From: Bacteroidaceae bacterium
GTDB taxonomy: Bacteria; Bacteroidota; Bacteroidia; Bacteroidales; Bacteroidaceae
DNA length: 64,000 bases
Assembly: GCA_017547385.1 (NCBI GenBank)
Contig: JAFYPU010000002.1
Location: forward strand, 25,999-89,998
Reading direction: 5' to 3'
The notes under the pieces were generated by a model. That model did no database searches and had not been told where the DNA came from. It worked only from the letters and a program-made list of their open reading frames with translations. This document shows positions 1 through 64,000 of this stretch, piece by piece. The stretch's first letter is position 1. Every line of letters begins with the position of its first letter. A program made the position numbers and the translations under genes.

Positions 1-2
1 CC

Positions 3-1730
3 GAAACCATGCGCCGAAGCAAGGTGCTCGACCAGCTCGTTCCGCACACTTCGGCCATCCATCTACAAGACAGTCTGCTGCATCTGGCCGTATGTCCGGA
101 GGAAGAGCGACTGGCTGCCATCGATCGCGTGATTGAAGCGTTGCGTAAAAAAGAAGAGGAGGAGCGCAGAGCACGCGAGGATTCGGCCGCTGAAGCTCGT
201 GCACAGGAGAACGGAGGCGGCGCAGCCGCTTCCAATCGTCCCGGAAGCAACGCCGGAGCCTCAACACAGCAAAGCGGAGACAAGACATGGTATTTCTATA
301 ATCCCATGTTGGTGATGCAAGGAAAGCAAGACTTCCAAAAAGTTTGGGGAAAGCGTAAACTGGAAGACAACTGGCGTCGCAGCAATCGCAGCGTGATTGC
401 GCAAGCCGGAGAGTTTGAAGAATACGATTATGCAGCCGAAGATTCGCTCGCCGCACTCGGAGAAGCCACCGACAGTCTGGCTTCCGACTCCACAGACATG
501 GCGGCAGACTCAACAGCACTCGATCCTCACAATCGTGAATACTATTTGGCACAAATCCCCTTCAGCGATGAAGCCAAGGAAGCGGCACATGCCGTTATCC
601 GCGAAGCACTCTTCAATGCCGGCATCATAGAGAAAGACAAGCTCGAGGACTTCCCGTTAGCAGCCGAGACGTTCACACGTCTTTACACCGATTACCCCGA
701 CTTCGAGCCTATGGATGAAGTTCTCCACCACCTGTTCCTGCTCTACTCCCGTTGGGGCAAGACGGCCGAAGCCGAAACTTTCAGAACGCGCCTTGCAAAC
801 GAATTTCCCGAAAGCGAACTCACACGTCGCATCACCGACCCCGACTTCGAATATCTGGCACGCCACGGTGCCGCCATCGAGGACTCGCTTTACACCGCGG
901 CCTACTCGGCTTATCGCCGGCGCGACAATGCTGAAGTGGAACGCCTTTGCCAAATTTCCACAGACAAGTTCCCCAACGGGTTGAACCGTCCCAAATTCCT
1001 GTTTGTGTCTGCGCTGAGCCGCATTGGCACTGCCGACAACAAGGAGCTGGCCAAGGAATTGCGCGACCTTGTGAGCCAATATCCCGAAAGCGATGTGAGC
1101 GAAATGGCCGGCATGATTGTGAAAGGTCTTGAATCCGGACGACAAATCGGCACCGGTGATTTCGACCTCGGTTCGCTTTGGGCACGCCGCAGCAACGAGA
1201 CTGCAGAAGCCGACAGTGCCTCTACCGCTCAAAAACTCTCGGACGAACGGATGACACCCTTCGTCTTCGTGATTGCCTATCCCACCGACTCGCTTGACGA
1301 CAACCGCCTGCTTTACGACGTGGCACACTTCAACTTCACAAGCTTCATGGTGCGCGGTTTCGATATCCACATCGAACGTACGCCCGGCATCACGCAGTTC
1401 CGTGTCAGCGGTTTCAGCAACTACGACGAGGCGCACGCTTATGCCCAGCGCATCTACAAGGATGCCAGCCTGGCTCCCACGCTGCGACATGCCCGCACGC
1501 TGCTCATCTCACAGCACAACCTTGCATTGCTGGGCACTCAATACAGTTTTGACGACTACAAAGAATTCTACAACAAGACCTTTGCTCCGCTGAAAATCGA
1601 TCTGGAACTTCCGCTCGACCTTGACGACGAACCCATCGAGCAACGCTATGAAGACGAATACACTCCCGAACAGTTGGAGGACCTCAACAACGAGTCGGGA
1701 GGCACGGACGACGGCGGAGAATGGTATTAA
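3..1730 (+). CDS. porW: PorW/SprE-like type IX secretion lipoprotein (5' end outside window)
   Basis: The reading frame is open to the left edge, so the true start lies outside the window and the Met at position 9 is probably internal. The visible 570-odd residues contain a charged, low-complexity stretch, then the block WYFYNP...QGKQDFQKVWGKRKLEDNWR typical of PorW/SprE, TPR-like helices in the middle, and an acidic C-terminus. Family knowledge: PorW/SprE is an outer-membrane lipoprotein needed for type IX secretion and gliding in Bacteroidota, thought to link parts of the secretion machine. The gene is followed after 38 bases by the thioesterase gene on the same strand. Family assignment rests on the conserved block and is fairly safe; the exact role in this organism is inferred. 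Confidence 0.75.
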   Translation, partial: ETMRRSKVLDQLVPHTSAIHLQDSLLHLAVCPEEERLAAIDRVIEALRKKEEEERRAREDSAAEARAQENGGGAAASNRPGSNAGASTQQSGDKTWYFYNPMLVMQGKQDFQKVWGKRKLEDNWRRSNRSVIAQAGEFEEYDYAAEDSLAALGEATDSLASDSTDMAADSTALDPHNREYYLAQIPFSDEAKEAAHAVIREALFNAGIIEKDKLEDFPLAAETFTRLYTDYPDFEPMDEVLHHLFLLYSRWGKTAEAETFRTRLANEFPESELTRRITDPDFEYLARHGAAIEDSLYTAAYSAYRRRDNAEVERLCQISTDKFPNGLNRPKFLFVSALSRIGTADNKELAKELRDLVSQYPESDVSEMAGMIVKGLESGRQIGTGDFDLGSLWARRSNETAEADSASTAQKLSDERMTPFVFVIAYPTDSLDDNRLLYDVAHFNFTSFMVRGFDIHIERTPGITQFRVSGFSNYDEAHAYAQRIYKDASLAPTLRHARTLLISQHNLALLGTQYSFDDYKEFYNKTFAPLKIDLELPLDLDDEPIEQRYEDEYTPEQLEDLNNESGGTDDGGEWY

Positions 1731-1768
1731 CAATCTGTATAATTCCATCATCGACAAACACACATCCT

Positions 1769-2266
1769 ATGGAAAACAACACATCTTGCCAACGTAAGAA
1801 AATCCTCAATCCTTTCGTTCATCTGGAGGGTTACAACTGCTTTGGCTGCGCACCGGGTAATCCTTTCGGCGTGAAAATGGAATTTTATGAAGAGGGCGAC
1901 GACATTGTGAGTTGCTGGCAACCCAAATCGGAATACCAAGGATGGCTCAACACCTTGCACGGGGGCATTCAGGCCGTGCTGCTCGACGAAATCTGCGGGT
2001 GGGTGGTAATGCGCAAACTGCAGACAGCCGGCGTTACCTCGAAGATGGAAACACGCTATCTCCGACCCGTGAGCACCCTCGACGAATGCATCACCCTCCG
2101 CGCCCGCATCACTGAACAGCGACGCAACATCGTCAACATCGAGGCCGAACTATGCAACGCTGCCGGTCAGGTGTGCACACGCGCCCTCTGCACCTACTTC
2201 ACGTTCCCCCAAAAGAAGGCACGCGAAATGCACTTTCACCATTGCCACACTGAGGACGAAGTGTGA
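1769..2266 (+). CDS. PaaI-type hotdog-fold acyl-CoA thioesterase
   Basis: A 165-residue single-domain protein. It has the pattern of the PaaI/YbgC-like thioesterases: a Cys-containing start (NCFGCAPGNPFGVKM), the central motif LHGGIQAVLLDEICGW in which the His-Gly-Gly and the following Asp form the active-site helix, then the beta strands of the hotdog fold. These enzymes hydrolyse acyl-CoA thioesters in the cytoplasm; the substrate cannot be read from the sequence. The start at 1769 is chosen because the conserved part begins soon after it and the upstream in-frame codons overlap porW. Probably co-transcribed with porW. It is followed by a palindromic repeat and a short GC hairpin with six T, before the convergent sbcC. 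Confidence 0.8.
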   Translation: MENNTSCQRKKILNPFVHLEGYNCFGCAPGNPFGVKMEFYEEGDDIVSCWQPKSEYQGWLNTLHGGIQAVLLDEICGWVVMRKLQTAGVTSKMETRYLRPVSTLDECITLRARITEQRRNIVNIEAELCNAAGQVCTRALCTYFTFPQKKAREMHFHHCHTEDEV

Positions 2267-2332
2267 AGCATGAGGCCTTGAAAAACCACCCGGCTCGTCC
2301 CTCGTTTTTCCAGCCCCGACGCAGAAAAATCT

Positions 2333-2385
2333 ACTCGGCGTTTAGAAATTTCTACAAGCACTGCAGAAAATTCTAAACGCCGAGT
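2333..2385. repeat. Dispersed palindromic repeat, copy 1
   Basis: Inverted repeat with arms ACTCGGCGTTTAGAA and TTCTAAACGCCGAGT around the core CTACAAGCACTGCAG. It is one of eight related copies in the window (others at 7687, 12128, 14611, 17278, 20794, 24854, 61958). The arms differ from the usual AAGGCGTTTAGAA but the two arms change together, so pairing is kept. Flanking bases on the right (2386-2430), read on the minus strand, match the left flanks of copies 2, 3 and 4, so the repeated unit is about 100 bases. It sits between two convergent genes. Confidence 0.85.
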
Positions 2386-2395
2386 AAATTTTTGC

Positions 2396-2416
2396 ACGCC
2401 GCAAGCGGCTTTTTTC
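2396..2416 (+). terminator. Short GC hairpin with T-run after the thioesterase gene
   Basis: GCCG-CAAG-CGGC followed by six T. Weak stem, but in the right place for the end of the porW-thioesterase unit. It is part of the flank of the dispersed repeat. Confidence 0.4.
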
Positions 2417-2452
2417 AGCAAAGTGTCAGCAAAATGGTCGGTGCACGCGAAA

Positions 2453-5400
2453 TCACTCAATCACGATTTCGCTGCTGCCGCCCACAGGCCGCTTGCAAAC
2501 GTGAATGCGCGGGCTGATTTGTTGCTGTATTTGTTCGGTGTGGCTGATCACACCCACTTTTCTTCCCTGTGTGTTTTCGAGATTGGCCAGAGCATTCATG
2601 ACAATGTCCAACGAGTCGCGGTCCAGATGCCCGAAGCCCTCATCGATAAACAGGCTTCCGATGGCAAGATTGTTGCTCGACAGCGAAGCCAACGCCAGGG
2701 CCAGAGCCAAGCTCACCACAAAGGTTTCGCCCCCGGAGAGCGAGTGAACATATCGCCGTTGGTCAAACATTTCGCGGTCAATGATTTCCAAATCCAAAGA
2801 ACCGGCTGTTGCTTGCAGTTCATAGCGCGGCGAAAGTTGGCGCAACTGTTGGTTGGCATGCTCGACAAGTGTGGCAAAAGTGTAACCCTGTGCCCAATTT
2901 CGGAACTTCTTTCCGTCGGAACTGCCGAAGAGTTTGTTCAAACGGCTCCACTCCTCATAATTTTCGTACGCCGCCCGGATTTTTTCCTCCATCTTCTCAG
3001 CATTGCGCACAGCGTTTTCGTGCAATCTCAACTTCTCATCGACGATGACCCACTCGGCCTGTTGCTGCTTCTTCTTGGCGGCATTCTCAGCGGACAGGGC
3101 CTGCAGTGCCTCATAGGTTTCGGCCGCGATTTCAGGATTGGGCCGACCGGGTTTGGCCTGCAATTCCGTCAGTTCAACCTGTGCCGCTTTCAGATTGTGA
3201 CGAGCCAAGTCGGCCGCCTGACGCACGGCATTCACTTCGCGGCGCAAGGCATTCCAATCGCAAGGATCGCTGAAAATCTTTTTGAGTTCGGAATACTGCA
3301 TCGGGGTGTGCTCCACGTTGTACTGCAACAGCCAATTGTCAAGTTCCAACCGCTTGACACGCAACAGTTCTTCGCACTTCGAACGGTTTTCTTGCAATCC
3401 GGTGAGCGTTCCGCCCAACTGATTGACACGCTCAAGCATGGCATCTTTTCGCCGGCGAGCCTCAGCCTCTTTGGCACGCGCTTCAGCCATGGCTGTACGG
3501 TGTGTTTCAGCCTCCTGCTCAGGCGAACCATCTCCAAAGAGGCGGCGCAATTCCTGCATCTTGGCAGACAAAATTTCAGCCGTTTTGTTGCGACGGTCCA
3601 GACACTCTGTCATTTTTCCCTCAGCCTCGGTCAACTTGTCCTCAGCTGCACGCAAATCTTTCTGCAACAAAATCAGACGGTTCTGACCTGTCTCCAGTTT
3701 TGAACAAGTGGTCTGCCAATCTTGATAGAGTGCCTTTAGACCGGTGCGATAGCCATCCGGATTTTCCTGATAGCGAGAAGCCCAATCGGGCGTAAGGAGC
3801 GAACTGAGGTCGCCATGCAACTGCAACCGTGCACGGTCGCTGCGGTCGATGCTGCGTTGCAGTTCCTCAATGGCGGCTGCGGCAACGCTGCGGTCGGTTC
3901 GCAGCTTTTCAAGTCCGGAACGTTCCTCCGAAATTTTATCATTGACACGCGCCATCTCAGCATTGATGGCGTTGATTTTCTCTTGGTGAGCATTGAACGT
4001 AGTCCAATCGCGCTCAGCTTCAGAAGCGGCACGCACTGCGCTCTCCTGCAACTGGCGAAGCATGATGCGCCTGGCGTGGCGGTTGGCCGTGGCGGAGCAA
4101 TCGCGGAAAGAGGAGTCGAGTTCGGCATATTGCGCCCACTGCTCCACATCTGCCGCCTGGCGTTTTTCGCATTCGGCCAAACTGTTTTTAACCTCCTCAT
4201 AGACAGCTGTCAAGGCTGCATAGCGTTCGCGCTCGGCAGTGAGAGCTTCGGTGGCTGCGTTGAGCTCATTTTGCAACTCCTTATATTCTTTCTCCAAATT
4301 GCTGAGCAATTTTCCCATCTCGCGCTCCGTCTCCGTGTGATAAGGGTGGTGAGTGGCTCCACACACCGGACACGCCGTTCCTTCCTTAAGATGATGTCGC
4401 AGCTTGAGGATGTCCTGACTCTGACTCAGCGTATAAGAAACGTGAAGGCGCTCGAAAGCTTTGCTGAGCACTTCGCGTTCATTCTGCATGCGTTCCAGCG
4501 TTTTGGCCATTTGCTGCAAATCCGCACTGCGGCGGTTGCTGTCGGCCTTGCGTTCTTCCAACTCTTCATAACCGGCAGAGATGCGCTGCCACAACAGCGC
4601 GGCAGATTTGAGTGCTTGCAGGCGATGATTGTGCTCGGTGCAACGACGTTGCAACACGGCACTTTCGCAGCCATAGTTGGCTTGTGTGTGAATGGCCAGT
4701 TCGCTTTTGAGCGTGGAGAGGCGGTGTGCATTTTCGAGGGCACTCTTCTCGCTTTTCCCGATGGAAAGCGTGAGTTGCTGCAAGCGGTTCTGCTGCGTGG
4801 CGAGTTGTTTTGTCTGTTCGTTGGTGCGCTTCCGTTCGGTATCGAGGGCACTCAGCTTGTCCTTCACCAAATCGAATTTTTCGAACATGCGCTTGTGAAC
4901 AATGAGCGACTGCTTGCGCAAACTCTGCTGCTCGATGTCCTTCTCCACGGAAGCAATGTCGGCACGGCGCGATGCCACGATGGTGCGGCTGCGTGCCGCG
5001 GCGTTTTGTGCCTCTTGCAACTGCTTTTCCCAATTTCCCAACTGCGTTTTTGCCTGAGAGATTTCGCCATTCAGTGCATGGCCTCTGTTGATGTCGGCAC
5101 TGCGCAAATGAAAACGGCGTTCCATCTCGTCGATGCGTTCCTTGGCCGTGGTAAGTGCCGAATCGAGCGTGCGAAGGTCGGCACGGCTTGCATCGATTTC
5201 TTTCTGCACGGCATGTTCCTGCTTGCGCGATGCATCGATGTCGGCTGTGCGTTGGCTTATTTCTTGATACACCGGCTGTATGCACAACACGGAGTCGTAA
5301 CGTTCGAGCTTCTCTTCCTCACCTCTGAGAGAGGTATATCGTTTGTGTGCCTCGGCTTCTTCGCTTTCGCGACGGCGCACCGCAGCTTTGCGCAAGGCGA

Positions 5401-6217
5401 AGGCTTCGTGCCACTCCAATTGCCGGCCGATGCGCCCGGCTTCGGTATCGAGGAACTCCAAGGAAGTGCTAAGCCGCTGTGAGGTTTCGCGCAGCGCGTT
5501 CAACTCTTCGTCCTCCAGGCGGTTGTGCAGCATTCCCTTCACCTCATTGGTGAGATCGGCGTGTGCTTGCTGCGCCAACTGAGTTTGTTGATGAATTTTG
5601 CGCGATATTTCTGCATAAACTTCCGTGCCGGTGAGTTTTTCGAGCAAGGCGGCCTTGTCCTCGCGCCGTGCTTTGATGAAATTGGAAAAGCTGCCTTGGG
5701 CCAACATCACGGTGCGCGAGAATTGGTTGTAATCGAGGCCGATGATTTCGTTCAGCACGGGCTGAAGTTTACGCTCGTTGAAGGTGTGTTTCTTCGGTGC
5801 GATGCGTTCAAGCGTACGCTCGACTGTGCTGTAGTTGTTGGTTCGCTTGAGTCGTACATACCATTTGGCCCGATAGCGTGCACCATCCGGTGTGCTGAAC
5901 TCGACGATGGAATATCCTTGCTTGGTTCCGCGTCGCAGGATGTTGCGTGTGTTGTCGGGCTGCAGAGGTTCGGGAGTTTTTTCATCGGTCTCGGCAGAGA
6001 TGGTCTGTGTTTTCTCCATTTTCTGCACATTGTTGAGACGCGGTGCCTCATCATAGAGCGCAAGGCAAATGGCATCGAGCACGGTGCTTTTTCCGGCTCC
6101 GGTGTCTCCGGTTATGGCAAAGAGACCTGCAGAGCGCAGGGGTTCCACGGTGAAATCGATGGTTTGTTCGCCCTCGATGGAGGCGAGATTGCAGATGGTG
6201 ATTTTATCTATCTTCAT
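2453..6217 (-). CDS. sbcC: Exonuclease SbcC (Rad50-like ATPase)
   Basis: 1254 residues, ABC-type ATPase split by a long coiled coil. N-terminal Walker A GDTGAGKST at residues 37-45; zinc hook CPVC at 616-619 in the middle of the coiled coil; C-terminal signature LSGGE with the Ser near 1161, followed by a Walker B FIDEGFGHLD. With SbcD it forms a complex that opens DNA hairpins and trims double-strand ends. The gene starts 32 bases after sbcD on the same strand, the usual sbcDC order. Long open frames on the opposite strand across this gene are shadows. Ordinary core gene, identification secure. Confidence 0.97.
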   Translation of the reverse strand: MKIDKITICNLASIEGEQTIDFTVEPLRSAGLFAITGDTGAGKSTVLDAICLALYDEAPRLNNVQKMEKTQTISAETDEKTPEPLQPDNTRNILRRGTKQGYSIVEFSTPDGARYRAKWYVRLKRTNNYSTVERTLERIAPKKHTFNERKLQPVLNEIIGLDYNQFSRTVMLAQGSFSNFIKARREDKAALLEKLTGTEVYAEISRKIHQQTQLAQQAHADLTNEVKGMLHNRLEDEELNALRETSQRLSTSLEFLDTEAGRIGRQLEWHEAFALRKAAVRRRESEEAEAHKRYTSLRGEEEKLERYDSVLCIQPVYQEISQRTADIDASRKQEHAVQKEIDASRADLRTLDSALTTAKERIDEMERRFHLRSADINRGHALNGEISQAKTQLGNWEKQLQEAQNAAARSRTIVASRRADIASVEKDIEQQSLRKQSLIVHKRMFEKFDLVKDKLSALDTERKRTNEQTKQLATQQNRLQQLTLSIGKSEKSALENAHRLSTLKSELAIHTQANYGCESAVLQRRCTEHNHRLQALKSAALLWQRISAGYEELEERKADSNRRSADLQQMAKTLERMQNEREVLSKAFERLHVSYTLSQSQDILKLRHHLKEGTACPVCGATHHPYHTETEREMGKLLSNLEKEYKELQNELNAATEALTAERERYAALTAVYEEVKNSLAECEKRQAADVEQWAQYAELDSSFRDCSATANRHARRIMLRQLQESAVRAASEAERDWTTFNAHQEKINAINAEMARVNDKISEERSGLEKLRTDRSVAAAAIEELQRSIDRSDRARLQLHGDLSSLLTPDWASRYQENPDGYRTGLKALYQDWQTTCSKLETGQNRLILLQKDLRAAEDKLTEAEGKMTECLDRRNKTAEILSAKMQELRRLFGDGSPEQEAETHRTAMAEARAKEAEARRRKDAMLERVNQLGGTLTGLQENRSKCEELLRVKRLELDNWLLQYNVEHTPMQYSELKKIFSDPCDWNALRREVNAVRQAADLARHNLKAAQVELTELQAKPGRPNPEIAAETYEALQALSAENAAKKKQQQAEWVIVDEKLRLHENAVRNAEKMEEKIRAAYENYEEWSRLNKLFGSSDGKKFRNWAQGYTFATLVEHANQQLRQLSPRYELQATAGSLDLEIIDREMFDQRRYVHSLSGGETFVVSLALALALASLSSNNLAIGSLFIDEGFGHLDRDSLDIVMNALANLENTQGRKVGVISHTEQIQQQISPRIHVCKRPVGGSSEIVIE

Positions 6218-6249
6218 GATGCTTGTGCGAATGTGGATGGGCGGTGTGC

Positions 6250-7485
6250 TTATTCTTCCGGTGTTTCGACGGCTTCGGTTTCGGCTTTCTGAAATCGCTG
6301 CGCCAAGGGTTCGGGCATGGGAGTGCCATAGAGCCGTTGAAAAACGCGGTCGGCCATTTCGCGCGGAGAGATGGCGTGCAACTGTTGCACGGAGGGATGT
6401 TCCTCAGTGTGCCGGCCGTTGTCGGGCAGTTCGCGCACGATGCGGCAGAGGCGCACGGCACGCTCGGCCAGGGCATTGTTCACATCGTTCACAAAGGATG
6501 GTTCGGGTTGCTCTTCGAGCACGCGTATTTCCAAATAAGGCCATTGCGTTCCGTCATCGTTTTTGCGACGCTGCGGAAGTGATTCGATGGCTTTGAGCAC
6601 CTGCGCCGGCGTGGCTGCCCCGTGTTCGGGGATGGTGAGCAGGGAGCGCAACGGTTGGTAAGGGATACGCTCGATGCTCTGCAAGCCGTTTGCATCGATT
6701 TCGACGCACTGCACTCCATGCTCGTAGTGCTTTTCGGCAAACGACATCGGGAGCACACTGCCGGCATAGTGCGCCTCAGCCTTTCCGGCCACACGCTGCG
6801 CTTTGTGAATGTGCCCCAGTGCGGTATAGCAGGCACAAGCCGTTACCTCGGCATCGACACAGTCCTGTCCACCCACCACAAGGCGTTCGCTGTGCTCGCT
6901 CTGACAAACTGCTGCTCCGGCAGCATAAAAATGAGCTACGGAGATAACGGGCAGTGCCTTGAACGGTGATTTGCGCAAACGGCGCATGCAGTTTTCGTAA
7001 TAGAACCGAATGCCCTCTTCGGTGCTCATGCCGGGAGGGTAGTCGCACGAACGGAGATAGGGCAAGGCGATGCACACCACCTCGGCTTCATGGCCGTTGC
7101 GACGACTCAGCGGAAGGAGATAGTAATCGAAGTCGGGACCTTTCTCCGTGCGACGTATCGTGCCGCGCACATAGATGTTGTGCCGCTTCAGCAATTCGGC
7201 AGGTGCCTCGATGCGTCCGGCAGAATCATGATTGCCGGCGGTGAGCACAATTTGCAGGCCCGGCACGGTTTCGGTGGCTTGCAACAGAAAGTCGAACAGC
7301 ATCTGTTCGGCTGTGGCCGCAGGGTTGGGCGTATCGTATACGTCGCCTGCAATTATCAGAAGGTCGGGCATTTCTTTCCGCAGCACATCGATGAGCCAAT
7401 TCAGGAAATGGCGATGCTCTTCAATGCGGTCGTGTCCGTGGAAATTGTTTCCCAAATGCCAATCGGCGGTATGCAGAATTTTCAT
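6250..7485 (-). CDS. sbcD: Exonuclease SbcD (Mre11-like nuclease)
   Basis: 411 residues with the calcineurin-like metallophosphoesterase motifs of SbcD/Mre11: ILHTADWHLG at the N-terminus (Asp8, His10), GDVYD, then LTAGNHDS. It is the nuclease partner of SbcC in processing DNA hairpins and double-strand breaks. The ATG at 7485 sits directly before the conserved first strand, so the start is clear. A promoter with the -7 box TAACTTTG at 7504-7511 (minus strand) lies 19 bases upstream. It heads the sbcD-sbcC unit. Confidence 0.97.
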   Translation of the reverse strand: MKILHTADWHLGNNFHGHDRIEEHRHFLNWLIDVLRKEMPDLLIIAGDVYDTPNPAATAEQMLFDFLLQATETVPGLQIVLTAGNHDSAGRIEAPAELLKRHNIYVRGTIRRTEKGPDFDYYLLPLSRRNGHEAEVVCIALPYLRSCDYPPGMSTEEGIRFYYENCMRRLRKSPFKALPVISVAHFYAAGAAVCQSEHSERLVVGGQDCVDAEVTACACYTALGHIHKAQRVAGKAEAHYAGSVLPMSFAEKHYEHGVQCVEIDANGLQSIERIPYQPLRSLLTIPEHGAATPAQVLKAIESLPQRRKNDDGTQWPYLEIRVLEEQPEPSFVNDVNNALAERAVRLCRIVRELPDNGRHTEEHPSVQQLHAISPREMADRVFQRLYGTPMPEPLAQRFQKAETEAVETPEE

Positions 7486-7503
7486 ATCTCTTGTTTAGAT
7501 TTG

Positions 7504-7526
7504 CAAAGTTAGTGCAAGGTGAGCGG
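7504..7526 (-). promoter_or_regulatory. Promoter of sbcDC, recurrent CCTTGCACTAACTTTG type
   Basis: Read on the minus strand the region gives CCGCTCACCTTGCACTAACTTTG, holding the Bacteroidetes -7 box TAACTTTG (TAnnTTTG) just upstream of sbcD. Near-identical promoter blocks occur at 7588-7610, 20700-20722 and 58706-58725. Confidence 0.7.
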
Positions 7527-7587
7527 AAAACATGAAAATGAGTTTACGAATTTTCGAAAGTTTTTTAATGCCGAAGCCTGACTTATC

Positions 7588-7610
7588 CAAAGTTAGTGCA
7601 AGGCAAACGG
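7588..7610 (-). promoter_or_regulatory. Second copy of the TTGCACTAACTTTG promoter block
   Basis: Minus-strand CCGTTTGCCTTGCACTAACTTTGGAT, about 85 bases upstream of the first block. It may be a second start site for sbcDC or a remnant of duplication. Confidence 0.5.
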
Positions 7611-7686
7611 AAAACGTTGAAGGGCCACAGGCAATGCGTTATGATTTTTCTGACACTTTGCCGAAAAAACACGAATTTGCTGCGCA

Positions 7687-7753
7687 AAAATCTACAAGGC
7701 GTTTAGAAATTTCTGCAAGCACTGCAGAAAATTCTGCAAGGCGTGCGCAAAAT
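7687..7753. repeat. Dispersed palindromic repeat, copy 2 (one arm degenerate)
   Basis: Left arm and core match the family (TCTACAAGGCGTTTAGAAAT, then CTGCAAGCACTGCAG); the right arm has been replaced by CTGCAAGGCG. The flank GACACTTTG.CG.AAAAA at 7649-7670 is shared with copies 3 and 4. It lies between the end of the beta-galactosidase gene and the start of sbcD. Confidence 0.7.
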
Positions 7754-7807
7754 CGGGAAAAGCCTATAGGGATTCTTACGCTTGAACGAGTCGCACCGAA
7801 AAGCGAA

Positions 7808-7851
7808 AACAAACATCGGGCAACACCACACGGTGCTGCCCGATGCTTGTT
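7808..7851 (-). terminator. Rho-independent terminator of the beta-galactosidase gene
   Basis: Stem CATCGGGCA / TGCCCGATG with further pairing to CACC/GGTG; on the minus strand the stem is followed by a T-rich tail (TTTGTTTTC). It lies just beyond the stop of the minus-strand gene ending at 7898. Confidence 0.75.
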
Positions 7852-7897
7852 ATCAATGTCCGAAAGCAGACTGCGAAGGCTGCCAACGGGAGGTCAA

Positions 7898-10800
7898 TCA
7901 ATCGGCCAGGATGGAGAATTCTGCGCCACTGGCAAAGTCGGCTCCGTTCTGCTCGCTGAGAGCGCGGAACTGAATGTAGCGAGCCTTGATGGGCTTGTCG
8001 AAACGCACGGTCTTAGCGTCAGAATTCTTGGCAAAGGTGCCCTTCTTCACGGGTTCACCCCAGTTTTCTCCGTCCATGCTGAGGTAGATTTCATAGTCCT
8101 TGATGTCGCCGTTGCCTCCACCGAGACGCGGTGTGTAAACAAAGCCCTTTATCTGCTTCACACTTCCGGCATCGAAGTTCACCCAGTGAGGATAGTTGGC
8201 CACGGTTACGGAATACATGGTGTGCCAAATCGTTCCGTTATCTCCGTCGGTGAGGTGAGAGGCATTGCCTTCGCCATATTCCTGACTGGAGCAGAACACC
8301 ACTTCAAGGGGTATGCTTTCAATCTTCTCGAATGCGTAAGTTGAGGAAAGCATCTTGTTGTCCTTGTACCACACTTTCAGCTTTCCGCCATCGCGCAGCG
8401 CAAAAGGCGCAGTGTAATCAACGGGTTTGCCATTGTTCACGCTATACACCATGGCGCGTCCGGCATCGGCTGTGCTGAGCGTAACGTCTCCATTGTTGGC
8501 GCGAGAAACGAGGATGGGCTTATCACCGGCAGGCGCAACGTAGGCCTGTGTTCCGGCATTGCCGGCCTTGACAGGACGAATGATGAATGAGAAGTTGTAA
8601 GAGCCTGCCCAAGCGCGGTCGCGGTCGAGCGGAGCACCCTGACCGCAGCTGTTACCACCCAGACCCGTTACCTTGGCATCGAGATGCAAGTGCGTGGCTG
8701 AGCTCTGAGGCAGCTGATAGGGATGATCGGCCAGCATGATTTCCTGCTCGCTCCAGGGAAGAGCCGAAGCCGACATCTGAGGACTGACGAATTCAACACC
8801 GTTTCCGGCAGCATCAGTCAGCGCACACCAGCGCACTTCTTCACGGTTACCCATGGCCTGAGGCTTCGGCAGAATGCGACCTTGGTCTTTCACCTTGCCG
8901 GTATAAAGTCCGACAAACGAGCCTGTACAACGGTCGTTGTAGTTGTTTTCAGGTCCGCGACCGTAGTAAGTGTAGTTGTCAAGCGACTTGGGAAGTTGCA
9001 AACTGTAGCCGATGCGCGGCAATACGAACTTGGGACTGTTGGAAGTGATGGCGCTTTGCAGTTCAATGCTTCCATCCTTATAAATCGTCCAGATTTGGCT
9101 TGTTACGAACTTGAAGTCGGAAGCACCGAAAGGCTGGTTGGGAAGTTCTTCCACACGATAGCCGCGTGCCATTCCACCGCCGTTCAATTTAGCCGCATTG
9201 GGTGCTTGGCTTTCAACAGCGTAGGTCAGCACATAAGCACCGTCCTTGCGTTGCATCCAATTCCAGTCGGTTGCCTTGTGCTTGAGGTTGTGCAATCCCT
9301 TGGCCACCCATTGTTTGTAAATCCAGATATCGTTGTCGGTAGGCGCACGGAAAGCATCGAGCTGCGGACCGTGTCCGGGCAGAATGACTTCCTGTGTTCC
9401 GTAAGTGAGGCTGTAAAGCGAGCCGGTGCGGTTGTCGAACACGGCCTTGAAGCCGTCGCCTTCGATAACGGTCAGTTCGCCTTGCATGGTGCGCTTCAGT
9501 TTACCACCCTCGGCCACTGCAGAAATGGCAGGTGCAGGCGCAGCTTTCTTCACAAGGAGTTGCTCTTCCATCTGCACGTAGCCTTTCTTGGCCCAGGGCT
9601 TATCAGCATTGAGGACGAACTGCACGGTTGCGTAGTATTCGCCGTCAGCATCCAACTCGGCGTAGTTATAAGGCAGCACATAGTTCTGCTTCATGCGAGG
9701 TTGCAACACGATGCGCGGACCTTGCAGGGGCTGATCTTTGAGCACGGGTTGGCCGTTTTTGTAGAGCGTCCAGCGAATTTCATAATCGTTGAGCGGTTCG
9801 AAATAGTTCTTGTTGAAAATTTCGATGCGGCCTTGCTTCATGTCTACAGCCTTTACGCCCACGTTCTGATACACCTTCTTCACTTCGAAATACTGTGCCT
9901 TGGGTTCCAGATTGGGTTGCATGATTCCGTTCATGCAGAAAGTTCCGTCGTTGGGGTTGTCGCCGAAGTCGCCACCGTATCCGAGATAACGGTCGCCCGT
10001 TTTGGGATCATAGTTATAGATGGCCTGATCCACCCAGTCCCAGATAGCACCGCCCATAACGAAGTTGGAGCTTTCGATATACTGCCACATTTCGGCCAGA
10101 TTGCCCACAGCGTTACCCATAGAGTGTGCGTATTCTGATATATGGAACGGATATTTGGCTCCCTTGCCACCTTCAGAAAGGAACTTCACACCGCCGACGC
10201 TGGGATATTGGTTTGAACCCATGTCCACGATGTTGTTGTTTCTCTCGTATTGAACGGGGCGTGTGGTGTCGAAGGTCTTGATGCTGTCGTAGGCGGCTAC
10301 AAAATTGTTGCCGGGACCTGCTTCATTTCCCAAGCTCCAGATAACAATGGACGGGTGGTTCACGTTAGCGTGCACCATTTCCATGTTTCTGGCCACGTGA
10401 GCGGCACGCCACTCTGCGGGATGCGAAAGACTCTCCTTGGCGTAGTAGTATTGGTGGCTCTCGATGTTGGCTTCGTCCTCAAGGTAGATACCATATTTAT
10501 TACAGAGGTAATACCAATACGGATCGCAGCAATAGTGTGAGTTGCGCACGTGGTTGATGTTTCCTTGCTTCATGAGCATCACTTCGCGGTGCATTTGCTC
10601 GCGTGTGATGGCATGTCCGCGTTCCGGGTTCGTTTCATGGCGATTCACACCCTTCATCTTGATGGGTTTGCCATTGAGGTAATAGTAACGACCGGCCTTT
10701 TTGAATTCATCGTCCTGCGCTGCCGTTTCTTTGATTTCCACTTCGCGGAAACCTACAACGGTAGAGAAAGTTTCCACAACGTTTCCTTTCTTATCCTTGA

Positions 10801-11923
10801 GTTCTCCCACAAGCACGTAGCACCAAGGGGCTTCTGCGCTCCAGGGCTTCACGGTTCCTGCCTGCAGGGTGATGTTGAAGGCTTGTTCCTGTCCGGGCTT
10901 CAGCTCCACGATAGGAAGGTTTGCCGATACGCCTTCCACCTTATGGTTGGTGTCGGAGTAGAGGTCGTTGGCATAGAGTGTGTAAGTGAGTGTGTGCTTC
11001 TTCACTTTCTTGGCACCGAGATTGCGCACATAGGCTGTGATGTTGAGCGAACCATTGGTGTAAGTAGCGTCGAGCTCGGGTTTTGCCACGAGATCGCGCA
11101 CCTGGAGTTTGGGTTTAGCTGTGAGGCTCACGGTGCGGAAGATACCGGGGAGACGGAACATGTCCTGACTTTCGAGGAACGAGCCGTCGCTGTTGCGATA
11201 TACCTCTGCTGCCAGCACATTTTCACCCTCGACGAGATAGGGTGTAATGTCGAAGGAAGCAACGTTGCGGGAGTTCTTTGAGAAGCCCACATAGCGTCCG
11301 TTGATGTAGAGATAGAAGAAAGAGTCCACACCGTCGAAGTTGAGGTAAATCTCGCGGCCTTGCCAACCTGCGGGAATGGTGAAAGTGCGGCGATAAGAGC
11401 CCACTTCGTTTCTGTGCTTATAGGTGGGCCAATGAGTGGGAGGCGTACGCATCACGCCGCCGCGCCAGTCGTCCACTTTCACGGTGTGTTGGAAAATCAC
11501 TCGCTGGTTGGAGTAGATGGGTGTACCCCATTTCTGCGAACCGTCGGGCTGTATGCCGACAACGTTCCAGTTCATCGGCACTTGCACACGTGCCCATCCC
11601 GAATCGTCGAAATCGGGTTTCATGAAGTCCAGAGGGCGTTCATCGGGGTTTCCCACCCAATGGAAACGCCACTCGCCATTGAGCGACTTCCAGTAGGTGC
11701 TGTTTTCCGGAAGCACGCGACGCGCACTTTCGGTGTCGGCAAAGGAGAAGAACCATGCATGTGGCTGCTCCTTGTTGAGCGACAACTGTTCGGGGTTTTC
11801 CCATTCCTTTCCGGTGGGTGCCTGCACGATGTCGCTGTAAGCAAATCCGTCGAGCGGAGTTACCTGAGCGGCTGCCTGGAGCGCGAAAGCTCCTAACAGA
11901 CAGGTGAAAAGTGTTTTTCGCAT
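7898..11923 (-). CDS. Secreted GH2 beta-galactosidase with C-terminal carbohydrate-binding modules
   Basis: 1341 residues. Signal peptide (MRKTLFTCLLGAFALQAAAQ), then the GH2 sugar-binding, immunoglobulin-like and TIM-barrel domains, the beta-sandwich seen in LacZ, a HEX-C-like Ig module and a C-terminal F5/8 (discoidin) domain. Acid/base Glu534 sits in IWSLGNEAG and nucleophile Glu597 in HISEYAHSMGN. It should release terminal beta-galactose from glycans in the periplasm or at the surface. The start at 11923 is chosen because it begins the signal peptide; the longer frame upstream is not supported. A promoter lies at 12014-12045. The nearby sialidase suggests stepwise trimming of host or mucin glycans. 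Confidence 0.93.
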   Translation of the reverse strand: MRKTLFTCLLGAFALQAAAQVTPLDGFAYSDIVQAPTGKEWENPEQLSLNKEQPHAWFFSFADTESARRVLPENSTYWKSLNGEWRFHWVGNPDERPLDFMKPDFDDSGWARVQVPMNWNVVGIQPDGSQKWGTPIYSNQRVIFQHTVKVDDWRGGVMRTPPTHWPTYKHRNEVGSYRRTFTIPAGWQGREIYLNFDGVDSFFYLYINGRYVGFSKNSRNVASFDITPYLVEGENVLAAEVYRNSDGSFLESQDMFRLPGIFRTVSLTAKPKLQVRDLVAKPELDATYTNGSLNITAYVRNLGAKKVKKHTLTYTLYANDLYSDTNHKVEGVSANLPIVELKPGQEQAFNITLQAGTVKPWSAEAPWCYVLVGELKDKKGNVVETFSTVVGFREVEIKETAAQDDEFKKAGRYYYLNGKPIKMKGVNRHETNPERGHAITREQMHREVMLMKQGNINHVRNSHYCCDPYWYYLCNKYGIYLEDEANIESHQYYYAKESLSHPAEWRAAHVARNMEMVHANVNHPSIVIWSLGNEAGPGNNFVAAYDSIKTFDTTRPVQYERNNNIVDMGSNQYPSVGGVKFLSEGGKGAKYPFHISEYAHSMGNAVGNLAEMWQYIESSNFVMGGAIWDWVDQAIYNYDPKTGDRYLGYGGDFGDNPNDGTFCMNGIMQPNLEPKAQYFEVKKVYQNVGVKAVDMKQGRIEIFNKNYFEPLNDYEIRWTLYKNGQPVLKDQPLQGPRIVLQPRMKQNYVLPYNYAELDADGEYYATVQFVLNADKPWAKKGYVQMEEQLLVKKAAPAPAISAVAEGGKLKRTMQGELTVIEGDGFKAVFDNRTGSLYSLTYGTQEVILPGHGPQLDAFRAPTDNDIWIYKQWVAKGLHNLKHKATDWNWMQRKDGAYVLTYAVESQAPNAAKLNGGGMARGYRVEELPNQPFGASDFKFVTSQIWTIYKDGSIELQSAITSNSPKFVLPRIGYSLQLPKSLDNYTYYGRGPENNYNDRCTGSFVGLYTGKVKDQGRILPKPQAMGNREEVRWCALTDAAGNGVEFVSPQMSASALPWSEQEIMLADHPYQLPQSSATHLHLDAKVTGLGGNSCGQGAPLDRDRAWAGSYNFSFIIRPVKAGNAGTQAYVAPAGDKPILVSRANNGDVTLSTADAGRAMVYSVNNGKPVDYTAPFALRDGGKLKVWYKDNKMLSSTYAFEKIESIPLEVVFCSSQEYGEGNASHLTDGDNGTIWHTMYSVTVANYPHWVNFDAGSVKQIKGFVYTPRLGGGNGDIKDYEIYLSMDGENWGEPVKKGTFAKNSDAKTVRFDKPIKARYIQFRALSEQNGADFASGAEFSILAD

Positions 11924-12013
11924 ATCGTTGAATGTTTTTAAAATAATTGTTTTTCGCAGTAGAGAATTATGCGGCCTCCGTCCGGAAACGGCACACCAAG
12001 GCATAATATGTGC

Positions 12014-12045
12014 CAAAGGTAAGGCAATAATCTTGAAGCACCAAA
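12014..12045 (-). promoter_or_regulatory. Promoter of the beta-galactosidase gene
   Basis: On the minus strand: TTTG (12042-12045), 20 bases, then TACCTTTG (12014-12021), a perfect fit to the Bacteroidetes -33/-7 consensus. The leader is about 85 bases. Confidence 0.75.
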
Positions 12046-12127
12046 CAAAAACTCTGTTTTCAGTGCAGTTGCCTCACCGGGGCTTGTGGTTTTTGCTTAC
12101 ACTTTGTCGGAAAAACGGCTCTGCGGC

Positions 12128-12200
12128 GTGCAAAAATCTACAAGGCGTTTAGAAATTTCTGCAGTGCTTGCAGAATTTTTTGCAGTGCTTGCAGAAAATC
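12128..12200. repeat. Dispersed palindromic repeat, copy 3 (right side rearranged)
   Basis: TCTACAAGGCGTTTAGAAAT followed by the core CTGCAGTGCTTGCAG, which is then repeated (GCAGTGCTTGCAGAAAAT) in place of the right arm. It lies between divergent genes, so it cannot serve simply as a terminator. Confidence 0.7.
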
Positions 12201-12262
12201 GGAGAAAGCCATGCCATTTTGCTTCAAACATAAACAAAATCATCGGCCGCCATGCTGCAGTG

Positions 12263-12293
12263 TTGCCTTGCGCGTTATTTCTTTGTAAATTCG
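12263..12293 (+). promoter_or_regulatory. Promoter of the S46 peptidase gene
   Basis: TTG (12263-12265), 20 bases, TAAATTCG (12286-12293). Good match to the Bacteroidetes consensus; leader about 35 bases. Confidence 0.65.
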
Positions 12294-12333
12294 CCCCGAA
12301 ATTCGCTTATCAATCATCAAAACATATACAAAC

Positions 12334-14472
12334 ATGAAGAAAATCTTTTCGTTCTGCCTGGCCTTCGTGCTGGGCCTGACGGCAGCCCACGCCGACGAGG
12401 GCATGTGGTTGCTCAAACTGATGGAACGTCAGCACCTTGCCGACTCGCTGCGCAAGGCCGGCTTGCAGATGCCTGCCAACCAACTCTATGACGAGGCTTC
12501 ACCCTCTCTGCGCGAATGCATCGGGCAGTTTGGCGGCGGCTGCACGGGCGAGGTGGTTTCGCCCGACGGACTCATCCTCACCAACAACCATTGCGGCTTC
12601 GGCTTTGTGCATGCCATGAGTACGATGGAGCATAATTATCTGCAGGACGGATACTTTGCCCGTAATCGCTCGGAGGAGTTGCCCGTTCCCAACCTCACCT
12701 TCACCTTTGTGCTGCGCATCGTGGATGTTACGCAACAGGTGAACGAAGCTGCTCGCAAGGCCGGTGTCGACGAATACACCGCACAGAGCCAAAGTTTCCT
12801 CGCCCCCCTGGCAACCGAGCTCCACAAGAAGAGCGACTTGAAAAAGAAGAAAGGCATCGTGGCACGCATCGTGCCCTTCTTCGCTGCCAATGAGTATTAT
12901 CTCTTCTACGAACAACAATTCTCCGACGTGCGTTTGGTGGCCAATCCGCCGCAGAACATCGCACAGTTCGGCTTCAACCAAGACAACTGGATGTGGCCGC
13001 GCCACAACGCAGACTTCGCGATGTTTCGCATCTATGCCGACAAGGATGGTCAGCCTGCGGCCTACAGCGACAAGAACGTGCCGCTGAAGTGCAAAAAGTT
13101 CCTCCCCATTTCGCTGAAAGGCGTGGAGAATGCCGACTACACCATGATCATGGGTTTCCCCGGCCGCACCAGCCGCTATCTCACCGCCTCTGAAGTGCAT
13201 CTCCGCACACAGAGTCAGAACTTCCCCATCAATCTGGCCGGCGAAGCACAGCTCGACTTCATGAAAGCACTCATGGACCGCGACAGTGTGGCCAACCTGA
13301 AACTGGCCGACGAGTATATGAGCCTCGGCAACATGGTGAAGAATTACGGAGGCATGAACGAGAGCGTGAAGAAAACCGGACTGATGGACATCAAACGCAC
13401 GGAAGAAAAGGCGTTCCGCGAGTTTACCGCACGCAGTGGCAAGCCCGAATATCTCAACATCATCGACCGCATCGACTCACTGGTAGCGGCCGTCGAGGAC
13501 ACGCTTCACGACTTTTTCCTCCTGCAATACACCGTGGGTCAGCAAGGTTTCTACATCAAGACAGATGCTTTCTATGAGTTCCTGAAAGCCGTCGAAAGCG
13601 GAAAGACAAAGGAAATCGATGCTGCTCGCACCAAGTTGCTGAAATGGTATGACCTGGCGGCCGGAAACACAGACTTGGATTTCGACCGTCAAACCATGGA
13701 GCTGCTTTATCCCTATTGGTTGAAGTACAACCGTCTGGGCATGACGCCTTCTTTCCTCAAGGATGCAGCCACTGCCAAGGCGCACTATGCCGATCTCTAC
13801 GAGAACTCCCTGTTCCGCAGCCGTGCTTCGGTGGAAGCTTTCCTGCAAAACCCGTCGCGCGAGGTGTTGGAGGCCGATCCTTTCACACGCCACTGGAACG
13901 AATACCATCAGACCCTGGCACGCTACAGCGGTGCGCTCAAGGCTTACCAGACAAAGCGCGCGGAGCTGGACAAGATTTACACACGCGGCCTCTGCGAGAT
14001 GTACGATTGGAGCAAGGCTCCCGATGCCAATTTCACCCTCCGCATGACTTACGGCCACGTGGGTGGATACTCACCGCGCGATGCCGTGGAATATGGTTGG
14101 CAGACAGTGCTCGACGGAATGCTTGAAAAAGAAAATCCGCGCGACCCCGATTACGTGATGAACGAGGAATTGCGCAAGTTCTGGCTCGAAGGCAACTTCG
14201 GACGCTATGCGCTGCCCAACGGCAAGTTGCCCGTATGTTTCCTCTCCAACAACGACATCACCGGAGGCAACTCGGGTTCACCCGTGATGAATGCGCGCGG
14301 CGAGCTCATCGGTATAGCCTTCGACGGAAACATCGAGAGCCTTTCCAGCGACCTTCGCTTCAATCCGGCACTGCAACGCTGCATCAACGTAGACATTCGC
14401 TACGTTCTCTTCCTGCTCGACATGTTCGGCGGAAGCAGTTACGTGCTCGACGAAATGGACATCCGCGAATAA
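12334..14472 (+). CDS. S46 dipeptidyl-peptidase, DPP7-type
   Basis: 712 residues with a signal peptide (MKKIFSFCLAFVLGLTAAHA). Chymotrypsin-like catalytic triad read as His86 (TNNHCGF), Asp227 (HNADFAMFR) and Ser647 (GGNSGSP). Family knowledge: the residue 18 after the catalytic Ser sets specificity, Arg in the Asp/Glu-specific DPP11 and Gly in DPP7. Here it is Gly665 (AFDGN), so DPP7-like preference for hydrophobic residues is expected. The enzyme removes dipeptides in the periplasm for growth on peptides. Monocistronic, with its own promoter upstream and a hairpin terminator at 14491. Family certain, subtype inferred from one residue. Confidence 0.92.
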   Translation: MKKIFSFCLAFVLGLTAAHADEGMWLLKLMERQHLADSLRKAGLQMPANQLYDEASPSLRECIGQFGGGCTGEVVSPDGLILTNNHCGFGFVHAMSTMEHNYLQDGYFARNRSEELPVPNLTFTFVLRIVDVTQQVNEAARKAGVDEYTAQSQSFLAPLATELHKKSDLKKKKGIVARIVPFFAANEYYLFYEQQFSDVRLVANPPQNIAQFGFNQDNWMWPRHNADFAMFRIYADKDGQPAAYSDKNVPLKCKKFLPISLKGVENADYTMIMGFPGRTSRYLTASEVHLRTQSQNFPINLAGEAQLDFMKALMDRDSVANLKLADEYMSLGNMVKNYGGMNESVKKTGLMDIKRTEEKAFREFTARSGKPEYLNIIDRIDSLVAAVEDTLHDFFLLQYTVGQQGFYIKTDAFYEFLKAVESGKTKEIDAARTKLLKWYDLAAGNTDLDFDRQTMELLYPYWLKYNRLGMTPSFLKDAATAKAHYADLYENSLFRSRASVEAFLQNPSREVLEADPFTRHWNEYHQTLARYSGALKAYQTKRAELDKIYTRGLCEMYDWSKAPDANFTLRMTYGHVGGYSPRDAVEYGWQTVLDGMLEKENPRDPDYVMNEELRKFWLEGNFGRYALPNGKLPVCFLSNNDITGGNSGSPVMNARGELIGIAFDGNIESLSSDLRFNPALQRCINVDIRYVLFLLDMFGGSSYVLDEMDIRE

Positions 14473-14490
14473 CCTCGCAACGAACCACCA

Positions 14491-14540
14491 CAACACAACG
14501 AAGCCCACAGACGCACCATGCATCTGTGGGCTTTGTTGTG
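14491..14540 (+). terminator. Terminator after the S46 peptidase gene
   Basis: Stem AAGCCCACAGA (14501-14511) with TCTGTGGGCTT (14523-14533), extended by CACAA/TTGTG outside. T-rich 3' side. Confidence 0.7.
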
Positions 14541-14610
14541 CAGCAGCCAAACAACCAGCACGTCTGCAGAACATCATGACACTTTGTCGGAAAAACGACC
14601 CAGCGACGTG

Positions 14611-14680
14611 CAAAAATTTACAAGGCGTTTAGAATTTTCTGCAGTGCTTGTAGAAATTTCTAAACGCCTTGCAGATTTTT
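14611..14680. repeat. Dispersed palindromic repeat, copy 4
   Basis: Full inverted repeat: AAGGCGTTTAGAATTTTCTG, core GCAGTGCTTG, then AGAAATTTCTAAACGCCTTG. Left flank GACACTTTGTCGGAAAAACG (14578-14597) is nearly identical to that of copy 3. Between convergent genes. Confidence 0.85.
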
Positions 14681-14709
14681 CCGCAAAGGGTCAAGGTTTT
14701 CGCCCCGGC

Positions 14710-15915
14710 TTATTTCTTGGTCGGGCGAAACTTTCCGCCGGTGATTTCGTCGAGTGTGAGCGCGCGATACACCATTTGGTAATAGCCCGGCTCCTCTTCA
14801 TAGAAGAAAGCGATGCGTCCGTCGGGTTGCTGCACCATGGTGGAATAGGCCGAACCCTTGTCGCTCACACGATAGCTGCCCTGCCAGCCGGCGGCAAAGC
14901 CATAGGGAGTGGCATAGTCGGCACGCGAGGCCAGTTCCTTCCAATATATCGTTACGTTGCTGCGACCCGGACCTGCCGGGATGCTTTGCAGGGCCAGCGT
15001 GGTGCGCTTTCCGTCGGCGTTACGCACGGGCAGGATGAGCACTTCTCCGTTGCAGGGCGTTCCTTCATTGCTGATGCCTCCCACGGCCTCGCGGCTGTCA
15101 ACGGCCGCGCCCCATGCACCTTTGGCTGTCTTGATATCGGAATAGCGGAACACGTTGAAATAACGACCACCATGCTTACGGCTGCTCAGCAACACAGAGC
15201 CATCGGGCAACTCTTCGCACTTGGGTTCGTCGCCCTTGGGAGCACAACTTTCGGTGGCGCTACCCAGCACATCCCACATGCGACCGAAATCGTCGGAATA
15301 GAGCACAAAGTTACCCTTGTGCGTACAGAGTGCTCCATAAAGGCGGTAGTATTTTCCCACCTTCACCTGCGATGACTGACAGATGCGTCCCGAACCCATG
15401 AACAGGCCGTTGATGCGTCCGCCGAACAAGTCGTGATAAATGTATGCCGTATGGTCGAGCGGCTTTTCCCACTCCCATTTTTGCTGCTTCTTGTTCCATT
15501 TTGCCCGAGTCGAAACCAGACGTTGGCTATGCTCCACGCGCGATTGCCAATAGCTCACATCGCCCGACACGCACACCAACAGCAATTCTTCACGTTGCTT
15601 GTCGGCCACCAGGCAGGCATCTCCATAACCGGTTTCGGGGCCGCTGCCCGTTCCCGTGAGCACGGCTTGCGGTGTGCCCCACGTGCTGCCGTTGTCGTGG
15701 CTTGTGCGACTGAGGATGTCAACGCGACCATAACCAATGTCGTTGCCGCAGGGACGCAGGTCCGTCAGGGCCACAAGTTTGCCCTTGGCTGTGGCGGCAA
15801 TCGCCGGAATGCGATAAGGATAGCCCGTACTGTCGCCGGTGTGGAAGAGTACGGTTTGCGCCATGGCGCCCAAAGTGCAGAAAACTGCCAATACAGAAAC
15901 AAATGTTTTTCTCAT
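14710..15915 (-). CDS. Exo-alpha-sialidase (GH33)
   Basis: 401 residues, signal peptide MRKTFVSVLAVFCTLGAMAQ, then a six-bladed propeller sialidase. The RIP motif (YPYRIPAIA) supplies the first Arg of the carboxylate-binding triad; Asp boxes are seen at SHDNGSTWG and YSDDFGRMW. It cleaves terminal sialic acids from glycoconjugates. The start at 15915 is taken because it opens the signal peptide; the frame extends much further upstream without protein-like features. Promoter -7 box TATCTTTG at 15950-15957 (minus). No nan catabolic genes are in the window. It complements the GH2 enzyme in glycan trimming. Confidence 0.92.
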   Translation of the reverse strand: MRKTFVSVLAVFCTLGAMAQTVLFHTGDSTGYPYRIPAIAATAKGKLVALTDLRPCGNDIGYGRVDILSRTSHDNGSTWGTPQAVLTGTGSGPETGYGDACLVADKQREELLLVCVSGDVSYWQSRVEHSQRLVSTRAKWNKKQQKWEWEKPLDHTAYIYHDLFGGRINGLFMGSGRICQSSQVKVGKYYRLYGALCTHKGNFVLYSDDFGRMWDVLGSATESCAPKGDEPKCEELPDGSVLLSSRKHGGRYFNVFRYSDIKTAKGAWGAAVDSREAVGGISNEGTPCNGEVLILPVRNADGKRTTLALQSIPAGPGRSNVTIYWKELASRADYATPYGFAAGWQGSYRVSDKGSAYSTMVQQPDGRIAFFYEEEPGYYQMVYRALTLDEITGGKFRPTKK

Positions 15916-15949
15916 AGTATGTATTATTATAAATAGCTGTTGAACGGAG

Positions 15950-15957
15950 CAAAGATA
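15950..15957 (-). promoter_or_regulatory. -7 box of the sialidase promoter
   Basis: TATCTTTG on the minus strand, 34 bases before the start codon. No clear -33 element at the standard distance. Confidence 0.55.
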
Positions 15958-16008
15958 GGACTTTTTCAATACCAAAGAGCTTTCTGCCTGTTGTTTTGTC
16001 CAATGTCG

Positions 16009-16016
16009 TATCTTTG
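16009..16016 (+). promoter_or_regulatory. -7 box of the M48 peptidase promoter
   Basis: TATCTTTG, 36 bases upstream of the start codon at 16052 and divergent from the sialidase promoter, only about 50 bases away. Confidence 0.55.
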
Positions 16017-16051
16017 CAAACGATTGAAAAATTCCAAGGAAACAAACTTCA

Positions 16052-16849
16052 ATGATAAGAACACACTTTGCAAAAAAACTCTCGGCACTCTTGATTCTCT
16101 TTCTTTGTGCCACCATTTCGCCGGCGCAATCAAGCCTTTTGCGCATACTCTCCGGACTTGTCAAAGCAGGACAGGCGATTACCCTCACCGACGAGCAATT
16201 ATCCGAAGCGGTAAAGGAAAGTGTGGCAGCTATGGATAAGAAAAATATGGTGTGCGGTGCCAACAATGCTTACACCCAACGACTGAAACGGCTCACCAAG
16301 GGTATGAATTCTGCCGATGGAATTAAATTAAACTTCAAGGTTTACAAAACTTCCGAAGTCAATGCCTTTGCTTGCCCCGATGGAAGCGTGCGTGTCTACT
16401 CGGCTTTGATGGACGCTCTCTCGGACGAGGAATTGTTGGGAGTGCTTGGGCACGAAATCGGACACGTAGCCTTGCGCCACTCCAAGAAGTCTTGGCAAGA
16501 TGCACTCCTGCGCAGCGCAGCCTCGGATGCACTCGGCGGCTTTAGCGACACCTGGGCCGAATTCTCAAGTTCGTCGTGGAGCAGTTTGGGCGAAAGTATG
16601 ATTTCAGCCAAACACTCGCGCCATCATGAGCGGCAAGCTGACGATTACGGCTATAGTTTCTTGAAAAAATGCGGCCGCAATCCGTGGGCCATGGGTAAGG
16701 CCTTCAAAAAGCTGAAAGCCCTCTCCGAAAAGAAAGGTACTACCAAATATGCCAAATTGCTCTATGCATTTTCTTCGCACCCCGATTTCGATGAACGCAT
16801 CCGGCGCATGCGAGAGCAAGCAGAGGCCGACGGATATACTTGCAACTAA
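16052..16849 (+). CDS. M48 family zinc metallopeptidase, exported (LoiP/YcaL-like)
   Basis: 265 residues. Signal peptide at the N-terminus ending near SPAQS, then an M48 catalytic domain: zinc-binding HEIGH in LGHEIGHVALRHSKK, and the downstream ERQADDYGYSFL that provides the third ligand. No transmembrane helices after the signal, as in the periplasmic LoiP/YcaL group rather than HtpX. Probably degrades misfolded envelope proteins. C-terminal SSHPDFDERIRRMRE is typical of the group. Monocistronic. Confidence 0.88.
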   Translation: MIRTHFAKKLSALLILFLCATISPAQSSLLRILSGLVKAGQAITLTDEQLSEAVKESVAAMDKKNMVCGANNAYTQRLKRLTKGMNSADGIKLNFKVYKTSEVNAFACPDGSVRVYSALMDALSDEELLGVLGHEIGHVALRHSKKSWQDALLRSAASDALGGFSDTWAEFSSSSWSSLGESMISAKHSRHHERQADDYGYSFLKKCGRNPWAMGKAFKKLKALSEKKGTTKYAKLLYAFSSHPDFDERIRRMREQAEADGYTCN

Positions 16850-16875
16850 CCGGACTTTTTCAGATAGCATATAAA

Positions 16876-16917
16876 ATAACACAAGCGGAGCACCAGAAGA
16901 TGCTCCGCTTGTGTTAT
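16876..16917. terminator. Strong stem-loop after the M48 gene
   Basis: ATAACACAAGCGGAGCA pairs perfectly with TGCTCCGCTTGTGTTAT across an 8-base loop. There is no T-run on the plus side; the minus side continues TTTTAT. Confidence 0.65.
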
Positions 16918-17277
16918 GATGACATTGTAGCAGTATGTTTATCCGTCAAAAGAAAGCAGAACTATTTAATTTTGGTCCAATAGAGCGTGGTGCCTATACC
17001 GAGCACTGTGCCACGCAACTTCAATTTCTTAGGTTCCACAAACTCGGCCGTAACATTGACACGAATACCTTTCGACGACAAAAGTTGAACCACATTTGCG
17101 CATTTCATACATTTCTGTGCAATACCTTTGTAGTTTTCGCACAAATTCTTTATTTCTGCGCAAGCCTTGCCAAATCGGCTTGACGAAATAAAGAAAATTA
17201 CCCTCGCCTTTTCACTCCACCACCTAAGCAAGAGAAAAGAATAACAAAGCAACTGCAAAAATGCATCGGACAAAGCC

Positions 17278-17340
17278 AAAAAATCTACAAGGCGTTTAGA
17301 AATTTCTGCAGTGCTTGCAGAAATTTCTAAACGCCTTACT
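17278..17340. repeat. Dispersed palindromic repeat, copy 5
   Basis: Perfect family member: AAGGCGTTTAGAAATTTCTG, core CAGTGCTTG, CAGAAATTTCTAAACGCCTT. Between convergent genes. Confidence 0.9.
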
Positions 17341-17375
17341 GAAAAACGAAAATCGTGCAAAGAGGTAGATAAGAG

Positions 17376-18923
17376 CTATGCCCCGCGTTCAGCCCAGTCT
17401 CCCCGATCCAGATTGCGATATCCCACGGCTTCGGCAATGTGGTGGGAAAGAACGTTGTGCGAAGCGTCAAGGTCGGCAATGGTGCGAGCCACTTTCAATA
17501 TGCGACTGTAAGCACGCGCTGAGAGTTTGAGGCGTTCCATGGCCGTGCGAAGCATTTCCAACCCCCTTTGGCCGGGACGGGCATACTCTTCCAGCATTTT
17601 CTCCGTCATCTGCGCATTGCAGTGAACGCCTTTGTGATTTTTGAAACGTTCTTCCTGAATTTTTCGGGCCGCCACCACACGCTCGCGGATGGCTTCACTC
17701 TTCTCACCGGGTTGGGCTTGCGAAATTTCTGAAAACGGCACGGCATCGATTTCACACTGTATGTCGATACGGTCGAGCAACGGACCACTGATGCGGTTCA
17801 GATAACGCTGAATCTGCCCGGGCGTGCAAACGCAGCGGTGTGCCGGATCGCCGTAATAACCACAAGGGCAGGGATTCATCGAGGCCACGAACATGAACGA
17901 ACAGGGATAGTCAACACTGTACTTCGCACGGTTGATGCTGATTTTGCGATCCTCAAGCGGCTGACGCATCACTTCAAGAACGGGACGGCTGAACTCAGGC
18001 AACTCATCGCAAAACAGCACTCCGTTGTGGGCTAACGAGATTTCGCCGGGTTGAGGATTGGTTCCGCCTCCCACAAGCGCCACATTGGAGATGGTATGGT
18101 GAGGTGCGCGGAAAGGGCGCTCGGTGATGAGCGACACGTTCTGGTTGAGTTTTCCGGCCACGGAGTGAATGAGCGTTGTTTCCAGACTCTCGGCCAGTGT
18201 GAGCGGTGGCAGAATGGTGGGAATGCGCTTTGCCATCATGCTCTTTCCGCATCCGGGACTGCCGACAAGCATCAGATTATGCCCACCGGCAGCTGCCACC
18301 TCTATGGCGCGCTTCACGTTCTCCTGCCCTTTCACATCAGCAAAGTCAATGGTGTGATGTCCCTGTGCGGCGAAAAATTCCTTACGTGTGTCGCAGGTGG
18401 TGGGTTCGAGCACATGCCGCCCGTTCAGATGGTCCACCACTTCGCTCAGACAGCTCACGCCATACACCTTGAGGCGGTTGACAACCACGGCTTCGCGCAC
18501 ATTTTCTTTCGGAACGAACAAACATTCATAGCCTTCGCTTCGGGCTTTTATGGCCATGGCCAGAGCCCCTTTCACGGGGCGTATGCTGCCGTCCAAACCC
18601 AATTCGCCGGTAAACACACACTTCTCCAACGCTTCGGTGGGCACCAGGTGCGAAGCCGCAAGCAGTCCCACCGCCAGCGGAAGGTCATAACCACTCCCCT
18701 CTTTGCGCACATCCGCCGGCGCAAAGTTGACAGTGATTTTGGCTTCGCGCAGATGGTATCCCGAACTGAACAAGGCACTTTCCACGCGCGTTCTGCTTTC
18801 ACGCACTGCGTTGTCGGGAAGTCCCACCATGAAGAATTCTTTTCCCGGCAGGGTGTTTATCTCGATGAAAACGGGCATGGCGGAAAGTCCGTTGACCGCG
18901 GAGCTGTTTACTTTTACCAACAT
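17376..18923 (-). CDS. YifB/ComM-family Mg-chelatase-like AAA ATPase
   Basis: 515 residues. N-terminal ChlI-like domain (SAMPVFIEINTLPGKEFFMVGLPD, then ESRTRVESALFSSGY), central AAA domain with Walker A VGSPGCGKS and a C-terminal helical domain (Mg_chelatase_C). ComM is a DNA helicase that promotes branch migration in natural transformation; in Bacteroidetes the role is less studied. The ATG at 18923 directly precedes the conserved start. Single gene, no competence genes adjacent. Confidence 0.93.
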   Translation of the reverse strand: MLVKVNSSAVNGLSAMPVFIEINTLPGKEFFMVGLPDNAVRESRTRVESALFSSGYHLREAKITVNFAPADVRKEGSGYDLPLAVGLLAASHLVPTEALEKCVFTGELGLDGSIRPVKGALAMAIKARSEGYECLFVPKENVREAVVVNRLKVYGVSCLSEVVDHLNGRHVLEPTTCDTRKEFFAAQGHHTIDFADVKGQENVKRAIEVAAAGGHNLMLVGSPGCGKSMMAKRIPTILPPLTLAESLETTLIHSVAGKLNQNVSLITERPFRAPHHTISNVALVGGGTNPQPGEISLAHNGVLFCDELPEFSRPVLEVMRQPLEDRKISINRAKYSVDYPCSFMFVASMNPCPCGYYGDPAHRCVCTPGQIQRYLNRISGPLLDRIDIQCEIDAVPFSEISQAQPGEKSEAIRERVVAARKIQEERFKNHKGVHCNAQMTEKMLEEYARPGQRGLEMLRTAMERLKLSARAYSRILKVARTIADLDASHNVLSHHIAEAVGYRNLDRGDWAERGA

Positions 18924-18999
18924 AGAAAATTGAGGATTGGAAGCGTATTTTTCCTGAACGATGAAAGTGTCTTGGGAAAACTTCTACGAAAATGCAGCA

Positions 19000-20661
19000 T
19001 CAAGTGAACCACATCATCACCACCACTTGCGCTATCACCACTCGCAGGAACATGCACAGGGGATAGACCGTGGCATACGAAACCGAGGCTTTGTCGCCCG
19101 GAATCACGTCGTTGACATATCCCAACGCGATGGGGTTGGCCATAGCTCCACAGAGCATTCCAGCGGTAGAGGCTACGGTTTTTCCGGACCATTTCACCGA
19201 AATCACAGCCAGCAGTATCACGGGCACCAATGTGATGAGCAATCCGTAAGCAATCCACCACAAGGCGCGGGGCTGCATCACGGTTTCCACAAAGTCGGCA
19301 CCGGCCGCCAGGCCTAGGCAGGCCAGATAGATGGAAAGCCCGAGCGAACGCAGCATCAGGTTGGCCGAAGTTGTGGTGTAAGCCACCATGTGGAAACGAG
19401 GCCCGAAGGCACCGATAAGAATACCCATGATAATCGGGCCTCCTGCAAGACCGAGTCGCACCGGATAACTGATGCCCGGGAACTCGATGGGCAGACAACC
19501 AAGCACCAATCCAAGCACAATGCCTATGAAGATGGTTACCATGTTGGGCTCGTCGAGATGCTTCACGGCATTTCCGAGTTCTTTGGCCACGCGCTTCAGA
19601 CTTTCCTGCTCGCCCACCACGGTTACGCGGTCGCCCACGCGAAGTGTGAGCTGCGGAGTGGCAACCAACTGAATGCCGGCACGCTGCACGCGGCTCACAT
19701 TCACGCCATAGCGGTTGCGCAGATGAAGGTCGCCCAGGTGCTTTCCGTTGATGGATGGGCGGGTGATGAGAATGCGCTGCGACACTAATTTGCTGTCCAA
19801 AGCATTCCAGTCGATGTTCTGTTTGTTCCAATCGGTGTCGTCAATGCTTCCGAAGAAAATGGTGAGCTGTTCCACAAATCGCTGCTGTGTGATGACAAGC
19901 ACGCGGTCGCCCTCCTCAATCACGGTTTCGGCCGTCGGGAGAATCACCTTGCCACTTCGCCAAATGCGCGACACCACGAATTTGCTTTCGTCAAAGCCTG
20001 CCACCTCGTGCAGACTGCGATGAAAGACGGCCGGATTGCGCACTTGGAAGGAAGCGATGAAGGCTTCTTTTTCCTTGCTGCGATCCACTTGCGGCTTCTC
20101 GCGACGCACCAACCATCCCTTCATGATGATGAATGCCAGAATCACACCGACCAATCCCAGCGGATAAGTTACGGCGCAGCTGAGTGCCGCCACCGAATCG
20201 GGCTGCCCCAATTGTTTGAGCGTTTGTTGCGCTGCACCGAGTGCCGGAGTGTTGGTGGTGGCTCCGCAAAGCACTCCCATCATGTCGGGAAGCTCGGCTT
20301 GCCCAACCCAAACCGGAATGAGGGCCATGAGTGTGCCAAGCAGCACCACGCCCAAGGAGAGCAACGTGAGGTCACGCCCACCGATGCGGAACGAGCTGAT
20401 GAAGCCCGGACCCACCTGCAGGCCGAGCGTATAGACAAACAGCACCAAGCCGAAGCTTTCGGCATATCCCAACATTGCAGGGTCAAGGCTCAAGCCCAGG
20501 CTTCCTGCCAAAATTCCGATAAAAAAGACGAAGGTAACACCCAGTGTGATACCGCGAAAACGAATCTTGCCAAGGCTCAAACCTATGGCGCATATCAAAC
20601 TTATGATAATCACAGCCTGCACTGCGCTGTGCGAAAGAAATGTGTCTTGCAACCAGTTCAT
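19000..20661 (-). CDS. AspT/YidE-type putative anion antiporter with two RCK_C domains
   Basis: 553 residues: about five N-terminal membrane helices, two cytoplasmic TrkA-C (RCK_C) domains in the middle (around ...EEGDRVLVITQQ and LRVGDRVTVVGEQ), then about five more helices. The two membrane halves show the repeated AspT-YidE-YbjL motif (GLVLFVYTLGLQVGPGF; GLSIYLACLGLAAGADF). The family includes aspartate:alanine antiporters but most members have no known substrate. Promoter at 20700-20722 on the minus strand. Confidence 0.88.
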   Translation of the reverse strand: MNWLQDTFLSHSAVQAVIIISLICAIGLSLGKIRFRGITLGVTFVFFIGILAGSLGLSLDPAMLGYAESFGLVLFVYTLGLQVGPGFISSFRIGGRDLTLLSLGVVLLGTLMALIPVWVGQAELPDMMGVLCGATTNTPALGAAQQTLKQLGQPDSVAALSCAVTYPLGLVGVILAFIIMKGWLVRREKPQVDRSKEKEAFIASFQVRNPAVFHRSLHEVAGFDESKFVVSRIWRSGKVILPTAETVIEEGDRVLVITQQRFVEQLTIFFGSIDDTDWNKQNIDWNALDSKLVSQRILITRPSINGKHLGDLHLRNRYGVNVSRVQRAGIQLVATPQLTLRVGDRVTVVGEQESLKRVAKELGNAVKHLDEPNMVTIFIGIVLGLVLGCLPIEFPGISYPVRLGLAGGPIIMGILIGAFGPRFHMVAYTTTSANLMLRSLGLSIYLACLGLAAGADFVETVMQPRALWWIAYGLLITLVPVILLAVISVKWSGKTVASTAGMLCGAMANPIALGYVNDVIPGDKASVSYATVYPLCMFLRVVIAQVVVMMWFT

Positions 20662-20699
20662 AAATTTCCTGTATTGTTGCCGATTTTTCTATTTGCGGA

Positions 20700-20722
20700 C
20701 AAAGTTAGTGCAAGGCGAGAGC
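20700..20722 (-). promoter_or_regulatory. Promoter of the AspT/YidE-type transporter
   Basis: Minus-strand GCTCTCGCCTTGCACTAACTTTG with -7 box TAACTTTG at 20700-20707. Same recurrent promoter block as upstream of sbcD and bipA. Confidence 0.7.
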
Positions 20723-20793
20723 AAGACAAAATAAAAACCGAGAAAACTTCTCAGCCGGCTCCTTTGCAATTCACCCCCCTGTTTGCATAAAAA

Positions 20794-20856
20794 CGCGCAA
20801 GGCGTTTAGAAATTTCTGCAGTGCTTGCAGAAATTTCTAAACGCCTTGTAGATTTT
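20794..20856. repeat. Dispersed palindromic repeat, copy 6
   Basis: CAAGGCGTTTAGAAATTTCT, core GCAGTGCTTGC, AGAAATTTCTAAACGCCTTG. Perfect arms. Lies between the transporter gene and the 3' end of purL. Confidence 0.9.
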
Positions 20857-20921
20857 CGCCCATCGCATGGCTGAAAAACAGCTATGCCGGGCGGATATTG
20901 CAGAGGCCTTTCGTGAGCCTT

Positions 20922-23900
20922 TTATGCCTTGTGTGCTTCCACCCAACGGCGTGCATTGACAAAGGCTTCCATCCACGGTGTTACGTCATCGCCCTTGCGC
21001 TCTGCCGGATAGTACGGGTTCTGCCAGGGGAAGAAAGCGCGTTCGAGGTGAGGCATCATGGCGAGATGACGACCATCGGGGCTGGCAATTCCGGCCACCG
21101 AGTAGCGGCTTCCGTTGGGGTTGCCGGGATATTCGTCGTAAGAGTATTTCAACACCACGTTGTATTGATCCTCATCCAAAGGCAAGTCGAACTTACCTTC
21201 ACCGTGTGCCACCCAAATGCCGAGGCGATCACCGCTGAGCGAACCGAACATCACGCTGCGGTTGGTGGTAACCGTAACACCCACAAAGGCACTCTCGAAC
21301 TTGTGGCTGTCGTTGTGAAGCATGTGCGTGCGCTTGCTGTGCTCGGGATTGATGAGACCGAGTTCCACCATCAGCTGACAACCATTGCAGACACCGAGCG
21401 AGAGTGTGTCGGGACGGGCATAGAAGCGGTCGAGGGCAGCTTTGGCCTTGGGATTATAGAGGAAAGCACCGGCCCAGCCTTTGGCGGAACCAAGCACGTC
21501 GCTATTGGAGAAGCCGCCGCAGAACACAATCATGTTGATATCGTCCAGCGTTTCGCGGCCGGTGATGAGGTCTGTCATCATCACGTCCTTAACATCGAAG
21601 CCGGCAAGATAGAGCGCATAAGCCATTTCGCGCTCGCCATTGGTACCCTTCTCACGAATGATGGCGGCACGCACACCGCTCGGCGTGCGACGTTCGGGCG
21701 TAATGCCGAGGTTGTCGAAAGTGCCCTTCCATTCGGGACGCAGATGGAATTCGAGCGGTTGCTGCTTGTAGTTCTCGAAACGCTTCTTTGCGCAACCGTG
21801 GAAACTCTGCTTCGTGTCGAGCATATAGGAAGTGGAGTACCAAACATCGCGCAAGTGATCGATGCCGAACTGATAGGTGGCCTCATCTTTTTCCACCAGA
21901 ATGTGGCGTTCGTCGGTGGGACGACCCAATTTGACATAAGCAACACCGGCTTCGTCGAGCACTTGCTTGAATTCAGCCTTCTTGCTGTCGGCCACCTGCA
22001 CCACAACGCCAGGATTTTCGGCGAAGAGTGCCTTCACGAGGTCGGCTTTCTTGAAACCGTCGAGCGACACTTCAATACCGCCTTCGGTGTTGGCAAAACA
22101 CATTTCCAAAAGGCAGGTGATGAGACCGCCGGCGCTGACATCGTGACCGGCCAGCAAGAGTCCGTTGCTCACGAGCTGCTGCACGGCATTGAAGGCATCG
22201 CGGAAATAGTCGGGGTTCTTAACTCCGGGAACATCGCTGCCCACGAAGCCGAGGCTTTGCGCAAAGGCCGAACCGCCAAGACGGAGTTCGTCAAACGAGA
22301 AGTCGATGTGATAGAAACTGCTCTTCGGTTCGTTCACCGCAACGGGCGAAACCACCTTGCGGATGTCGCTCACTTCACCTCCCGAGCTGACAATCACGGT
22401 TCCCGGAGAAATGATTTTCTCACCGCCGGGATATTTTTGAGTCATCGAGAGAGAGTCCTTACCGGTGGGCACGTTAATCTTCAGAGCGCAGCAGAAATCG
22501 CTCAACGCCTGAACACCGCGATAGAGACGGGCGTCCTCGCCCTTCTGCGAGCGGCAGGGCCACATCCAGTTGGCAGACAGGCTGACGCTGTCCAAGCCCT
22601 CAGCCAGCGGTGCCCAAACGAGGTTGGTCAGACTCTCGGAAACGGCCAACACAGAACCGGCAGCGGGGTCTGCCAATCCGGCTTGCGGGGCATGACCGAT
22701 GGCTGTAGCGATACCGGCACGGCCTCTGTAATCAAGTGCCACCACTCCGCAGTCGGCCAAAGGCAGTTGCAATTCGCCTTGCGTCTGTTGCTGAGCCACC
22801 TTACCGGTAACGGAACGGTCCACCTTGTTGGTAAGCCAATCCTTACATGCCACGGCTTCGAGCTGAAGCACGTTGCTGAGGTATGTATCTACGTTGGCAA
22901 CGTCGTACTCAACGTTCTTATAATTTCTTTCAACGCTCTCGTCCACCATCACCGTCTTGGGCGAATGTCCGAACATCTGAGCCACATCAAGGTCGAAGGG
23001 ACGCACACCGTCGGCTTGTTGGAAGGCAAAATGCGCGTCTCCCGTTGTTTCACCCACCACATACATCGGAGCACGTTCGCGCTCGGCGATGCGGCGCACG
23101 TGTTCCAAGTGCTCTTCCTGAATAAGCAAGCCCATACGTTCCTGACTCTCGTTGGCGATGATTTCCTTCGCAGAGAGCGTGGGGTCGCCCACGGGGAGTT
23201 GCGACATGTCAATGAGGCCGCCGCATTCTTCCACAAGTTCTGAAAGGCAGTTCACGTGGCCGGCGCTTCCATGGTCGTGGATGGAAACCACGGGATTGAC
23301 ATCCTCTTCGCAGAGCGCACGCACCAAGTTGTTGGCACGCTTCTGCATTTCGGGGTTGGCACGCTGCACAGCATTGAGTTCAATGCCGGAACTGTAGCGT
23401 CCTGTATCGACAGATGACACTGAGCCACCGCCCAATCCGATGCGGTAGTTGTCGCCACCCACCATCACAACCTTGTTTCCTTTCTTGGGTTCTCCCTTCA
23501 AGCAGTCGCGCTTCGTGCCATATCCCACTCCACCGGCCAACATGATAACCTTGTCGTAACCATATCGCTCACCGTTTTCCTGGTGTTCGAAAGTGAGCAC
23601 CGAACCGGTGATGAGGGGTTGTCCGAATTTGTTACCGAAGTCGGAAGCTCCATTAGAGGCCTTGATGAGGATTTGTTCGGGTGTTTGATAGAGCCACTGA
23701 CGCACGGGCAGAATGTCTTCCCAGTCGCGGCCACCGTCCAAACGGGGGTAAGAAGTCATGTAAACGGCTGTTCCGGCAATGGGCCATGAACCTACACCGC
23801 CACCCATACGGTCGCGGATTTCGCCACCGGTACCGGTGGAAGCTCCGTTGAAGGGTTCGACTGTGGTGGGGAAGTTGTGTGTTTCTGCTTTCAGCGAGAT

Positions 23901-24623
23901 AACGCTTTCGATGTCCTTGACGACAAAATAGTCGCTCGTGGAGTGATCCTTCGGAGCAAACTGTTCGACCACGGGACCGGCAGAGAAAGCCACGTTGTCC
24001 TTATAGGCAGAAAGAATCTTGTGCGGATTCTCGTTCGTAGTCTTCTTAATCATGGCGAAGAGTGAGGAGGGCATTTCCTCACCATCGATGATGAATGTTC
24101 CGCCAAAGATTTTGTGGCGGCAGTGCTCAGAGTTGATTTGTGCAAAACCAAACACCTCAGAGTCTGTGAGCTTGCGACCGAGTTGTGCTTCCACACCATG
24201 CAGATATTCGATTTCTGCGGGCGAAAGTGCCAAGCCTTCGGCTTCGTTGTAAGTCTCAAGATCGTCGATAAACTCAATAGCGGCAGGTTTGAGGTCGATA
24301 GTGAAAATTTCTTGGTTCAAACCCTCATACATGCGCTGCAACATGGGATCGTGCTCCGCTGCAGCATCAGCCACGGGGAAAAACTCCTCGATGCGTGTAA
24401 TGCCTTGCAGATTCATGTTCTGCGTGATTTCTACGGCATTGGTACTCCAGGGAGTAATCATTTCACGGCGCGGACCAACGAAGAATCCGTCAAGGGTGTC
24501 GCTTTCCACCAATTCGGCTTCGCCATAAAGCCAACAGAGTTCGCTCACTTCGTCAGCGGAGAGCACATGGTCCACCTGTGTGGCGATGATGCTCTTCTGC
24601 GGGGTTTTGAAGAATAGAATCAT
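20922..24623 (-). CDS. purL: Phosphoribosylformylglycinamidine synthase (single-chain)
   Basis: 1233 residues, the large single-chain form of FGAM synthase used by Gammaproteobacteria and Bacteroidales. N-terminal PurS-like domain, central linker, two AIRS-like ATP-binding halves, and a C-terminal class I glutaminase with nucleophile Cys1082 (GVCNGCQLM) and the His/Glu pair in MMPHLER. It converts FGAR, glutamine and ATP to FGAM in purine synthesis. Start at 24623 chosen because the conserved N-terminus (MILFFKTPQKSI) begins there; the upstream extension is not conserved-looking. Promoter at 24713-24743. Confidence 0.97.
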   Translation of the reverse strand: MILFFKTPQKSIIATQVDHVLSADEVSELCWLYGEAELVESDTLDGFFVGPRREMITPWSTNAVEITQNMNLQGITRIEEFFPVADAAAEHDPMLQRMYEGLNQEIFTIDLKPAAIEFIDDLETYNEAEGLALSPAEIEYLHGVEAQLGRKLTDSEVFGFAQINSEHCRHKIFGGTFIIDGEEMPSSLFAMIKKTTNENPHKILSAYKDNVAFSAGPVVEQFAPKDHSTSDYFVVKDIESVISLKAETHNFPTTVEPFNGASTGTGGEIRDRMGGGVGSWPIAGTAVYMTSYPRLDGGRDWEDILPVRQWLYQTPEQILIKASNGASDFGNKFGQPLITGSVLTFEHQENGERYGYDKVIMLAGGVGYGTKRDCLKGEPKKGNKVVMVGGDNYRIGLGGGSVSSVDTGRYSSGIELNAVQRANPEMQKRANNLVRALCEEDVNPVVSIHDHGSAGHVNCLSELVEECGGLIDMSQLPVGDPTLSAKEIIANESQERMGLLIQEEHLEHVRRIAERERAPMYVVGETTGDAHFAFQQADGVRPFDLDVAQMFGHSPKTVMVDESVERNYKNVEYDVANVDTYLSNVLQLEAVACKDWLTNKVDRSVTGKVAQQQTQGELQLPLADCGVVALDYRGRAGIATAIGHAPQAGLADPAAGSVLAVSESLTNLVWAPLAEGLDSVSLSANWMWPCRSQKGEDARLYRGVQALSDFCCALKINVPTGKDSLSMTQKYPGGEKIISPGTVIVSSGGEVSDIRKVVSPVAVNEPKSSFYHIDFSFDELRLGGSAFAQSLGFVGSDVPGVKNPDYFRDAFNAVQQLVSNGLLLAGHDVSAGGLITCLLEMCFANTEGGIEVSLDGFKKADLVKALFAENPGVVVQVADSKKAEFKQVLDEAGVAYVKLGRPTDERHILVEKDEATYQFGIDHLRDVWYSTSYMLDTKQSFHGCAKKRFENYKQQPLEFHLRPEWKGTFDNLGITPERRTPSGVRAAIIREKGTNGEREMAYALYLAGFDVKDVMMTDLITGRETLDDINMIVFCGGFSNSDVLGSAKGWAGAFLYNPKAKAALDRFYARPDTLSLGVCNGCQLMVELGLINPEHSKRTHMLHNDSHKFESAFVGVTVTTNRSVMFGSLSGDRLGIWVAHGEGKFDLPLDEDQYNVVLKYSYDEYPGNPNGSRYSVAGIASPDGRHLAMMPHLERAFFPWQNPYYPAERKGDDVTPWMEAFVNARRWVEAHKA

Positions 24624-24712
24624 ATCTTTATCGTGATTTTGTTTGTTTTGTTGCAGAGATAAGATTTTTGCAGGAGCTTTATGGTTTTTCAGCCATACCA
24701 CCCATTCTCTGC

Positions 24713-24743
24713 AAAAATACGACATTGACACAGACATACCAAG
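24713..24743 (-). promoter_or_regulatory. Promoter of purL
   Basis: On the minus strand TTG (24741-24743), 20 bases, TATTTTTG (24713-24720). Leader about 85 bases; no purine riboswitch was recognised in it. Confidence 0.7.
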
Positions 24744-24853
24744 TTTTCAGCCGAAAGATTTGCAAGCAGCCCACAGAGAGAAGAATGAAAGAAGCAAAAG
24801 AAGCCTCCCCGACACACCTGCAGGAAGCTGCCAAACAAGCAAAGGCATTGGGC

Positions 24854-24921
24854 AAAAATCCGCAAGGCGTTTAGAATTTTCTACAAGCACTGCAGAATTT
24901 TCTAAACGCCTTGCAGATTTT
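24854..24921. repeat. Dispersed palindromic repeat, copy 7
   Basis: CAAGGCGTTTAGAATTTTCT, core ACAAGCACTGC, AGAATTTTCTAAACGCCTTG. Perfect arms of the AATTTT subtype, core in the opposite orientation to copies 3-6. Confidence 0.9.
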
Positions 24922-24962
24922 CGGGCGAAAGGCATGGAAATATCCACACAAAGCACAAAAAA

Positions 24963-24988
24963 ATCCCCTTTGCGTCGGCAAAGGGGAT
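24963..24988 (-). terminator. Terminator of the M16 peptidase gene
   Basis: ATCCCCTTTGC-GTCG-GCAAAGGGGAT, perfect 11-base stem; on the minus strand followed by seven T. It lies 36 bases beyond the stop codon. Confidence 0.9.
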
Positions 24989-25024
24989 AACAAGTGTTGC
25001 GTTTCGGCGTGTGCCGATGGAGCA

Positions 25025-27841
25025 TCAATGATTTTCTTCCAGACTTACGGGAAGCATGGTTACGGTTACGCGGTTGTGCTGCTTGAGAAGCACGTTGCGA
25101 ACAAAGGCCTGAATGTCGGCAGAGGTGATGCTGTTCACCACATCCTCGTATCCTGTGCGTGCATCGTAGCCCCAGCTGTTCTTGGCCACGATGAGGCTCT
25201 GCCAATAGCCGTTCTGAATTTGCTGGTTGAGATATTCCTTCAACTCATACTTCTTCACCTGGTCAAGCTCCTCGGCAGTTACACCGTTCTTGGCAATGTC
25301 GTCGATGCCTTGTTGCATCAGCAGCAAAGCAGAGTCGGCTTGTGCCGGTTTCACGGGGCAAACAATCTGGATGGCGTATTCATCACGTGTGCCGGTATCG
25401 GCCTCACCCATGGCTTGCACCGAGTAAGCCAAACCGCCCTCTTCGCGAATGCTCTTCAAGTAGCGTTGTGTAAGAATTTGACCGAGCGCATTGAGCACCA
25501 CGGCATTCTTCATGCTATATTTGAGTTCACCGCTCCACACTTGGATGATGTTGCCCTGAGGCACTTCCATTTCGCGCTTGAAGCGATTTTCCACCGTTCC
25601 GGTGCGAACATAGATTTTGTGGTCAACGAACTTCTCACGCTTCTTCTGCGCCGGCAGCGATGCAATGTAAGTTTCGGTGAAGGCACGCAGCGAATCGACA
25701 TCAAAGTTTCCGGTGAAATAGAAATCGAAATCACCGGCCGAAGCAAAGCGTTCGGAGTAGATACGCTTGATGGCGGCATAATCGGCTCCTGCCAGATCTT
25801 CCAACTTCAAGCCCTTGACACGCGGATGGTTGCCATAAACGGTGGTGCGCACTGAGTCGCTGAACGCAGTCGAGGGATCCTTTTCGGCATTGGCCAACTG
25901 CGTTTTGAGCAAATTGATGATGTTGTCGTAAGCAGCCTGATCGTCTGCCGGTTTTTGGAAGTGCAGATAGATGAGTTCGAAGAGGGTGCGGAGGTCCTTC
26001 GGAGTGGAGCTACCGGAGAGGTTGTCGGTAACCTGTCCGAGCGAAACGCGCAGACTGGCCTGCTTTCCGGCGAGTTTCTTTTCCAGTTCCACCGAGTTGA
26101 AGTTGCCCCATCCGGTGCTGTTCATCACGATGCCCAACAGGGTTGCGTTGGTCAGGTCGCTCGCGGGCAGCAAACTCGTTCCACCAAAGCTTCTTCCTGA
26201 GAAGAGCACCTGGCTCTCGTTGTGGTCGGTCTTTTGGAAGTAAACGCGTGCACCGTTGCTCAATGTCCATTCCGTGTAACCGAAGGAAGCAGCTTTTTCT
26301 TTCTTGATTTTGCCGGCTTTGGGCAGTTCGGGCACGAGCGGTTCGTTCTTCACATTGTCCACATAGGGAGTGAGCTCCGCTGCTTTGGCTGCATTGACTG
26401 CCGCTTTGAGTTCGGCAGCAGTGGGAACGCTGAAACCTTCCTTTTCAGGATACATGGCAAGCAACACAAAGTTGGTATCGACGCTGGCCACGCTCTGCGA
26501 GAAAGTTTGGCTGTAGGCCTCGGCAGGCAACTGCGGAGCCAAGGCTTTGTAAATGTTGAACTCGGTTTCGAGATCGGGGATGGGATCGTCTTCGAGGAAG
26601 TGGCGAACATACTGCGGGATGTAGAAGTCGTGCTTCTGCTTGTCGCGGTTGTCGTAGATGCTTTCCAATTGGCTCATGAACTCTTCACGCGCACGAATTA
26701 CTTCTGTGGCAGTGAGTCCGTAGCGAGCAGCGCGTTCCACCTCCTGCATCACAGCCTGCACAGCGGCAGCATCCTGACCCTGCTTCGGCACAATCTGAAT
26801 GCCGACAGCCTCCATGGTCTTACTGATGAGATAGTCGTCATAGTAGATGCCTGCGCCAACAAAGGGGCAGTCGGGCTGCTGACTCAACTCGTTGAGGCGA
26901 GCATTCACCACCGAAGTCATGACACTTGTGATGAGGGTCTGAGCGAGATAAACCGGTGTATTCTTATATTCGGCAGGCAGCGGCTCGTTCTTGAACATAA
27001 TCATGATGACGGGCTGCTTCTGCTCCTTGTCCTTATCCACGATGTAGATAGGTTCAGCATTGGCGGGCACGGGATAGTGTTCGTAAGCAGCGGGGTTCTC
27101 CGGCATCTTGATATCTGCAAAGAGGCTCTTGATTTTTGCTTCAACAGCGTCCACATCGATGTCTCCCACAACGATAATACCCTGCAAGTCGGGGCGATAC
27201 CACTTCTCATAGTAAGCACGCAAGGCTTCGGGCTTGAAGTTATCGATAACGCTCATCAAACCAATGGGATAACGATGGCCGTAACGCGAACCGGGATAGA
27301 GTGCCGGCAGATTGCGTTCGTAAATACGCATGGTGGCACTGGAGCGCATGCGCCATTCTTCGTGAATCACACCACGTTCCTTGTCGATTTCCTTGGCATC
27401 AAGGGTGAGACCGTCCGACCAGTCGCGCAAGATGAGCAAGCAACTGTCAATGTTGGTGTCGCTCACCGGCACATCATCGATGTTGTAAACAGTTTCGTCG
27501 GTCGATGTGTAGGCATTCAGGTTCACACCGAATTTCACGCCGATACGCTCGCAGTATTTCACGAGTCCGTTGCCGGGGAAATGGTCAGTACCATTGAAAC
27601 ACATGTGCTCGAGGAAGTGAGCCAGACCGCGCTGGTCTTCTTCTTCCTGCACGGCACCCACTTTCTGTGCGATGTAGAAGTTGACACGCTCCTTGGGCAG
27701 GGCGTTGTGGCGCACGTAATAAGTGAGTCCGTTGGGCAACTTACCGTAACGCACATTGGCATCCATCGGAAGTTGCTGTGCCACGGCCGGCATACAGAAG
27801 AGCACGACCAGCAGCAAAATGAGGGATTTGATTTTCTTCAT
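25025..27841 (-). CDS. M16 family zinc peptidase (pitrilysin-like), exported
   Basis: 938 residues with a signal peptide (MKKIKSLILLLVVLFCMPAVAQ). Inverted zinc motif HFLEH at residues 75-79, with the downstream Glu in the region after DAKEIDKERGVIHEEW. Two M16 halves are present: the N-terminal active copy and a C-terminal inactive copy, so the single chain resembles PqqL-type peptidases of Bacteroidetes. It probably degrades peptides in the periplasm. Start at 27841 opens the signal peptide. Monocistronic with a strong terminator. Confidence 0.92.
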   Translation of the reverse strand: MKKIKSLILLLVVLFCMPAVAQQLPMDANVRYGKLPNGLTYYVRHNALPKERVNFYIAQKVGAVQEEEDQRGLAHFLEHMCFNGTDHFPGNGLVKYCERIGVKFGVNLNAYTSTDETVYNIDDVPVSDTNIDSCLLILRDWSDGLTLDAKEIDKERGVIHEEWRMRSSATMRIYERNLPALYPGSRYGHRYPIGLMSVIDNFKPEALRAYYEKWYRPDLQGIIVVGDIDVDAVEAKIKSLFADIKMPENPAAYEHYPVPANAEPIYIVDKDKEQKQPVIMIMFKNEPLPAEYKNTPVYLAQTLITSVMTSVVNARLNELSQQPDCPFVGAGIYYDDYLISKTMEAVGIQIVPKQGQDAAAVQAVMQEVERAARYGLTATEVIRAREEFMSQLESIYDNRDKQKHDFYIPQYVRHFLEDDPIPDLETEFNIYKALAPQLPAEAYSQTFSQSVASVDTNFVLLAMYPEKEGFSVPTAAELKAAVNAAKAAELTPYVDNVKNEPLVPELPKAGKIKKEKAASFGYTEWTLSNGARVYFQKTDHNESQVLFSGRSFGGTSLLPASDLTNATLLGIVMNSTGWGNFNSVELEKKLAGKQASLRVSLGQVTDNLSGSSTPKDLRTLFELIYLHFQKPADDQAAYDNIINLLKTQLANAEKDPSTAFSDSVRTTVYGNHPRVKGLKLEDLAGADYAAIKRIYSERFASAGDFDFYFTGNFDVDSLRAFTETYIASLPAQKKREKFVDHKIYVRTGTVENRFKREMEVPQGNIIQVWSGELKYSMKNAVVLNALGQILTQRYLKSIREEGGLAYSVQAMGEADTGTRDEYAIQIVCPVKPAQADSALLLMQQGIDDIAKNGVTAEELDQVKKYELKEYLNQQIQNGYWQSLIVAKNSWGYDARTGYEDVVNSITSADIQAFVRNVLLKQHNRVTVTMLPVSLEENH

Positions 27842-28020
27842 ATCACTATAAAATTTTGATGTTGTATTTAGAAATTCCGTCAAAGTTTTTGTGCATTTGA
27901 TATGCAAACATGTTTATTCACACATCCTTGCACGGCTGCAAATGTACTGTTTTTTTTGCACCGAGCGGCGTTTTGCTGAAATTTACGATACATTGCGGCG
28001 GCTTTTTCGCGGTATTAAAG

Positions 28021-28028
28021 TAAATTTG
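28021..28028 (+). promoter_or_regulatory. -7 box before cutC
   Basis: TAAATTTG, 28 bases upstream of the cutC start codon. No good -33 element. Confidence 0.5.
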
Positions 28029-28056
28029 TCGGTAATAATCAATATTCACCATCATC

Positions 28057-28797
28057 ATGACAACACTCGAAATATGTGCCGGCAGCATTGAAAGTGTGCT
28101 GGCAGCCCGCGAAGGCGGTGCAGACCGTGTGGAACTCTGCGCCGCGCTCGAAGTGGGAGGCATCACGCCGTCAGCAGGACTCATAGCTGCTGCACGCGAA
28201 GTGCCGGACCTTCAATTGCACGTGCTCATCCGTCCGCGTGGGGGCGATTTCCTTTATGACGCACACGAAGCACGATGCATGGAGCACGACATCCGCTTGT
28301 GCCGCGACCTGGGGGTGGATGGCGTGGTCATTGGTGCGCTTTCGGCCGACGGCAATGTTGACATGACGCTGTGCCGACGGCTCGTGCAAGCTGCCGAGGG
28401 CATGAGCATCACCTTTCACCGGGCTTTCGACATGTGCCGTGATCCGCACCGGGCCTTGGAGGAAATTATCGACATCGGTTGTCATCGGTTGCTCACTTCA
28501 GGACAAGCGGCATCCGCACTCGAAGGGGCTGCTGCCATAAAGCAACTGAATGCACAGGCCGCAGGCCGCCTCATCCTGATGCCGGGATGCGGTGTGAGCA
28601 GCCGCAATGCTGCTGAAATCCTGAAAGCCACGGGAGCCTCGGAAATCCATGCTTCGGCTCGCCACGATGTGGGAAGCCGCATGCAGTTCCGCCACGAAGG
28701 AGTGAGTATGGGCAATAAGGGGGCTGACGAATACGCTCGAAAAGAGACGTGTGCTTCCGAAGTTCGCGCCATTGTTGAGGCCATCAAAAAAATTTGA
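28057..28797 (+). CDS. cutC: CutC family protein
   Basis: 246 residues, one TIM-barrel domain with the family start (TLEICAGSIESVLAAREGGADRVELCA split over the first two strands) and the motif FHRAFDMCRDP. CutC was named for copper homeostasis in E. coli, but a direct copper role is doubtful in many bacteria; the enzyme activity is not established. No copper genes are near. Followed by a bidirectional terminator shared with the convergent gene. Confidence 0.92.
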   Translation: MTTLEICAGSIESVLAAREGGADRVELCAALEVGGITPSAGLIAAAREVPDLQLHVLIRPRGGDFLYDAHEARCMEHDIRLCRDLGVDGVVIGALSADGNVDMTLCRRLVQAAEGMSITFHRAFDMCRDPHRALEEIIDIGCHRLLTSGQAASALEGAAAIKQLNAQAAGRLILMPGCGVSSRNAAEILKATGASEIHASARHDVGSRMQFRHEGVSMGNKGADEYARKETCASEVRAIVEAIKKI

Positions 28798-28846
28798 TGC
28801 CATCTGAATTCCTTATTCGGAAACTTTGCAATTGATGTATATATAA

Positions 28847-28889
28847 AAATCTGCACGCCTTGTTGAAACATCACAAGACGTGCAGATTT
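28847..28889. terminator. Bidirectional terminator between cutC and the transglutaminase-like gene
   Basis: AAATCTGCACGCCTTGT pairs with ACAAGACGTGCAGATTT (one mismatch) across a 9-base loop, with A-rich left and T-containing right sides. Confidence 0.75.
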
Positions 28890-28909
28890 GTTATACCCTG
28901 CTCCGTGTT

Positions 28910-31540
28910 TTATTCGCTCAGTTGTTTGATAACCTTCACCAATTGTTCGCCCAAACCGATAGAATAGCCTTGCGAAACAAAGACCACTCGGTTGAAAGTG
29001 TCGGCCACAAGGATGATGGGGCGATTGGGATGGGTGAGCTTCATGTTGGCCACAATTTCGTTGTAGAGCTTATCTTCAATGTCTGTACCCCACACGATGG
29101 TGTTAGGGAGTTCGGGAAAGTCGTTGGTGAAGCGATGCGCTTCGTCTTGGTCGCGGAATAACAACACCATCTTTTGCCCCCACTTTTCGAACGCATCCCG
29201 ATAGGGCATCACGTCGCGCAAGAAATGGTTGGTGGGTTCGTTGCCCGGTGCCACGAGGGCTATGATGTAATAGCCACGCCCGGTGGCCGAGAGCAATGAC
29301 CGTGTGGTGCCGGTCGAGAGGTCGTGGTAGAGGTTTTCGCTATTGAACGAGCCTATCACCTGAAGCCTTTCGCTACTTTCGCGTTGCACATATTGCAATT
29401 GGCAAAGACTGTCTGCTTTCACTCGAAAGAAGTCGAGGTGCGCCAACACACCGCCGTCGGCCATGCGTGTGCCCGTAATCATCAGGTATTGCCCCTCGTC
29501 CACTTTCGTTCCGTCTTTCAGCAGGCTCTGCCACGTGTCGGTTTCTGCATAGTTTTGCAATTGCAATTGTCCGTTGTCGATGCGCGAAAGTGAGAAGTGC
29601 GAATAGTATTTCGGATTGTCAATAAATGTTCCGGGCTGATAGTGTGCCATCAATGTGCCTTGCGGTGTTTGTTGTTTCTCTTCCGTCCCGAAATTCACGT
29701 CCACCCACTTTCCGTTTTCTGCAAGGTATTGCGTTTTTCCCGTAACCTCATCTATGCGTGCCGGGATGCCCATGCTGCGTGCGCCTGCCACAAAGAAGAT
29801 GTTGCGCGAATGAGCATCGCACACCCGCATGGTATACACTCTTTCGGGCGAGGTGCACAACGACTGCGGATTCCAGGTTTCGTCCGTCTGCAATTGCCGA
29901 CTGCACCATTTCACCCACTTCTCCGGTCGGGCGGCAAATTGTTTTCGCTTTCGGTCACTAAAGGCGGATTGAAAGAAAGCCTTGTAGGGCGTCAGCATCT
30001 CATTGCTCACACGCGGATTGAGCACATACGCCACATGAACGTGCTTATCAAAAGAAGTGGCGGGCGTGTGCTGCAAGTGGTCGCGCAGAACGTCAAGTTG
30101 CACATCGCGCAAATCCTTTTCAGCCACAGCACACAACAGGCTGAGTGCCGCTGACATTTGCTCCTGCGGCACTTCGGTGAGAAACGCCTCGATGGTGGCA
30201 TGATTGCCGCGCGACTTGCGGAAAATCTCCACCACACCCTTTTCATCGGCTCCGATGCTGCGTGCCACCTCTGCCGCCCTTTCGGGGGTGATAAATGTGC
30301 TGATGTAGGCATTGCGAATGGAGTCTTCCACGGCAAAACGGCGGTCGTTTTCTGCCCTCTCTGCCGGTGTAACTTCCGGCACGGTGTTTCGTTCGGCCGG
30401 TGGCGTGATGTCCATGTCAAGCGAAGCCGCATAATCGCCCGTCTTATCCAGCACGATTTTCACCGTATCGTCCACACCTGCCTGACAACGCGCATAGCCA
30501 AACTTGCCATCTTTTGCCGCCCATGCCAGCAGTGTTCCCCTGCCGGTGGAAAGCGTGGCATATCCCTCGGCATCCGATGTGCGACGCGCTGCGGTGAAGA
30601 ACTCGGCGTAGTTGTAAATCTTGAATTCCACCGTTGTGGAAACAGGATTTCCGGCCTCATCCTCCACTTTCACCACGACGGAAGCCACGGGAGCATAATT
30701 GGCGGTTACGTTGATTTCGGTGAAGCATACATTTCTGCCCACCACCTCCTCGGGGCCGTCATAATGGCCGAACACCTTGGTGTGCATGAGCATGCCGCGC
30801 GAGGCAGGCGCATTGAACCACGCCAGGTCGAGCACGGGTTCGGGCTCACAAGCTCCCAAGAAGTGCCATCGGCCGTCCACCCAGGCTTCCACCCAGGCAT
30901 GATTGTCGTCGGTGTGCGCCCATCGCGGGGTATACACTTGGCGTGCCGGGATGCCCACGGCACGCAAGGCAGCCACGGCAAACGTTGACTCTTCGCCGCA
31001 ACGACCATAAGCCGTGCGCACCGATGCCAAAGGCGAACTGGTGCGGGCATCGCTGGGGGTGTAAGTTACCTTTTCGTGACACCAATGGTTCACCTCGAGC
31101 ACAGCTTCGCGCATCGAGAGGTGGCGCACACGGTCCTTCAACTCCTCATAGAACACCACGCGACTGCTGTCCATGTTCTCATTGTTCACACGCACCGGCA
31201 GCACAAAGTGAAGAAACTCACGCTCCGGCACCTGCGCCCCCCACGGCATCTCACGACGGGCCTTGAGGGAATAATCCACATTCTGCAAAAAGAACGCTGC
31301 CGAATAATCTGCCACATCGGGCAACGGCATGTAAGCATAAAGAAACTGCATGGCACGCAGACGGTCGCCCGTCAGAGCCTTATCGAAGATGCCGAAATAG
31401 CGTTCGTCAGCGAGCGAAGCACGCCGAGCCTGAAAGTCGGCAACAATCTTATCGTGGGGGCCGGCCTGCATCTGCAGAGCGGTTGTCGGAAAAAGCCATG
31501 CCACCATGGCCCAGGCGAGGAGAATCAATGGGTTTTTCAT
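28910..31540 (-). CDS. Exported transglutaminase-like protein
   Basis: 876 residues, signal peptide at the N-terminus (MKNPLILLAWAMVAWLFP). A transglutaminase-like core follows an N-terminal helical domain: Cys181 in YGRCGEES, His214 in DDNHAWVEAW, and an acidic residue soon after in LGACEPE. The rest holds a carboxypeptidase-regulatory-like beta domain and a second region ending with a thioredoxin-like fold without a clear CxxC (MVLLFRDQDEAHRF...ILVADTFNRVVFVSQGY). Family members act as peptidases or amidases as often as cross-linkers. Monocistronic; promoter -7 box at 31566. Confidence 0.8.
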   Translation of the reverse strand: MKNPLILLAWAMVAWLFPTTALQMQAGPHDKIVADFQARRASLADERYFGIFDKALTGDRLRAMQFLYAYMPLPDVADYSAAFFLQNVDYSLKARREMPWGAQVPEREFLHFVLPVRVNNENMDSSRVVFYEELKDRVRHLSMREAVLEVNHWCHEKVTYTPSDARTSSPLASVRTAYGRCGEESTFAVAALRAVGIPARQVYTPRWAHTDDNHAWVEAWVDGRWHFLGACEPEPVLDLAWFNAPASRGMLMHTKVFGHYDGPEEVVGRNVCFTEINVTANYAPVASVVVKVEDEAGNPVSTTVEFKIYNYAEFFTAARRTSDAEGYATLSTGRGTLLAWAAKDGKFGYARCQAGVDDTVKIVLDKTGDYAASLDMDITPPAERNTVPEVTPAERAENDRRFAVEDSIRNAYISTFITPERAAEVARSIGADEKGVVEIFRKSRGNHATIEAFLTEVPQEQMSAALSLLCAVAEKDLRDVQLDVLRDHLQHTPATSFDKHVHVAYVLNPRVSNEMLTPYKAFFQSAFSDRKRKQFAARPEKWVKWCSRQLQTDETWNPQSLCTSPERVYTMRVCDAHSRNIFFVAGARSMGIPARIDEVTGKTQYLAENGKWVDVNFGTEEKQQTPQGTLMAHYQPGTFIDNPKYYSHFSLSRIDNGQLQLQNYAETDTWQSLLKDGTKVDEGQYLMITGTRMADGGVLAHLDFFRVKADSLCQLQYVQRESSERLQVIGSFNSENLYHDLSTGTTRSLLSATGRGYYIIALVAPGNEPTNHFLRDVMPYRDAFEKWGQKMVLLFRDQDEAHRFTNDFPELPNTIVWGTDIEDKLYNEIVANMKLTHPNRPIILVADTFNRVVFVSQGYSIGLGEQLVKVIKQLSE

Positions 31541-31565
31541 AATAGCTAATTAAACGTTGAGCATT

Positions 31566-31573
31566 CAAAGGTA
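31566..31573 (-). promoter_or_regulatory. -7 box of the exported transglutaminase-like gene
   Basis: TACCTTTG on the minus strand, 25 bases before the start codon. Confidence 0.55.
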
Positions 31574-31679
31574 ATGAATGCTACGGCAAATGTCTGCAAA
31601 AAATCACGACAAATGCACCACAAAGGCTGAAATCTTGCTTTTTTTGCCTACCATCAACGTTGCATCTAAATGTAATTTG

Positions 31680-31687
31680 TACTTTCG
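31680..31687 (+). promoter_or_regulatory. -7 box of nadB
   Basis: TACTTTCG (TAnnTTTG with one change), 76 bases upstream of the chosen start; a TTG lies at 31660-31662 but at a short spacing. Confidence 0.45.
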
Positions 31688-31763
31688 CCCCACCAGACGG
31701 GCAACCACCTCATGGCAGGTGACAATGCCCAAAAAGAAGAATAAGAATAAAACAAAAACCATC

Positions 31764-33353
31764 ATGATACGCAAATTCGATTTTCTGATCATAGGCTCAG
31801 GAGTGGCCGGCATGAGCTACGCCCTTCAAGTGGCCGAATCGGGCAAGGGGAAAGTGGCCCTTGTGTGCAAAACCACCATCGAAGAGAGCAACACATCCAA
31901 AGCGCAAGGAGGCATTGCCAGCGTTACGGACATGGAGAAAGACGACTACCGCAAGCACATCAAGGACACCCTTGTGGCCGGCGACTACATCAGCGACCCG
32001 CGTGCCGTTGAGCAAGTGGTGAAAGGCGGTCCCGCCGCCATCAGCCGCCTGGTGGAATGGGGCGTGAATTTCGACAAGAAGGCAGACGGCACCTTCGACC
32101 TCCATCGCGAGGGTGGCCACAGCGAGTTTCGCATTCTGCACCATGCTGATGACACCGGCTTCGAAATCCAACGCGGCCTCATCGAAGCTGTGCTTGCCCA
32201 CCCCGCCATCACCGTCTTCGAGAACCATTTTGCCGTTGAAATCATCACCCAGCACCACCTGGGCATCGAGGTTACGCGCCGTACGCCCGACATCGAATGC
32301 TATGGTGCCTACATCCTCGACCCCGACACCCGCAAGATTGACACCTTCCTGTCGCGCGTCACGGTGATGGCCACCGGAGGCTGCGGAGCCGTTTACGCCT
32401 CCACCACCAACCCCAACATAGCCACCGGCGACGGCATTGCCATGGCCTACCGCGCCAAAGCCACGGTGAAGGACATGGAGTTTGTGCAATTCCACCCCAC
32501 CGCGCTCTATCACCCCGGCGAAACCCACCCCGCCTTTCTCATCACCGAAGCCATGCGCGGCTACGGCGGCATTCTGCGCCTGCCGGACGGAGCCGAATTC
32601 ATGCAGAAATACGACAAACGCCTGTCGCTCGCACCGCGCGACATTGTGGCACGCGCCATCGACAAGGAGATGAAAATTCACGGCATCGACCACGTGTGCC
32701 TGGACGTTACGCACAAGGATGCAGAAGAGACCCGACGCCACTTCCCCAACATCTATGCCAAGTGTCTGAGCATCGGCATCGACATCACCAAGCAATACAT
32801 CCCCGTGGCCCCCTGCGCCCACTATCTGTGTGGCGGCATCCTGGTGGACCTCAACGCCTGCTCAAGCATCAAGCGCCTTTATGCCGTGGGCGAATGCTCG
32901 TGCACAGGGCTGCACGGTGGCAACCGTCTGGCATCCAACTCCCTGCTCGAAGCCGTGGTCTATGCCGAGGCAGCCGCACGCCACTCGCTCGCACACCTGA
33001 ACGAATATGCCTTCAACGACCGCGTGCCCGAATGGAACGACGAGGGCACACTCTCCAATGAAGAGAAAATCCTCATCGCCCAGGACGCCAAAGAGGTGTG
33101 GCAAATCATGTCGAGCTACGTGGGCATTGTGCGCAGCGATTTGCGCCTGAAACGCGCCTGGACGCGCCTGGACCTGCTCTACGAGGAGACCGAAGAACTC
33201 TTCAAGCGCGTCAAAGCCACCCCCGACCTCTGCGAACTGCGCAACATGATCAATGTGGGCTATCTCATCACGCGCCAAGCCATCGAGCGCAAGGAGAGCC
33301 GCGGACTGCACTACACCATCGACTACCCCAAACACGCCTACGACCAGAAATAA
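31764..33353 (+). CDS. nadB: L-aspartate oxidase
   Basis: 529 residues. FAD-binding GxGxxG near the N-terminus (LIIGSGVAGMSYA), the family blocks SKAQGGIASV, HREGGHSEFRILHH and FHPTALYHPG, and a C-terminal helical domain. It oxidises L-aspartate to iminoaspartate, the first step of de novo NAD synthesis with NadA. The start at 31764 is chosen since it begins the FAD fold; the 62 extra upstream codons are not protein-like. nadA and nadC are not adjacent, which is unusual but not rare. Confidence 0.95.
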   Translation: MIRKFDFLIIGSGVAGMSYALQVAESGKGKVALVCKTTIEESNTSKAQGGIASVTDMEKDDYRKHIKDTLVAGDYISDPRAVEQVVKGGPAAISRLVEWGVNFDKKADGTFDLHREGGHSEFRILHHADDTGFEIQRGLIEAVLAHPAITVFENHFAVEIITQHHLGIEVTRRTPDIECYGAYILDPDTRKIDTFLSRVTVMATGGCGAVYASTTNPNIATGDGIAMAYRAKATVKDMEFVQFHPTALYHPGETHPAFLITEAMRGYGGILRLPDGAEFMQKYDKRLSLAPRDIVARAIDKEMKIHGIDHVCLDVTHKDAEETRRHFPNIYAKCLSIGIDITKQYIPVAPCAHYLCGGILVDLNACSSIKRLYAVGECSCTGLHGGNRLASNSLLEAVVYAEAAARHSLAHLNEYAFNDRVPEWNDEGTLSNEEKILIAQDAKEVWQIMSSYVGIVRSDLRLKRAWTRLDLLYEETEELFKRVKATPDLCELRNMINVGYLITRQAIERKESRGLHYTIDYPKHAYDQK

Positions 33354-33434
33354 CGAGAGAGCGATAACCTTTTTTATTTTATTCACCCCCTCCGTCTCCC
33401 TGAGAGAGAGAGGAAGCATAAAGAAAGAGAAAGA

Positions 33435-33474
33435 GAGAGGGCGCGTCAGGAATTTACTCCTGATGCGCCCTCTC
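33435..33474. terminator. Stem-loop after nadB
   Basis: GAGAGGGCGCGTCAGGA pairs with TCCTGATGCGCCCTCTC (one mismatch), 6-base loop. The minus side is T-rich, the plus side only AATTTC. Confidence 0.65.
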
Positions 33475-33585
33475 GGAATTTCAGCTTGCCATCTGAAAAA
33501 ACCACAGAACAGCACGCAGCATCGCCCCAAAGAGTCATCAACAGATGAAACATGACTGCACAGAGCCATTCAGCATGGCAGAAGA

Positions 33586-33678
33586 GTGACAGGAGTGACA
33601 GATGAATCTGCTTACTGTCACCATTTCTGTCACCGTGCAACCCACTACCAGGCAGCAGGTTACAACGAAAAGTGACAG
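33586..33678. repeat. GTGACAG/CTGTCAC heptamer cluster
   Basis: Direct GTGACAG at 33586, 33595 and 33672; inverted CTGTCAC at 33615 and 33627. The first four can pair as two nested stems. Function unknown. Confidence 0.6.
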
Positions 33679-33877
33679 ATGAACAGTAAAAACAAGAAAA
33701 CAAAAACATCTGTGGGGGGAGAGAGAAGGTCGAAGCAGCCCACAGGGACACAGACATATTGAGATACACCCCGAAAGACCTATTCGCACTCAGAACTCAC
33801 TTATTGTATAGTTCCGAAAACTCACTTTTTTGTACAGAGGACTACACACTTCCCCCAACCTGAAATCGTACACACAA

Positions 33878-35512
33878 TTATGCAGGAGTATCCAATAGTG
33901 TACGCAATATCTGAATAAAATCATCAAGACCACCGGCAACATTCTTGGTGATGGCACGGTGCAATCTGACACGCGAGCGATAAACACTTTGACGATTTCG
34001 CTGCATCAGACCTGCAATTTCCTGTCCTGAAAATCCCAACAGAAACAACCAACACATACATAAATCTCGTTCTTTCAATTTCGGCAACAATTCATGTAAG
34101 CGCTTATTCCAACCCGGATAACGAATTTCAACTATTAATTGTAACCTCTCCCAATCAGCCACACTTGGAACCTGTTCCTTCTGTGCCTTAGAGTGCAGAT
34201 GGTCCAGAAACTGTGCATCTTCGCCTTTTTTCTCACCGCTCAGAAAGTTCTCCATCATGTCTTTCTGGTGTTCAATGATATTTTTCTCTTTCTGAAGCTG
34301 TAACAAAGTTTCTTCTTGTTGACAAAGAGAGCGATTACGTCTACGCAACAATTTAATCATTCGCAACATTAGCAGTATTAAAACGATGATTACAAGCACC
34401 GAACCAACCATTTTCCAACGAAAACGGGTGTTTTCCTCTTGCAAAGCCAATTTGGCTTTCAAATGCTCATTGTAACGGAACATACCCTCTATATGCGACA
34501 CACGTTCTTCCTCTTTTATTTTAGCCAAACTGTCAGACACTTTCATATAGGCCTCGGCACATTTCATGGATGCATCCATGTTCCCTTTTTGCCGATGCAA
34601 AAAATACAAACGCCGATATGAATTCTCCACTGTACATAATCTGTGGCCCGACAGAGCTTTCGTGTAATAATGTATGGCCGAATCAGCATCACCGCGATAC
34701 TCCCAATAGAATCCGAAATTATGAGCAGGAACTCCTGTGCCGGTATCGTCATAACTCTTAAGAAAAAGTGCTTCACGTTGCTCAACCGCAAAGGTATCGC
34801 CATACTGGATAAAATCTGAGACCTGTTCTCGAATACATGCTTTTTCTAATTTCAAAAATTCCGGATCCTTGCATATCAGTGCAAATGATTTGTCATAATA
34901 AATCTTAGCAGAATCCCTTTTTCCGTTAGCAGAATAAGAACTGCCCAATGCATGATACCAATGATACTGTACCGAGCTGTCGCATTTGGCAATATCCACC
35001 CGTTTTATCCACTCCAATTCCGTACTGTGATTATCTGTTTCACTTAATAAACCGGCCATTTGACATGCACAAGCATTGTAGAGCCACACTTCACAACGAC
35101 CGCCGGTCGTATCTGCCATCGAAAAGGCTTTTGTATACCATTCGATGGCTTGAGGCCAATCTTTCATATCCCGCTGCACACAACCCATATAATAATATGC
35201 TTTCACACGGTCGTTTTGTGAACCATGCCGGTCATAATAATTTACCAACCACTGAATCACACTGTCAGACGTATGCAAATCATAATTCTTATCATGAGCT
35301 TGTATCCGCAACAATTCCATTCGGGCACGTACCGCTTCCGGCAGATTGCGATGCTCCTTCTCGAAACATTCCAACATGTCTAATGCCTGAGCCGGATACT
35401 TATGTGATAACTCATCTGCTGCCTGCAGTTGCAATGGAAATTCTTCTCTTTCCGAACATGCCGACAAGAGACATACACACAACGAAAATACCACGAACCA
35501 GTGTTTAAGCAT
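33878..35512 (-). CDS. Membrane regulator: lipoprotein signal, TPRs, one span, cytoplasmic HTH
   Basis: 544 residues from the ATG at 35512. Lipoprotein signal with lipobox LSAC (Cys19); tetratricopeptide-like helices to about 350; one membrane span near 368-387 (VLVIIVLILLMLRMI) followed by a basic stretch; a coiled coil to about 430; a C-terminal LuxR/sigma-like HTH near 480-525 (ERDLCMCWLFLLGFSGQEIA, then RNRQSVYRSRVRLHRA). It looks like a one-component regulator that senses in the periplasm and binds DNA in the cytoplasm, a layout common in Bacteroidales. It is transcribed away from the accessory island, and the TTTAC array at 35685 lies between it and the next gene, so it is the best candidate to bind that array. 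Domain reading is solid; target is inferred. Confidence 0.8.
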   Translation of the reverse strand: MLKHWFVVFSLCVCLLSACSEREEFPLQLQAADELSHKYPAQALDMLECFEKEHRNLPEAVRARMELLRIQAHDKNYDLHTSDSVIQWLVNYYDRHGSQNDRVKAYYYMGCVQRDMKDWPQAIEWYTKAFSMADTTGGRCEVWLYNACACQMAGLLSETDNHSTELEWIKRVDIAKCDSSVQYHWYHALGSSYSANGKRDSAKIYYDKSFALICKDPEFLKLEKACIREQVSDFIQYGDTFAVEQREALFLKSYDDTGTGVPAHNFGFYWEYRGDADSAIHYYTKALSGHRLCTVENSYRRLYFLHRQKGNMDASMKCAEAYMKVSDSLAKIKEEERVSHIEGMFRYNEHLKAKLALQEENTRFRWKMVGSVLVIIVLILLMLRMIKLLRRRNRSLCQQEETLLQLQKEKNIIEHQKDMMENFLSGEKKGEDAQFLDHLHSKAQKEQVPSVADWERLQLIVEIRYPGWNKRLHELLPKLKERDLCMCWLFLLGFSGQEIAGLMQRNRQSVYRSRVRLHRAITKNVAGGLDDFIQILRTLLDTPA

Positions 35513-35614
35513 CATTGCACCTATCTTTCTCCTTTGTTTTATTATACTCAGAAAACGTTCCCTCAAGTATATCCTCATCTTATCAAGACCCGCCGAAAAC
35601 GTTTGTCGATGAAG

Positions 35615-35622
35615 CAAACTTA
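35615..35622 (-). promoter_or_regulatory. -7 box of the HTH lipoprotein gene
   Basis: TAAGTTTG on the minus strand, about 100 bases before the start codon. The TTTAC array starts about 63 bases further upstream, so the regulator might also control itself. Confidence 0.5.
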
Positions 35623-35684
35623 CAAAAAAAGAAAAGCACCCGTTGAGAGGAACGCAGACATTTGCTTAAAAAACTTTAAAACTG

Positions 35685-35749
35685 ATTACAGGTGTTTACC
35701 AGGTGATTACAAATGATTACAAAAACACCGTTTCAAACTTCTACTTTTG
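35685..35749 (+). promoter_or_regulatory. Phased TTTAC/ATTAC array and promoter A
   Basis: Half-sites ATTAC 35685, TTTAC 35695, ATTAC 35706, ATTAC 35716 (steps 10, 11, 10). The last is followed by 21 bases and the -7 box TACTTTTG (35742-35749). Same layout as promoter B at 50543-50607; related to C and D. Reads into the gene at 35786. Confidence 0.8.
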
Positions 35750-35785
35750 CCTACATCTTTTGTTTAATACCCAACTATTTAATCT

Positions 35786-36184
35786 ATGAACAAAAACATT
35801 TTCGCATTCTGCTTTCTTATCGCCACAAGCGGTATTCCGGGAAATTCGGCCGAGGTAGATCCGATCGGCAGCAGTCCAATCGTCAACTTACAAGGCCAAC
35901 TCATCTGGCATCTGAACGATGATCCGAATAAGGACCTTATCCCTCGCACCACGTTCAACCTTCCGGTTGCCACACAAAAAGATAGGAATATAGTTTTTAC
36001 CACGACCAACAGTCTTTCCATTCCTTACTCTATCAGCCGGAACGACGAGCTAATAGAAAGAGGTACGCTTTTCTTATCTTCAACTGAAGAGAATGTTTTA
36101 TCCTTGGAACATTTGGAAGATGGGAATTATATTATCACCATCGATATCTTTGGACAGAGATACTATGCTGATATTTTAATATAA
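35786..36184 (+). CDS. Small secreted beta-rich protein (DUF3244-like)
   Basis: 132 residues with an N-terminal signal peptide (about the first 22 residues). The rest is beta-rich; the C-terminal part (SLSIPYSISRNDELIERG, then LEHLEDGNYIITIDIFG ending in RYYADI) has the 'gtyt-itI' ending of the small DUF3244-type immunoglobulin-like proteins of Bacteroidales. Function unknown. It stands alone after promoter A and before unit A and shares the promoter layout of the RiPP operon, so it is probably induced with it. No counterpart is present between promoters B and D. Confidence 0.65.
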   Translation: MNKNIFAFCFLIATSGIPGNSAEVDPIGSSPIVNLQGQLIWHLNDDPNKDLIPRTTFNLPVATQKDRNIVFTTTNSLSIPYSISRNDELIERGTLFLSSTEENVLSLEHLEDGNYIITIDIFGQRYYADILI

Positions 36185-36548
36185 CGCACCCATTAAGTCT
36201 ATCCTACGGATGAGGATTTGAGGTGGAATAAACATTGAGAAGAGGAAATTCTTGCCGGTAAATAAAACCTATGTTACGGAAGGACTTCTTTTCGTATCAT
36301 CCTTGCACCCTTGGCTTGGGCTTTGATGACAGCCTCTCAAATCTTCATCTTATTCCTATTCACAACAACCGCCCCTCGAGACAGAAGAACTAAATGTTAT
36401 ATCAGACACGATCATCGGAGCTGAGACGACCAACAAGTCCTAAGCTGCTCGAGTGGGCACTGTATTAGCACAAAACATCCATACAGCATGAAAAAATCCA
36501 CAAGTAGGCACGAAGAAACATGAAAGACAAGGAAAAAGTGCATTTTCG
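36185..36548. other. Intergenic stretch before promoter C
   Basis: No gene recognised on either strand; the short open frames lack signal peptides, domains and start signals. Confidence 0.4.
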
Positions 36549-36614
36549 TTTACCGTTGTTGTCAACAAGTTTACAAAAATTTACTGAGTCTTCTTGAAGA
36601 CGTCCGTAACTTCG
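36549..36614 (+). promoter_or_regulatory. Phased TTTAC sites and promoter C (RiPP unit A)
   Basis: TTTAC at 36549, 36570, 36580 (steps 21 and 10), 22 bases, then TAACTTCG (36607-36614). The whole 66-base block is nearly the same as promoter D (50758-50823). Confidence 0.8.
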
Positions 36615-36886
36615 CCACGGGAATGAGATGTATAAAAACAATACCCCCTTACCGAAAAAACACACAACCAATATATCAATCTTTATCCAACATTCCATGA
36701 AAGCTTCTTTCATCATTCCGGTCTATCTTCATCGGCAATGCGAAAACGACGTCCTTGCAGGGGATGTTCGTGGCAGGAGGTATGCCAAGAAAAGCATCAT
36801 CGCTCATCTTTTCTTGTAAACTCTCTGTAAACGATTTGTAAAACCACACCTCAAAACAAAATCACAATTCCCTGATATCAAGACGA

Positions 36887-36915
36887 TTGAAAAATGGGTA
36901 CTCACTTGCGTACTC
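36887..36915 (+). repeat. 29-base element, copy 1 (before unit A)
   Basis: Identical over 29 bases to 51120-51148; core GGGTACTCACTTGCGTACTC with GTACTC twice at a 12-base step. It contains an ATG (36894) opening an 11-codon frame MGTHLRTRICI that stops at 36929, 40 bases before the glycosyltransferase start. Either an operator, a promoter part, or a leader peptide. Confidence 0.8.
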
Positions 36916-36968
36916 GGATTTGCATATAGCGTTTGAAAAATCACAACATTTGCGAGAAATATCACTCT

Positions 36969-39347
36969 ATGAAAAATTTGCCTATCAGTGTCTGCATGCC
37001 CATGTATAATGCATCACGATATCTACGTGAATGCATCGACAGCATATTGGCTCAGACTTTTACCGACTTTGAGCTACTCATTGTTGATGATGGTTCAACA
37101 GACGAAAGCGTTAAAATTGTGGAATCTTATCATGACCCACGTATCAGATTGATTAAGAACAAACACGACTATATCGCCTCGCTCAATCTCCTACTGAGCG
37201 AAGCCAAAGGCAAATATATCGCACGCATGGATGCTGACGATGTCATGTTGCCGGAGCGCTTAGCCATACAATATAAATATATGGAAGAACATCCGGAGGT
37301 GGATGTTATGGCAGGGGCTTTAAAATATATTGATGAGAGATTTGTTTTCACACCTGCTAAAGAAATATATGAATGCACTTTGGAACTAATGATGGAAGCG
37401 AATCTTGTCGCGAACCCCGCAAGTATTTTCAATCGGGAAAGTATACTCGAACATAGCATTAATTATGAAGAAGACTTTATTTATGCAGAGGACTATCGTT
37501 TTTGGACACGTATTCTAATGGAAGGACTCAAAATTCATATTATTCCAACTACTCTCATTAAATATAGATATTCAAACGCTCAAATTACATCTTGTCATCG
37601 TGATGAAATGTTTTCTAAAACTCATCAAGTACAAGAACATATAAGAACACATCTAGCAGTATCATACAACATTGGATATAAAATGCCCCAAATAGAAAAT
37701 CGGGGTAAACAATTAAGCATTATTATTCCATTTCTCAATGAAGGTGAAGAAGTTCTTTTAACTATTGAGAGCATCCGTAATACCATTAAAGATACTGCAG
37801 ATATTATTGTAATAAATGATTGTTCAATCGATGGTGTCAACTATCAAGAGATGGTCAAAGATTTGCAAGTTTATTACATACTTAACCGCGAACGAAAAGG
37901 AGTTGCAGCTTCACGTGATTTAGGAATTAAATTATGTAAAACTCCATATTTTCTTTTGTTGGATGCCCATATGCGTTTCTATGAAGAGGATTGGGCTATA
38001 AAAATTATAAATAAACTTATAGAAAACGAACGTCAGCTACTTTGTTGCCAAGGATTATTTCTCAGTAAAAGGAAAGATGGAACTATTATTTCTCAAGATA
38101 AAAGTTGTTGCTTTGGGGCTTTTATGCCATGCCTTAAAAATACTTATTTACCAGATATCAAATGGAACACCTTTGAGCAATCACCTAATGAATTGGAAGA
38201 AACAATACCTTTCGTTTTAGGGGCAGGCTACGCCGCAAGCTGCCAGTATTGGAAGTACTTACGAGGATTAGAGGGGTTAGAATACTATGGTTCTGACGAA
38301 GCATACATCAGCCTAAAAGTCTGGATGGAGGGAGGAAAATGTACATTATTAAAAAATGTTGTAATAGGACATATTTACAGAGAAGAAGCACCATACAAAC
38401 ATTATAATGTCGCCGAAGTTTTCAACTATTTATGGATCTCCCGACTTTTATTCTCTTCATTTTGGAAGTATGCAGCAGAGGCGGCAGCAATAGTTATAAA
38501 TAGGCCTCTATATCTTGAAGCAAATAAATTGTTCAAGAAAAAACAATCACAATTTAACGAACTAAAAAAATACTATAATAAAATCTTTACTAAAGATTTT
38601 ATAGATGTAATGCAGTATCATCAAAACATAAGGTTAAAGAATCTAGTGAGAATATCAGATACCACACTAAATTTGTTACCAAAAATAGCTATATTCTTAC
38701 AAAAGAATACACCACGCTATTATGGACTCTACAAGGGAAAAATGGGACATCTTATATGGTTTGAACACTATTCCCGATATTGCGACTGTAGTCTTTGGGA
38801 CGATCTTGCTTCTGATTTGTGGGAACAAATAGAACAAGCCATAAAAGAAGATTTTTTACCTTTAAATTTCGAAGAGGGTTTATTGGGTATCGGGTGGAGT
38901 ATTTTGTACTTGCATGAGAAGAAGTTTTTAGACGATTACCCTGAGACCATATTATCAAAAATTGACCAAAATGTAAATAAATGTAGTCCGCATAGATTAG
39001 AAGAAAATGATATCAAGGGACTGCTATGTTATTGTGCTGCCCGTTTAAAATACTCATTTAAAAGGAAAGAAAAGTTTGCGTGGAGTCAGAGCTTTATAGA
39101 GGAACTATTAATGTCCTCAAAGACTATAATTGAAAATAGCAACAACTCAGAAACAATCACTTTAGCTTTAATGCTTATAGATTTTATGGAAAATAAATAT
39201 GACTTAAGTGACTGGGAGCTATCATTAAGCAAATGTATAGACTTTAAGCAGACGTTCCCACAAAACGCCATGTATTGGGAAAGCGGACTATGTAATCCTG
39301 TAGCTTCAGTCTCTATGCTTACACTTTTATTAATTGAACAAAAATAA
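36969..39347 (+). CDS. Double GT2 glycosyltransferase with polypeptide GalNAc-T-like domain and LanC-like tail
   Basis: 792 residues from the ATG at 36969, directly before the first strand (LPISVCMPMYN). Domain 1, residues 4-235: GT2 with VDDGS (39-43) and DADD (88-91). Domain 2, residues 248-490: GT2 whose metal site reads D332-A-H334 (LLDAHMRF) plus His468 in GHIYR, and whose block GSDEAYISLKVWMEGG (441-456) matches the Gal/GalNAc-T motif of mucin-type polypeptide GalNAc-transferases. Tail, about 580-792: helical, with LanC-type glycine motifs (EEGLLGIGWSILYL, GLCNPVASVSML) but no visible zinc-binding Cys/His set. Visibly AT-rich. It overlaps or abuts the radical SAM gene. I infer peptide O-glycosylation of the precursor encoded two genes downstream; activity and sugar are untested. 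Confidence 0.8.
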   Translation: MKNLPISVCMPMYNASRYLRECIDSILAQTFTDFELLIVDDGSTDESVKIVESYHDPRIRLIKNKHDYIASLNLLLSEAKGKYIARMDADDVMLPERLAIQYKYMEEHPEVDVMAGALKYIDERFVFTPAKEIYECTLELMMEANLVANPASIFNRESILEHSINYEEDFIYAEDYRFWTRILMEGLKIHIIPTTLIKYRYSNAQITSCHRDEMFSKTHQVQEHIRTHLAVSYNIGYKMPQIENRGKQLSIIIPFLNEGEEVLLTIESIRNTIKDTADIIVINDCSIDGVNYQEMVKDLQVYYILNRERKGVAASRDLGIKLCKTPYFLLLDAHMRFYEEDWAIKIINKLIENERQLLCCQGLFLSKRKDGTIISQDKSCCFGAFMPCLKNTYLPDIKWNTFEQSPNELEETIPFVLGAGYAASCQYWKYLRGLEGLEYYGSDEAYISLKVWMEGGKCTLLKNVVIGHIYREEAPYKHYNVAEVFNYLWISRLLFSSFWKYAAEAAAIVINRPLYLEANKLFKKKQSQFNELKKYYNKIFTKDFIDVMQYHQNIRLKNLVRISDTTLNLLPKIAIFLQKNTPRYYGLYKGKMGHLIWFEHYSRYCDCSLWDDLASDLWEQIEQAIKEDFLPLNFEEGLLGIGWSILYLHEKKFLDDYPETILSKIDQNVNKCSPHRLEENDIKGLLCYCAARLKYSFKRKEKFAWSQSFIEELLMSSKTIIENSNNSETITLALMLIDFMENKYDLSDWELSLSKCIDFKQTFPQNAMYWESGLCNPVASVSMLTLLLIEQK

Positions 39348-39354
39348 CTACGAA

Positions 39355-40650
39355 ATGAAAAAATTCAGCAAGTACAATTTCTTTATTGACAATACAGTGA
39401 ATGTATTGTTGCATAACATTGCTAATGAACAGACTCTTGTTATGGATACTTCCATAGCAAAGCTAATTCAGAAGTACATAGAAAAAATAGACGAATTAGA
39501 AGCTATCCATCCTACATTATTCAATACCTTATTGGAACGAGAGATAATCATAGATAAAGATACAGATGAGGTTGCTAATATCATAACTAAATGGGAAAAG
39601 GCCGAAAGCTCCAATTCCAATTACAGTATAACGATTATTCCAACAATGGCATGTAACCTAAATTGTTGGTATTGTTATGAGGAGCATAAAGCTGGAGAAG
39701 TTTTACAAGAACCAACCTTGGATAAAATAAAAAAATACATCCTAAGTGTTATCACTAATCAAGATCTTCAGAATTTCAATATCGACTTCTTTGGAGGTGA
39801 ACCTTTGATCTGTTATACTAATGTGGTAAAACCTTTAATGGAATTTATCAAGGAGAATTGTACACAATATGGTATCAAATACTCAGTTCATTTTACAACA
39901 AACGCAGTTCTTCTAACCCCACAGATGGTAGAAGAGTTATTAAATTATACCCCCAATATTGCTTTTCAGATTACACTAGATGGCAATAAATGTATGCACA
40001 ATAGAGTACGTAGCACAAAAAATGGGAAGCCAACATATGATATTATAGTTAAAAATATAAATCTTCTGCTGAGAAAAAGAATTTTTGTCACTGTTCGTGT
40101 GAATTTCACAAAAGACAATATTGATAGCATAGTAGATATTATCGACACTTTTAGGGAGTTAGATAAAGAAGAGAAAACATACATTATTTTTGACTTTCAA
40201 CAAGTTTGGCAAGACAAACATAATGTTGAAGTTGTTGAAAAAATCGAAAAGATTGCCTTAAATTTCATGGAACAGGGGCTAAATGTCATGTGGAATACTT
40301 TGTATTCAAAGTATAGATGTTATGCCGAATATAGCAATAAAGTTGTTATCAACCATAATGGGGATGTATTTAAGTGTACAGCTCGAAATTTTAGGAGTAG
40401 CCAAAGAGAGGGAATCCTAACCGATAATGGAGAAATCTTATGGAATTCAAAGTTCTTTAAGCGAATGGATTTGAAAAATGGATTAAACGTTTGCAAGCAA
40501 TGTGAGATATTTCCAATATGTTTTGGAGGATGTTCTCAATTAAAATTAGAAGCAAGTAGCGAAAATACTTGCTTAAAAGGTTGGACAAAGAAAGAGAAAG
40601 AAAATTTTGTAGAAAAACGTCTCAAACAAAAACTTATCGTTAGGAAGTAG
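39355..40650 (+). CDS. Radical SAM/SPASM peptide maturase
   Basis: 431 residues from ATG 39355, 7 bases after the glycosyltransferase stop (an upstream ATG at 39334 overlaps that gene). N-terminal region of about 90 residues (precursor-binding or RRE-like, not verified). Radical SAM cluster motif C100-x3-C104-x2-C107 (CNLNCWYCYE), GGEP at 147-150, then a SPASM domain with Cys341, Cys380, Cys383, Cys389, Cys393 and Cys406 for auxiliary iron-sulphur clusters. Such enzymes install carbon-carbon, thioether or ether links in ribosomal peptides. It stands directly before the precursor gene, as expected of a RiPP maturase. The reaction type cannot be read from the sequence. Confidence 0.92.
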   Translation: MKKFSKYNFFIDNTVNVLLHNIANEQTLVMDTSIAKLIQKYIEKIDELEAIHPTLFNTLLEREIIIDKDTDEVANIITKWEKAESSNSNYSITIIPTMACNLNCWYCYEEHKAGEVLQEPTLDKIKKYILSVITNQDLQNFNIDFFGGEPLICYTNVVKPLMEFIKENCTQYGIKYSVHFTTNAVLLTPQMVEELLNYTPNIAFQITLDGNKCMHNRVRSTKNGKPTYDIIVKNINLLLRKRIFVTVRVNFTKDNIDSIVDIIDTFRELDKEEKTYIIFDFQQVWQDKHNVEVVEKIEKIALNFMEQGLNVMWNTLYSKYRCYAEYSNKVVINHNGDVFKCTARNFRSSQREGILTDNGEILWNSKFFKRMDLKNGLNVCKQCEIFPICFGGCSQLKLEASSENTCLKGWTKKEKENFVEKRLKQKLIVRK

Positions 40651-40691
40651 TATATACTTCATATATGTTTAACTTTTAAAATAAAAACAAA

Positions 40692-40973
40692 ATGAGAATT
40701 CAAAAAGCAAAACTTGTAGATCTCAGAGTTGAGATACCTACAATTGTGAAAGAAGCCGAGGGTGAACTCAGAGGAGGTTTCTGTGCTTTAGCTTCAACAG
40801 AAAGTGAGAATCCGTTAAGCAATATCCTATGTGATATTGAGGTTAATCTGAAGAACTGCAAATGTGGAGTGGTTACACCTCCCATTACAACTACGACAAC
40901 TACTACAACACCTTCTCCAACAGGTACAAGTAGTAATATGCAGGCCTTGCTTGGTGGAACTTTTCATTTCTAA
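40692..40973 (+). CDS. RiPP precursor peptide with GG leader and mucin-like Thr-rich tail
   Basis: 93 residues. Leader of 29 residues ending in ELRGG (Gly28-Gly29), the cleavage signal for C39 exporters. Predicted core of 64 residues: Cys at 31, 47, 56 and 58, then PPITTTTTTTTPSPTGTSS (63-81) and an end SNMQALLGGTFHF. The eight Thr in a row use three different codons (ACA, ACT, ACG), so the run is kept at protein level rather than made by simple repeat slippage. It resembles mucin O-glycosylation domains and pairs with the GalNAc-T-like enzyme of the same unit. 41 bases after the maturase; followed by a stem-loop. Role as precursor is strongly supported by context; modifications are inferred. 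Confidence 0.88.
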   Translation: MRIQKAKLVDLRVEIPTIVKEAEGELRGGFCALASTESENPLSNILCDIEVNLKNCKCGVVTPPITTTTTTTTPSPTGTSSNMQALLGGTFHF

Positions 40974-40982
40974 TTATTTGTC

Positions 40983-41011
40983 TTTGCAGGTGGGGATTCT
41001 CCACCTGCAAA
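40983..41011 (+). terminator. Stem-loop after the precursor gene (attenuator or mRNA stabiliser)
   Basis: TTTGCAGGTGG / CCACCTGCAAA, perfect 11-base stem with 7-base loop, 10 bases after the precursor stop. No T-run, so it probably reduces rather than ends transcription, or protects the upstream mRNA end. Confidence 0.65.
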
Positions 41012-41037
41012 TATCGAAATAGACAAAAGATCATATT

Positions 41038-43968
41038 ATGAAAAAGATTGTAAACTTCCTTTTGTTGCTATTCTTTGGTTTCTCTGCTTTTGCACAAGAC
41101 AAAAACATTCAATACATCTACGGAAATATCAACAATCGCTTGACAAAACATGCCATTACCGGAGCCAATGTTTTTCTGGAGAGGCCTGATGGAGTTGTTG
41201 TCGATTCAATCATAAATACACAAGTGCCCTTGGCATACGGTGGTGTTAATTATGAGTATTGCTTCGGTATTCCACGATTAGGCGGTTATTATGTCATCCG
41301 AGTGGAAGCAGACGGATATGAAACCGGATATCTTGCCATCGACAGCATTGCCGCAAGAGGGAGAACAAATGGTCTTCGTTACACAGGGGATATTCTCTTG
41401 AACAAAAAAATGAAGGAACAGCAACTGGGTGAAGCTGTCGTAAAAGCCACACGTATCAAAATTTATTCAAAAGGCGACACTTTGGTCTATAATGCAGATG
41501 CTTTCCAATTGGCTGAAGGATCAATGCTTGATGCCCTTATCAAGCAACTGCCGGGGGCTGAATTAAAAGATAATGGACGCATATTGGTCAATGGTAAACA
41601 AATCGAAAGTTTGCAACTCAATGGTGAAGATTTTTTCAGAGGGAACAATGAACTGATGCTTGACAATCTTCCCTCATACATGGTACAGAACATCAAAGTG
41701 TATGAGAAGACCGGAGAACTTTCTAGATTTGGAAGTAGGGATTTGGGAGATAAAACTTATGTCATGGATGTTCGGCTGAAACGACAATATAGTATTGGCT
41801 GGGTGGCCAACATTGATGGAGGCTATGGCACAGAAGACAGGTATATGGCACGCTTATTTGCCATGCGTTTCACACCTCAATCACGAATTTCGGTCTTCGC
41901 CAACTTCAATAACCTTAATGATAACCGTAAACCAGGAGAGGACAATGAATGGCGACCGGAAAATATGCCTAATGGCATTATAACAACAAAATACGGAGGG
42001 GTGGATTATCTTGTGAAAGACCGAAACGAACGGTTCAAATTGCAAGGAAGTGCAGAAATACGTCATTGGGACGCCACCTATCACTCTATCAATACCGGTG
42101 AAACCTTTCTTTCCGAAGGGAGCACGTGGAGCAAAGGAGAAAATTGGCAGCGGAGCAAGAATCTTCGCATCGGAACAAGTCATGATTTCCTCTTTTACAG
42201 TCCTGCGCAACCCGGCTATGGATTAGGAAAAATGGCAATCCAAATCAAACCTTCTTTCAATTATTACAGATGGGACAACTCAGGATATGGCGTTTCTGCC
42301 GAATTCAAGGAAAATCCCGAAAACTATGTCAGTGCCGGACTACTTGACAGCATTTACCGGCCGAATATAGGTGAACTGTTGCGTCATTTGGCTCTGAACC
42401 GTTATCTCTCAGAAAACAAGGAGAATGGACGGCAGTATAACGGAGGAGCTGAACTGACATGGCGATGGCGTCCCAACACAACCGATATGTTTGCCATTGC
42501 AAGTAGTATCAACTATTCTGACAATCGGAACGAACGTTTCGTTCAAGAAAGATATGATTATCCCTCCTCTCCGGATATGCCAATTGATTTTCGTAACAAA
42601 TGGATAAAAGACCACCCCAACAGAAATCTGCGTTATCATGTGGGAACCACCTATCTTTTACCATTTATGTCCAATGACATCACATTGCAACCGACATATA
42701 TTTTCGGACAGTCTTTTTCCCAACATGACTATGCTCTGCATCGGCTTGACCGATTGGATGGATGGGGAGAAAACACGACACACGTTATAGGCTCATTGCC
42801 TTCCGAAGCGGATTTTTTGTTCCACACCATTGATCCTCAAAACAGTTACATGCAGGAACAGACGGAAACCTGGCACGAAGTGGACATCAGGACCAGATGG
42901 AAAAAAGAAGAGAGCGATCGTAAATTGGAAGTAGTGTTTAACCTACCTTTGCGCTACACTCATTACCATCTGAAATATGCACGTTCCAACTATCATGGCA
43001 CATCACGAAGAAACACATTCTTCGTACAGCCCCAACTGAACATAACACATTCTTGGCACAACTTTCAACGTAGCATTTCTTTCAACTATCACCTCACCGG
43101 TGCAGCACCGGAAATGACCGACCTTCTCGAAATCGAAAGGAATGACAATCCTCTACACGTCTACAATGGTAATACCAACTTGAAAAATTCGCATACGCAC
43201 ACCTTGGGTTTGAATTACACCAACAACAGCACACGCAAACAGCGCACATTCGGATTGTCGGCAGGTTACACCATCAAGCAAGATGCCATAGCCTGGGGAT
43301 ATTCTTATACCCCCCAAACCGGTGTGCGATATTACCAACCATACAATATTGATGGAAACTACCTGATGCAGGGTAACATCAACTACTCCATGCCACTTGA
43401 CAAGAAACGCCGTTTCACTTTCTTCACCAACACGTATGGGGCATTCAGACATGGTGTGGATATGCTCTCTATCACCGGAGAAACTCCCCAAAAGAGTTCT
43501 GTCATAAACACTTCGCTAAACGAAACGCTAAAGCTGAGCTATCGAATCGGGAATACGCAGATTGGGGTCAAAGGTGCATTGTCTTGGGGAAATGCACGCA
43601 GCGAACGAACTGATTTTGAAACATTCAGTGTTTACGATTTCAACTATGGGCTGACCGCCCTCAGTCGGCTATTTTGGGATATTGAGGTGTCTACGGATCT
43701 TTCCATCTATAGCCGCAGAGGATACGGAGATGCATCATACAACTCCAACGACCTCGTATGGAATGTACGATTGTCTAAGCATATTCCCAAAATCGATCTG
43801 ACCGTCTACATCGATGGCTTTGACCTTCTGCACCAACTTTCCAATATCACTCACTCCATCAACTCGCAAGGACGTACCGAGACCTACAGAAATGTTATCC
43901 CACGCTACTTTATGTTTCACTTGGTCTATAAGTTATATAAACAGCCCAAAAAGAGGCCGGGGGGTTGA
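41038..43968 (+). CDS. Outer-membrane beta-barrel protein 1 (TonB-receptor-like)
   Basis: 976 residues. Signal peptide (MKKIVNFLLLLFFGFSAFAQ); a carboxypeptidase-regulatory-like beta domain (about 25-130); a plug-like domain with QLGEAVVKATRIKIYSKGD and LDALIKQLPGAELKDNGR; then a long run of amphipathic strands ending in an aromatic strand (MFHLVYKLYKQ). It belongs with the TonB-dependent-receptor-like barrels (outer membrane protein beta-barrel family) often seen in Bacteroidetes peptide clusters. No clear TonB box or SusD partner. Paralogue of the next gene. I infer a role in passing the mature peptide across the outer membrane, or in binding it. Confidence 0.8.
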   Translation: MKKIVNFLLLLFFGFSAFAQDKNIQYIYGNINNRLTKHAITGANVFLERPDGVVVDSIINTQVPLAYGGVNYEYCFGIPRLGGYYVIRVEADGYETGYLAIDSIAARGRTNGLRYTGDILLNKKMKEQQLGEAVVKATRIKIYSKGDTLVYNADAFQLAEGSMLDALIKQLPGAELKDNGRILVNGKQIESLQLNGEDFFRGNNELMLDNLPSYMVQNIKVYEKTGELSRFGSRDLGDKTYVMDVRLKRQYSIGWVANIDGGYGTEDRYMARLFAMRFTPQSRISVFANFNNLNDNRKPGEDNEWRPENMPNGIITTKYGGVDYLVKDRNERFKLQGSAEIRHWDATYHSINTGETFLSEGSTWSKGENWQRSKNLRIGTSHDFLFYSPAQPGYGLGKMAIQIKPSFNYYRWDNSGYGVSAEFKENPENYVSAGLLDSIYRPNIGELLRHLALNRYLSENKENGRQYNGGAELTWRWRPNTTDMFAIASSINYSDNRNERFVQERYDYPSSPDMPIDFRNKWIKDHPNRNLRYHVGTTYLLPFMSNDITLQPTYIFGQSFSQHDYALHRLDRLDGWGENTTHVIGSLPSEADFLFHTIDPQNSYMQEQTETWHEVDIRTRWKKEESDRKLEVVFNLPLRYTHYHLKYARSNYHGTSRRNTFFVQPQLNITHSWHNFQRSISFNYHLTGAAPEMTDLLEIERNDNPLHVYNGNTNLKNSHTHTLGLNYTNNSTRKQRTFGLSAGYTIKQDAIAWGYSYTPQTGVRYYQPYNIDGNYLMQGNINYSMPLDKKRRFTFFTNTYGAFRHGVDMLSITGETPQKSSVINTSLNETLKLSYRIGNTQIGVKGALSWGNARSERTDFETFSVYDFNYGLTALSRLFWDIEVSTDLSIYSRRGYGDASYNSNDLVWNVRLSKHIPKIDLTVYIDGFDLLHQLSNITHSINSQGRTETYRNVIPRYFMFHLVYKLYKQPKKRPGG

Positions 43969-44063
43969 CTATATTTATTATATATGAAAAACATAAAATC
44001 ACATCATATATACTTAATACATTATGAAAACAAAATAGAGCATCAACTTAAATACAAAAGATT

Positions 44064-46916
44064 ATGAGACGTAAGTACTTTTTATTATTTCTCGTTCTCT
44101 CTTCTTGCGTATCTTTTGCGCAAACCGAGCGCGACAGCATCACTTTATTGGGGAGGGTCATGGACAGTTTCACTTACGAAATGTTGAAAGGTGTACGCAT
44201 GGAGATACTACGCTCCGACAGTTCTACCTTCCACGAAGAGTATATAGAAGACATCTCCAATGGATATGGATTTCCTCACAACGTGCAAGTATTTAATTGC
44301 CCTCGCACCGATTTGATTCTTCGTTTCAGCATGGGCGGCTATATCACTCAATGCATCAATCTGAGCAAGGGCGACATCGGACGCAGAGAGAAACGACTGA
44401 ATTTCGGAGACGTGCTGTTGGTAAAGAAACGTAAATCTCGAGAGGTACAATTGGGAGAAGCCATGGTCACAACTTCGAAAATAAGGATGGTCGTGAAAGG
44501 CGACACCTTGATATATGATGCCGATGCCTTCCAATTGGCAGAAGGTTCGATGCTGGACGGACTAATAAAGATGCTACCGGGCTTTGAACTGAGAGATGGA
44601 AGAATCCGTGTGAACGGACAATATGTCAGCGAATTGTTGGTGAACGGTGAGAACTTTTTCAAAGGTGATCCACGTGTGGCGCTCGAAAATCTTCCGGCTT
44701 ATATGGTTAACAAGGTGAAAGTGTATCGAAAAGAGCACGAATATAGCTACATCACCCAGGAGAAGAACAAAGAAGAATTACCCTTGGTGGTGGATGTCAA
44801 CCTGAAGCGTGAATATTCCGTGGGATGGGTAGCCAATGCCGGTGTCGGCTACGGGCTTGAAGACCGCTATATGGCCCGTCTTTTCGGATTGGGATTTACT
44901 GACTATTCACGTCTGGCTGTGTATGGCAATGCCAACAATACCAACGATATGGGGGAACCGGGTGTTTCCGGGGAATGGAATCCGCAAGGAGCGGCTTCCG
45001 GCCTTACGGAAATGCAGAAAGGTGGGTTGGAAGCCTTGATAAAGGACAGACAGCAAATCTGGAAATACACCGGAAACATCAAGATTCTCCATCAAGACAA
45101 CGATGGCCGAAGCGTAACCTCCACAGAGACTTTTCAACCCGGGCTGAGTAGCAACACTTACGCACGTTCTCGGAATGAGAGACTCGGTCATAACTTCCGA
45201 ATACAATCATCGCATCAATATGAATACAAAAAAGCCGGAGGATTTGTCAAACTGGAAGGGAGTGGTGCATACCAACATCGTAAGAACACTGTCGAATATC
45301 TTGGAGCTGAATTCTCCGCCGATCCGAAAGATGCTTATCGCGCAGCATCATTAGACAGTATCTTCTTCTACCCAAGCGACAGACTGACTGCCATGCTTGT
45401 CAACAGCCGGAGAGACCGCACAAAAGATAATGCCGATGTGTGGAACGGACATATCAACATGAATGGTTTTGTGTCCGTCCCTAAAACCCCCGACTATATC
45501 AACATTGCAGCCGGAGTGAATGTTGAGCGACAAAAGAATTATTACTTTTCGGATTACAATTTGCACTACGGACAAGCCTCCATGGGAGGGCTCTCTGATG
45601 ACAATCGTCATCGCTATGCCTTTTCTCCTTCGTTGTCTATCAACGCACATGCCCGTATCTCATACACCTATTGTCCCGATTGGGTACATATCCGCGCTTA
45701 TTACGAAATAACCGAGCGCTACTGTGATAGCGACCGCTCATATTATCGACTGGACCGATTGGGCAATGATGCACCGGATTTTGGTGAATTACCTTCCACT
45801 ACAGCAGCTTTGATGAGTTGTCTGGATGCCCCTAACACATATACATCACGAGTCAATACGTTGACCAATAAAGTGGGAACGGAATGGCTAATCTGGATTC
45901 CGGGAAAATTGCCCAGCCATCGAATAGAGCTGAAACCGGAAGTGGAGTGGAGAACCGACCATCTGAAATACCACCGTGATGCTCTGAACACTCGGCCCGG
46001 GCGCAGCGAATGGGCTTTCACGCCTAGTGCATCATGGGGCTTCGAGGACTGTTATATTACCTATACACTCAATCATTCATATCCGGACCTTATCAGTTTG
46101 CTTGACTATACCGACACTGCCGACCCATTGAACTTGGTCAAAGGGAACCCCGATTTGAAACGTAGCACCACCCACAAAGTAAATCTGCAACGGAGTTTCA
46201 ATGATTACAAGAAAGACAGGTCTGTCCAAATTACCGGCAATTGGTGGAAAACTCATAATGCCATTTCACATGCCATGACCTATGATGAGGCCACGGGTGT
46301 ACGAACCTATATGCCTCGAAATGTAGAAGGAAACTGGGGTGCTGATTTTTCCACCGACTACAAACAGCCCTTGGGCAAAAAACGGCAAATTATTCTTTAT
46401 TCCAACACCCTTGCAAATTATCGCAACTGCGTGGATTATGTGTCGGAACTCAGCACGGTACGCAACCTTACGCTCAGAGAAAATCTGCGTCTGAATCTGC
46501 GTATCAAGAAGTGCATCTTTGATGTGAATGTCGGAATGAAGTATCTTCATGCTGCCTCCGAGCAAGAAAGTTTCAACACTATCAATGGCTTCGACCTAAA
46601 ATATGGTTTGTCGGCACAAATACCATTGCCGGGCGGTTTGGCTCTAAGTGCCGATGCTACCCTCTATCACCGTACCGGGTATACCGACAACAGCATGAAT
46701 GGGTGCAACTTTGTGGCCAATGCCCGTTTAAGCAAAACATTCCTAAACGGACGATTGGGATTGACGCTTGATGCCTTTGATATTTTTCACGGTATTGACA
46801 ACATCATGAGAGTTGTCAACGCGCAGGGTGTTACGGAGACCTGGCACAATTCATTACCCTCCTACGCCATGTTGCAAATTGTTTATAAATTCAGCAAACA
46901 GCCTAAGAAGAAGTGA
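44064..46916 (+). CDS. Outer-membrane beta-barrel protein 2 (paralogue)
   Basis: 950 residues with signal peptide (MRRKYFLLFLVLSSCVSFAQ; a Cys is present but the end reads SFAQ). Same architecture as the preceding gene and clear colinear similarity: GDTLIYDADAFQLAEGSMLD, then LLVNGENFFKGDP and SVGWVANAGVGYGLEDRYMA correspond to matching blocks there. C-terminus MLQIVYKFSKQPKKK. The two may form a pair or have split functions. The 95-base gap before it is AT-rich and holds no terminator. The next gene overlaps its stop. Confidence 0.8.
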   Translation: MRRKYFLLFLVLSSCVSFAQTERDSITLLGRVMDSFTYEMLKGVRMEILRSDSSTFHEEYIEDISNGYGFPHNVQVFNCPRTDLILRFSMGGYITQCINLSKGDIGRREKRLNFGDVLLVKKRKSREVQLGEAMVTTSKIRMVVKGDTLIYDADAFQLAEGSMLDGLIKMLPGFELRDGRIRVNGQYVSELLVNGENFFKGDPRVALENLPAYMVNKVKVYRKEHEYSYITQEKNKEELPLVVDVNLKREYSVGWVANAGVGYGLEDRYMARLFGLGFTDYSRLAVYGNANNTNDMGEPGVSGEWNPQGAASGLTEMQKGGLEALIKDRQQIWKYTGNIKILHQDNDGRSVTSTETFQPGLSSNTYARSRNERLGHNFRIQSSHQYEYKKAGGFVKLEGSGAYQHRKNTVEYLGAEFSADPKDAYRAASLDSIFFYPSDRLTAMLVNSRRDRTKDNADVWNGHINMNGFVSVPKTPDYINIAAGVNVERQKNYYFSDYNLHYGQASMGGLSDDNRHRYAFSPSLSINAHARISYTYCPDWVHIRAYYEITERYCDSDRSYYRLDRLGNDAPDFGELPSTTAALMSCLDAPNTYTSRVNTLTNKVGTEWLIWIPGKLPSHRIELKPEVEWRTDHLKYHRDALNTRPGRSEWAFTPSASWGFEDCYITYTLNHSYPDLISLLDYTDTADPLNLVKGNPDLKRSTTHKVNLQRSFNDYKKDRSVQITGNWWKTHNAISHAMTYDEATGVRTYMPRNVEGNWGADFSTDYKQPLGKKRQIILYSNTLANYRNCVDYVSELSTVRNLTLRENLRLNLRIKKCIFDVNVGMKYLHAASEQESFNTINGFDLKYGLSAQIPLPGGLALSADATLYHRTGYTDNSMNGCNFVANARLSKTFLNGRLGLTLDAFDIFHGIDNIMRVVNAQGVTETWHNSLPSYAMLQIVYKFSKQPKKK

Positions 46917-46921
46917 AAAAG

Positions 46922-47764
46922 ATGGAACGCAAACTGATCTTCGATATCGGATTTCATAAAGGAGAAGACACACGCTATTATCTCTACCGGGGATATGACG
47001 TGGTGGCAGTGGACGCCGCTCCCGACATGATTGCGCAAGGCAAACGGATGTTTAGCAAGGAAATGGACGAAGGACGACTGACGTTGCTCAATTATATCGT
47101 AGCAAGAGAAAAGGACACTTTTCCCGAGTTCTATATCAGTGAAAATTCTGAATGGAGCTCCATGCGGCGCGAAATAGCCGAAAGGAATGGTCGGCAGGCC
47201 AAGGAGGTGATACGTCTCACCGGAAAAAGTCTACGGGAGTTATTCAACGAACATGGCGTTCCGTACTATTGCAAAATCGACATCGAGGGGAACGACATCA
47301 TAGCACTTGAAAGTTTGATTACCTGTGAGGAACTGCCGGCTTTCATTTCCGTGGAGACGGAATGTCTGGGCGATAACTCCGCTCCCGAAGAACATACTTT
47401 TCTCACCCTCGATTTGCTCCATCGATTGGGGTATCGGCACTTCAAGTTGGTGGATCAACAAACACTCACGGTGTTGGATAAGCATTCGTTTTACGGAAAC
47501 ACAATGGTCGATCCATGGAAGACTAATTCTGAATACGCCCGCGACATTTTGCATGTTTCGGCTTCGGGCACTCACTTTTCGGAGTTTTTCGAGGGATGTA
47601 GCGGGCCATTCGGAAATGATTTGGCCGGACGGTGGGTTGGCTACGAAGAGGCCAAACGGCTGATTGATTTTCACAGCCGAGAACACCGAAAGCACGATCT
47701 GCCGGTTTGGGCTTTCTGGTGCGACTGGCATGCCGCATTGCCCCATTCGGTTTCCGATGGATGA
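46922..47764 (+). CDS. FkbM-family SAM-dependent methyltransferase
   Basis: 280 residues from ATG 46922; a GTG at 46913 overlapping the previous stop by 4 bases is an alternative start and would couple translation. SAM-binding motif I is DIGFHKGEDT (8-17), followed by VVAVDAAPD; KIDIEGND further on is the family's conserved block. FkbM enzymes methylate hydroxyl groups, often on sugars or polyketides. In this setting it could methylate a sugar on the glycosylated peptide, which is inference. Cytoplasmic, no signal peptide. Confidence 0.85.
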   Translation: MERKLIFDIGFHKGEDTRYYLYRGYDVVAVDAAPDMIAQGKRMFSKEMDEGRLTLLNYIVAREKDTFPEFYISENSEWSSMRREIAERNGRQAKEVIRLTGKSLRELFNEHGVPYYCKIDIEGNDIIALESLITCEELPAFISVETECLGDNSAPEEHTFLTLDLLHRLGYRHFKLVDQQTLTVLDKHSFYGNTMVDPWKTNSEYARDILHVSASGTHFSEFFEGCSGPFGNDLAGRWVGYEEAKRLIDFHSREHRKHDLPVWAFWCDWHAALPHSVSDG

Positions 47765-47796
47765 ATGTATGCATATTCTTTTCTCAACTGACAACA

Positions 47797-49977
47797 ATGC
47801 GCTTTACTCGACAATTTGACCAAATGGATTGTGGGCCGGCATGCATTCGTATGGTAGCTTCGCACTATGGCAAAGATTATCCGCTTGCTTATTTACGCTC
47901 ACTCTCCCACTTGACACGTGAGGGAGTGAGCGTGGCCGGAATACGCCATGCCTTGAAAGAAATCGGAGCCGAAAGTGCTTCGTTTGAAATGTCATTGGAA
48001 CAGCTCTCGGAGAAGTGTCCGATGCCGGCCATTTTGCATTGGGAGCAAAACCATTTTGTGGTGCTGGAACGCATCGGACGGGCAAAATTTAGCAGAGAAA
48101 GAAAGTTTCACGTAGCCAATCCCGCTTATGGCAGGTCCGTTTTCTGTGAAAAAGAATTTGTGCGATATTGGCTTAATGGCGAAAAAGGTGTGGTGATTGC
48201 CATCGAACCAACGGATGAGTTCTTCTCTCGGAAACCGGTCAAGGAAAAACATAGTCTGCGGCACTTCGCCCGAAGATATGTCTGGCCATTCAGATGGGAA
48301 ATGTCGCAATCGGCACTCGGAATGGGATTTGGATTGGTGCTCTCGCTCATAACTCCATTCTTGACACAAGCCATGGTGGACGATGGCATCGGCATGCGGG
48401 ACATGAACATGATTGTCTGCATACTGATGGCACTGGTAGCCCTTTTCTTCGGAACTTTTTCCATGGGGCTTATCTCTGCCTGGGTCAGCCTCTACATGAC
48501 GACTCGCATCAACATCAACATTCTGCGCGATTATCTCACAAAATTGTTATGTCTGCCCATGACTTTCTTTGAGACCAAAAGCGTGGGCGACTATCAACAA
48601 CGGCTTGGCGACCATGGACGATTGCAGGATTTTGTCACCTATAACACATTGCAGACGGCATTCGCTCTGTTTTCCGTTCCTTTCTATCTGGCCATCATCG
48701 GATGGTATAGTCCGGTCATTCTGGCTGCCTATATCTTTCTGACAGCCCTAAGCACCGGATGGATGGTGTGGTTCTTTCGCCGAAGAAAGGCATTGGATTA
48801 TGAACAGTTCAAGATACAGGCCGAAAACCGAAACAAACAGTTTGAACTGCTGTCGGGCATCACTGACATCAAGTTGAACAGCTATGAAACTTACAAACTG
48901 AAAGAGTGGCAGGAGCTGCAGGAGAGACAATACGCGATGAGCAAAAAGGTGTTGAAGTTGGGACAGGTGCAGAACACCGGTTTCACCCTTATCGGACAAT
49001 TGCGCAATATCTTTATCACCTGTTGGATAGCAGCCGAAGTGGTGGAAGGCAATCTCACACTGGGGATGATGATGAGTATCTCCGGAATTATCGGATTGGT
49101 GAACGGACCTCTGTCGGGACTGATTGGTTTTCTCGAACAATTCCAAGATGCAAAGATTAGTTTGGAACGCTCAGAGGAAGTGCACTTATGTCCGGGAGAG
49201 GATGCAGAAACGCTACAACATGTTTCTACCGAAAAAATCCGGGACATCATGATAAAAAATCTTTCATTTTCTTATACCGGAGATATCGGAGAACCCGTTT
49301 TGAAGAACATCTCTCTGAGCATTCCGGCCGGGAAGATGACGGCTATTGTTGGGGAAAGTGGCAGCGGAAAGACCACTTTGATGAAACTATTGCTGAAATT
49401 CTATGAACCCACTGCCGGAGAAATAAGTTGGGGTGGGAAGAACATTAACGAACTCTCGGCTCATTCCATTCGCAGGGCTTCCGGCATCGTGATGCAAGAC
49501 AACTTCTTGTTCTCCGATACATTAAAGAGAAATATCATCATGGGGGAGGCAGAGGATGACGACCGGCTGCAACAGGCCATAGAGGATGCTTGTCTCAGCG
49601 ACTACGTAAAGAAACAGCCTTTGGGGGTACACACGAAGGTGGGAAGCGAGGGCGTGGGAGTCAGCGGAGGAGAAAAACAACGAATCATGCTGGCTCGCGC
49701 CATCTACAAGCAACCACTCTATCTGATGATGGACGAAGCCACAAGTTCGCTCGACGCAGAGAACGAAAGAATGATTACGAATAATCTTAACAGGATCTTT
49801 GCCGGACACACACGCATTGTCATCGCTCACCGGCTTTCCACCGTGCGAACGGCTGACAACATTATTGTTTTGTGGAAAGGAGAGGTGGTGGAAAACGGTA
49901 CACATTCCGAACTGGTGGCAGCCCATGGTTATTATTACAACCTGATACGAAACCAATTGGAATTGGCAAAAACATGA
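47797..49977 (+). CDS. C39 peptidase-containing ABC transporter (bacteriocin-type exporter)
   Basis: 726 residues from ATG 47797, which starts the C39 domain directly; the longer frame is in the overlap with the preceding gene. N-terminal C39 peptidase: Cys12 (QMDCGPACI) and His86 (WEQNHFVVL); the usual catalytic Asp is Asn108 (HVANPAYG). Then six membrane helices and an ABC ATPase with Walker A GESGSGKTT (519-527), signature VSGGEKQR (622-629) and LMMDEATSSLD. Such proteins cut the leader after the double glycine and export the core. The precursor two units upstream in the same operon has ELRGG. Its stop overlaps the next start (ATGA). Confidence 0.93.
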   Translation: MRFTRQFDQMDCGPACIRMVASHYGKDYPLAYLRSLSHLTREGVSVAGIRHALKEIGAESASFEMSLEQLSEKCPMPAILHWEQNHFVVLERIGRAKFSRERKFHVANPAYGRSVFCEKEFVRYWLNGEKGVVIAIEPTDEFFSRKPVKEKHSLRHFARRYVWPFRWEMSQSALGMGFGLVLSLITPFLTQAMVDDGIGMRDMNMIVCILMALVALFFGTFSMGLISAWVSLYMTTRININILRDYLTKLLCLPMTFFETKSVGDYQQRLGDHGRLQDFVTYNTLQTAFALFSVPFYLAIIGWYSPVILAAYIFLTALSTGWMVWFFRRRKALDYEQFKIQAENRNKQFELLSGITDIKLNSYETYKLKEWQELQERQYAMSKKVLKLGQVQNTGFTLIGQLRNIFITCWIAAEVVEGNLTLGMMMSISGIIGLVNGPLSGLIGFLEQFQDAKISLERSEEVHLCPGEDAETLQHVSTEKIRDIMIKNLSFSYTGDIGEPVLKNISLSIPAGKMTAIVGESGSGKTTLMKLLLKFYEPTAGEISWGGKNINELSAHSIRRASGIVMQDNFLFSDTLKRNIIMGEAEDDDRLQQAIEDACLSDYVKKQPLGVHTKVGSEGVGVSGGEKQRIMLARAIYKQPLYLMMDEATSSLDAENERMITNNLNRIFAGHTRIVIAHRLSTVRTADNIIVLWKGEVVENGTHSELVAAHGYYYNLIRNQLELAKT

Positions 49978-50372
49978 AGACCTTTGTTTTGAAATACGGC
50001 ATCCTCTTTCTGTTGATGACCATGCTCATCGCGATGGCATTGTTTATGAACAGTCTCGAACTGCGAAGCAAACAGCCCGCGGTATTGATTCAAACAGGTA
50101 ATGATTTCCGCATATATCTGGATCCTTCGGTACCAGTTTACCGACAGGAGCAAGACTATATCACCATTGTTCAAACAATTCAAGGAGATTTCACTTTTGT
50201 TATCGAGCAAGTGGTGCAGGAACCCGGGCACAAGGTTCTGTATGTGAAATATCCGGATGGGGTTCCGGCCTTGAAGAAACGTTTGAAAGGCAATACCATG
50301 ATTTCGGGCTTCGTGTTCTCAGATAAGAAAAAACTGTTGGAACGAGTCTTTCCTCTGCTTCGAAATCCATGA
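49974..50372 (+). CDS. Small one-span protein in the HlyD position
   Basis: 132 residues, start overlapping the exporter stop by 4 bases, so the two are translationally coupled. One N-terminal membrane helix (ILFLLMTMLIAMALFM), then about 100 extracytoplasmic residues. The C-terminal part (GNTMISGFVF, then KKKLLERVFP) is like the last strand and tail of HlyD-type membrane fusion proteins in Bacteroides, but the long helical hairpin and lipoyl halves are absent. It may be a reduced adaptor for the exporter. That resemblance is by eye and short; it could equally be an unrelated accessory protein. Confidence 0.55.
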   Translation: MKTFVLKYGILFLLMTMLIAMALFMNSLELRSKQPAVLIQTGNDFRIYLDPSVPVYRQEQDYITIVQTIQGDFTFVIEQVVQEPGHKVLYVKYPDGVPALKKRLKGNTMISGFVFSDKKKLLERVFPLLRNP

Positions 50373-50403
50373 GAAAATTACGGGGTATCTGCACACAGAA
50401 GTC

Positions 50404-50456
50404 GGGCCGGACAAGAATATATTTCCCTTTCTTGTTCGGTCCGTTTATTTTTGTCT
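50404..50456 (+). terminator. Terminator of unit A
   Basis: Stem of 14 pairs, GGGCCGGACAAGAA with TTCTTGTTCGGTCC (two G-U pairs), 11-base loop, followed by GTTTATTTTTG. Confidence 0.8.
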
Positions 50457-50542
50457 CACGCCTCTTTTCGGCAGAAGATGATGAGCAAAACAAGGCTCCG
50501 ATGGGAACAACCCCCACGGAGAGTTAAAAAAGCACAAAAGCG

Positions 50543-50607
50543 ATTACAACTGTTTACAAGTGTTTACCATGTGTTTACAAAATTGCGGTTTATAACTCCT
50601 AAATTTG
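50543..50607 (+). promoter_or_regulatory. Phased TTTAC/ATTAC array and promoter B
   Basis: ATTAC 50543, TTTAC 50553, TTTAC 50563, TTTAC 50574 (steps 10, 10, 11), then 21 bases and TAAATTTG (50600-50607). Same geometry as promoter A. Confidence 0.8.
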
Positions 50608-50757
50608 CTTCATCGGTTCTTGACTCCAGTATCTGTTTTGGCAGGTTTCCGACCAAGTCGGCTGCAGAGTGATTTCTTCCATCTGATGCCTCCCGACAAG
50701 CATGCATCCGAAAAACCGGGAAAGAAAACGATAAAAAATGAGTTTTTTGAAACCTAA

Positions 50758-50823
50758 TTTACCGTTGTTGTCACTTCATTTACAAAAATTTACCGAGCCT
50801 CACCCATCTTGCCCGTAACTTTG
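50758..50823 (+). promoter_or_regulatory. Phased TTTAC sites and promoter D (unit B)
   Basis: TTTAC at 50758, 50779, 50789 (steps 21 and 10), 22 bases, TAACTTTG (50816-50823), a perfect -7 box. Almost the same sequence as promoter C. Confidence 0.8.
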
Positions 50824-51119
50824 CACACTGCATAGGAGCAGATGATAACGCTACGTCATTGAACGAAAAACACACTTCTACCATAAGAGAACATATCTTC
50901 TTCAAGATGCACATCATAACTTCGGATGTAAGGTCTCAGGGAACTTGTATGTCCGGATTTGCTCGGGAGCAATCCGGGAGTCCTACAATTTGCCTGAAAA
51001 CCAATCCGACAGCAGGAGGTATCGTTGCGAAAAATGTACAAAGGCATCACGCAAAACCCACAACCACCCCACTTCCGCGGCATAAAATGCTGCATCGCAA
51101 CTCGCGCATTATGAGGGTC

Positions 51120-51148
51120 TTGAAAAATGGGTACTCACTTGCGTACTC
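51120..51148 (+). repeat. 29-base element, copy 2 (before unit B)
   Basis: Identical to 36887-36915. The ATG at 51127 opens a 12-codon frame MGTHLRTQNGGK ending at 51165, so the first seven residues match the other copy. 65 bases before the next gene. Confidence 0.8.
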
Positions 51149-51229
51149 AAAATGGAGGCAAATAGTTCGGCCGTCCACTAAATTTACGCATCAATACATT
51201 TACCCCAAAGATAGATATAACGTTGCTAT

Positions 51230-53398
51230 ATGAGAACACAGCCAACTAAAGGTTTACAACACAAACGAAGTCCGCGCATTTTTGTTTGGCTCATGGCGGG
51301 GATGGCGGTTAGTATGATATTCTGGATGACAGCATGTCATAACGAATTTCCGGCCGCAGTCATGTCGGCCTTGCAAAAGGCTGGTGCCAACAGGGAGTCT
51401 CTAGAAAAAATGTTGCGCCATTATAAACATTGCGGCAATGATGAGAAGTATAAAGCTGCCTGCTTCTTGGTCTCGGGTATGCCTTATCACCAGCAGAATT
51501 GTCATATCAGAAGCTATGACAAGCGTTTGGACAGTTTATGTCAATCATCTATGGCTGCCTATTACACACTCACTAAAGATGCGACTGTAGCGGAGATGGA
51601 AAACTCGCCACTCCGTCAAACTTTGCTTGACTCTGCTCAAGCAGCCGGTAGTCGTGCAACTGCCATAAGCTTCTCTTCTCCCCAAGTAGAGGCAGCCATA
51701 CGTCCTGATATTGAGACGTTGAGTGGCGAATTTATAGCCGCTCACATTGAACATGTCTTCATGCTGCGAAAAACGGTGGAACACATCCGGAAACTCTCAT
51801 TTTCTGATTTCTGCGAATACGTTCTGCCCTATCGCGCCATGGGACATTATCCCTTGGTGGTTTTGGCCCGTAATCTTCATGAGGACTATAGCCGTTTCAT
51901 GAAGGCCGACACTGCCACAAACCTGACGGAAATCATGGAGCGTTACAACCACGCCATGTGCTGGATTCGTCGATGGAATGGGCAATTTCCGTTCGATGTT
52001 CCTTTAGGTTACCCCGATTTGTGCTTCAACGGATTCCAAGATTGTGTGGACGTGGCCAACTATGGCGCACAGATATTTCGAGCCTGCGGAATTCCGGCAG
52101 CGGTGGAATTCAACGTGGCTTACAAGGTGCTTGACACACGCCACTTCACCGTGGCCGTCATGGACGATGAGGGGCGCTGGATGTCTTTCAGTCCCGAATC
52201 AGAACTGCCTTCACACGATCACAGCCGTTTGGCCCCGGCACTCAACATCATGCGACTGCATTTCGGACCGCAGCGCAACAATCCGGCTGCATTGGCACAA
52301 GGAGAACCCTTGCCCGAAGTTCTGTCCGACCCCTGCATCGAGGATGTTTCTCACCTCTATCTGGATGTGGGGTCTTTGACTATAGACATCGAAAAAAGAA
52401 TTCCACGCTCGCGCCGCTTGGCTTATTTGGCTTCGTTTCAACCGGGCTGTGGTCTGGTGGCAGTTACCTGGGGCAAGGTTTCACATTTCGGTCGCAAGGT
52501 TAAGTTTCAACAAGTGGTAAAAAACCACATCTATTTCCCTGTTTATTGTGATGACACAGGGCAACTTGTTCCGTTTGCCGCTCCCTTTGTGGTGCGCTCG
52601 TCTGACAACGGGGATGGCATTAAGGTGGAAAAGTTGCTGCATCCGTCCGGAAAACATATCGCAACGACACTGCACCGCAAATATCCCCGCAAACCCCATC
52701 TGGAGCGAAAGGCACAAACCGTACCGGGCACCGTGGTGCTGGGATCAGACACAAAAGATTTTTCACACCCCGACACCCTTGGCGTTATCACCCAAGTGCC
52801 AAAAGCCGAATGGACGGACCTTTCATTGAGCATTTCCCGTCCCTATCGCTATTACCGTGTGCAAGCGACACAGGCAAACCCACATTTGTTTTTGGCAGAA
52901 CTGCAATTTCTCACAGAGCGTTCTCGCGGTTATGCCAACGTTGTGGAGCCTGTGCCGCTCCACGGTAACATGGCATCGGCTCTACACGAAAGATGGGTGC
53001 GTCTGTTGGACGAGCCTCTGGAGAAATGTGGATGGAAAGCCGAATATGACGGAAATGTTCAGACGGCTCCCGATGCTTATCCCCATGTTACGCTCCGATT
53101 GGAAAAACCACAATGGGTTGACCGACTCCGTTTCATGGTGAAACATGCCGACAATGGTATTTCACCCGGCGACACGTATGTGCTGTATCGTTGGACAGAC
53201 GAGGGTTGGAAAGAGGTGTGGAGAAAGCAAGCCGTAAGCAACTCTCTGCCGGCCGGAAAACTGGAAATCGGTGCGCTCTATTGGTTGGCCAACATAAGCC
53301 GAGGACGCGAAGAACTCCCGTTTGTGATAACTGCCGACGGCCGTCAAGAGTTTCCGCACGCCTCTCGGCTGAACCTTTTGGATAAAAACCACAACTAA
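51230..53398 (+). CDS. Transglutaminase-like lipoprotein with discoidin-like C-terminus
   Basis: 722 residues. Lipoprotein signal with lipobox MTAC (MIFWMTACHNEF) after an N-terminal basic region. A divergent transglutaminase-like core holds Cys272 (GFQDCVDVANY) and His305 (TRHFTVAVMDD); the third residue is not clear. Downstream come beta domains; the last 250 residues (around YYRVQATQANPHLFLAELQF and WVDRLRFMVKHADNGISPGD) look like F5/8-type binding modules. It is probably anchored in the outer membrane or periplasm and might act on the small secreted proteins encoded just after it. First gene of unit B. Confidence 0.72.
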   Translation: MRTQPTKGLQHKRSPRIFVWLMAGMAVSMIFWMTACHNEFPAAVMSALQKAGANRESLEKMLRHYKHCGNDEKYKAACFLVSGMPYHQQNCHIRSYDKRLDSLCQSSMAAYYTLTKDATVAEMENSPLRQTLLDSAQAAGSRATAISFSSPQVEAAIRPDIETLSGEFIAAHIEHVFMLRKTVEHIRKLSFSDFCEYVLPYRAMGHYPLVVLARNLHEDYSRFMKADTATNLTEIMERYNHAMCWIRRWNGQFPFDVPLGYPDLCFNGFQDCVDVANYGAQIFRACGIPAAVEFNVAYKVLDTRHFTVAVMDDEGRWMSFSPESELPSHDHSRLAPALNIMRLHFGPQRNNPAALAQGEPLPEVLSDPCIEDVSHLYLDVGSLTIDIEKRIPRSRRLAYLASFQPGCGLVAVTWGKVSHFGRKVKFQQVVKNHIYFPVYCDDTGQLVPFAAPFVVRSSDNGDGIKVEKLLHPSGKHIATTLHRKYPRKPHLERKAQTVPGTVVLGSDTKDFSHPDTLGVITQVPKAEWTDLSLSISRPYRYYRVQATQANPHLFLAELQFLTERSRGYANVVEPVPLHGNMASALHERWVRLLDEPLEKCGWKAEYDGNVQTAPDAYPHVTLRLEKPQWVDRLRFMVKHADNGISPGDTYVLYRWTDEGWKEVWRKQAVSNSLPAGKLEIGALYWLANISRGREELPFVITADGRQEFPHASRLNLLDKNHN

Positions 53399-53432
53399 CC
53401 ATACATACCTAACACTCAAAAACAACCAACTT

Positions 53433-54074
53433 ATGAAGTACCATTGTTTATTCCTCCTCATGATGCTTTTGTCCTTCCGGATGCAGGCACAAACTTCAAC
53501 TTGCGCTTCAGACACCCTTCTGTTCCGTGAGTGCTTTGGTGGGAATATCCTACAAACTAACCTGGGATTGATGCAACAAGCTTACGATTCTATTGATGCT
53601 CCCAGAAAGGTCCTCCCATCTTATCCGGGCTTCTCATGGCGAACAACATCTGATGGTTCAGTCGATTATAGTCGAATGTCTCCATCCTATTCAAGAGGAG
53701 AAGCCACAGGTTTCAATCGTAGAATTTGCAGAGCGTTAAAACAGGCTTACATTAGCCAACATCCCAAGGGCGAGAACCTTGACTCTGTGAAAGCAGATTT
53801 GGTGGCACGCTTACAACGTTTTGACACACTGGCCACCACCAAACCGTTGTTCTATACGGACATTCATGGGAAGTACAAAGGTAACATTGTTCGCTATGTG
53901 AACGACTTGTACGAAAAATCCATGATGGGAAACCTGAAACGCCTGGAATACTTCTTCCACAACCCACGCAAGAAACTTATCCAAAAAGACCTCGGCTACC
54001 AATTCTCCCTCAGCCTGGCTCTCTACGAGCAGTGGATTGCACAAGTACGGAACGGAGAGGTGGAGGAAGAATGA
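53433..54074 (+). CDS. Secreted protein of unknown function, tandem family member 1
   Basis: 213 residues with a signal peptide ending at MQAQ. The mature part starts TSTCASDTLLFRECF, shared with the next two genes, and ends GYQFSLSLALYEQWIAQ followed by VRNGEVEEE. Two conserved Cys near the mature N-terminus could form a disulfide. Middle part (about residues 50-100) is unlike its paralogues. No domain recognised. Lies 34 bases after the transglutaminase-like gene, in one transcription unit. Confidence 0.7.
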   Translation: MKYHCLFLLMMLLSFRMQAQTSTCASDTLLFRECFGGNILQTNLGLMQQAYDSIDAPRKVLPSYPGFSWRTTSDGSVDYSRMSPSYSRGEATGFNRRICRALKQAYISQHPKGENLDSVKADLVARLQRFDTLATTKPLFYTDIHGKYKGNIVRYVNDLYEKSMMGNLKRLEYFFHNPRKKLIQKDLGYQFSLSLALYEQWIAQVRNGEVEEE

Positions 54075-54870
54075 ATGTTTAACACTTAACCTATCATAGT
54101 CATCATGAAGAAATACTATTTAGCTTGTTTGGCCTTGCTATTGCCTCACCTGATGCAGGCACAAACTTCAACTTGCGCTTCGGACACCCTTTTGTTCCGT
54201 GAGTGCTTCAGCGATTCCATTCTAAAAACGGATATAGAATTAATGCGTAAAGTTTACAACAATATCTTGGGAGGTCCTAGGGTTAACAGGGAGTATTATT
54301 TAGGACTTGAGTATCTTGAACCTGTTGTAATCGGCAGAATCTATTCAGATCGGGGATTTTGGCTTCCGTCATCGATTTCTCATATCATTAAAACCACCAA
54401 TTTGGATAAAACCTTGCGTAACGAACTCCTTCAAGATTTCGAAGAACAACATCCACGCAATTGGAATGCAGAAGAAGCAAAGACTGTTTTGGTCAGACGC
54501 TTGCAACACTTTGATTCGTTATCCACCAACAAACCTTTGTTCTTTTCTACCATTTACACCGATTATGGGGGAGACATCGCAAAATATGTGGATGCGCTAT
54601 ACAATACTTCCATCATGGGAAACAAGAAAACGTTGCGCAACTTTATGCGAAAGCCCTCCACCATTGCCATTCAGAACGACCTCGGCTATCAGTTCTCCCT
54701 CAGCCTGGCACTCTACGAACAATGGATTGCACAGGTGCGAAATGGGGAAGCGGAAGAATGAATATTTAACACTTAACCTATCATAGTCATCATGAAGAAA
54801 TACTATTTAGCCTGTTTGGTCTTGCTATTGCCTCACCTGATGCAGGCACAAACTTCAACTTGCGCTTCAG
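54070..54870 (+). repeat. Tandem duplication of secreted-protein genes
   Basis: About 150 bases (54070-54225 and 54757-54912), covering the spacer, signal peptide and conserved N-terminus, are nearly identical, as are the 3' ends of the genes. The central parts are not. Confidence 0.75.
54105..54761 (+). CDS. Secreted protein of unknown function, tandem family member 2
   Basis: 218 residues, signal peptide MKKYYLACLALLLPHLMQAQ. N-terminal block through about residue 45 and C-terminal half are close to members 1 and 3; residues about 50-95 differ. Intergenic sequence before it (54068-54104) recurs before member 3, which marks a recent tandem duplication. No recognised domain. Confidence 0.7.
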   Translation: MKKYYLACLALLLPHLMQAQTSTCASDTLLFRECFSDSILKTDIELMRKVYNNILGGPRVNREYYLGLEYLEPVVIGRIYSDRGFWLPSSISHIIKTTNLDKTLRNELLQDFEEQHPRNWNAEEAKTVLVRRLQHFDSLSTNKPLFFSTIYTDYGGDIAKYVDALYNTSIMGNKKTLRNFMRKPSTIAIQNDLGYQFSLSLALYEQWIAQVRNGEAEE

Positions 54871-55466
54871 ACACACTCTTGTTCCGCGAATGCTTCAGCG
54901 ATTCCATTCTAAAAACGGATGTAGAATTAATGCGTGAGGTCTATTACGAAGTTTTAGGAGGTCCAAAAGTTACTGGAGAGATACTGATGGGAATGGAAGG
55001 GATACCCAGTTACACCATCATGCGTGGAAGTGGTGCAATTGAGCGAGTTGAAGAAGGTTTTTATCTGCCTTGGAGCATTTCACGTAATGTGATTAAAAGT
55101 AATATCAACCTTATCCTACGCCGCCAACTATTCCAAGAGTACAAAAGTCAGCACCCACGCGGGTGGAAAGTAGAGGAGGCAAAAGCAGCCTTGGTGAGAC
55201 GTTTGCAGCGTTTTGACTCTTTGGCTGTTCACAGACCCTTGTTCTTCTCTACCATCTATACAGATTATGGGGGAGACATTGTGAAGTATGTGGATGCCCT
55301 CTACGAAACAGCCATCATGGCCAAGAAAAAGAACCTTCGTGCTTTCATGTGCAAACCCACACCATTTGCCATTCAGAACGACCTCGGCTATCAGTTCTCC
55401 CTCAGCCTGGCACTCTACGAACAATGGATTGCACAGGTGAGAAATGGAGAGGTGGAGGAAGAATGA
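54792..55466 (+). CDS. Secreted protein of unknown function, tandem family member 3
   Basis: 224 residues. Signal peptide and first 45 residues almost the same as member 2 (one to a few changes), also at base level. Middle segment (KVTGEILMGMEGIPSYTIM and on) is again different. C-terminus GYQFSLSLALYEQWIAQ with an acidic end. Longest of the three. No recognised domain. Confidence 0.7.
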   Translation: MKKYYLACLVLLLPHLMQAQTSTCASDTLLFRECFSDSILKTDVELMREVYYEVLGGPKVTGEILMGMEGIPSYTIMRGSGAIERVEEGFYLPWSISRNVIKSNINLILRRQLFQEYKSQHPRGWKVEEAKAALVRRLQRFDSLAVHRPLFFSTIYTDYGGDIVKYVDALYETAIMAKKKNLRAFMCKPTPFAIQNDLGYQFSLSLALYEQWIAQVRNGEVEEE

Positions 55467-55562
55467 AATCCCGAAAACAACAACTCCGACAGAATACATA
55501 TCAAGGTTCATAGAACCATTTTTATATTATTTATTTTATTAACCACTTAAAACAACAAACCA

Positions 55563-56258
55563 ATGAAAAAGTTAATCTTTGGTGTGGGCTTAGTGCTCAC
55601 TGTGAGTATCATCCATTTGTTCAATGCTTGCTCGGCCGATGAAGCTGAGGAGGCCTACATGGAACAAACGAGTAAGAAAGAACTGCTACTGGCAAAAAGT
55701 AAGGAGTTTGCAAAGAAGTACAAGGTTGAGATGTGGCTCAACGAAGAGAACATGGACTATATAGTTCGAAATCTGACCATCGAACAAATGGAACAGGATT
55801 ATATTCGTGAATCACGACGCCAACCTGAAGTCGCTTATTTTGAGATTCCCTCAAACATCAAGCCTGGAAAACTAAAGTTCAGAACAAGGAGTGCCGATAG
55901 AGAAGAGCTAATGTCTTTTAGTGGGGAAGAATCCGAAGGATTTACTGTTGATTCAATTAGCGGTAGCGTAGGCATCAAATGGAGCTACGATGGCCCCAGT
56001 AACAGAGCAGATGCTTCAGCCTCCTATACATATTCATATTATGCTACTGTTAAAGATTCAGATTCAAACACTTCACACAAGGAACTTCGCACAAAGGAAG
56101 GTAACATTTTATTATCTACTTTCCTTTCCGGAGTTGAAGTAGAGAATCCAAGAATCTCTGCGAATGGAACATTTCAAATACATACACATGTGTATGTTCG
56201 CAACATGTTTGTATCTCTAGTTGCAACGCGAGCGGGAGGAGACCCAAGAGTTTACTAA
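55563..56258 (+). CDS. Lipoprotein of unknown function (1)
   Basis: 231 residues. Lipobox FNAC (HLFNACSADEAEE). After the anchor, a helical region (LLLAKSKEFAKKYKVEMWLN, then LTIEQMEQDYIRESRR) shared with the next gene; then a beta-rich C-terminal half of about 120 residues with Tyr/Ser-rich strands. No domain recognised. Follows the secreted-protein genes after a 96-base AT-rich spacer without a terminator. Confidence 0.65.
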   Translation: MKKLIFGVGLVLTVSIIHLFNACSADEAEEAYMEQTSKKELLLAKSKEFAKKYKVEMWLNEENMDYIVRNLTIEQMEQDYIRESRRQPEVAYFEIPSNIKPGKLKFRTRSADREELMSFSGEESEGFTVDSISGSVGIKWSYDGPSNRADASASYTYSYYATVKDSDSNTSHKELRTKEGNILLSTFLSGVEVENPRISANGTFQIHTHVYVRNMFVSLVATRAGGDPRVY

Positions 56259-56270
56259 AAATATAACAAC

Positions 56271-56681
56271 ATGAAAAATATCTTATCACATTGGAAGACT
56301 TTATTATTGATAATTAGCTTCCATATGAATTCTTGCACCAGTGACGAACTTGTGCTTCAGTATTCACCTCAAGCCCAACTGCTTTTGGAAAAAAGCCGAG
56401 AGTTCGCTCAAAAATATGGAGTTGATATGCTGCTTAACGAAGAATATATCGAAGAGACGGCTCAGGTTTTGACAGTGGAAAAGATGGAGGAGGATTTCAA
56501 GAGAGAAGCCAACAGAAAGAAAGAGGCCATCACCAGATTTTCCAATAGAGGTCTTGTTAAGAACAAGATGGTAAGAGTCATCCAAATTGATTCGATTGGT
56601 CCGGATTCCGTAAGAAGAGATACTCTTACATTTTATCCGTCTTTGGCAAACGATTCCATCCGAACCGATAGCGTTAAGTAA
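56271..56681 (+). CDS. Lipoprotein of unknown function (2), short paralogue
   Basis: 136 residues. Lipobox MNSC (FHMNSCTSDE). Residues about 38-85 (LLLEKSREFAQKYGVDMLLN, LTVEKMEEDFKREANRK) correspond to the helical part of the preceding lipoprotein; the beta half is missing and replaced by a short tail with RRDTLTFYPSL. Probably a duplicated, shortened copy. 12 bases after the preceding gene. Confidence 0.65.
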   Translation: MKNILSHWKTLLLIISFHMNSCTSDELVLQYSPQAQLLLEKSREFAQKYGVDMLLNEEYIEETAQVLTVEKMEEDFKREANRKKEAITRFSNRGLVKNKMVRVIQIDSIGPDSVRRDTLTFYPSLANDSIRTDSVK

Positions 56682-56712
56682 TAGTCTGTAATCTTAAAAA
56701 AAATGTGATGGA

Positions 56713-56750
56713 GCCTCCGGCACTGCTCTATGCAAGTGTCGGAGGCTTTA
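56713..56750 (+). terminator. Terminator of the lipoprotein genes
   Basis: GCCTCCGGCAC pairs with GTGTCGGAGGC (G-U allowed), 12-base loop, then TTTACACTTCT. Confidence 0.65.
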
Positions 56751-56777
56751 CACTTCTCATAAATAAATATCATCAAC

Positions 56778-58529
56778 ATGACATTTTCGAAAATCATGAA
56801 ATGCTTACATCATTGCGCCTCAACTAAAACCCGATGGCAAACGGAAGTTGGGATTTTTGTTATCCTGCTTTGTGCCATGATGGACTTTGTGTGGAGTCAA
56901 GGAGAACAGTGGAGCATCGTGAAATGGTGGCCGGCGATGCTGTGCTTGGTGATGATGGGGTTTCGATGTCTGCAGGGGAATCTTAAGATTGACAACTCTT
57001 TTGCTCTCATAATGGGGGTGGTCTTGTTGGTGTGGTGTCAAGCATGTGATGTGGTGAACGGGGTTTTCTCTCCCACGGTGCTGGTCATGCATCTTTCGTA
57101 TCTCGGCTATTTTGTGCTGGTGTGCCATTCCAACTTCTCATTGCGGCACATGATAGGAGTGGTGAGTTTATTAACACTGCTGGTGGCGGTATGGAAAATA
57201 GGCTCTTTATACTTCGGCCGAATCGGTGCACTTTTTGACAATCCGGCCGGCTATGCGGCAAGCTTGATTTTGGGCTTACCTTGTTGGTGGCATCTGTGCT
57301 GCAAAGCCAGTAGTGCCAAGTGGTGGTTGTGGCAACGATGGGGAAGCAGAGGAGCACTATGTCTGGTAGTTGCAGCTTTGCTACTGGCAAATTCGCGTAG
57401 TGGGGTCTTTGCTTTGTTTGCGATGGTGGGAGCCGCTTGTTGGCTGTCGTTTTGTCCCAAGAGATCTATTCGCTTCCGCAAAATTCTCCTGTGTGTTATG
57501 TTGGGTGTAGCGGTTACCTTGCTATTGGGACTTTACAGTGTACGGCCGGCGTCAGCCAACGGACGTCTGTTTATCTATCGGGTGGCTGCCGGCTGCGTCA
57601 TCGATTCTCCGCTCATAGGTTATGGCACTGATGGCGAACGGCGTGTTTACCCCATGGCCCAGGCCGATTTCTTCACCCGTAACCCTGAGCACCCGGCCGG
57701 ACGCTTGGCCGGCAATGTGCCGTTTCTGTTCAACGAGGGGCTGGCGTTGGCTTTCCGTTATGGGTTGCCGGCTTGTCTGTGGGTGGTGGTTATGTTGTGG
57801 AGTTTGCAACGCACACACCGACACCGCCATACCTCCGAAACTTATGTTCTGTGGTTGCCATGCATCGGACTCCTCATCCTCTCTCTCTTTTCATATCCTC
57901 TGGAATATGCCTACATCAGGTGGCTGTTGCTCACCATCCTGGCACTGGCAGCCCGTGATAAAGCGCGACCAAAAGTGAGAAGCAGTTACCCCTCCTTCCC
58001 CGGGTGGAAAAGCGGTATTCTGATGGGAGGGATATGGATTTTCTGCATGACTACGATTATCCGGGATGTCAAAGGGCGCAGGCTGTGGGCTGATGGCGCA
58101 GACCGGATTGATGAAGGCCGGACGGAAGCGGCGATGCAGCGTTATGCCGAAGCGGCAGAATATCTGAAACATGATGCCCGCTTTCTCTATAACCATGCAG
58201 CAGAACTGAACCTATCGGGACGATATGCCGAAAGCGACTCCGTGCTGCAACATTGTTTCCGCAGGCTGTACGACTACGACTGCGCACTCTTGGCTGCCGA
58301 CAACGCCTTGGCACGGGAACGATATGCCGAGGCCAAACACCGACTGACCCACGCTCGGCACATGTTGCCCTCACGACTCTATCCGCTCTATGGATTCTTG
58401 ATGATGTATGAAGCCACGGGGCAAGATGCCTTGATGCGAAAAACGGCCGAAAGCATTCTGCAAATGCAAGTGAAAACACCTTCGGCAGAGGCAGAGATGA
58501 TCAAGGCGGCGGCTCGGGAAGTGCTCTAA
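56778..58529 (+). CDS. O-antigen ligase/Wzy-like membrane protein with C-terminal TPRs
   Basis: 583 residues. About ten to twelve membrane helices; the Wzy_C-type region includes LLANSRSGVFALF and a large periplasmic loop starting RLFIYRVAAGCVIDSPLIGYG. From about residue 440 on, TPR-like helices (GRTEAAMQRYAEAAEYLKHD, RYAESDSVLQHCF). Proteins of this fold polymerise or ligate glycans, and some (PglL type) transfer glycans to proteins. Substrate unknown. The last codons (AAREVL) lie within a tandem repeat that continues downstream, so the C-terminus was shaped by that repeat. Start among several Met is uncertain. Confidence 0.75.
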   Translation: MTFSKIMKCLHHCASTKTRWQTEVGIFVILLCAMMDFVWSQGEQWSIVKWWPAMLCLVMMGFRCLQGNLKIDNSFALIMGVVLLVWCQACDVVNGVFSPTVLVMHLSYLGYFVLVCHSNFSLRHMIGVVSLLTLLVAVWKIGSLYFGRIGALFDNPAGYAASLILGLPCWWHLCCKASSAKWWLWQRWGSRGALCLVVAALLLANSRSGVFALFAMVGAACWLSFCPKRSIRFRKILLCVMLGVAVTLLLGLYSVRPASANGRLFIYRVAAGCVIDSPLIGYGTDGERRVYPMAQADFFTRNPEHPAGRLAGNVPFLFNEGLALAFRYGLPACLWVVVMLWSLQRTHRHRHTSETYVLWLPCIGLLILSLFSYPLEYAYIRWLLLTILALAARDKARPKVRSSYPSFPGWKSGILMGGIWIFCMTTIIRDVKGRRLWADGADRIDEGRTEAAMQRYAEAAEYLKHDARFLYNHAAELNLSGRYAESDSVLQHCFRRLYDYDCALLAADNALARERYAEAKHRLTHARHMLPSRLYPLYGFLMMYEATGQDALMRKTAESILQMQVKTPSAEAEMIKAAAREVL

Positions 58530-58717
58530 TAAATTTGGCACTTCGCTCGCCTTGCATACTTTGGCTGACACCCAAGTTAGGCTACGGCTCGGGAATAAAA
58601 GCAAATGCTGCGCGATTTGCTTTGTATTCCACTCGCCTTGCACACTTTGGCTGACGCCCAAGTTAGGCGGCGGCTCGGGAATGCTCAAATAAATTTGGCA
58701 TTCCGCTCGCCTTGCAC
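58506..58717 (+). repeat. Tandem repeat units with co-varying hairpins before bipA
   Basis: Two and a half units of about 80 bases, each GGCTCGGGAA...TTC.CTCGCCTTGCA.ACTTTGGCTGAC.CCCAAGTTAGGC. The inner arms differ yet stay complementary: GAAGTGC/GCACTTC, GGAATAAAAGCAAAT/ATTTGCTTTGTATTCC, GGAATGC/GCATTCC. Confidence 0.75.
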
Positions 58718-58725
58718 TAACTTTG
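58694..58725 (+). promoter_or_regulatory. Promoter of bipA
   Basis: TTTG (58694-58697), 20 bases, TAACTTTG (58718-58725); perfect consensus, and the end of the third tandem unit. The start codon is 20 bases downstream. Confidence 0.8.
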
Positions 58726-58745
58726 CAAACTCAAAACATAATTGT

Positions 58746-60545
58746 ATGCCAGACATTCGCAACATTGCCATCATTGCACACGTTGACCACGGGAAAACCA
58801 CGCTTGTCGACAAAATGCTTTATGCCGGAAACCTGTTCCGCGCCAACCAACAGACCAACGACCTGATGCTCGACAATAATGACCTGGAACGCGAAAGGGG
58901 CATCACCATCCTCTCGAAAAACGTTTCCATCAACTATAAGGGCACAAAAATCAACATCATCGACACTCCGGGGCACTCCGACTTCGGCGGAGAGGTGGAA
59001 CGTGTGCTCAACATGGCAGACGGATGCATTCTGCTGGTCGATGCCTTTGAAGGACCCATGCCGCAAACACGCTTTGTGCTGCAAAAGGCTTTGCAAATCG
59101 GATTGAAGCCCGTGGTGGTGGTGAACAAGGTGGACAAGCCCAACTGCCGACCCGAGGAGGTGTATGAAATGGTGTTCGACCTGATGTGCGACCTCGATGC
59201 CACGGAGGAGCAGCTCGACTTCCCGGTGGTCTACGGTTCGGCCAAAAACGGATGGATGGGGGAAGATTATAACACGCCCACCGAGGACATCACTTATCTG
59301 CTCGACAAAATCATCGAAGTGATACCGGCACCTGTGCATCGCGAGGGAACGCCACAATTGCTCATCACTTCGCTCGACTATAGCAACTACACGGGACGTA
59401 TCGCCGTGGGACGTGTGCACCGCGGCACCATTGCCAAGGGCATGAATTGCACCATTGCTCACCGCGACGGAACGTTCGAGAAAACCAAAATCAAAGAGGT
59501 GCACACTTTCGAGGGAATGGGCCGACAGGAAGCCGAAGCCGTGAGCAGCGGCGACCTGTGTGCGGTGATTGGGCTGGAGAATTTCGAAATCGGCGATACC
59601 ATCTGCGATTTCGAAGCACCCGAACCTTTGCCCACCATCGCCATTGACGAGCCCACCATGTCGATGCTCTTCACCATCAACGACTCGCCCTTCTTCGGCA
59701 AAGAAGGTAAATTCTGCACCTCACGCCACATCAACGACCGCCTTGACAAGGAGCTGGAAAAGGACCTCGCCCTGCGTGTGGAGAAAACCGAAGGGGCTGA
59801 CCGCTGGATTGTCTCAGGACGCGGCGTGCTGCACCTGAGCGTGCTCATCGAGACGATGCGTCGCGAGGGATACGAGCTGCAGGTGGGGCAGCCGCAGGTG
59901 ATCTACAAAGACATCGACGGCGAACGCCACGAACCCATTGAGGAACTGACCATCAACGTGCCCGAAGAATTTGCATCGAAAATGATTGACATGGTAACAC
60001 GACGCAAGGGCGAAATGACGTCGATGCAGAGCCTGGGCGACCGTGTGGACATTGAATTCGACATACCCTCGCGCGGCATCATCGGCCTCCGCACCAACGT
60101 GCTCACGGCGAGCCAGGGCGAAGCCATCATGGCGCACCGCTTCAAGAGCTACCAACCATACAAGGGCGACATCACGCGCCGACAGAACGGCTCGATGGTG
60201 GCACTCGAGGGGGGGACGGCTTTTGCTTACGCCATCGACCACCTTCAGGACCGCGGCAAGTTTTTCATTTCTCCGCAGGATGACGTTTATGCCGGCCAGG
60301 TGGTGGGCGAACACGTGCACGACAAGGACTTGGTGATCAACGTAACAAAAGCCAAGCAGCTCACCAACATGCGTGCCAGCGGTGCCGACGACAAGGCGCG
60401 TATCATTCCGCCCATTGTTTTCTCGCTGGAGGAAACTTTGGAATACATCAAGGAAGATGAATACGTAGAGGTTACACCGAAGTCAATACGTATGCGCAAA
60501 GTGATACTCGACCACTTGGCGCGCAAACGTGCCAATCGAGAATAA
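58746..60545 (+). CDS. typA: Ribosome-associated GTPase BipA/TypA
   Basis: 599 residues, usual length. G1 AHVDHGKTTL, switch region RERGITI, G3 DTPGHSDFGGEVERV, G4 NKVDKP; then EF-G-like domains and the BipA-specific C-terminal domain. It is a translational GTPase that helps 50S assembly under stress. Start at 58746 directly before the conserved PDIRNIAIIAHVDHG; the longer frame runs into the repeat region and is not used. Strong terminator follows. Confidence 0.97.
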   Translation: MPDIRNIAIIAHVDHGKTTLVDKMLYAGNLFRANQQTNDLMLDNNDLERERGITILSKNVSINYKGTKINIIDTPGHSDFGGEVERVLNMADGCILLVDAFEGPMPQTRFVLQKALQIGLKPVVVVNKVDKPNCRPEEVYEMVFDLMCDLDATEEQLDFPVVYGSAKNGWMGEDYNTPTEDITYLLDKIIEVIPAPVHREGTPQLLITSLDYSNYTGRIAVGRVHRGTIAKGMNCTIAHRDGTFEKTKIKEVHTFEGMGRQEAEAVSSGDLCAVIGLENFEIGDTICDFEAPEPLPTIAIDEPTMSMLFTINDSPFFGKEGKFCTSRHINDRLDKELEKDLALRVEKTEGADRWIVSGRGVLHLSVLIETMRREGYELQVGQPQVIYKDIDGERHEPIEELTINVPEEFASKMIDMVTRRKGEMTSMQSLGDRVDIEFDIPSRGIIGLRTNVLTASQGEAIMAHRFKSYQPYKGDITRRQNGSMVALEGGTAFAYAIDHLQDRGKFFISPQDDVYAGQVVGEHVHDKDLVINVTKAKQLTNMRASGADDKARIIPPIVFSLEETLEYIKEDEYVEVTPKSIRMRKVILDHLARKRANRE

Positions 60546-60568
60546 GCGAAAACATACACCAGATACGA

Positions 60569-60608
60569 AACTACCCGGGGCAGCACGCCTCGGGTAGTTC
60601 TTTTTTTC
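60569..60608 (+). terminator. Terminator of typA
   Basis: AACTACCCG (60569-60577) pairs with CGGGTAGTT (60591-60599), then C and eight T. It also faces the end of the convergent dacB. Confidence 0.9.
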
Positions 60609-60613
60609 GGGGA

Positions 60614-61849
60614 TTAGGGCTGCGTCAACGCCACGCACACACGGTCTTGGAAGTTGCGGGCCTCGGCGGCACGAAGGGTGCCTTGGTTCATGATGGAGAA
60701 ACACAAGGTGTGGCCGTCCGGAGTGGTGGCATAACCGCTCAGCGTGATGACGCCCGTCAGTGTGCCCGTTTTGGCTCTCACGTTGCCGGCAGCCGATGTG
60801 CCTATCATTCGCTTCTTGAGTGTGCCGTCCTCACCGGCAATGGGCATGGAGGGGAGCAGATGCCGGTATATGCTTTTATGCTTATAGGCATAACGCAGGA
60901 AAGCAATCAGCAATTCCGGCGAGAGATAATTGTAGGGCGAAAGGCCGCTTCCGTCGGCTATGCGATAGCGTTCGGGGTTGAAGCCCAATTTGCGGATGAG
61001 CTTCTCGATGTGCTTCACCGCTTCTTTTTTATCGGCATAGGCTTTCCCGCTTTTTGCCCCGATGTGATAGAACAAAGTTTCTGCAAAGAGGTTGTCGCTA
61101 CGCTTCATCGTGGGGTCAAGAATTTGGTCGATGGTGTGCTCACACACCGCCACAAGACGTGCACCGGCAGGAAGAGGGGCTGTTCGCAGCTTGCCGGTGA
61201 TTGTTATGCCCTCGGCTTGCAAGGCTTTCTTCAACGCGGCTCCCAAGCCCGGTTTGCGATTGACCAAAGCCGGGTCGAGCGTCAAGTTCTTGTCGTCCCA
61301 TGACCATCCGGAGCCGTAGGGTTCTTTGTCTTTCAACGTGTTATCGCACAACAAGTTGCCCTCCACTCGCTGAATGCCGGCTTGCTTGAAAGCCCGCGCC
61401 ATGGCGCACACATCGTCCGTGTCGAGCATGGGGTCGAAAGCAGCTTTCACACAGACATCACCGCAGAGCACTCCGTTTTCCACCTTTCCCGTAACATACA
61501 CCCCGGTGCTGTAAAGGTATTTACCCCCCAACACCTCGAGAGCCGTAACGGCCGTAACGATTTTTTCGTTGCTGGCCGGGCGCAGGGTTTGCTGATGGTT
61601 GTGCGCAAACACCACGCTGTCTGCCGTGAGGTCATAGACCATCAGCCCCAACTGCGTGCGCTGCAACAGGGTGTCGGTGAGCAATTGGTTGAGACGCTCG
61701 CGAATGGTTTGAACCACAGCATCCGTCTGCTCGTTTGCCACGGCAGGCATCGCCTCGGGTGTTCCGGCCGAAGCGTGGGGTGCGATGAAGAGGGTGCAAA
61801 CAACAAGAAAGGTGGCAGAGAGCCAACGGAAATTACGAAGCTGCTTCAT
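60614..61849 (-). CDS. dacB: D-alanyl-D-alanine carboxypeptidase/endopeptidase (PBP4, S13)
   Basis: 411 residues with a signal peptide (MKQLRNFRWLSATFLVVCTL). Penicillin-binding motifs: SxxK as ASNEK, SxN as SDN (MKRSDNLFAETLFYH), KTG as RAKTGTLTG. Class C low-molecular-weight PBP that trims peptidoglycan stem peptides and cross-links in the periplasm. Start at 61849 opens the signal peptide. Promoter -7 box TAACTTTG at 61904-61911 (minus). Confidence 0.94.
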   Translation of the reverse strand: MKQLRNFRWLSATFLVVCTLFIAPHASAGTPEAMPAVANEQTDAVVQTIRERLNQLLTDTLLQRTQLGLMVYDLTADSVVFAHNHQQTLRPASNEKIVTAVTALEVLGGKYLYSTGVYVTGKVENGVLCGDVCVKAAFDPMLDTDDVCAMARAFKQAGIQRVEGNLLCDNTLKDKEPYGSGWSWDDKNLTLDPALVNRKPGLGAALKKALQAEGITITGKLRTAPLPAGARLVAVCEHTIDQILDPTMKRSDNLFAETLFYHIGAKSGKAYADKKEAVKHIEKLIRKLGFNPERYRIADGSGLSPYNYLSPELLIAFLRYAYKHKSIYRHLLPSMPIAGEDGTLKKRMIGTSAAGNVRAKTGTLTGVITLSGYATTPDGHTLCFSIMNQGTLRAAEARNFQDRVCVALTQP

Positions 61850-61903
61850 ATCGAATGAGGTATTTGTGTTTTGAATTATCTTGAGGGAATGAAAGTGTTT
61901 CGG

Positions 61904-61911
61904 CAAAGTTA
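61904..61911 (-). promoter_or_regulatory. -7 box of dacB
   Basis: TAACTTTG on the minus strand, 55 bases before the start codon; no clear -33 element. Confidence 0.55.
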
Positions 61912-61957
61912 CGAAAACTTATCATATACGCTCCCCTATCAGCAGAGAGGCGCAGGC

Positions 61958-62026
61958 CAAAAATCTGCAAGGCGTTTAGAATTTTCCGGAAGCACTGCAG
62001 AATTTTCAGAACACCTTGCAGATTTC
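61958..62026. repeat. Dispersed palindromic repeat, copy 8
   Basis: CAAGGCGTTTAGAATTTTCC, core GGAAGCACTGCAG, AATTTTCAGAACACCTTGCA. Arms slightly decayed. Lies between divergent genes dacB and cysC. Confidence 0.8.
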
Positions 62027-62134
62027 TTCGCACACTATACCGAAAAATCGCTTCTCGCGAACTGCTTTTTTTCGACTTAAAGAGGAAAAAGCGAAAATGC
62101 GCGGCAGAAGCCTTAACAATCGGCACGAAAATCG

Positions 62135-62142
62135 TAATTTTG
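62135..62142 (+). promoter_or_regulatory. -7 box of the cysC-cysD unit
   Basis: TAATTTTG, 107 bases upstream of the cysC start codon. Confidence 0.5.
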
Positions 62143-62248
62143 CCTCATGTATACGGAAAAGTGAGAGGAGAGTTCGGAAAATGAGCTCGCAAATTTTCAG
62201 TAACTCTCCCGAACCGCATCCCTATATTATTAAAAATAGATACTCAAC

Positions 62249-62878
62249 ATGGAAAAGAAGACACAGACGGCTGCCAATGCCAACAACATCTACCCCATCT
62301 TCGACCGCATGCTGTCGCGTGAGGACAAAGAGCAATTGCTCGGACAACGCGGCGTGATGCTTTGGTTCACGGGCTTGAGCGGTTCGGGCAAAAGCACCGT
62401 GGCCATGGCGTTGGAGCGTGAGTTGCAACGGCGTGGCCGCTTGTGCCGCATCCTTGACGGCGACAACATTCGCACCGGCATCAACGCCGGACTGGGCTTC
62501 TCGCCCGAAGACCGTCGGGAGAACATTCGCCGCATTGCCGAGGTGGGCAAACTCTTCGTAGATACGGGCATCATCACCCTGGCAGCCTTCGTGAGTCCCA
62601 CCGAAGAGCTGCGACAAATGGCGCGCCACATCATCGGTGAAGCCGACTTCAAGGAAATTTTCATTTCCACACCTTTGGCAGAATGCGAAAAGCGCGATGT
62701 GAAAGGCCTCTATGCACGTGCACGACGCGGAGAGGTGAAAGATTTCACCGGCATCTCAGCTCCCTTTGAGCAACCCGAACACCCGGCACTCGCACTCGAC
62801 ACCTCATGCCTGTCGCTCGAAGAGAGCGTAAACAAATTGCTCGAACTGCTGGGCTTGGAGCCTACTCAAAACTTGTAA
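62249..62878 (+). CDS. cysC: Adenylylsulfate kinase
   Basis: 209 residues. P-loop GLSGSGKST, the APS-binding block [28 protein letters not shown], and the family ending with [11 protein letters not shown]. It phosphorylates APS to PAPS. First gene of a unit with cysD, 17 bases apart. It may serve sulfate assimilation or supply PAPS for sulfation. Confidence 0.96.
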
Positions 62879-62895
62879 ATATAACCTCTGAAAAT

Positions 62896-63807
62896 ATGAC
62901 CGAAAACTACAACCTCAGCCACCTGAAGGAACTCGAAGCCGAGAGTATATACATCATCCGCGAAGTGGCGGCCGAGTTCGAAAACCCCGTGATGCTCTAC
63001 AGCATCGGCAAGGACTCGAGCGTCATGGTGCGCCTGGCCGAAAAGGCTTTTGCTCCGGGAAAAGTGCCTTTCCCCCTGATGCACATCGACTCGCGCTGGA
63101 AATTCCGCGAAATGATTGAATTCCGCGACAACTACGCCAAAGAATTCGGCTGGAACCTCATCGTCGAAAGCAACGAGGAAGCCTTCGAAGCCGGAGTGGG
63201 TCCCTTTTCGCACGGATCAAAGGTACACACCGACCTGATGAAGACGCAAGCATTGCTGGCCGCTCTCGACAAACACAAATTCGATGCAGCTTTCGGCGGA
63301 GCCCGTCGCGATGAAGAAAAGAGCCGCGCCAAAGAACGCATCTTCTCTTTCCGCGATCGTTTTCACCAATGGGACCCCAAAAACCAGCGCCCCGAACTTT
63401 GGGACATCTACAACGCACGCGTTCACAAGGGAGAAAGCATCCGCGTGTTCCCGCTCTCAAACTGGACCGAGCTTGACATCTGGCAATACATCCGTCTGGA
63501 AAACATACCCATCGTGCCCCTATATTTCGCCAAGGAACGCCCCGTCATCAACATGGATGGCCAACTCATCATGCCCGATGACGAACGTTTGCCCGAAGAA
63601 TATAAGGACAAAATCGAAATGCGCAACATCCGTTTCCGAACCTTGGGTTGCTGGCCGCTCACCGGTGCCATCGAGAGCGAAGCCGACACCATCGAAAAGA
63701 TTGTGGAGGAAATGATGACCACCACCAAGAGCGAACGCACCACACGCGTCATCGACTTCGACCAGGAAGCATCCATGGAACAAAAGAAGCGCGAAGGATA
63801 TTTCTGA
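62896..63807 (+). CDS. cysD: Sulfate adenylyltransferase small subunit
   Basis: 303 residues, usual length. ATP-pyrophosphatase motif [10 protein letters not shown], then [21 protein letters not shown] (split here for length: [17 protein letters not shown]) and [15 protein letters not shown]. With the GTPase CysN it makes APS from sulfate and ATP. Start at 62896 begins the conserved helix ([19 protein letters not shown]). cysN does not start within the 190 bases that follow; a stem-loop and a G run are found instead. Confidence 0.95.
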
Positions 63808-63871
63808 TTCCAGACAACTAAGCTTATTTTCACAACCATCACCCCGCAACACACAAAATCTTTATTTTGTT

Positions 63872-63882
63872 GGGGGGGGGGG
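63872..63882 (+). repeat. Run of 11 G
   Basis: Homopolymer of eleven G in the spacer after cysD, 65 bases beyond the stop codon. Prone to length change. Confidence 0.9.
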
Positions 63883-63893
63883 ACGAAACAAAC

Positions 63894-63931
63894 AATGGGC
63901 TGATTCCTCTATGTGGAGTCAGCCCATTTTC
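63894..63931 (+). terminator. Stem-loop after cysD
   Basis: AATGGGCTGATTCC pairs with GGAGTCAGCCCATT (one mismatch), 7-base loop, followed by TT. Confidence 0.65.
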
Positions 63932-64000
63932 GTCTGTTGTAAAGAACTTTTAGGAAATCCAATGAAACATAAATGATAATTTAGAGGCGATGGCAAAGCA

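Follow-up and report, generated by a model that had tools for sequence, protein, structure and literature searches.

Polypeptide GalNAc-transferases (GT27; GalNAc-T10, T9, T1 and T2), glycocins (sublancin, glycocin F and enterocin F4-9) and the ranthipeptides and other Cys-rich radical SAM RiPPs (CefA/CefB, PapA/PapB, SCIFF) are the described systems closest to the gene cluster reported here. With glycocins it shares the candidate glycosylation of a RiPP by a GT2-type glycosyltransferase; to our knowledge, no glycocin has a radical SAM maturase. Enterocin F4-9 carries O-GlcNAc on Ser37 and Thr46, according to the accessible part of PMC8620827. Bacteroidales RiPP loci that combine radical SAM enzymes, LanC-like proteins and glycosyltransferases have also been described (PMC10352776), and the available sections of that study show that its glycosyltransferases were screened as peptide S-glycosyltransferase, GlyS. 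As depicted in those sections, these loci have in common with the present one double-glycine (GG) precursors, PCAT, OMP, LanC-like proteins without a zinc motif and glycosyltransferases, but the same sections describe no GalNAc-transferase relationship, Thr/Pro tail or such fusion. Because the SunS model matches 10 of 49 relatives of our enzyme, some of the GlyS loci, as far as they can be judged from these sections, may contain it. The literature searched, with partial coverage, contained no described RiPP family with the glycosyltransferase-precursor pairing that we report below.

The cluster, from a gut Bacteroidota, lies on the forward strand of the 64,000-nucleotide stretch of DNA analysed (the window), where it extends from 36969 to about 49977; it appears to direct the synthesis and export of a small peptide with a cysteine part that a radical enzyme modifies. 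Computation gives the following gene order. A bifunctional glycosyltransferase (GT; 36969..39347, 792 residues in frame from the ATG at 36969) is followed by a radical SAM/SPASM peptide maturase (39334..40650, 438 residues) and a precursor peptide (40692..40973, 93 residues). Directly 3' of the precursor stop codon is a hairpin (40977..41027; z -5.9 for 40974-41037), which recurs in related loci (20 spacers folded from 19 loci, with L063, L065, L066, L069, L070, L072, L073 and L078 left out). Family matches then identify an outer-membrane beta-barrel protein (OMP_b-brl_3; 41038..43968), a second, paralogous barrel (44064..46916) and an FkbM-family methyltransferase (46913..47764), and the cluster closes with a C39 peptidase-containing ABC exporter (47707..49977; PF03412, E 5.6e-28).

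The GT comprises a pair of GT2-fold domains followed by a LanC-like domain at the C-terminus. Domain 2 (residues about 248-490) is GalNAc-transferase-like and carries D332-x-H334, W399, Y440-G-S-D-E444 and H468 within GHIYR; the protein also contains the motif GSDEAYISLKVWMEGG. A sequence-only reading of this DNA had pointed to D332, H334, H468 and GSDEAYISLKVWMEGG, and each lies where it was placed. That reading did not mention the LanC-like domain, the Cys part of the precursor core, the two barrels, the methyltransferase, the C39 exporter or the hairpin. D332, H334, W399, E444 and H468 are invariant across 33 aligned domain-2 sequences. Searched alone, domain 2 matched GalNAc-T10 with an E value of 5.4e-15 over the entire domain, versus 5.2e-5 over 91 residues for 6h1j, its best match outside the GalNAc-transferases. 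When a profile of the 33 sequences was compared with the PDB, the top 16 rows (E 4e-24 to 5.2e-14, whole domain) were GalNAc-transferases or 8uhv, which the PDB names simply Glycosyl transferase; the remaining 15 rows covered the first 84-137 positions only, with E values of 9.8e-12 or weaker. Other GT2 enzymes align only with the N-terminal third to half of the domain. Judged by these whole-length profile matches, domain 2 is nearest to the polypeptide GalNAc-transferases over its full length, unlike ordinary polysaccharide GT2 enzymes, in agreement with the earlier proposal. A candidate acceptor peptide sequence for domain 2 is PPITTTTTTTTPSPTG.

The Glu of the DSHCE motif has an active-site role in GalNAc-transferases. 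The Trp of their WGGE motif corresponds to W331 in human T2, the role of which is described in the accessible part of PMC6994419. The GT shares with these enzymes DxH, the His of GH(I/V)(Y/F)R, a Gal/GalNAc-T-like motif and Ser/Thr/Pro-rich candidate acceptors, and its alignment shows the GT27 catalytic-domain homology with DxH and the third His, at the level of sequence rather than structure. However, WGGE is changed to YGxD/E and DSHCE to DAHMR, such that the Trp and the Glu are absent and Tyr440 and Arg336, invariant in 23 of 23 sequences, stand in their places. The GT further differs in being bacterial, in having additional GT2 and LanC-like domains, and at its C-terminus, where GalNAc-transferases have a ricin-like lectin domain, no lectin family matched and the LanC-like domain is found instead. 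Because of the missing lectin domain and the two active-site changes, the sequence would not place the GT in CAZy family GT27.

Domain 1 (residues about 5-230, D88-x-D90) resembles EPS/teichuronic GT2 enzymes. In the LanC-like domain (residues about 560-792), no Cys or His that might act as a LanC zinc ligand is conserved in at least 70% of the 23 aligned sequences; the zinc ligands that mark a lanthipeptide system are thus lacking, and a working cyclase was rejected on this ground.

The precursor is, as had been claimed, the second gene after the GT; its leader ends in EGELRGG, with F opening the core, and it contains PPITTTTTTTTPSPTGTSS. The core runs from FCALAS to NCKCG with four Cys and continues into a Thr/Pro/Ser tail with a hydrophobic end. 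T/S/P residues cluster within the core beyond what random reordering of its residues produces (0 of 2000 shuffles, p 0.0005). The run of eight Thr is encoded by intermixed ACA, ACT and ACG codons, and this mixed usage led us to reject microsatellite or trinucleotide expansion as its origin. Leu at -4 and GG are present in 26 of 26 leaders, and the GG leader together with the C39 ABC exporter identifies a double-glycine (C39-exported) peptide; the exporter is predicted from its sequence to remove the leader after GG and export the product. No NCBIfam or Pfam precursor family matched the 26 precursors, nor any PHROGs family that of the window, and one precursor touches the CefA model at E 0.07. 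Among the type-1 precursors, those next to the enzyme in 27 loci (the window, L058-L070, L072-L083 and L103), all 36 cores contain Cys. Two Cys columns of the alignment are invariant or nearly so, and in some cores, such as that of L068, Cys falls at every fifth residue.

The maturase contains CX3CX2C at C107/C111/C114 and seven conserved C-terminal Cys. The closest NCBIfam models, CefB, TIGR04463 and geopeptide, each match below their cut-offs, and the PapB model scores 119 bits against a cut-off of 340; a solved relative is 5wgg (E 6.9e-26), which we take to be CteB. The cluster resembles the ranthipeptides and their Cys-rich kin in its related SPASM maturase and Cys-repeat cores, but differs from them in a maturase below the family cut-offs, precursors without a model match, the additional glycosyltransferase and the Thr/Pro tail.

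The operon recurs in Bacteroidales. In 301 genomes the maturase has 20 matches above 540 bits; 19 adjoin domain 2, and the contig that carries the twentieth is 4.4 kb long. When 395 genomes from across the class were searched at E 1e-40, only the window's own genome was recovered, and spread outside the family rests on a separate search. Ser/Thr-rich tails had been proposed for homologous loci, and they are indeed present: computed over 12 residues, a T/S/P-rich stretch (6 or more) occurs in 33 of the 36 precursors beside the enzyme versus 5 of 15 controls, which are precursors beside related radical SAM enzymes without this GT, and a T/P-rich stretch (5 or more) in 29 of 36 versus 2 of 15. 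Both thresholds were chosen after the sequences had been read, and three type-1 cores fall under the T/S/P threshold while others lie exactly on it; threshold-free rank tests gave 1e-6 for the 12-residue stretches, 3e-5 for the T+P fraction and 1e-3 for the T fraction. The controls have shorter cores (median 42, versus 54-90 in 26 type-1 cores), and length-matched segments of these 26 cores compared with the controls gave a median p of 0.0012. The type-1 maturases group in a single clade (SH-aLRT 96), so that the 36 precursors cannot be counted as independent observations. Since control cores also contain Cys, Cys tracks the radical SAM enzyme and the tail tracks the GT.

Type-1 precursors were chosen by position from lists of GG ORFs, omitting L057 (precursor identical to that of the window), L071 (which ends before the precursor) and L161. 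The 15 controls came from 14 of 20 loci; L142, L143, L145, L149 and L154 offered no GG ORF that could be paired with the radical SAM gene, and L161, being type 1, lies outside the controls. Also excluded were a second GG ORF in L153 and GG ORFs lying far off in L145, L152 and L154. Some domain-2 relatives adjoin precursors without a clear Thr-rich tail: of 17 type-2 cores near such relatives, picked by hand at one or two per locus, 5 were under the T/S/P threshold and 8 under the T/P threshold. In L093, a Cys-free T/S/P-rich precursor begins 8 bases past the last codon of the domain-2/LanC gene, and in L100 a T/S/P-rich precursor with a single Cys begins 55 bases past it.

We consider it probable that this is a RiPP operon in which the Cys part of the peptide is the substrate of the radical SAM enzyme, its tail is O-glycosylated by the GalNAc-transferase-like domain and an outer-membrane barrel exports the glycopeptide. 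The catalytic steps, sugar, acceptor residues, role of domain 1 and export route we infer as follows. The precursor would be made with its double-glycine leader, and the maturase would modify the Cys-containing core, probably with thioether links as in ranthipeptides, a proposal based on its enzyme family. Domain 2, its metal held by DxH/His, would use a UDP-sugar as donor and glycosylate Thr/Ser in the Pro/Thr-rich tail; that GalE is encoded was counted in favour of glycosylation. Domain 1, an ordinary DxD GT2, may lengthen this first sugar, with a core-2/I-branching-like enzyme (as encoded in L059 and L077) contributing in some loci, while binding of the peptide is the probable role of the LanC-like domain, in which no metal site is conserved. 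The FkbM enzyme, matched among loci L057-L111 only in the near-identical record L057, may methylate the product. Cleavage after GG would leave an N-terminal Phe, and the first barrel, for which sequence found no solved relative and whose gene lies directly 3' of the precursor here and in relatives, is proposed as the exit route across the outer membrane. A more specific version, bacterial mucin-type O-glycosylation of a secreted RiPP in which the Thr tail receives its first alpha-O-HexNAc from domain 2, further sugars come from domain 1 and core-2/I-branching-like enzymes, and the head is folded by radical-SAM thioethers, is tentative and on balance doubtful. That the product mimics mucin, as was once suggested, is unsupported.

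Much less probable is glycocin-like S-glycosylation, whereby the GT, perhaps through domain 1, would attach sugar to core Cys and the Thr/Pro tail would be a mere spacer. Glycocins are O- and/or S-glycosylated, ThgS modifying both Ser and Cys (PMC12457901, as far as its text was accessible). Every type-1 core offers Cys, and in L094 and L097 the cores that accompany domain 2 are Cys/Gly repeats containing little Thr. At a threshold of 1e-3, the SunS S-glycosyltransferase model matches the 10 of 49 GT proteins through domain 1, and it weakly matches 9 of 10 domain-1 pieces of relatives (best 5e-11, ~90 residues); this weak match led us to raise our estimate for S-glycosylation slightly and to lower that for tail O-glycosylation slightly. 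However, these pieces score lower against SunS than against EpsE-type models, domain 1 favouring polysaccharide GT2 models over SunS, and SunS matched domain 2 in none of 17 proteins or pieces. TIGR04195 (SunS) did not match domain 1 or domain 2 of the window at E 0.01, and its 350-bit cut-off was reached in none of 21 genomes, all domain-1 pieces lying far below. By these scores the GT is not of the SunS/GccA type that marks a glycocin, and the cluster differs from glycocins also in that the tail is the candidate site. Moreover, Cys cores persist in the 15 controls without the GT, and the GT-neighbouring precursors of L093 and L101 (the latter about 3 kb away) are Cys-free.

It is improbable that the GT builds a cell-surface or exopolysaccharide glycan, leaving the peptide untouched and its operon position incidental. 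The EPS/teichuronic likeness of domain 1 fits such a role, as do six alphaproteobacterial domain-2 relatives whose loci matched none of the remaining cluster genes of the window and in which no RiPP gene was matched; against it, the GT is fused to a LanC-like domain, adjoins maturase and precursor in type-1 loci, is joined to half a radical SAM enzyme in L049/L070 and co-occurs with the T/P tail. Least probable of all is that the tail is an unmodified flexible linker that spaces a cyclised head away from the outer-membrane barrel or the surface of the cell. This would suit tails that share composition rather than a sequence that can be aligned, and that often have a hydrophobic/aromatic segment at their end, but leaves unexplained their association with the GalNAc-transferase-like enzyme and their absence from most controls.

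If tail O-glycosylation is correct, the GT represents a bacterial enzyme family related to the animal mucin-initiating GalNAc-transferases, with candidate peptide partners identified; the literature searched contained no earlier such family. It would bear on the origin of the GalNAc-transferase family, whose fold, were the pathway mucin-type, would have a prokaryotic peptide-modifying branch, and might be a source of soluble bacterial catalysts that glycosylate Thr/Pro-rich peptides. The products would make up a new RiPP class, both O-glycosylated and modified by a radical SAM enzyme, in Bacteroidota of ruminant and other guts. Hosts of the operon include the cultured Paraprevotella xylaniphila and Prevotellamassilia timonensis, both human isolates.

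From position 36969 the gene order is a glycosyltransferase (GT), a radical SAM/SPASM enzyme, a precursor, two outer-membrane beta-barrel proteins, an FkbM methyltransferase and a C39-peptidase ABC exporter. The sequence-only reading had proposed that a GalNAc-transferase-like second domain of the GT glycosylates the Thr-rich tail of the precursor, and the residues and tail it named were found exactly where it had placed them. In searches of the PDB, domain 2 as a single sequence ranked GalNAc-transferases first (GalNAc-T10, E 5.4e-15). A 33-member domain-2 profile matched GalNAc-Ts from E 4e-24 along its full length, with the Gal/GalNAc-T motif and GHIYR included; the remaining GT2 enzymes listed covered the first 84–137 positions only, at E 9.8e-12 or weaker. 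D332, H334, R336, W399, G418, Y440, E444 and H468 are invariant across the 33 aligned sequences. GalNAc-Ts bind metal through the DxH motif and one more His, according to sections of PMC9996832 and PMC6994419. Domain 2 differs from these enzymes in having Tyr440 at the position of the key Trp of WGGE, and DAHMR where they have DSHCE.

Domain 1 is an ordinary GT2 domain, with D88-x-D90 in 17 of 19 domain-1-bearing sequences (the window counted in), N-x-D in the other two, and EpsE and TuaG types as the top NCBIfam models. The SunS S-glycosyltransferase model matched 9 of 10 domain-1 pieces of relatives at ≤1e-3 (best 5e-11; ~90 residues covered), which accounts for its matching 10 of 49 whole GT proteins; among 17 proteins or pieces tested it gave no match to domain 2. 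The C-terminal domain is LanC-like (Pfam LANC_like matched 28 of 49 members, the window's own sequence not among them), and its alignment shows no conserved Cys/His.

The pairing of this enzyme with a Thr/Ser/Pro tail is real and conserved. The precursor leaders end in E-G-x-L-x-G-G (E in 25 of 26, G in 23, L and the double glycine in all 26), the following residue is Phe in the cores used, and the core consists of a Cys part, frequently with Asn/Cys repeats, and then the tail. Tails vary in sequence and are alike in composition (TTTTTTTT, PTPTPTPTPTG, TTPTTPTTPT, STSTSTSTS). At least six T/S/P in a 12-residue window were found in 33 of 36 precursors from loci with a window-like operon (type 1) versus 5 of 15 controls, which lie beside related radical SAM enzymes without the GT, and at least five T/P in 29/36 versus 2/15. 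Rank tests gave ~1e-6 for each of the two windows, 3e-5 when T+P fractions were compared and 0.0014 for T by itself, and within-core shuffles fell below 0.05 for 22/36 versus 1/15. Control cores are shorter than type-1 cores; against the seven controls of at least 45 residues p was 1.9e-4, and length-matched random segments from 26 type-1 cores gave a median p of 0.0012. Three type-1 cores fall under six T/S/P (L072b, L077a, L081a) and four stand exactly at six (L059a, L066, L067b, L080). The contrast runs between clades, and therefore counts as a single evolutionary event instead of 36. In the tree of radical SAM enzymes, the domain-2 loci L094 and L097 lie near L146, which lacks domain 2; the S/T/P fractions of one core each show a small contrast (0.26 and 0.25 versus 0.15), and a second L097 core reaches just 0.11.

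Strongly T/S/P-rich, Cys-poor cores occur near domain 2 in L093 (no Cys), L100 (one Cys) and L101 (no Cys), adjacent to it in the first two and about 3 kb away in L101, and the analysis found no CX3CX2C frame of at least 150 aa in these stretches, the L093 stretch being only 6.3 kb. This favours hydroxyl over thiol groups as acceptors. Loci L086, L087 and L098 run counter to any strict requirement for a Thr run. For the tail, O-glycosylation is the likeliest reading, and we consider it reasonably probable. With regard to sugar extension, L059 and L077 encode PF02485 core-2/I-branching-like enzymes (E 2.7e-22 and 4.9e-22), and what looks like a similar gene, its product also LanC-like in appearance, follows the GT in L070/L049; PF02485 is frequent in polysaccharide loci too, so these enzymes count as supporting only. 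GalE scored above its cut-off in the window's genome, and likewise in 8 of 14 control genomes.

PMC10352776 describes Bacteroidales loci with radical SAM, LanC-like and glycosyltransferase genes and double-glycine precursors, and reports LanC zinc motifs missing there. Within the open full-text literature this is the closest earlier account, and relatives of this GT may be among its GlyS (peptide S-glycosyltransferase) loci. Among titles and opening abstract lines listed from that literature, outside which most subscription papers and preprints lie, none describes a RiPP cluster with a GalNAc-T-like enzyme.

Among 301 same-family genomes, 26 had a GT match at 1e-10, 20 with domain 2 by matched range (two weak or partial) and six with the LanC-like part only. 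A species-genome scan gave 55 loci: 28 type-1 (L057–L083 and L103, operon as in the window, L057 being its twin), 21 type-2 Bacteroidales loci in which domain 2 occurs by itself, together with the LanC-like part or in some other arrangement, and six alphaproteobacterial. By our own count, 18 of the 21 type-2 loci have a C39 exporter or precursor-looking double-glycine ORF. The alphaproteobacterial relatives (L104–L106, L108, L109, L111; Kordiimonas and other hosts) are stand-alone, with DAHMR in the four aligned. None of the six loci matched the window's radical SAM enzyme, barrel or exporter; with gene neighbours read for L106 alone, they apparently share one neighbourhood in which RiPP genes are unmatched. 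L090 carries a cluster of Bacteroidales type, and its Roseburia record title is probably mistaken.

The radical SAM enzyme carries CX3CX2C together with seven conserved Cys towards its C-terminus. The closest models to the window's enzyme are CefB, TIGR04463 and geopeptide, every score being below cut-off, and its closest solved relative is 5wgg (E 6.9e-26), which we take to be CteB, a ranthipeptide maturase. In the 301 genomes, 20 matches exceeded 540 bits and domain 2 adjoins 19, the remaining contig being only 4.4 kb; the score below this group was 420 bits, without domain 2, and three lower-scoring partial matches (G026, G239 contig 6, G011) also adjoin domain 2. In a quick tree of 43 enzymes the type-1 members form a single group (support 96). 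L069 has no radical SAM match in the 13.8 kb fetched. In the L066 and L079 assemblies the radical SAM frames are broken, by real decay or assembly error. On contig CALUJL010000014 (L049:3055-5442, equal to L070:8977-11364) the GT is fused to the second half of a radical SAM enzyme, which stands where the LanC-like domain would be.

The gene after the last precursor encodes an outer-membrane barrel in 27/27 type-1 loci where it is visible (in L071 it is not). L072 (4548-13448) has three consecutive precursor–barrel pairs, which suggests that barrel and peptide are cognate, each peptide seeming to have an outer-membrane partner to itself. Pairs are also repeated in L103:5602-14102; in both loci one GT and one radical SAM enzyme are common to the pairs. 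Directly 3' of the precursor stop, 18 of 20 spacers folded (window 40974-41037 and 19 others in L058–L083 and L103) form a strong hairpin (z -3.4 to -6.0), the exceptions being L081 and the second L103 spacer. The hairpins are unrelated in sequence, and would probably keep precursor mRNA above barrel mRNA in amount.

The draft genome carrying the window is 2.35 Mb, and the closest named record is the roe deer colon Bacteroidaceae MAG RGIG4240 (L057; GT 99% identical). Small secreted proteins, alike by eye, lie upstream of clusters (window 35786-36184; L074:8512-8901; L149:7911-8258; L110:618-1010); Pfam gave no family for those of the window and L074, nor for the first of three tandem secreted paralogues of about 213–224 aa each at 53433-55466. 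Upstream of the cluster and divergent from it, 33878-35617 encodes a TPR protein whose end weakly resembles sigma-70 region 4, and a TPR-like family, to which this protein may belong, recurs in 11 of 46 loci.
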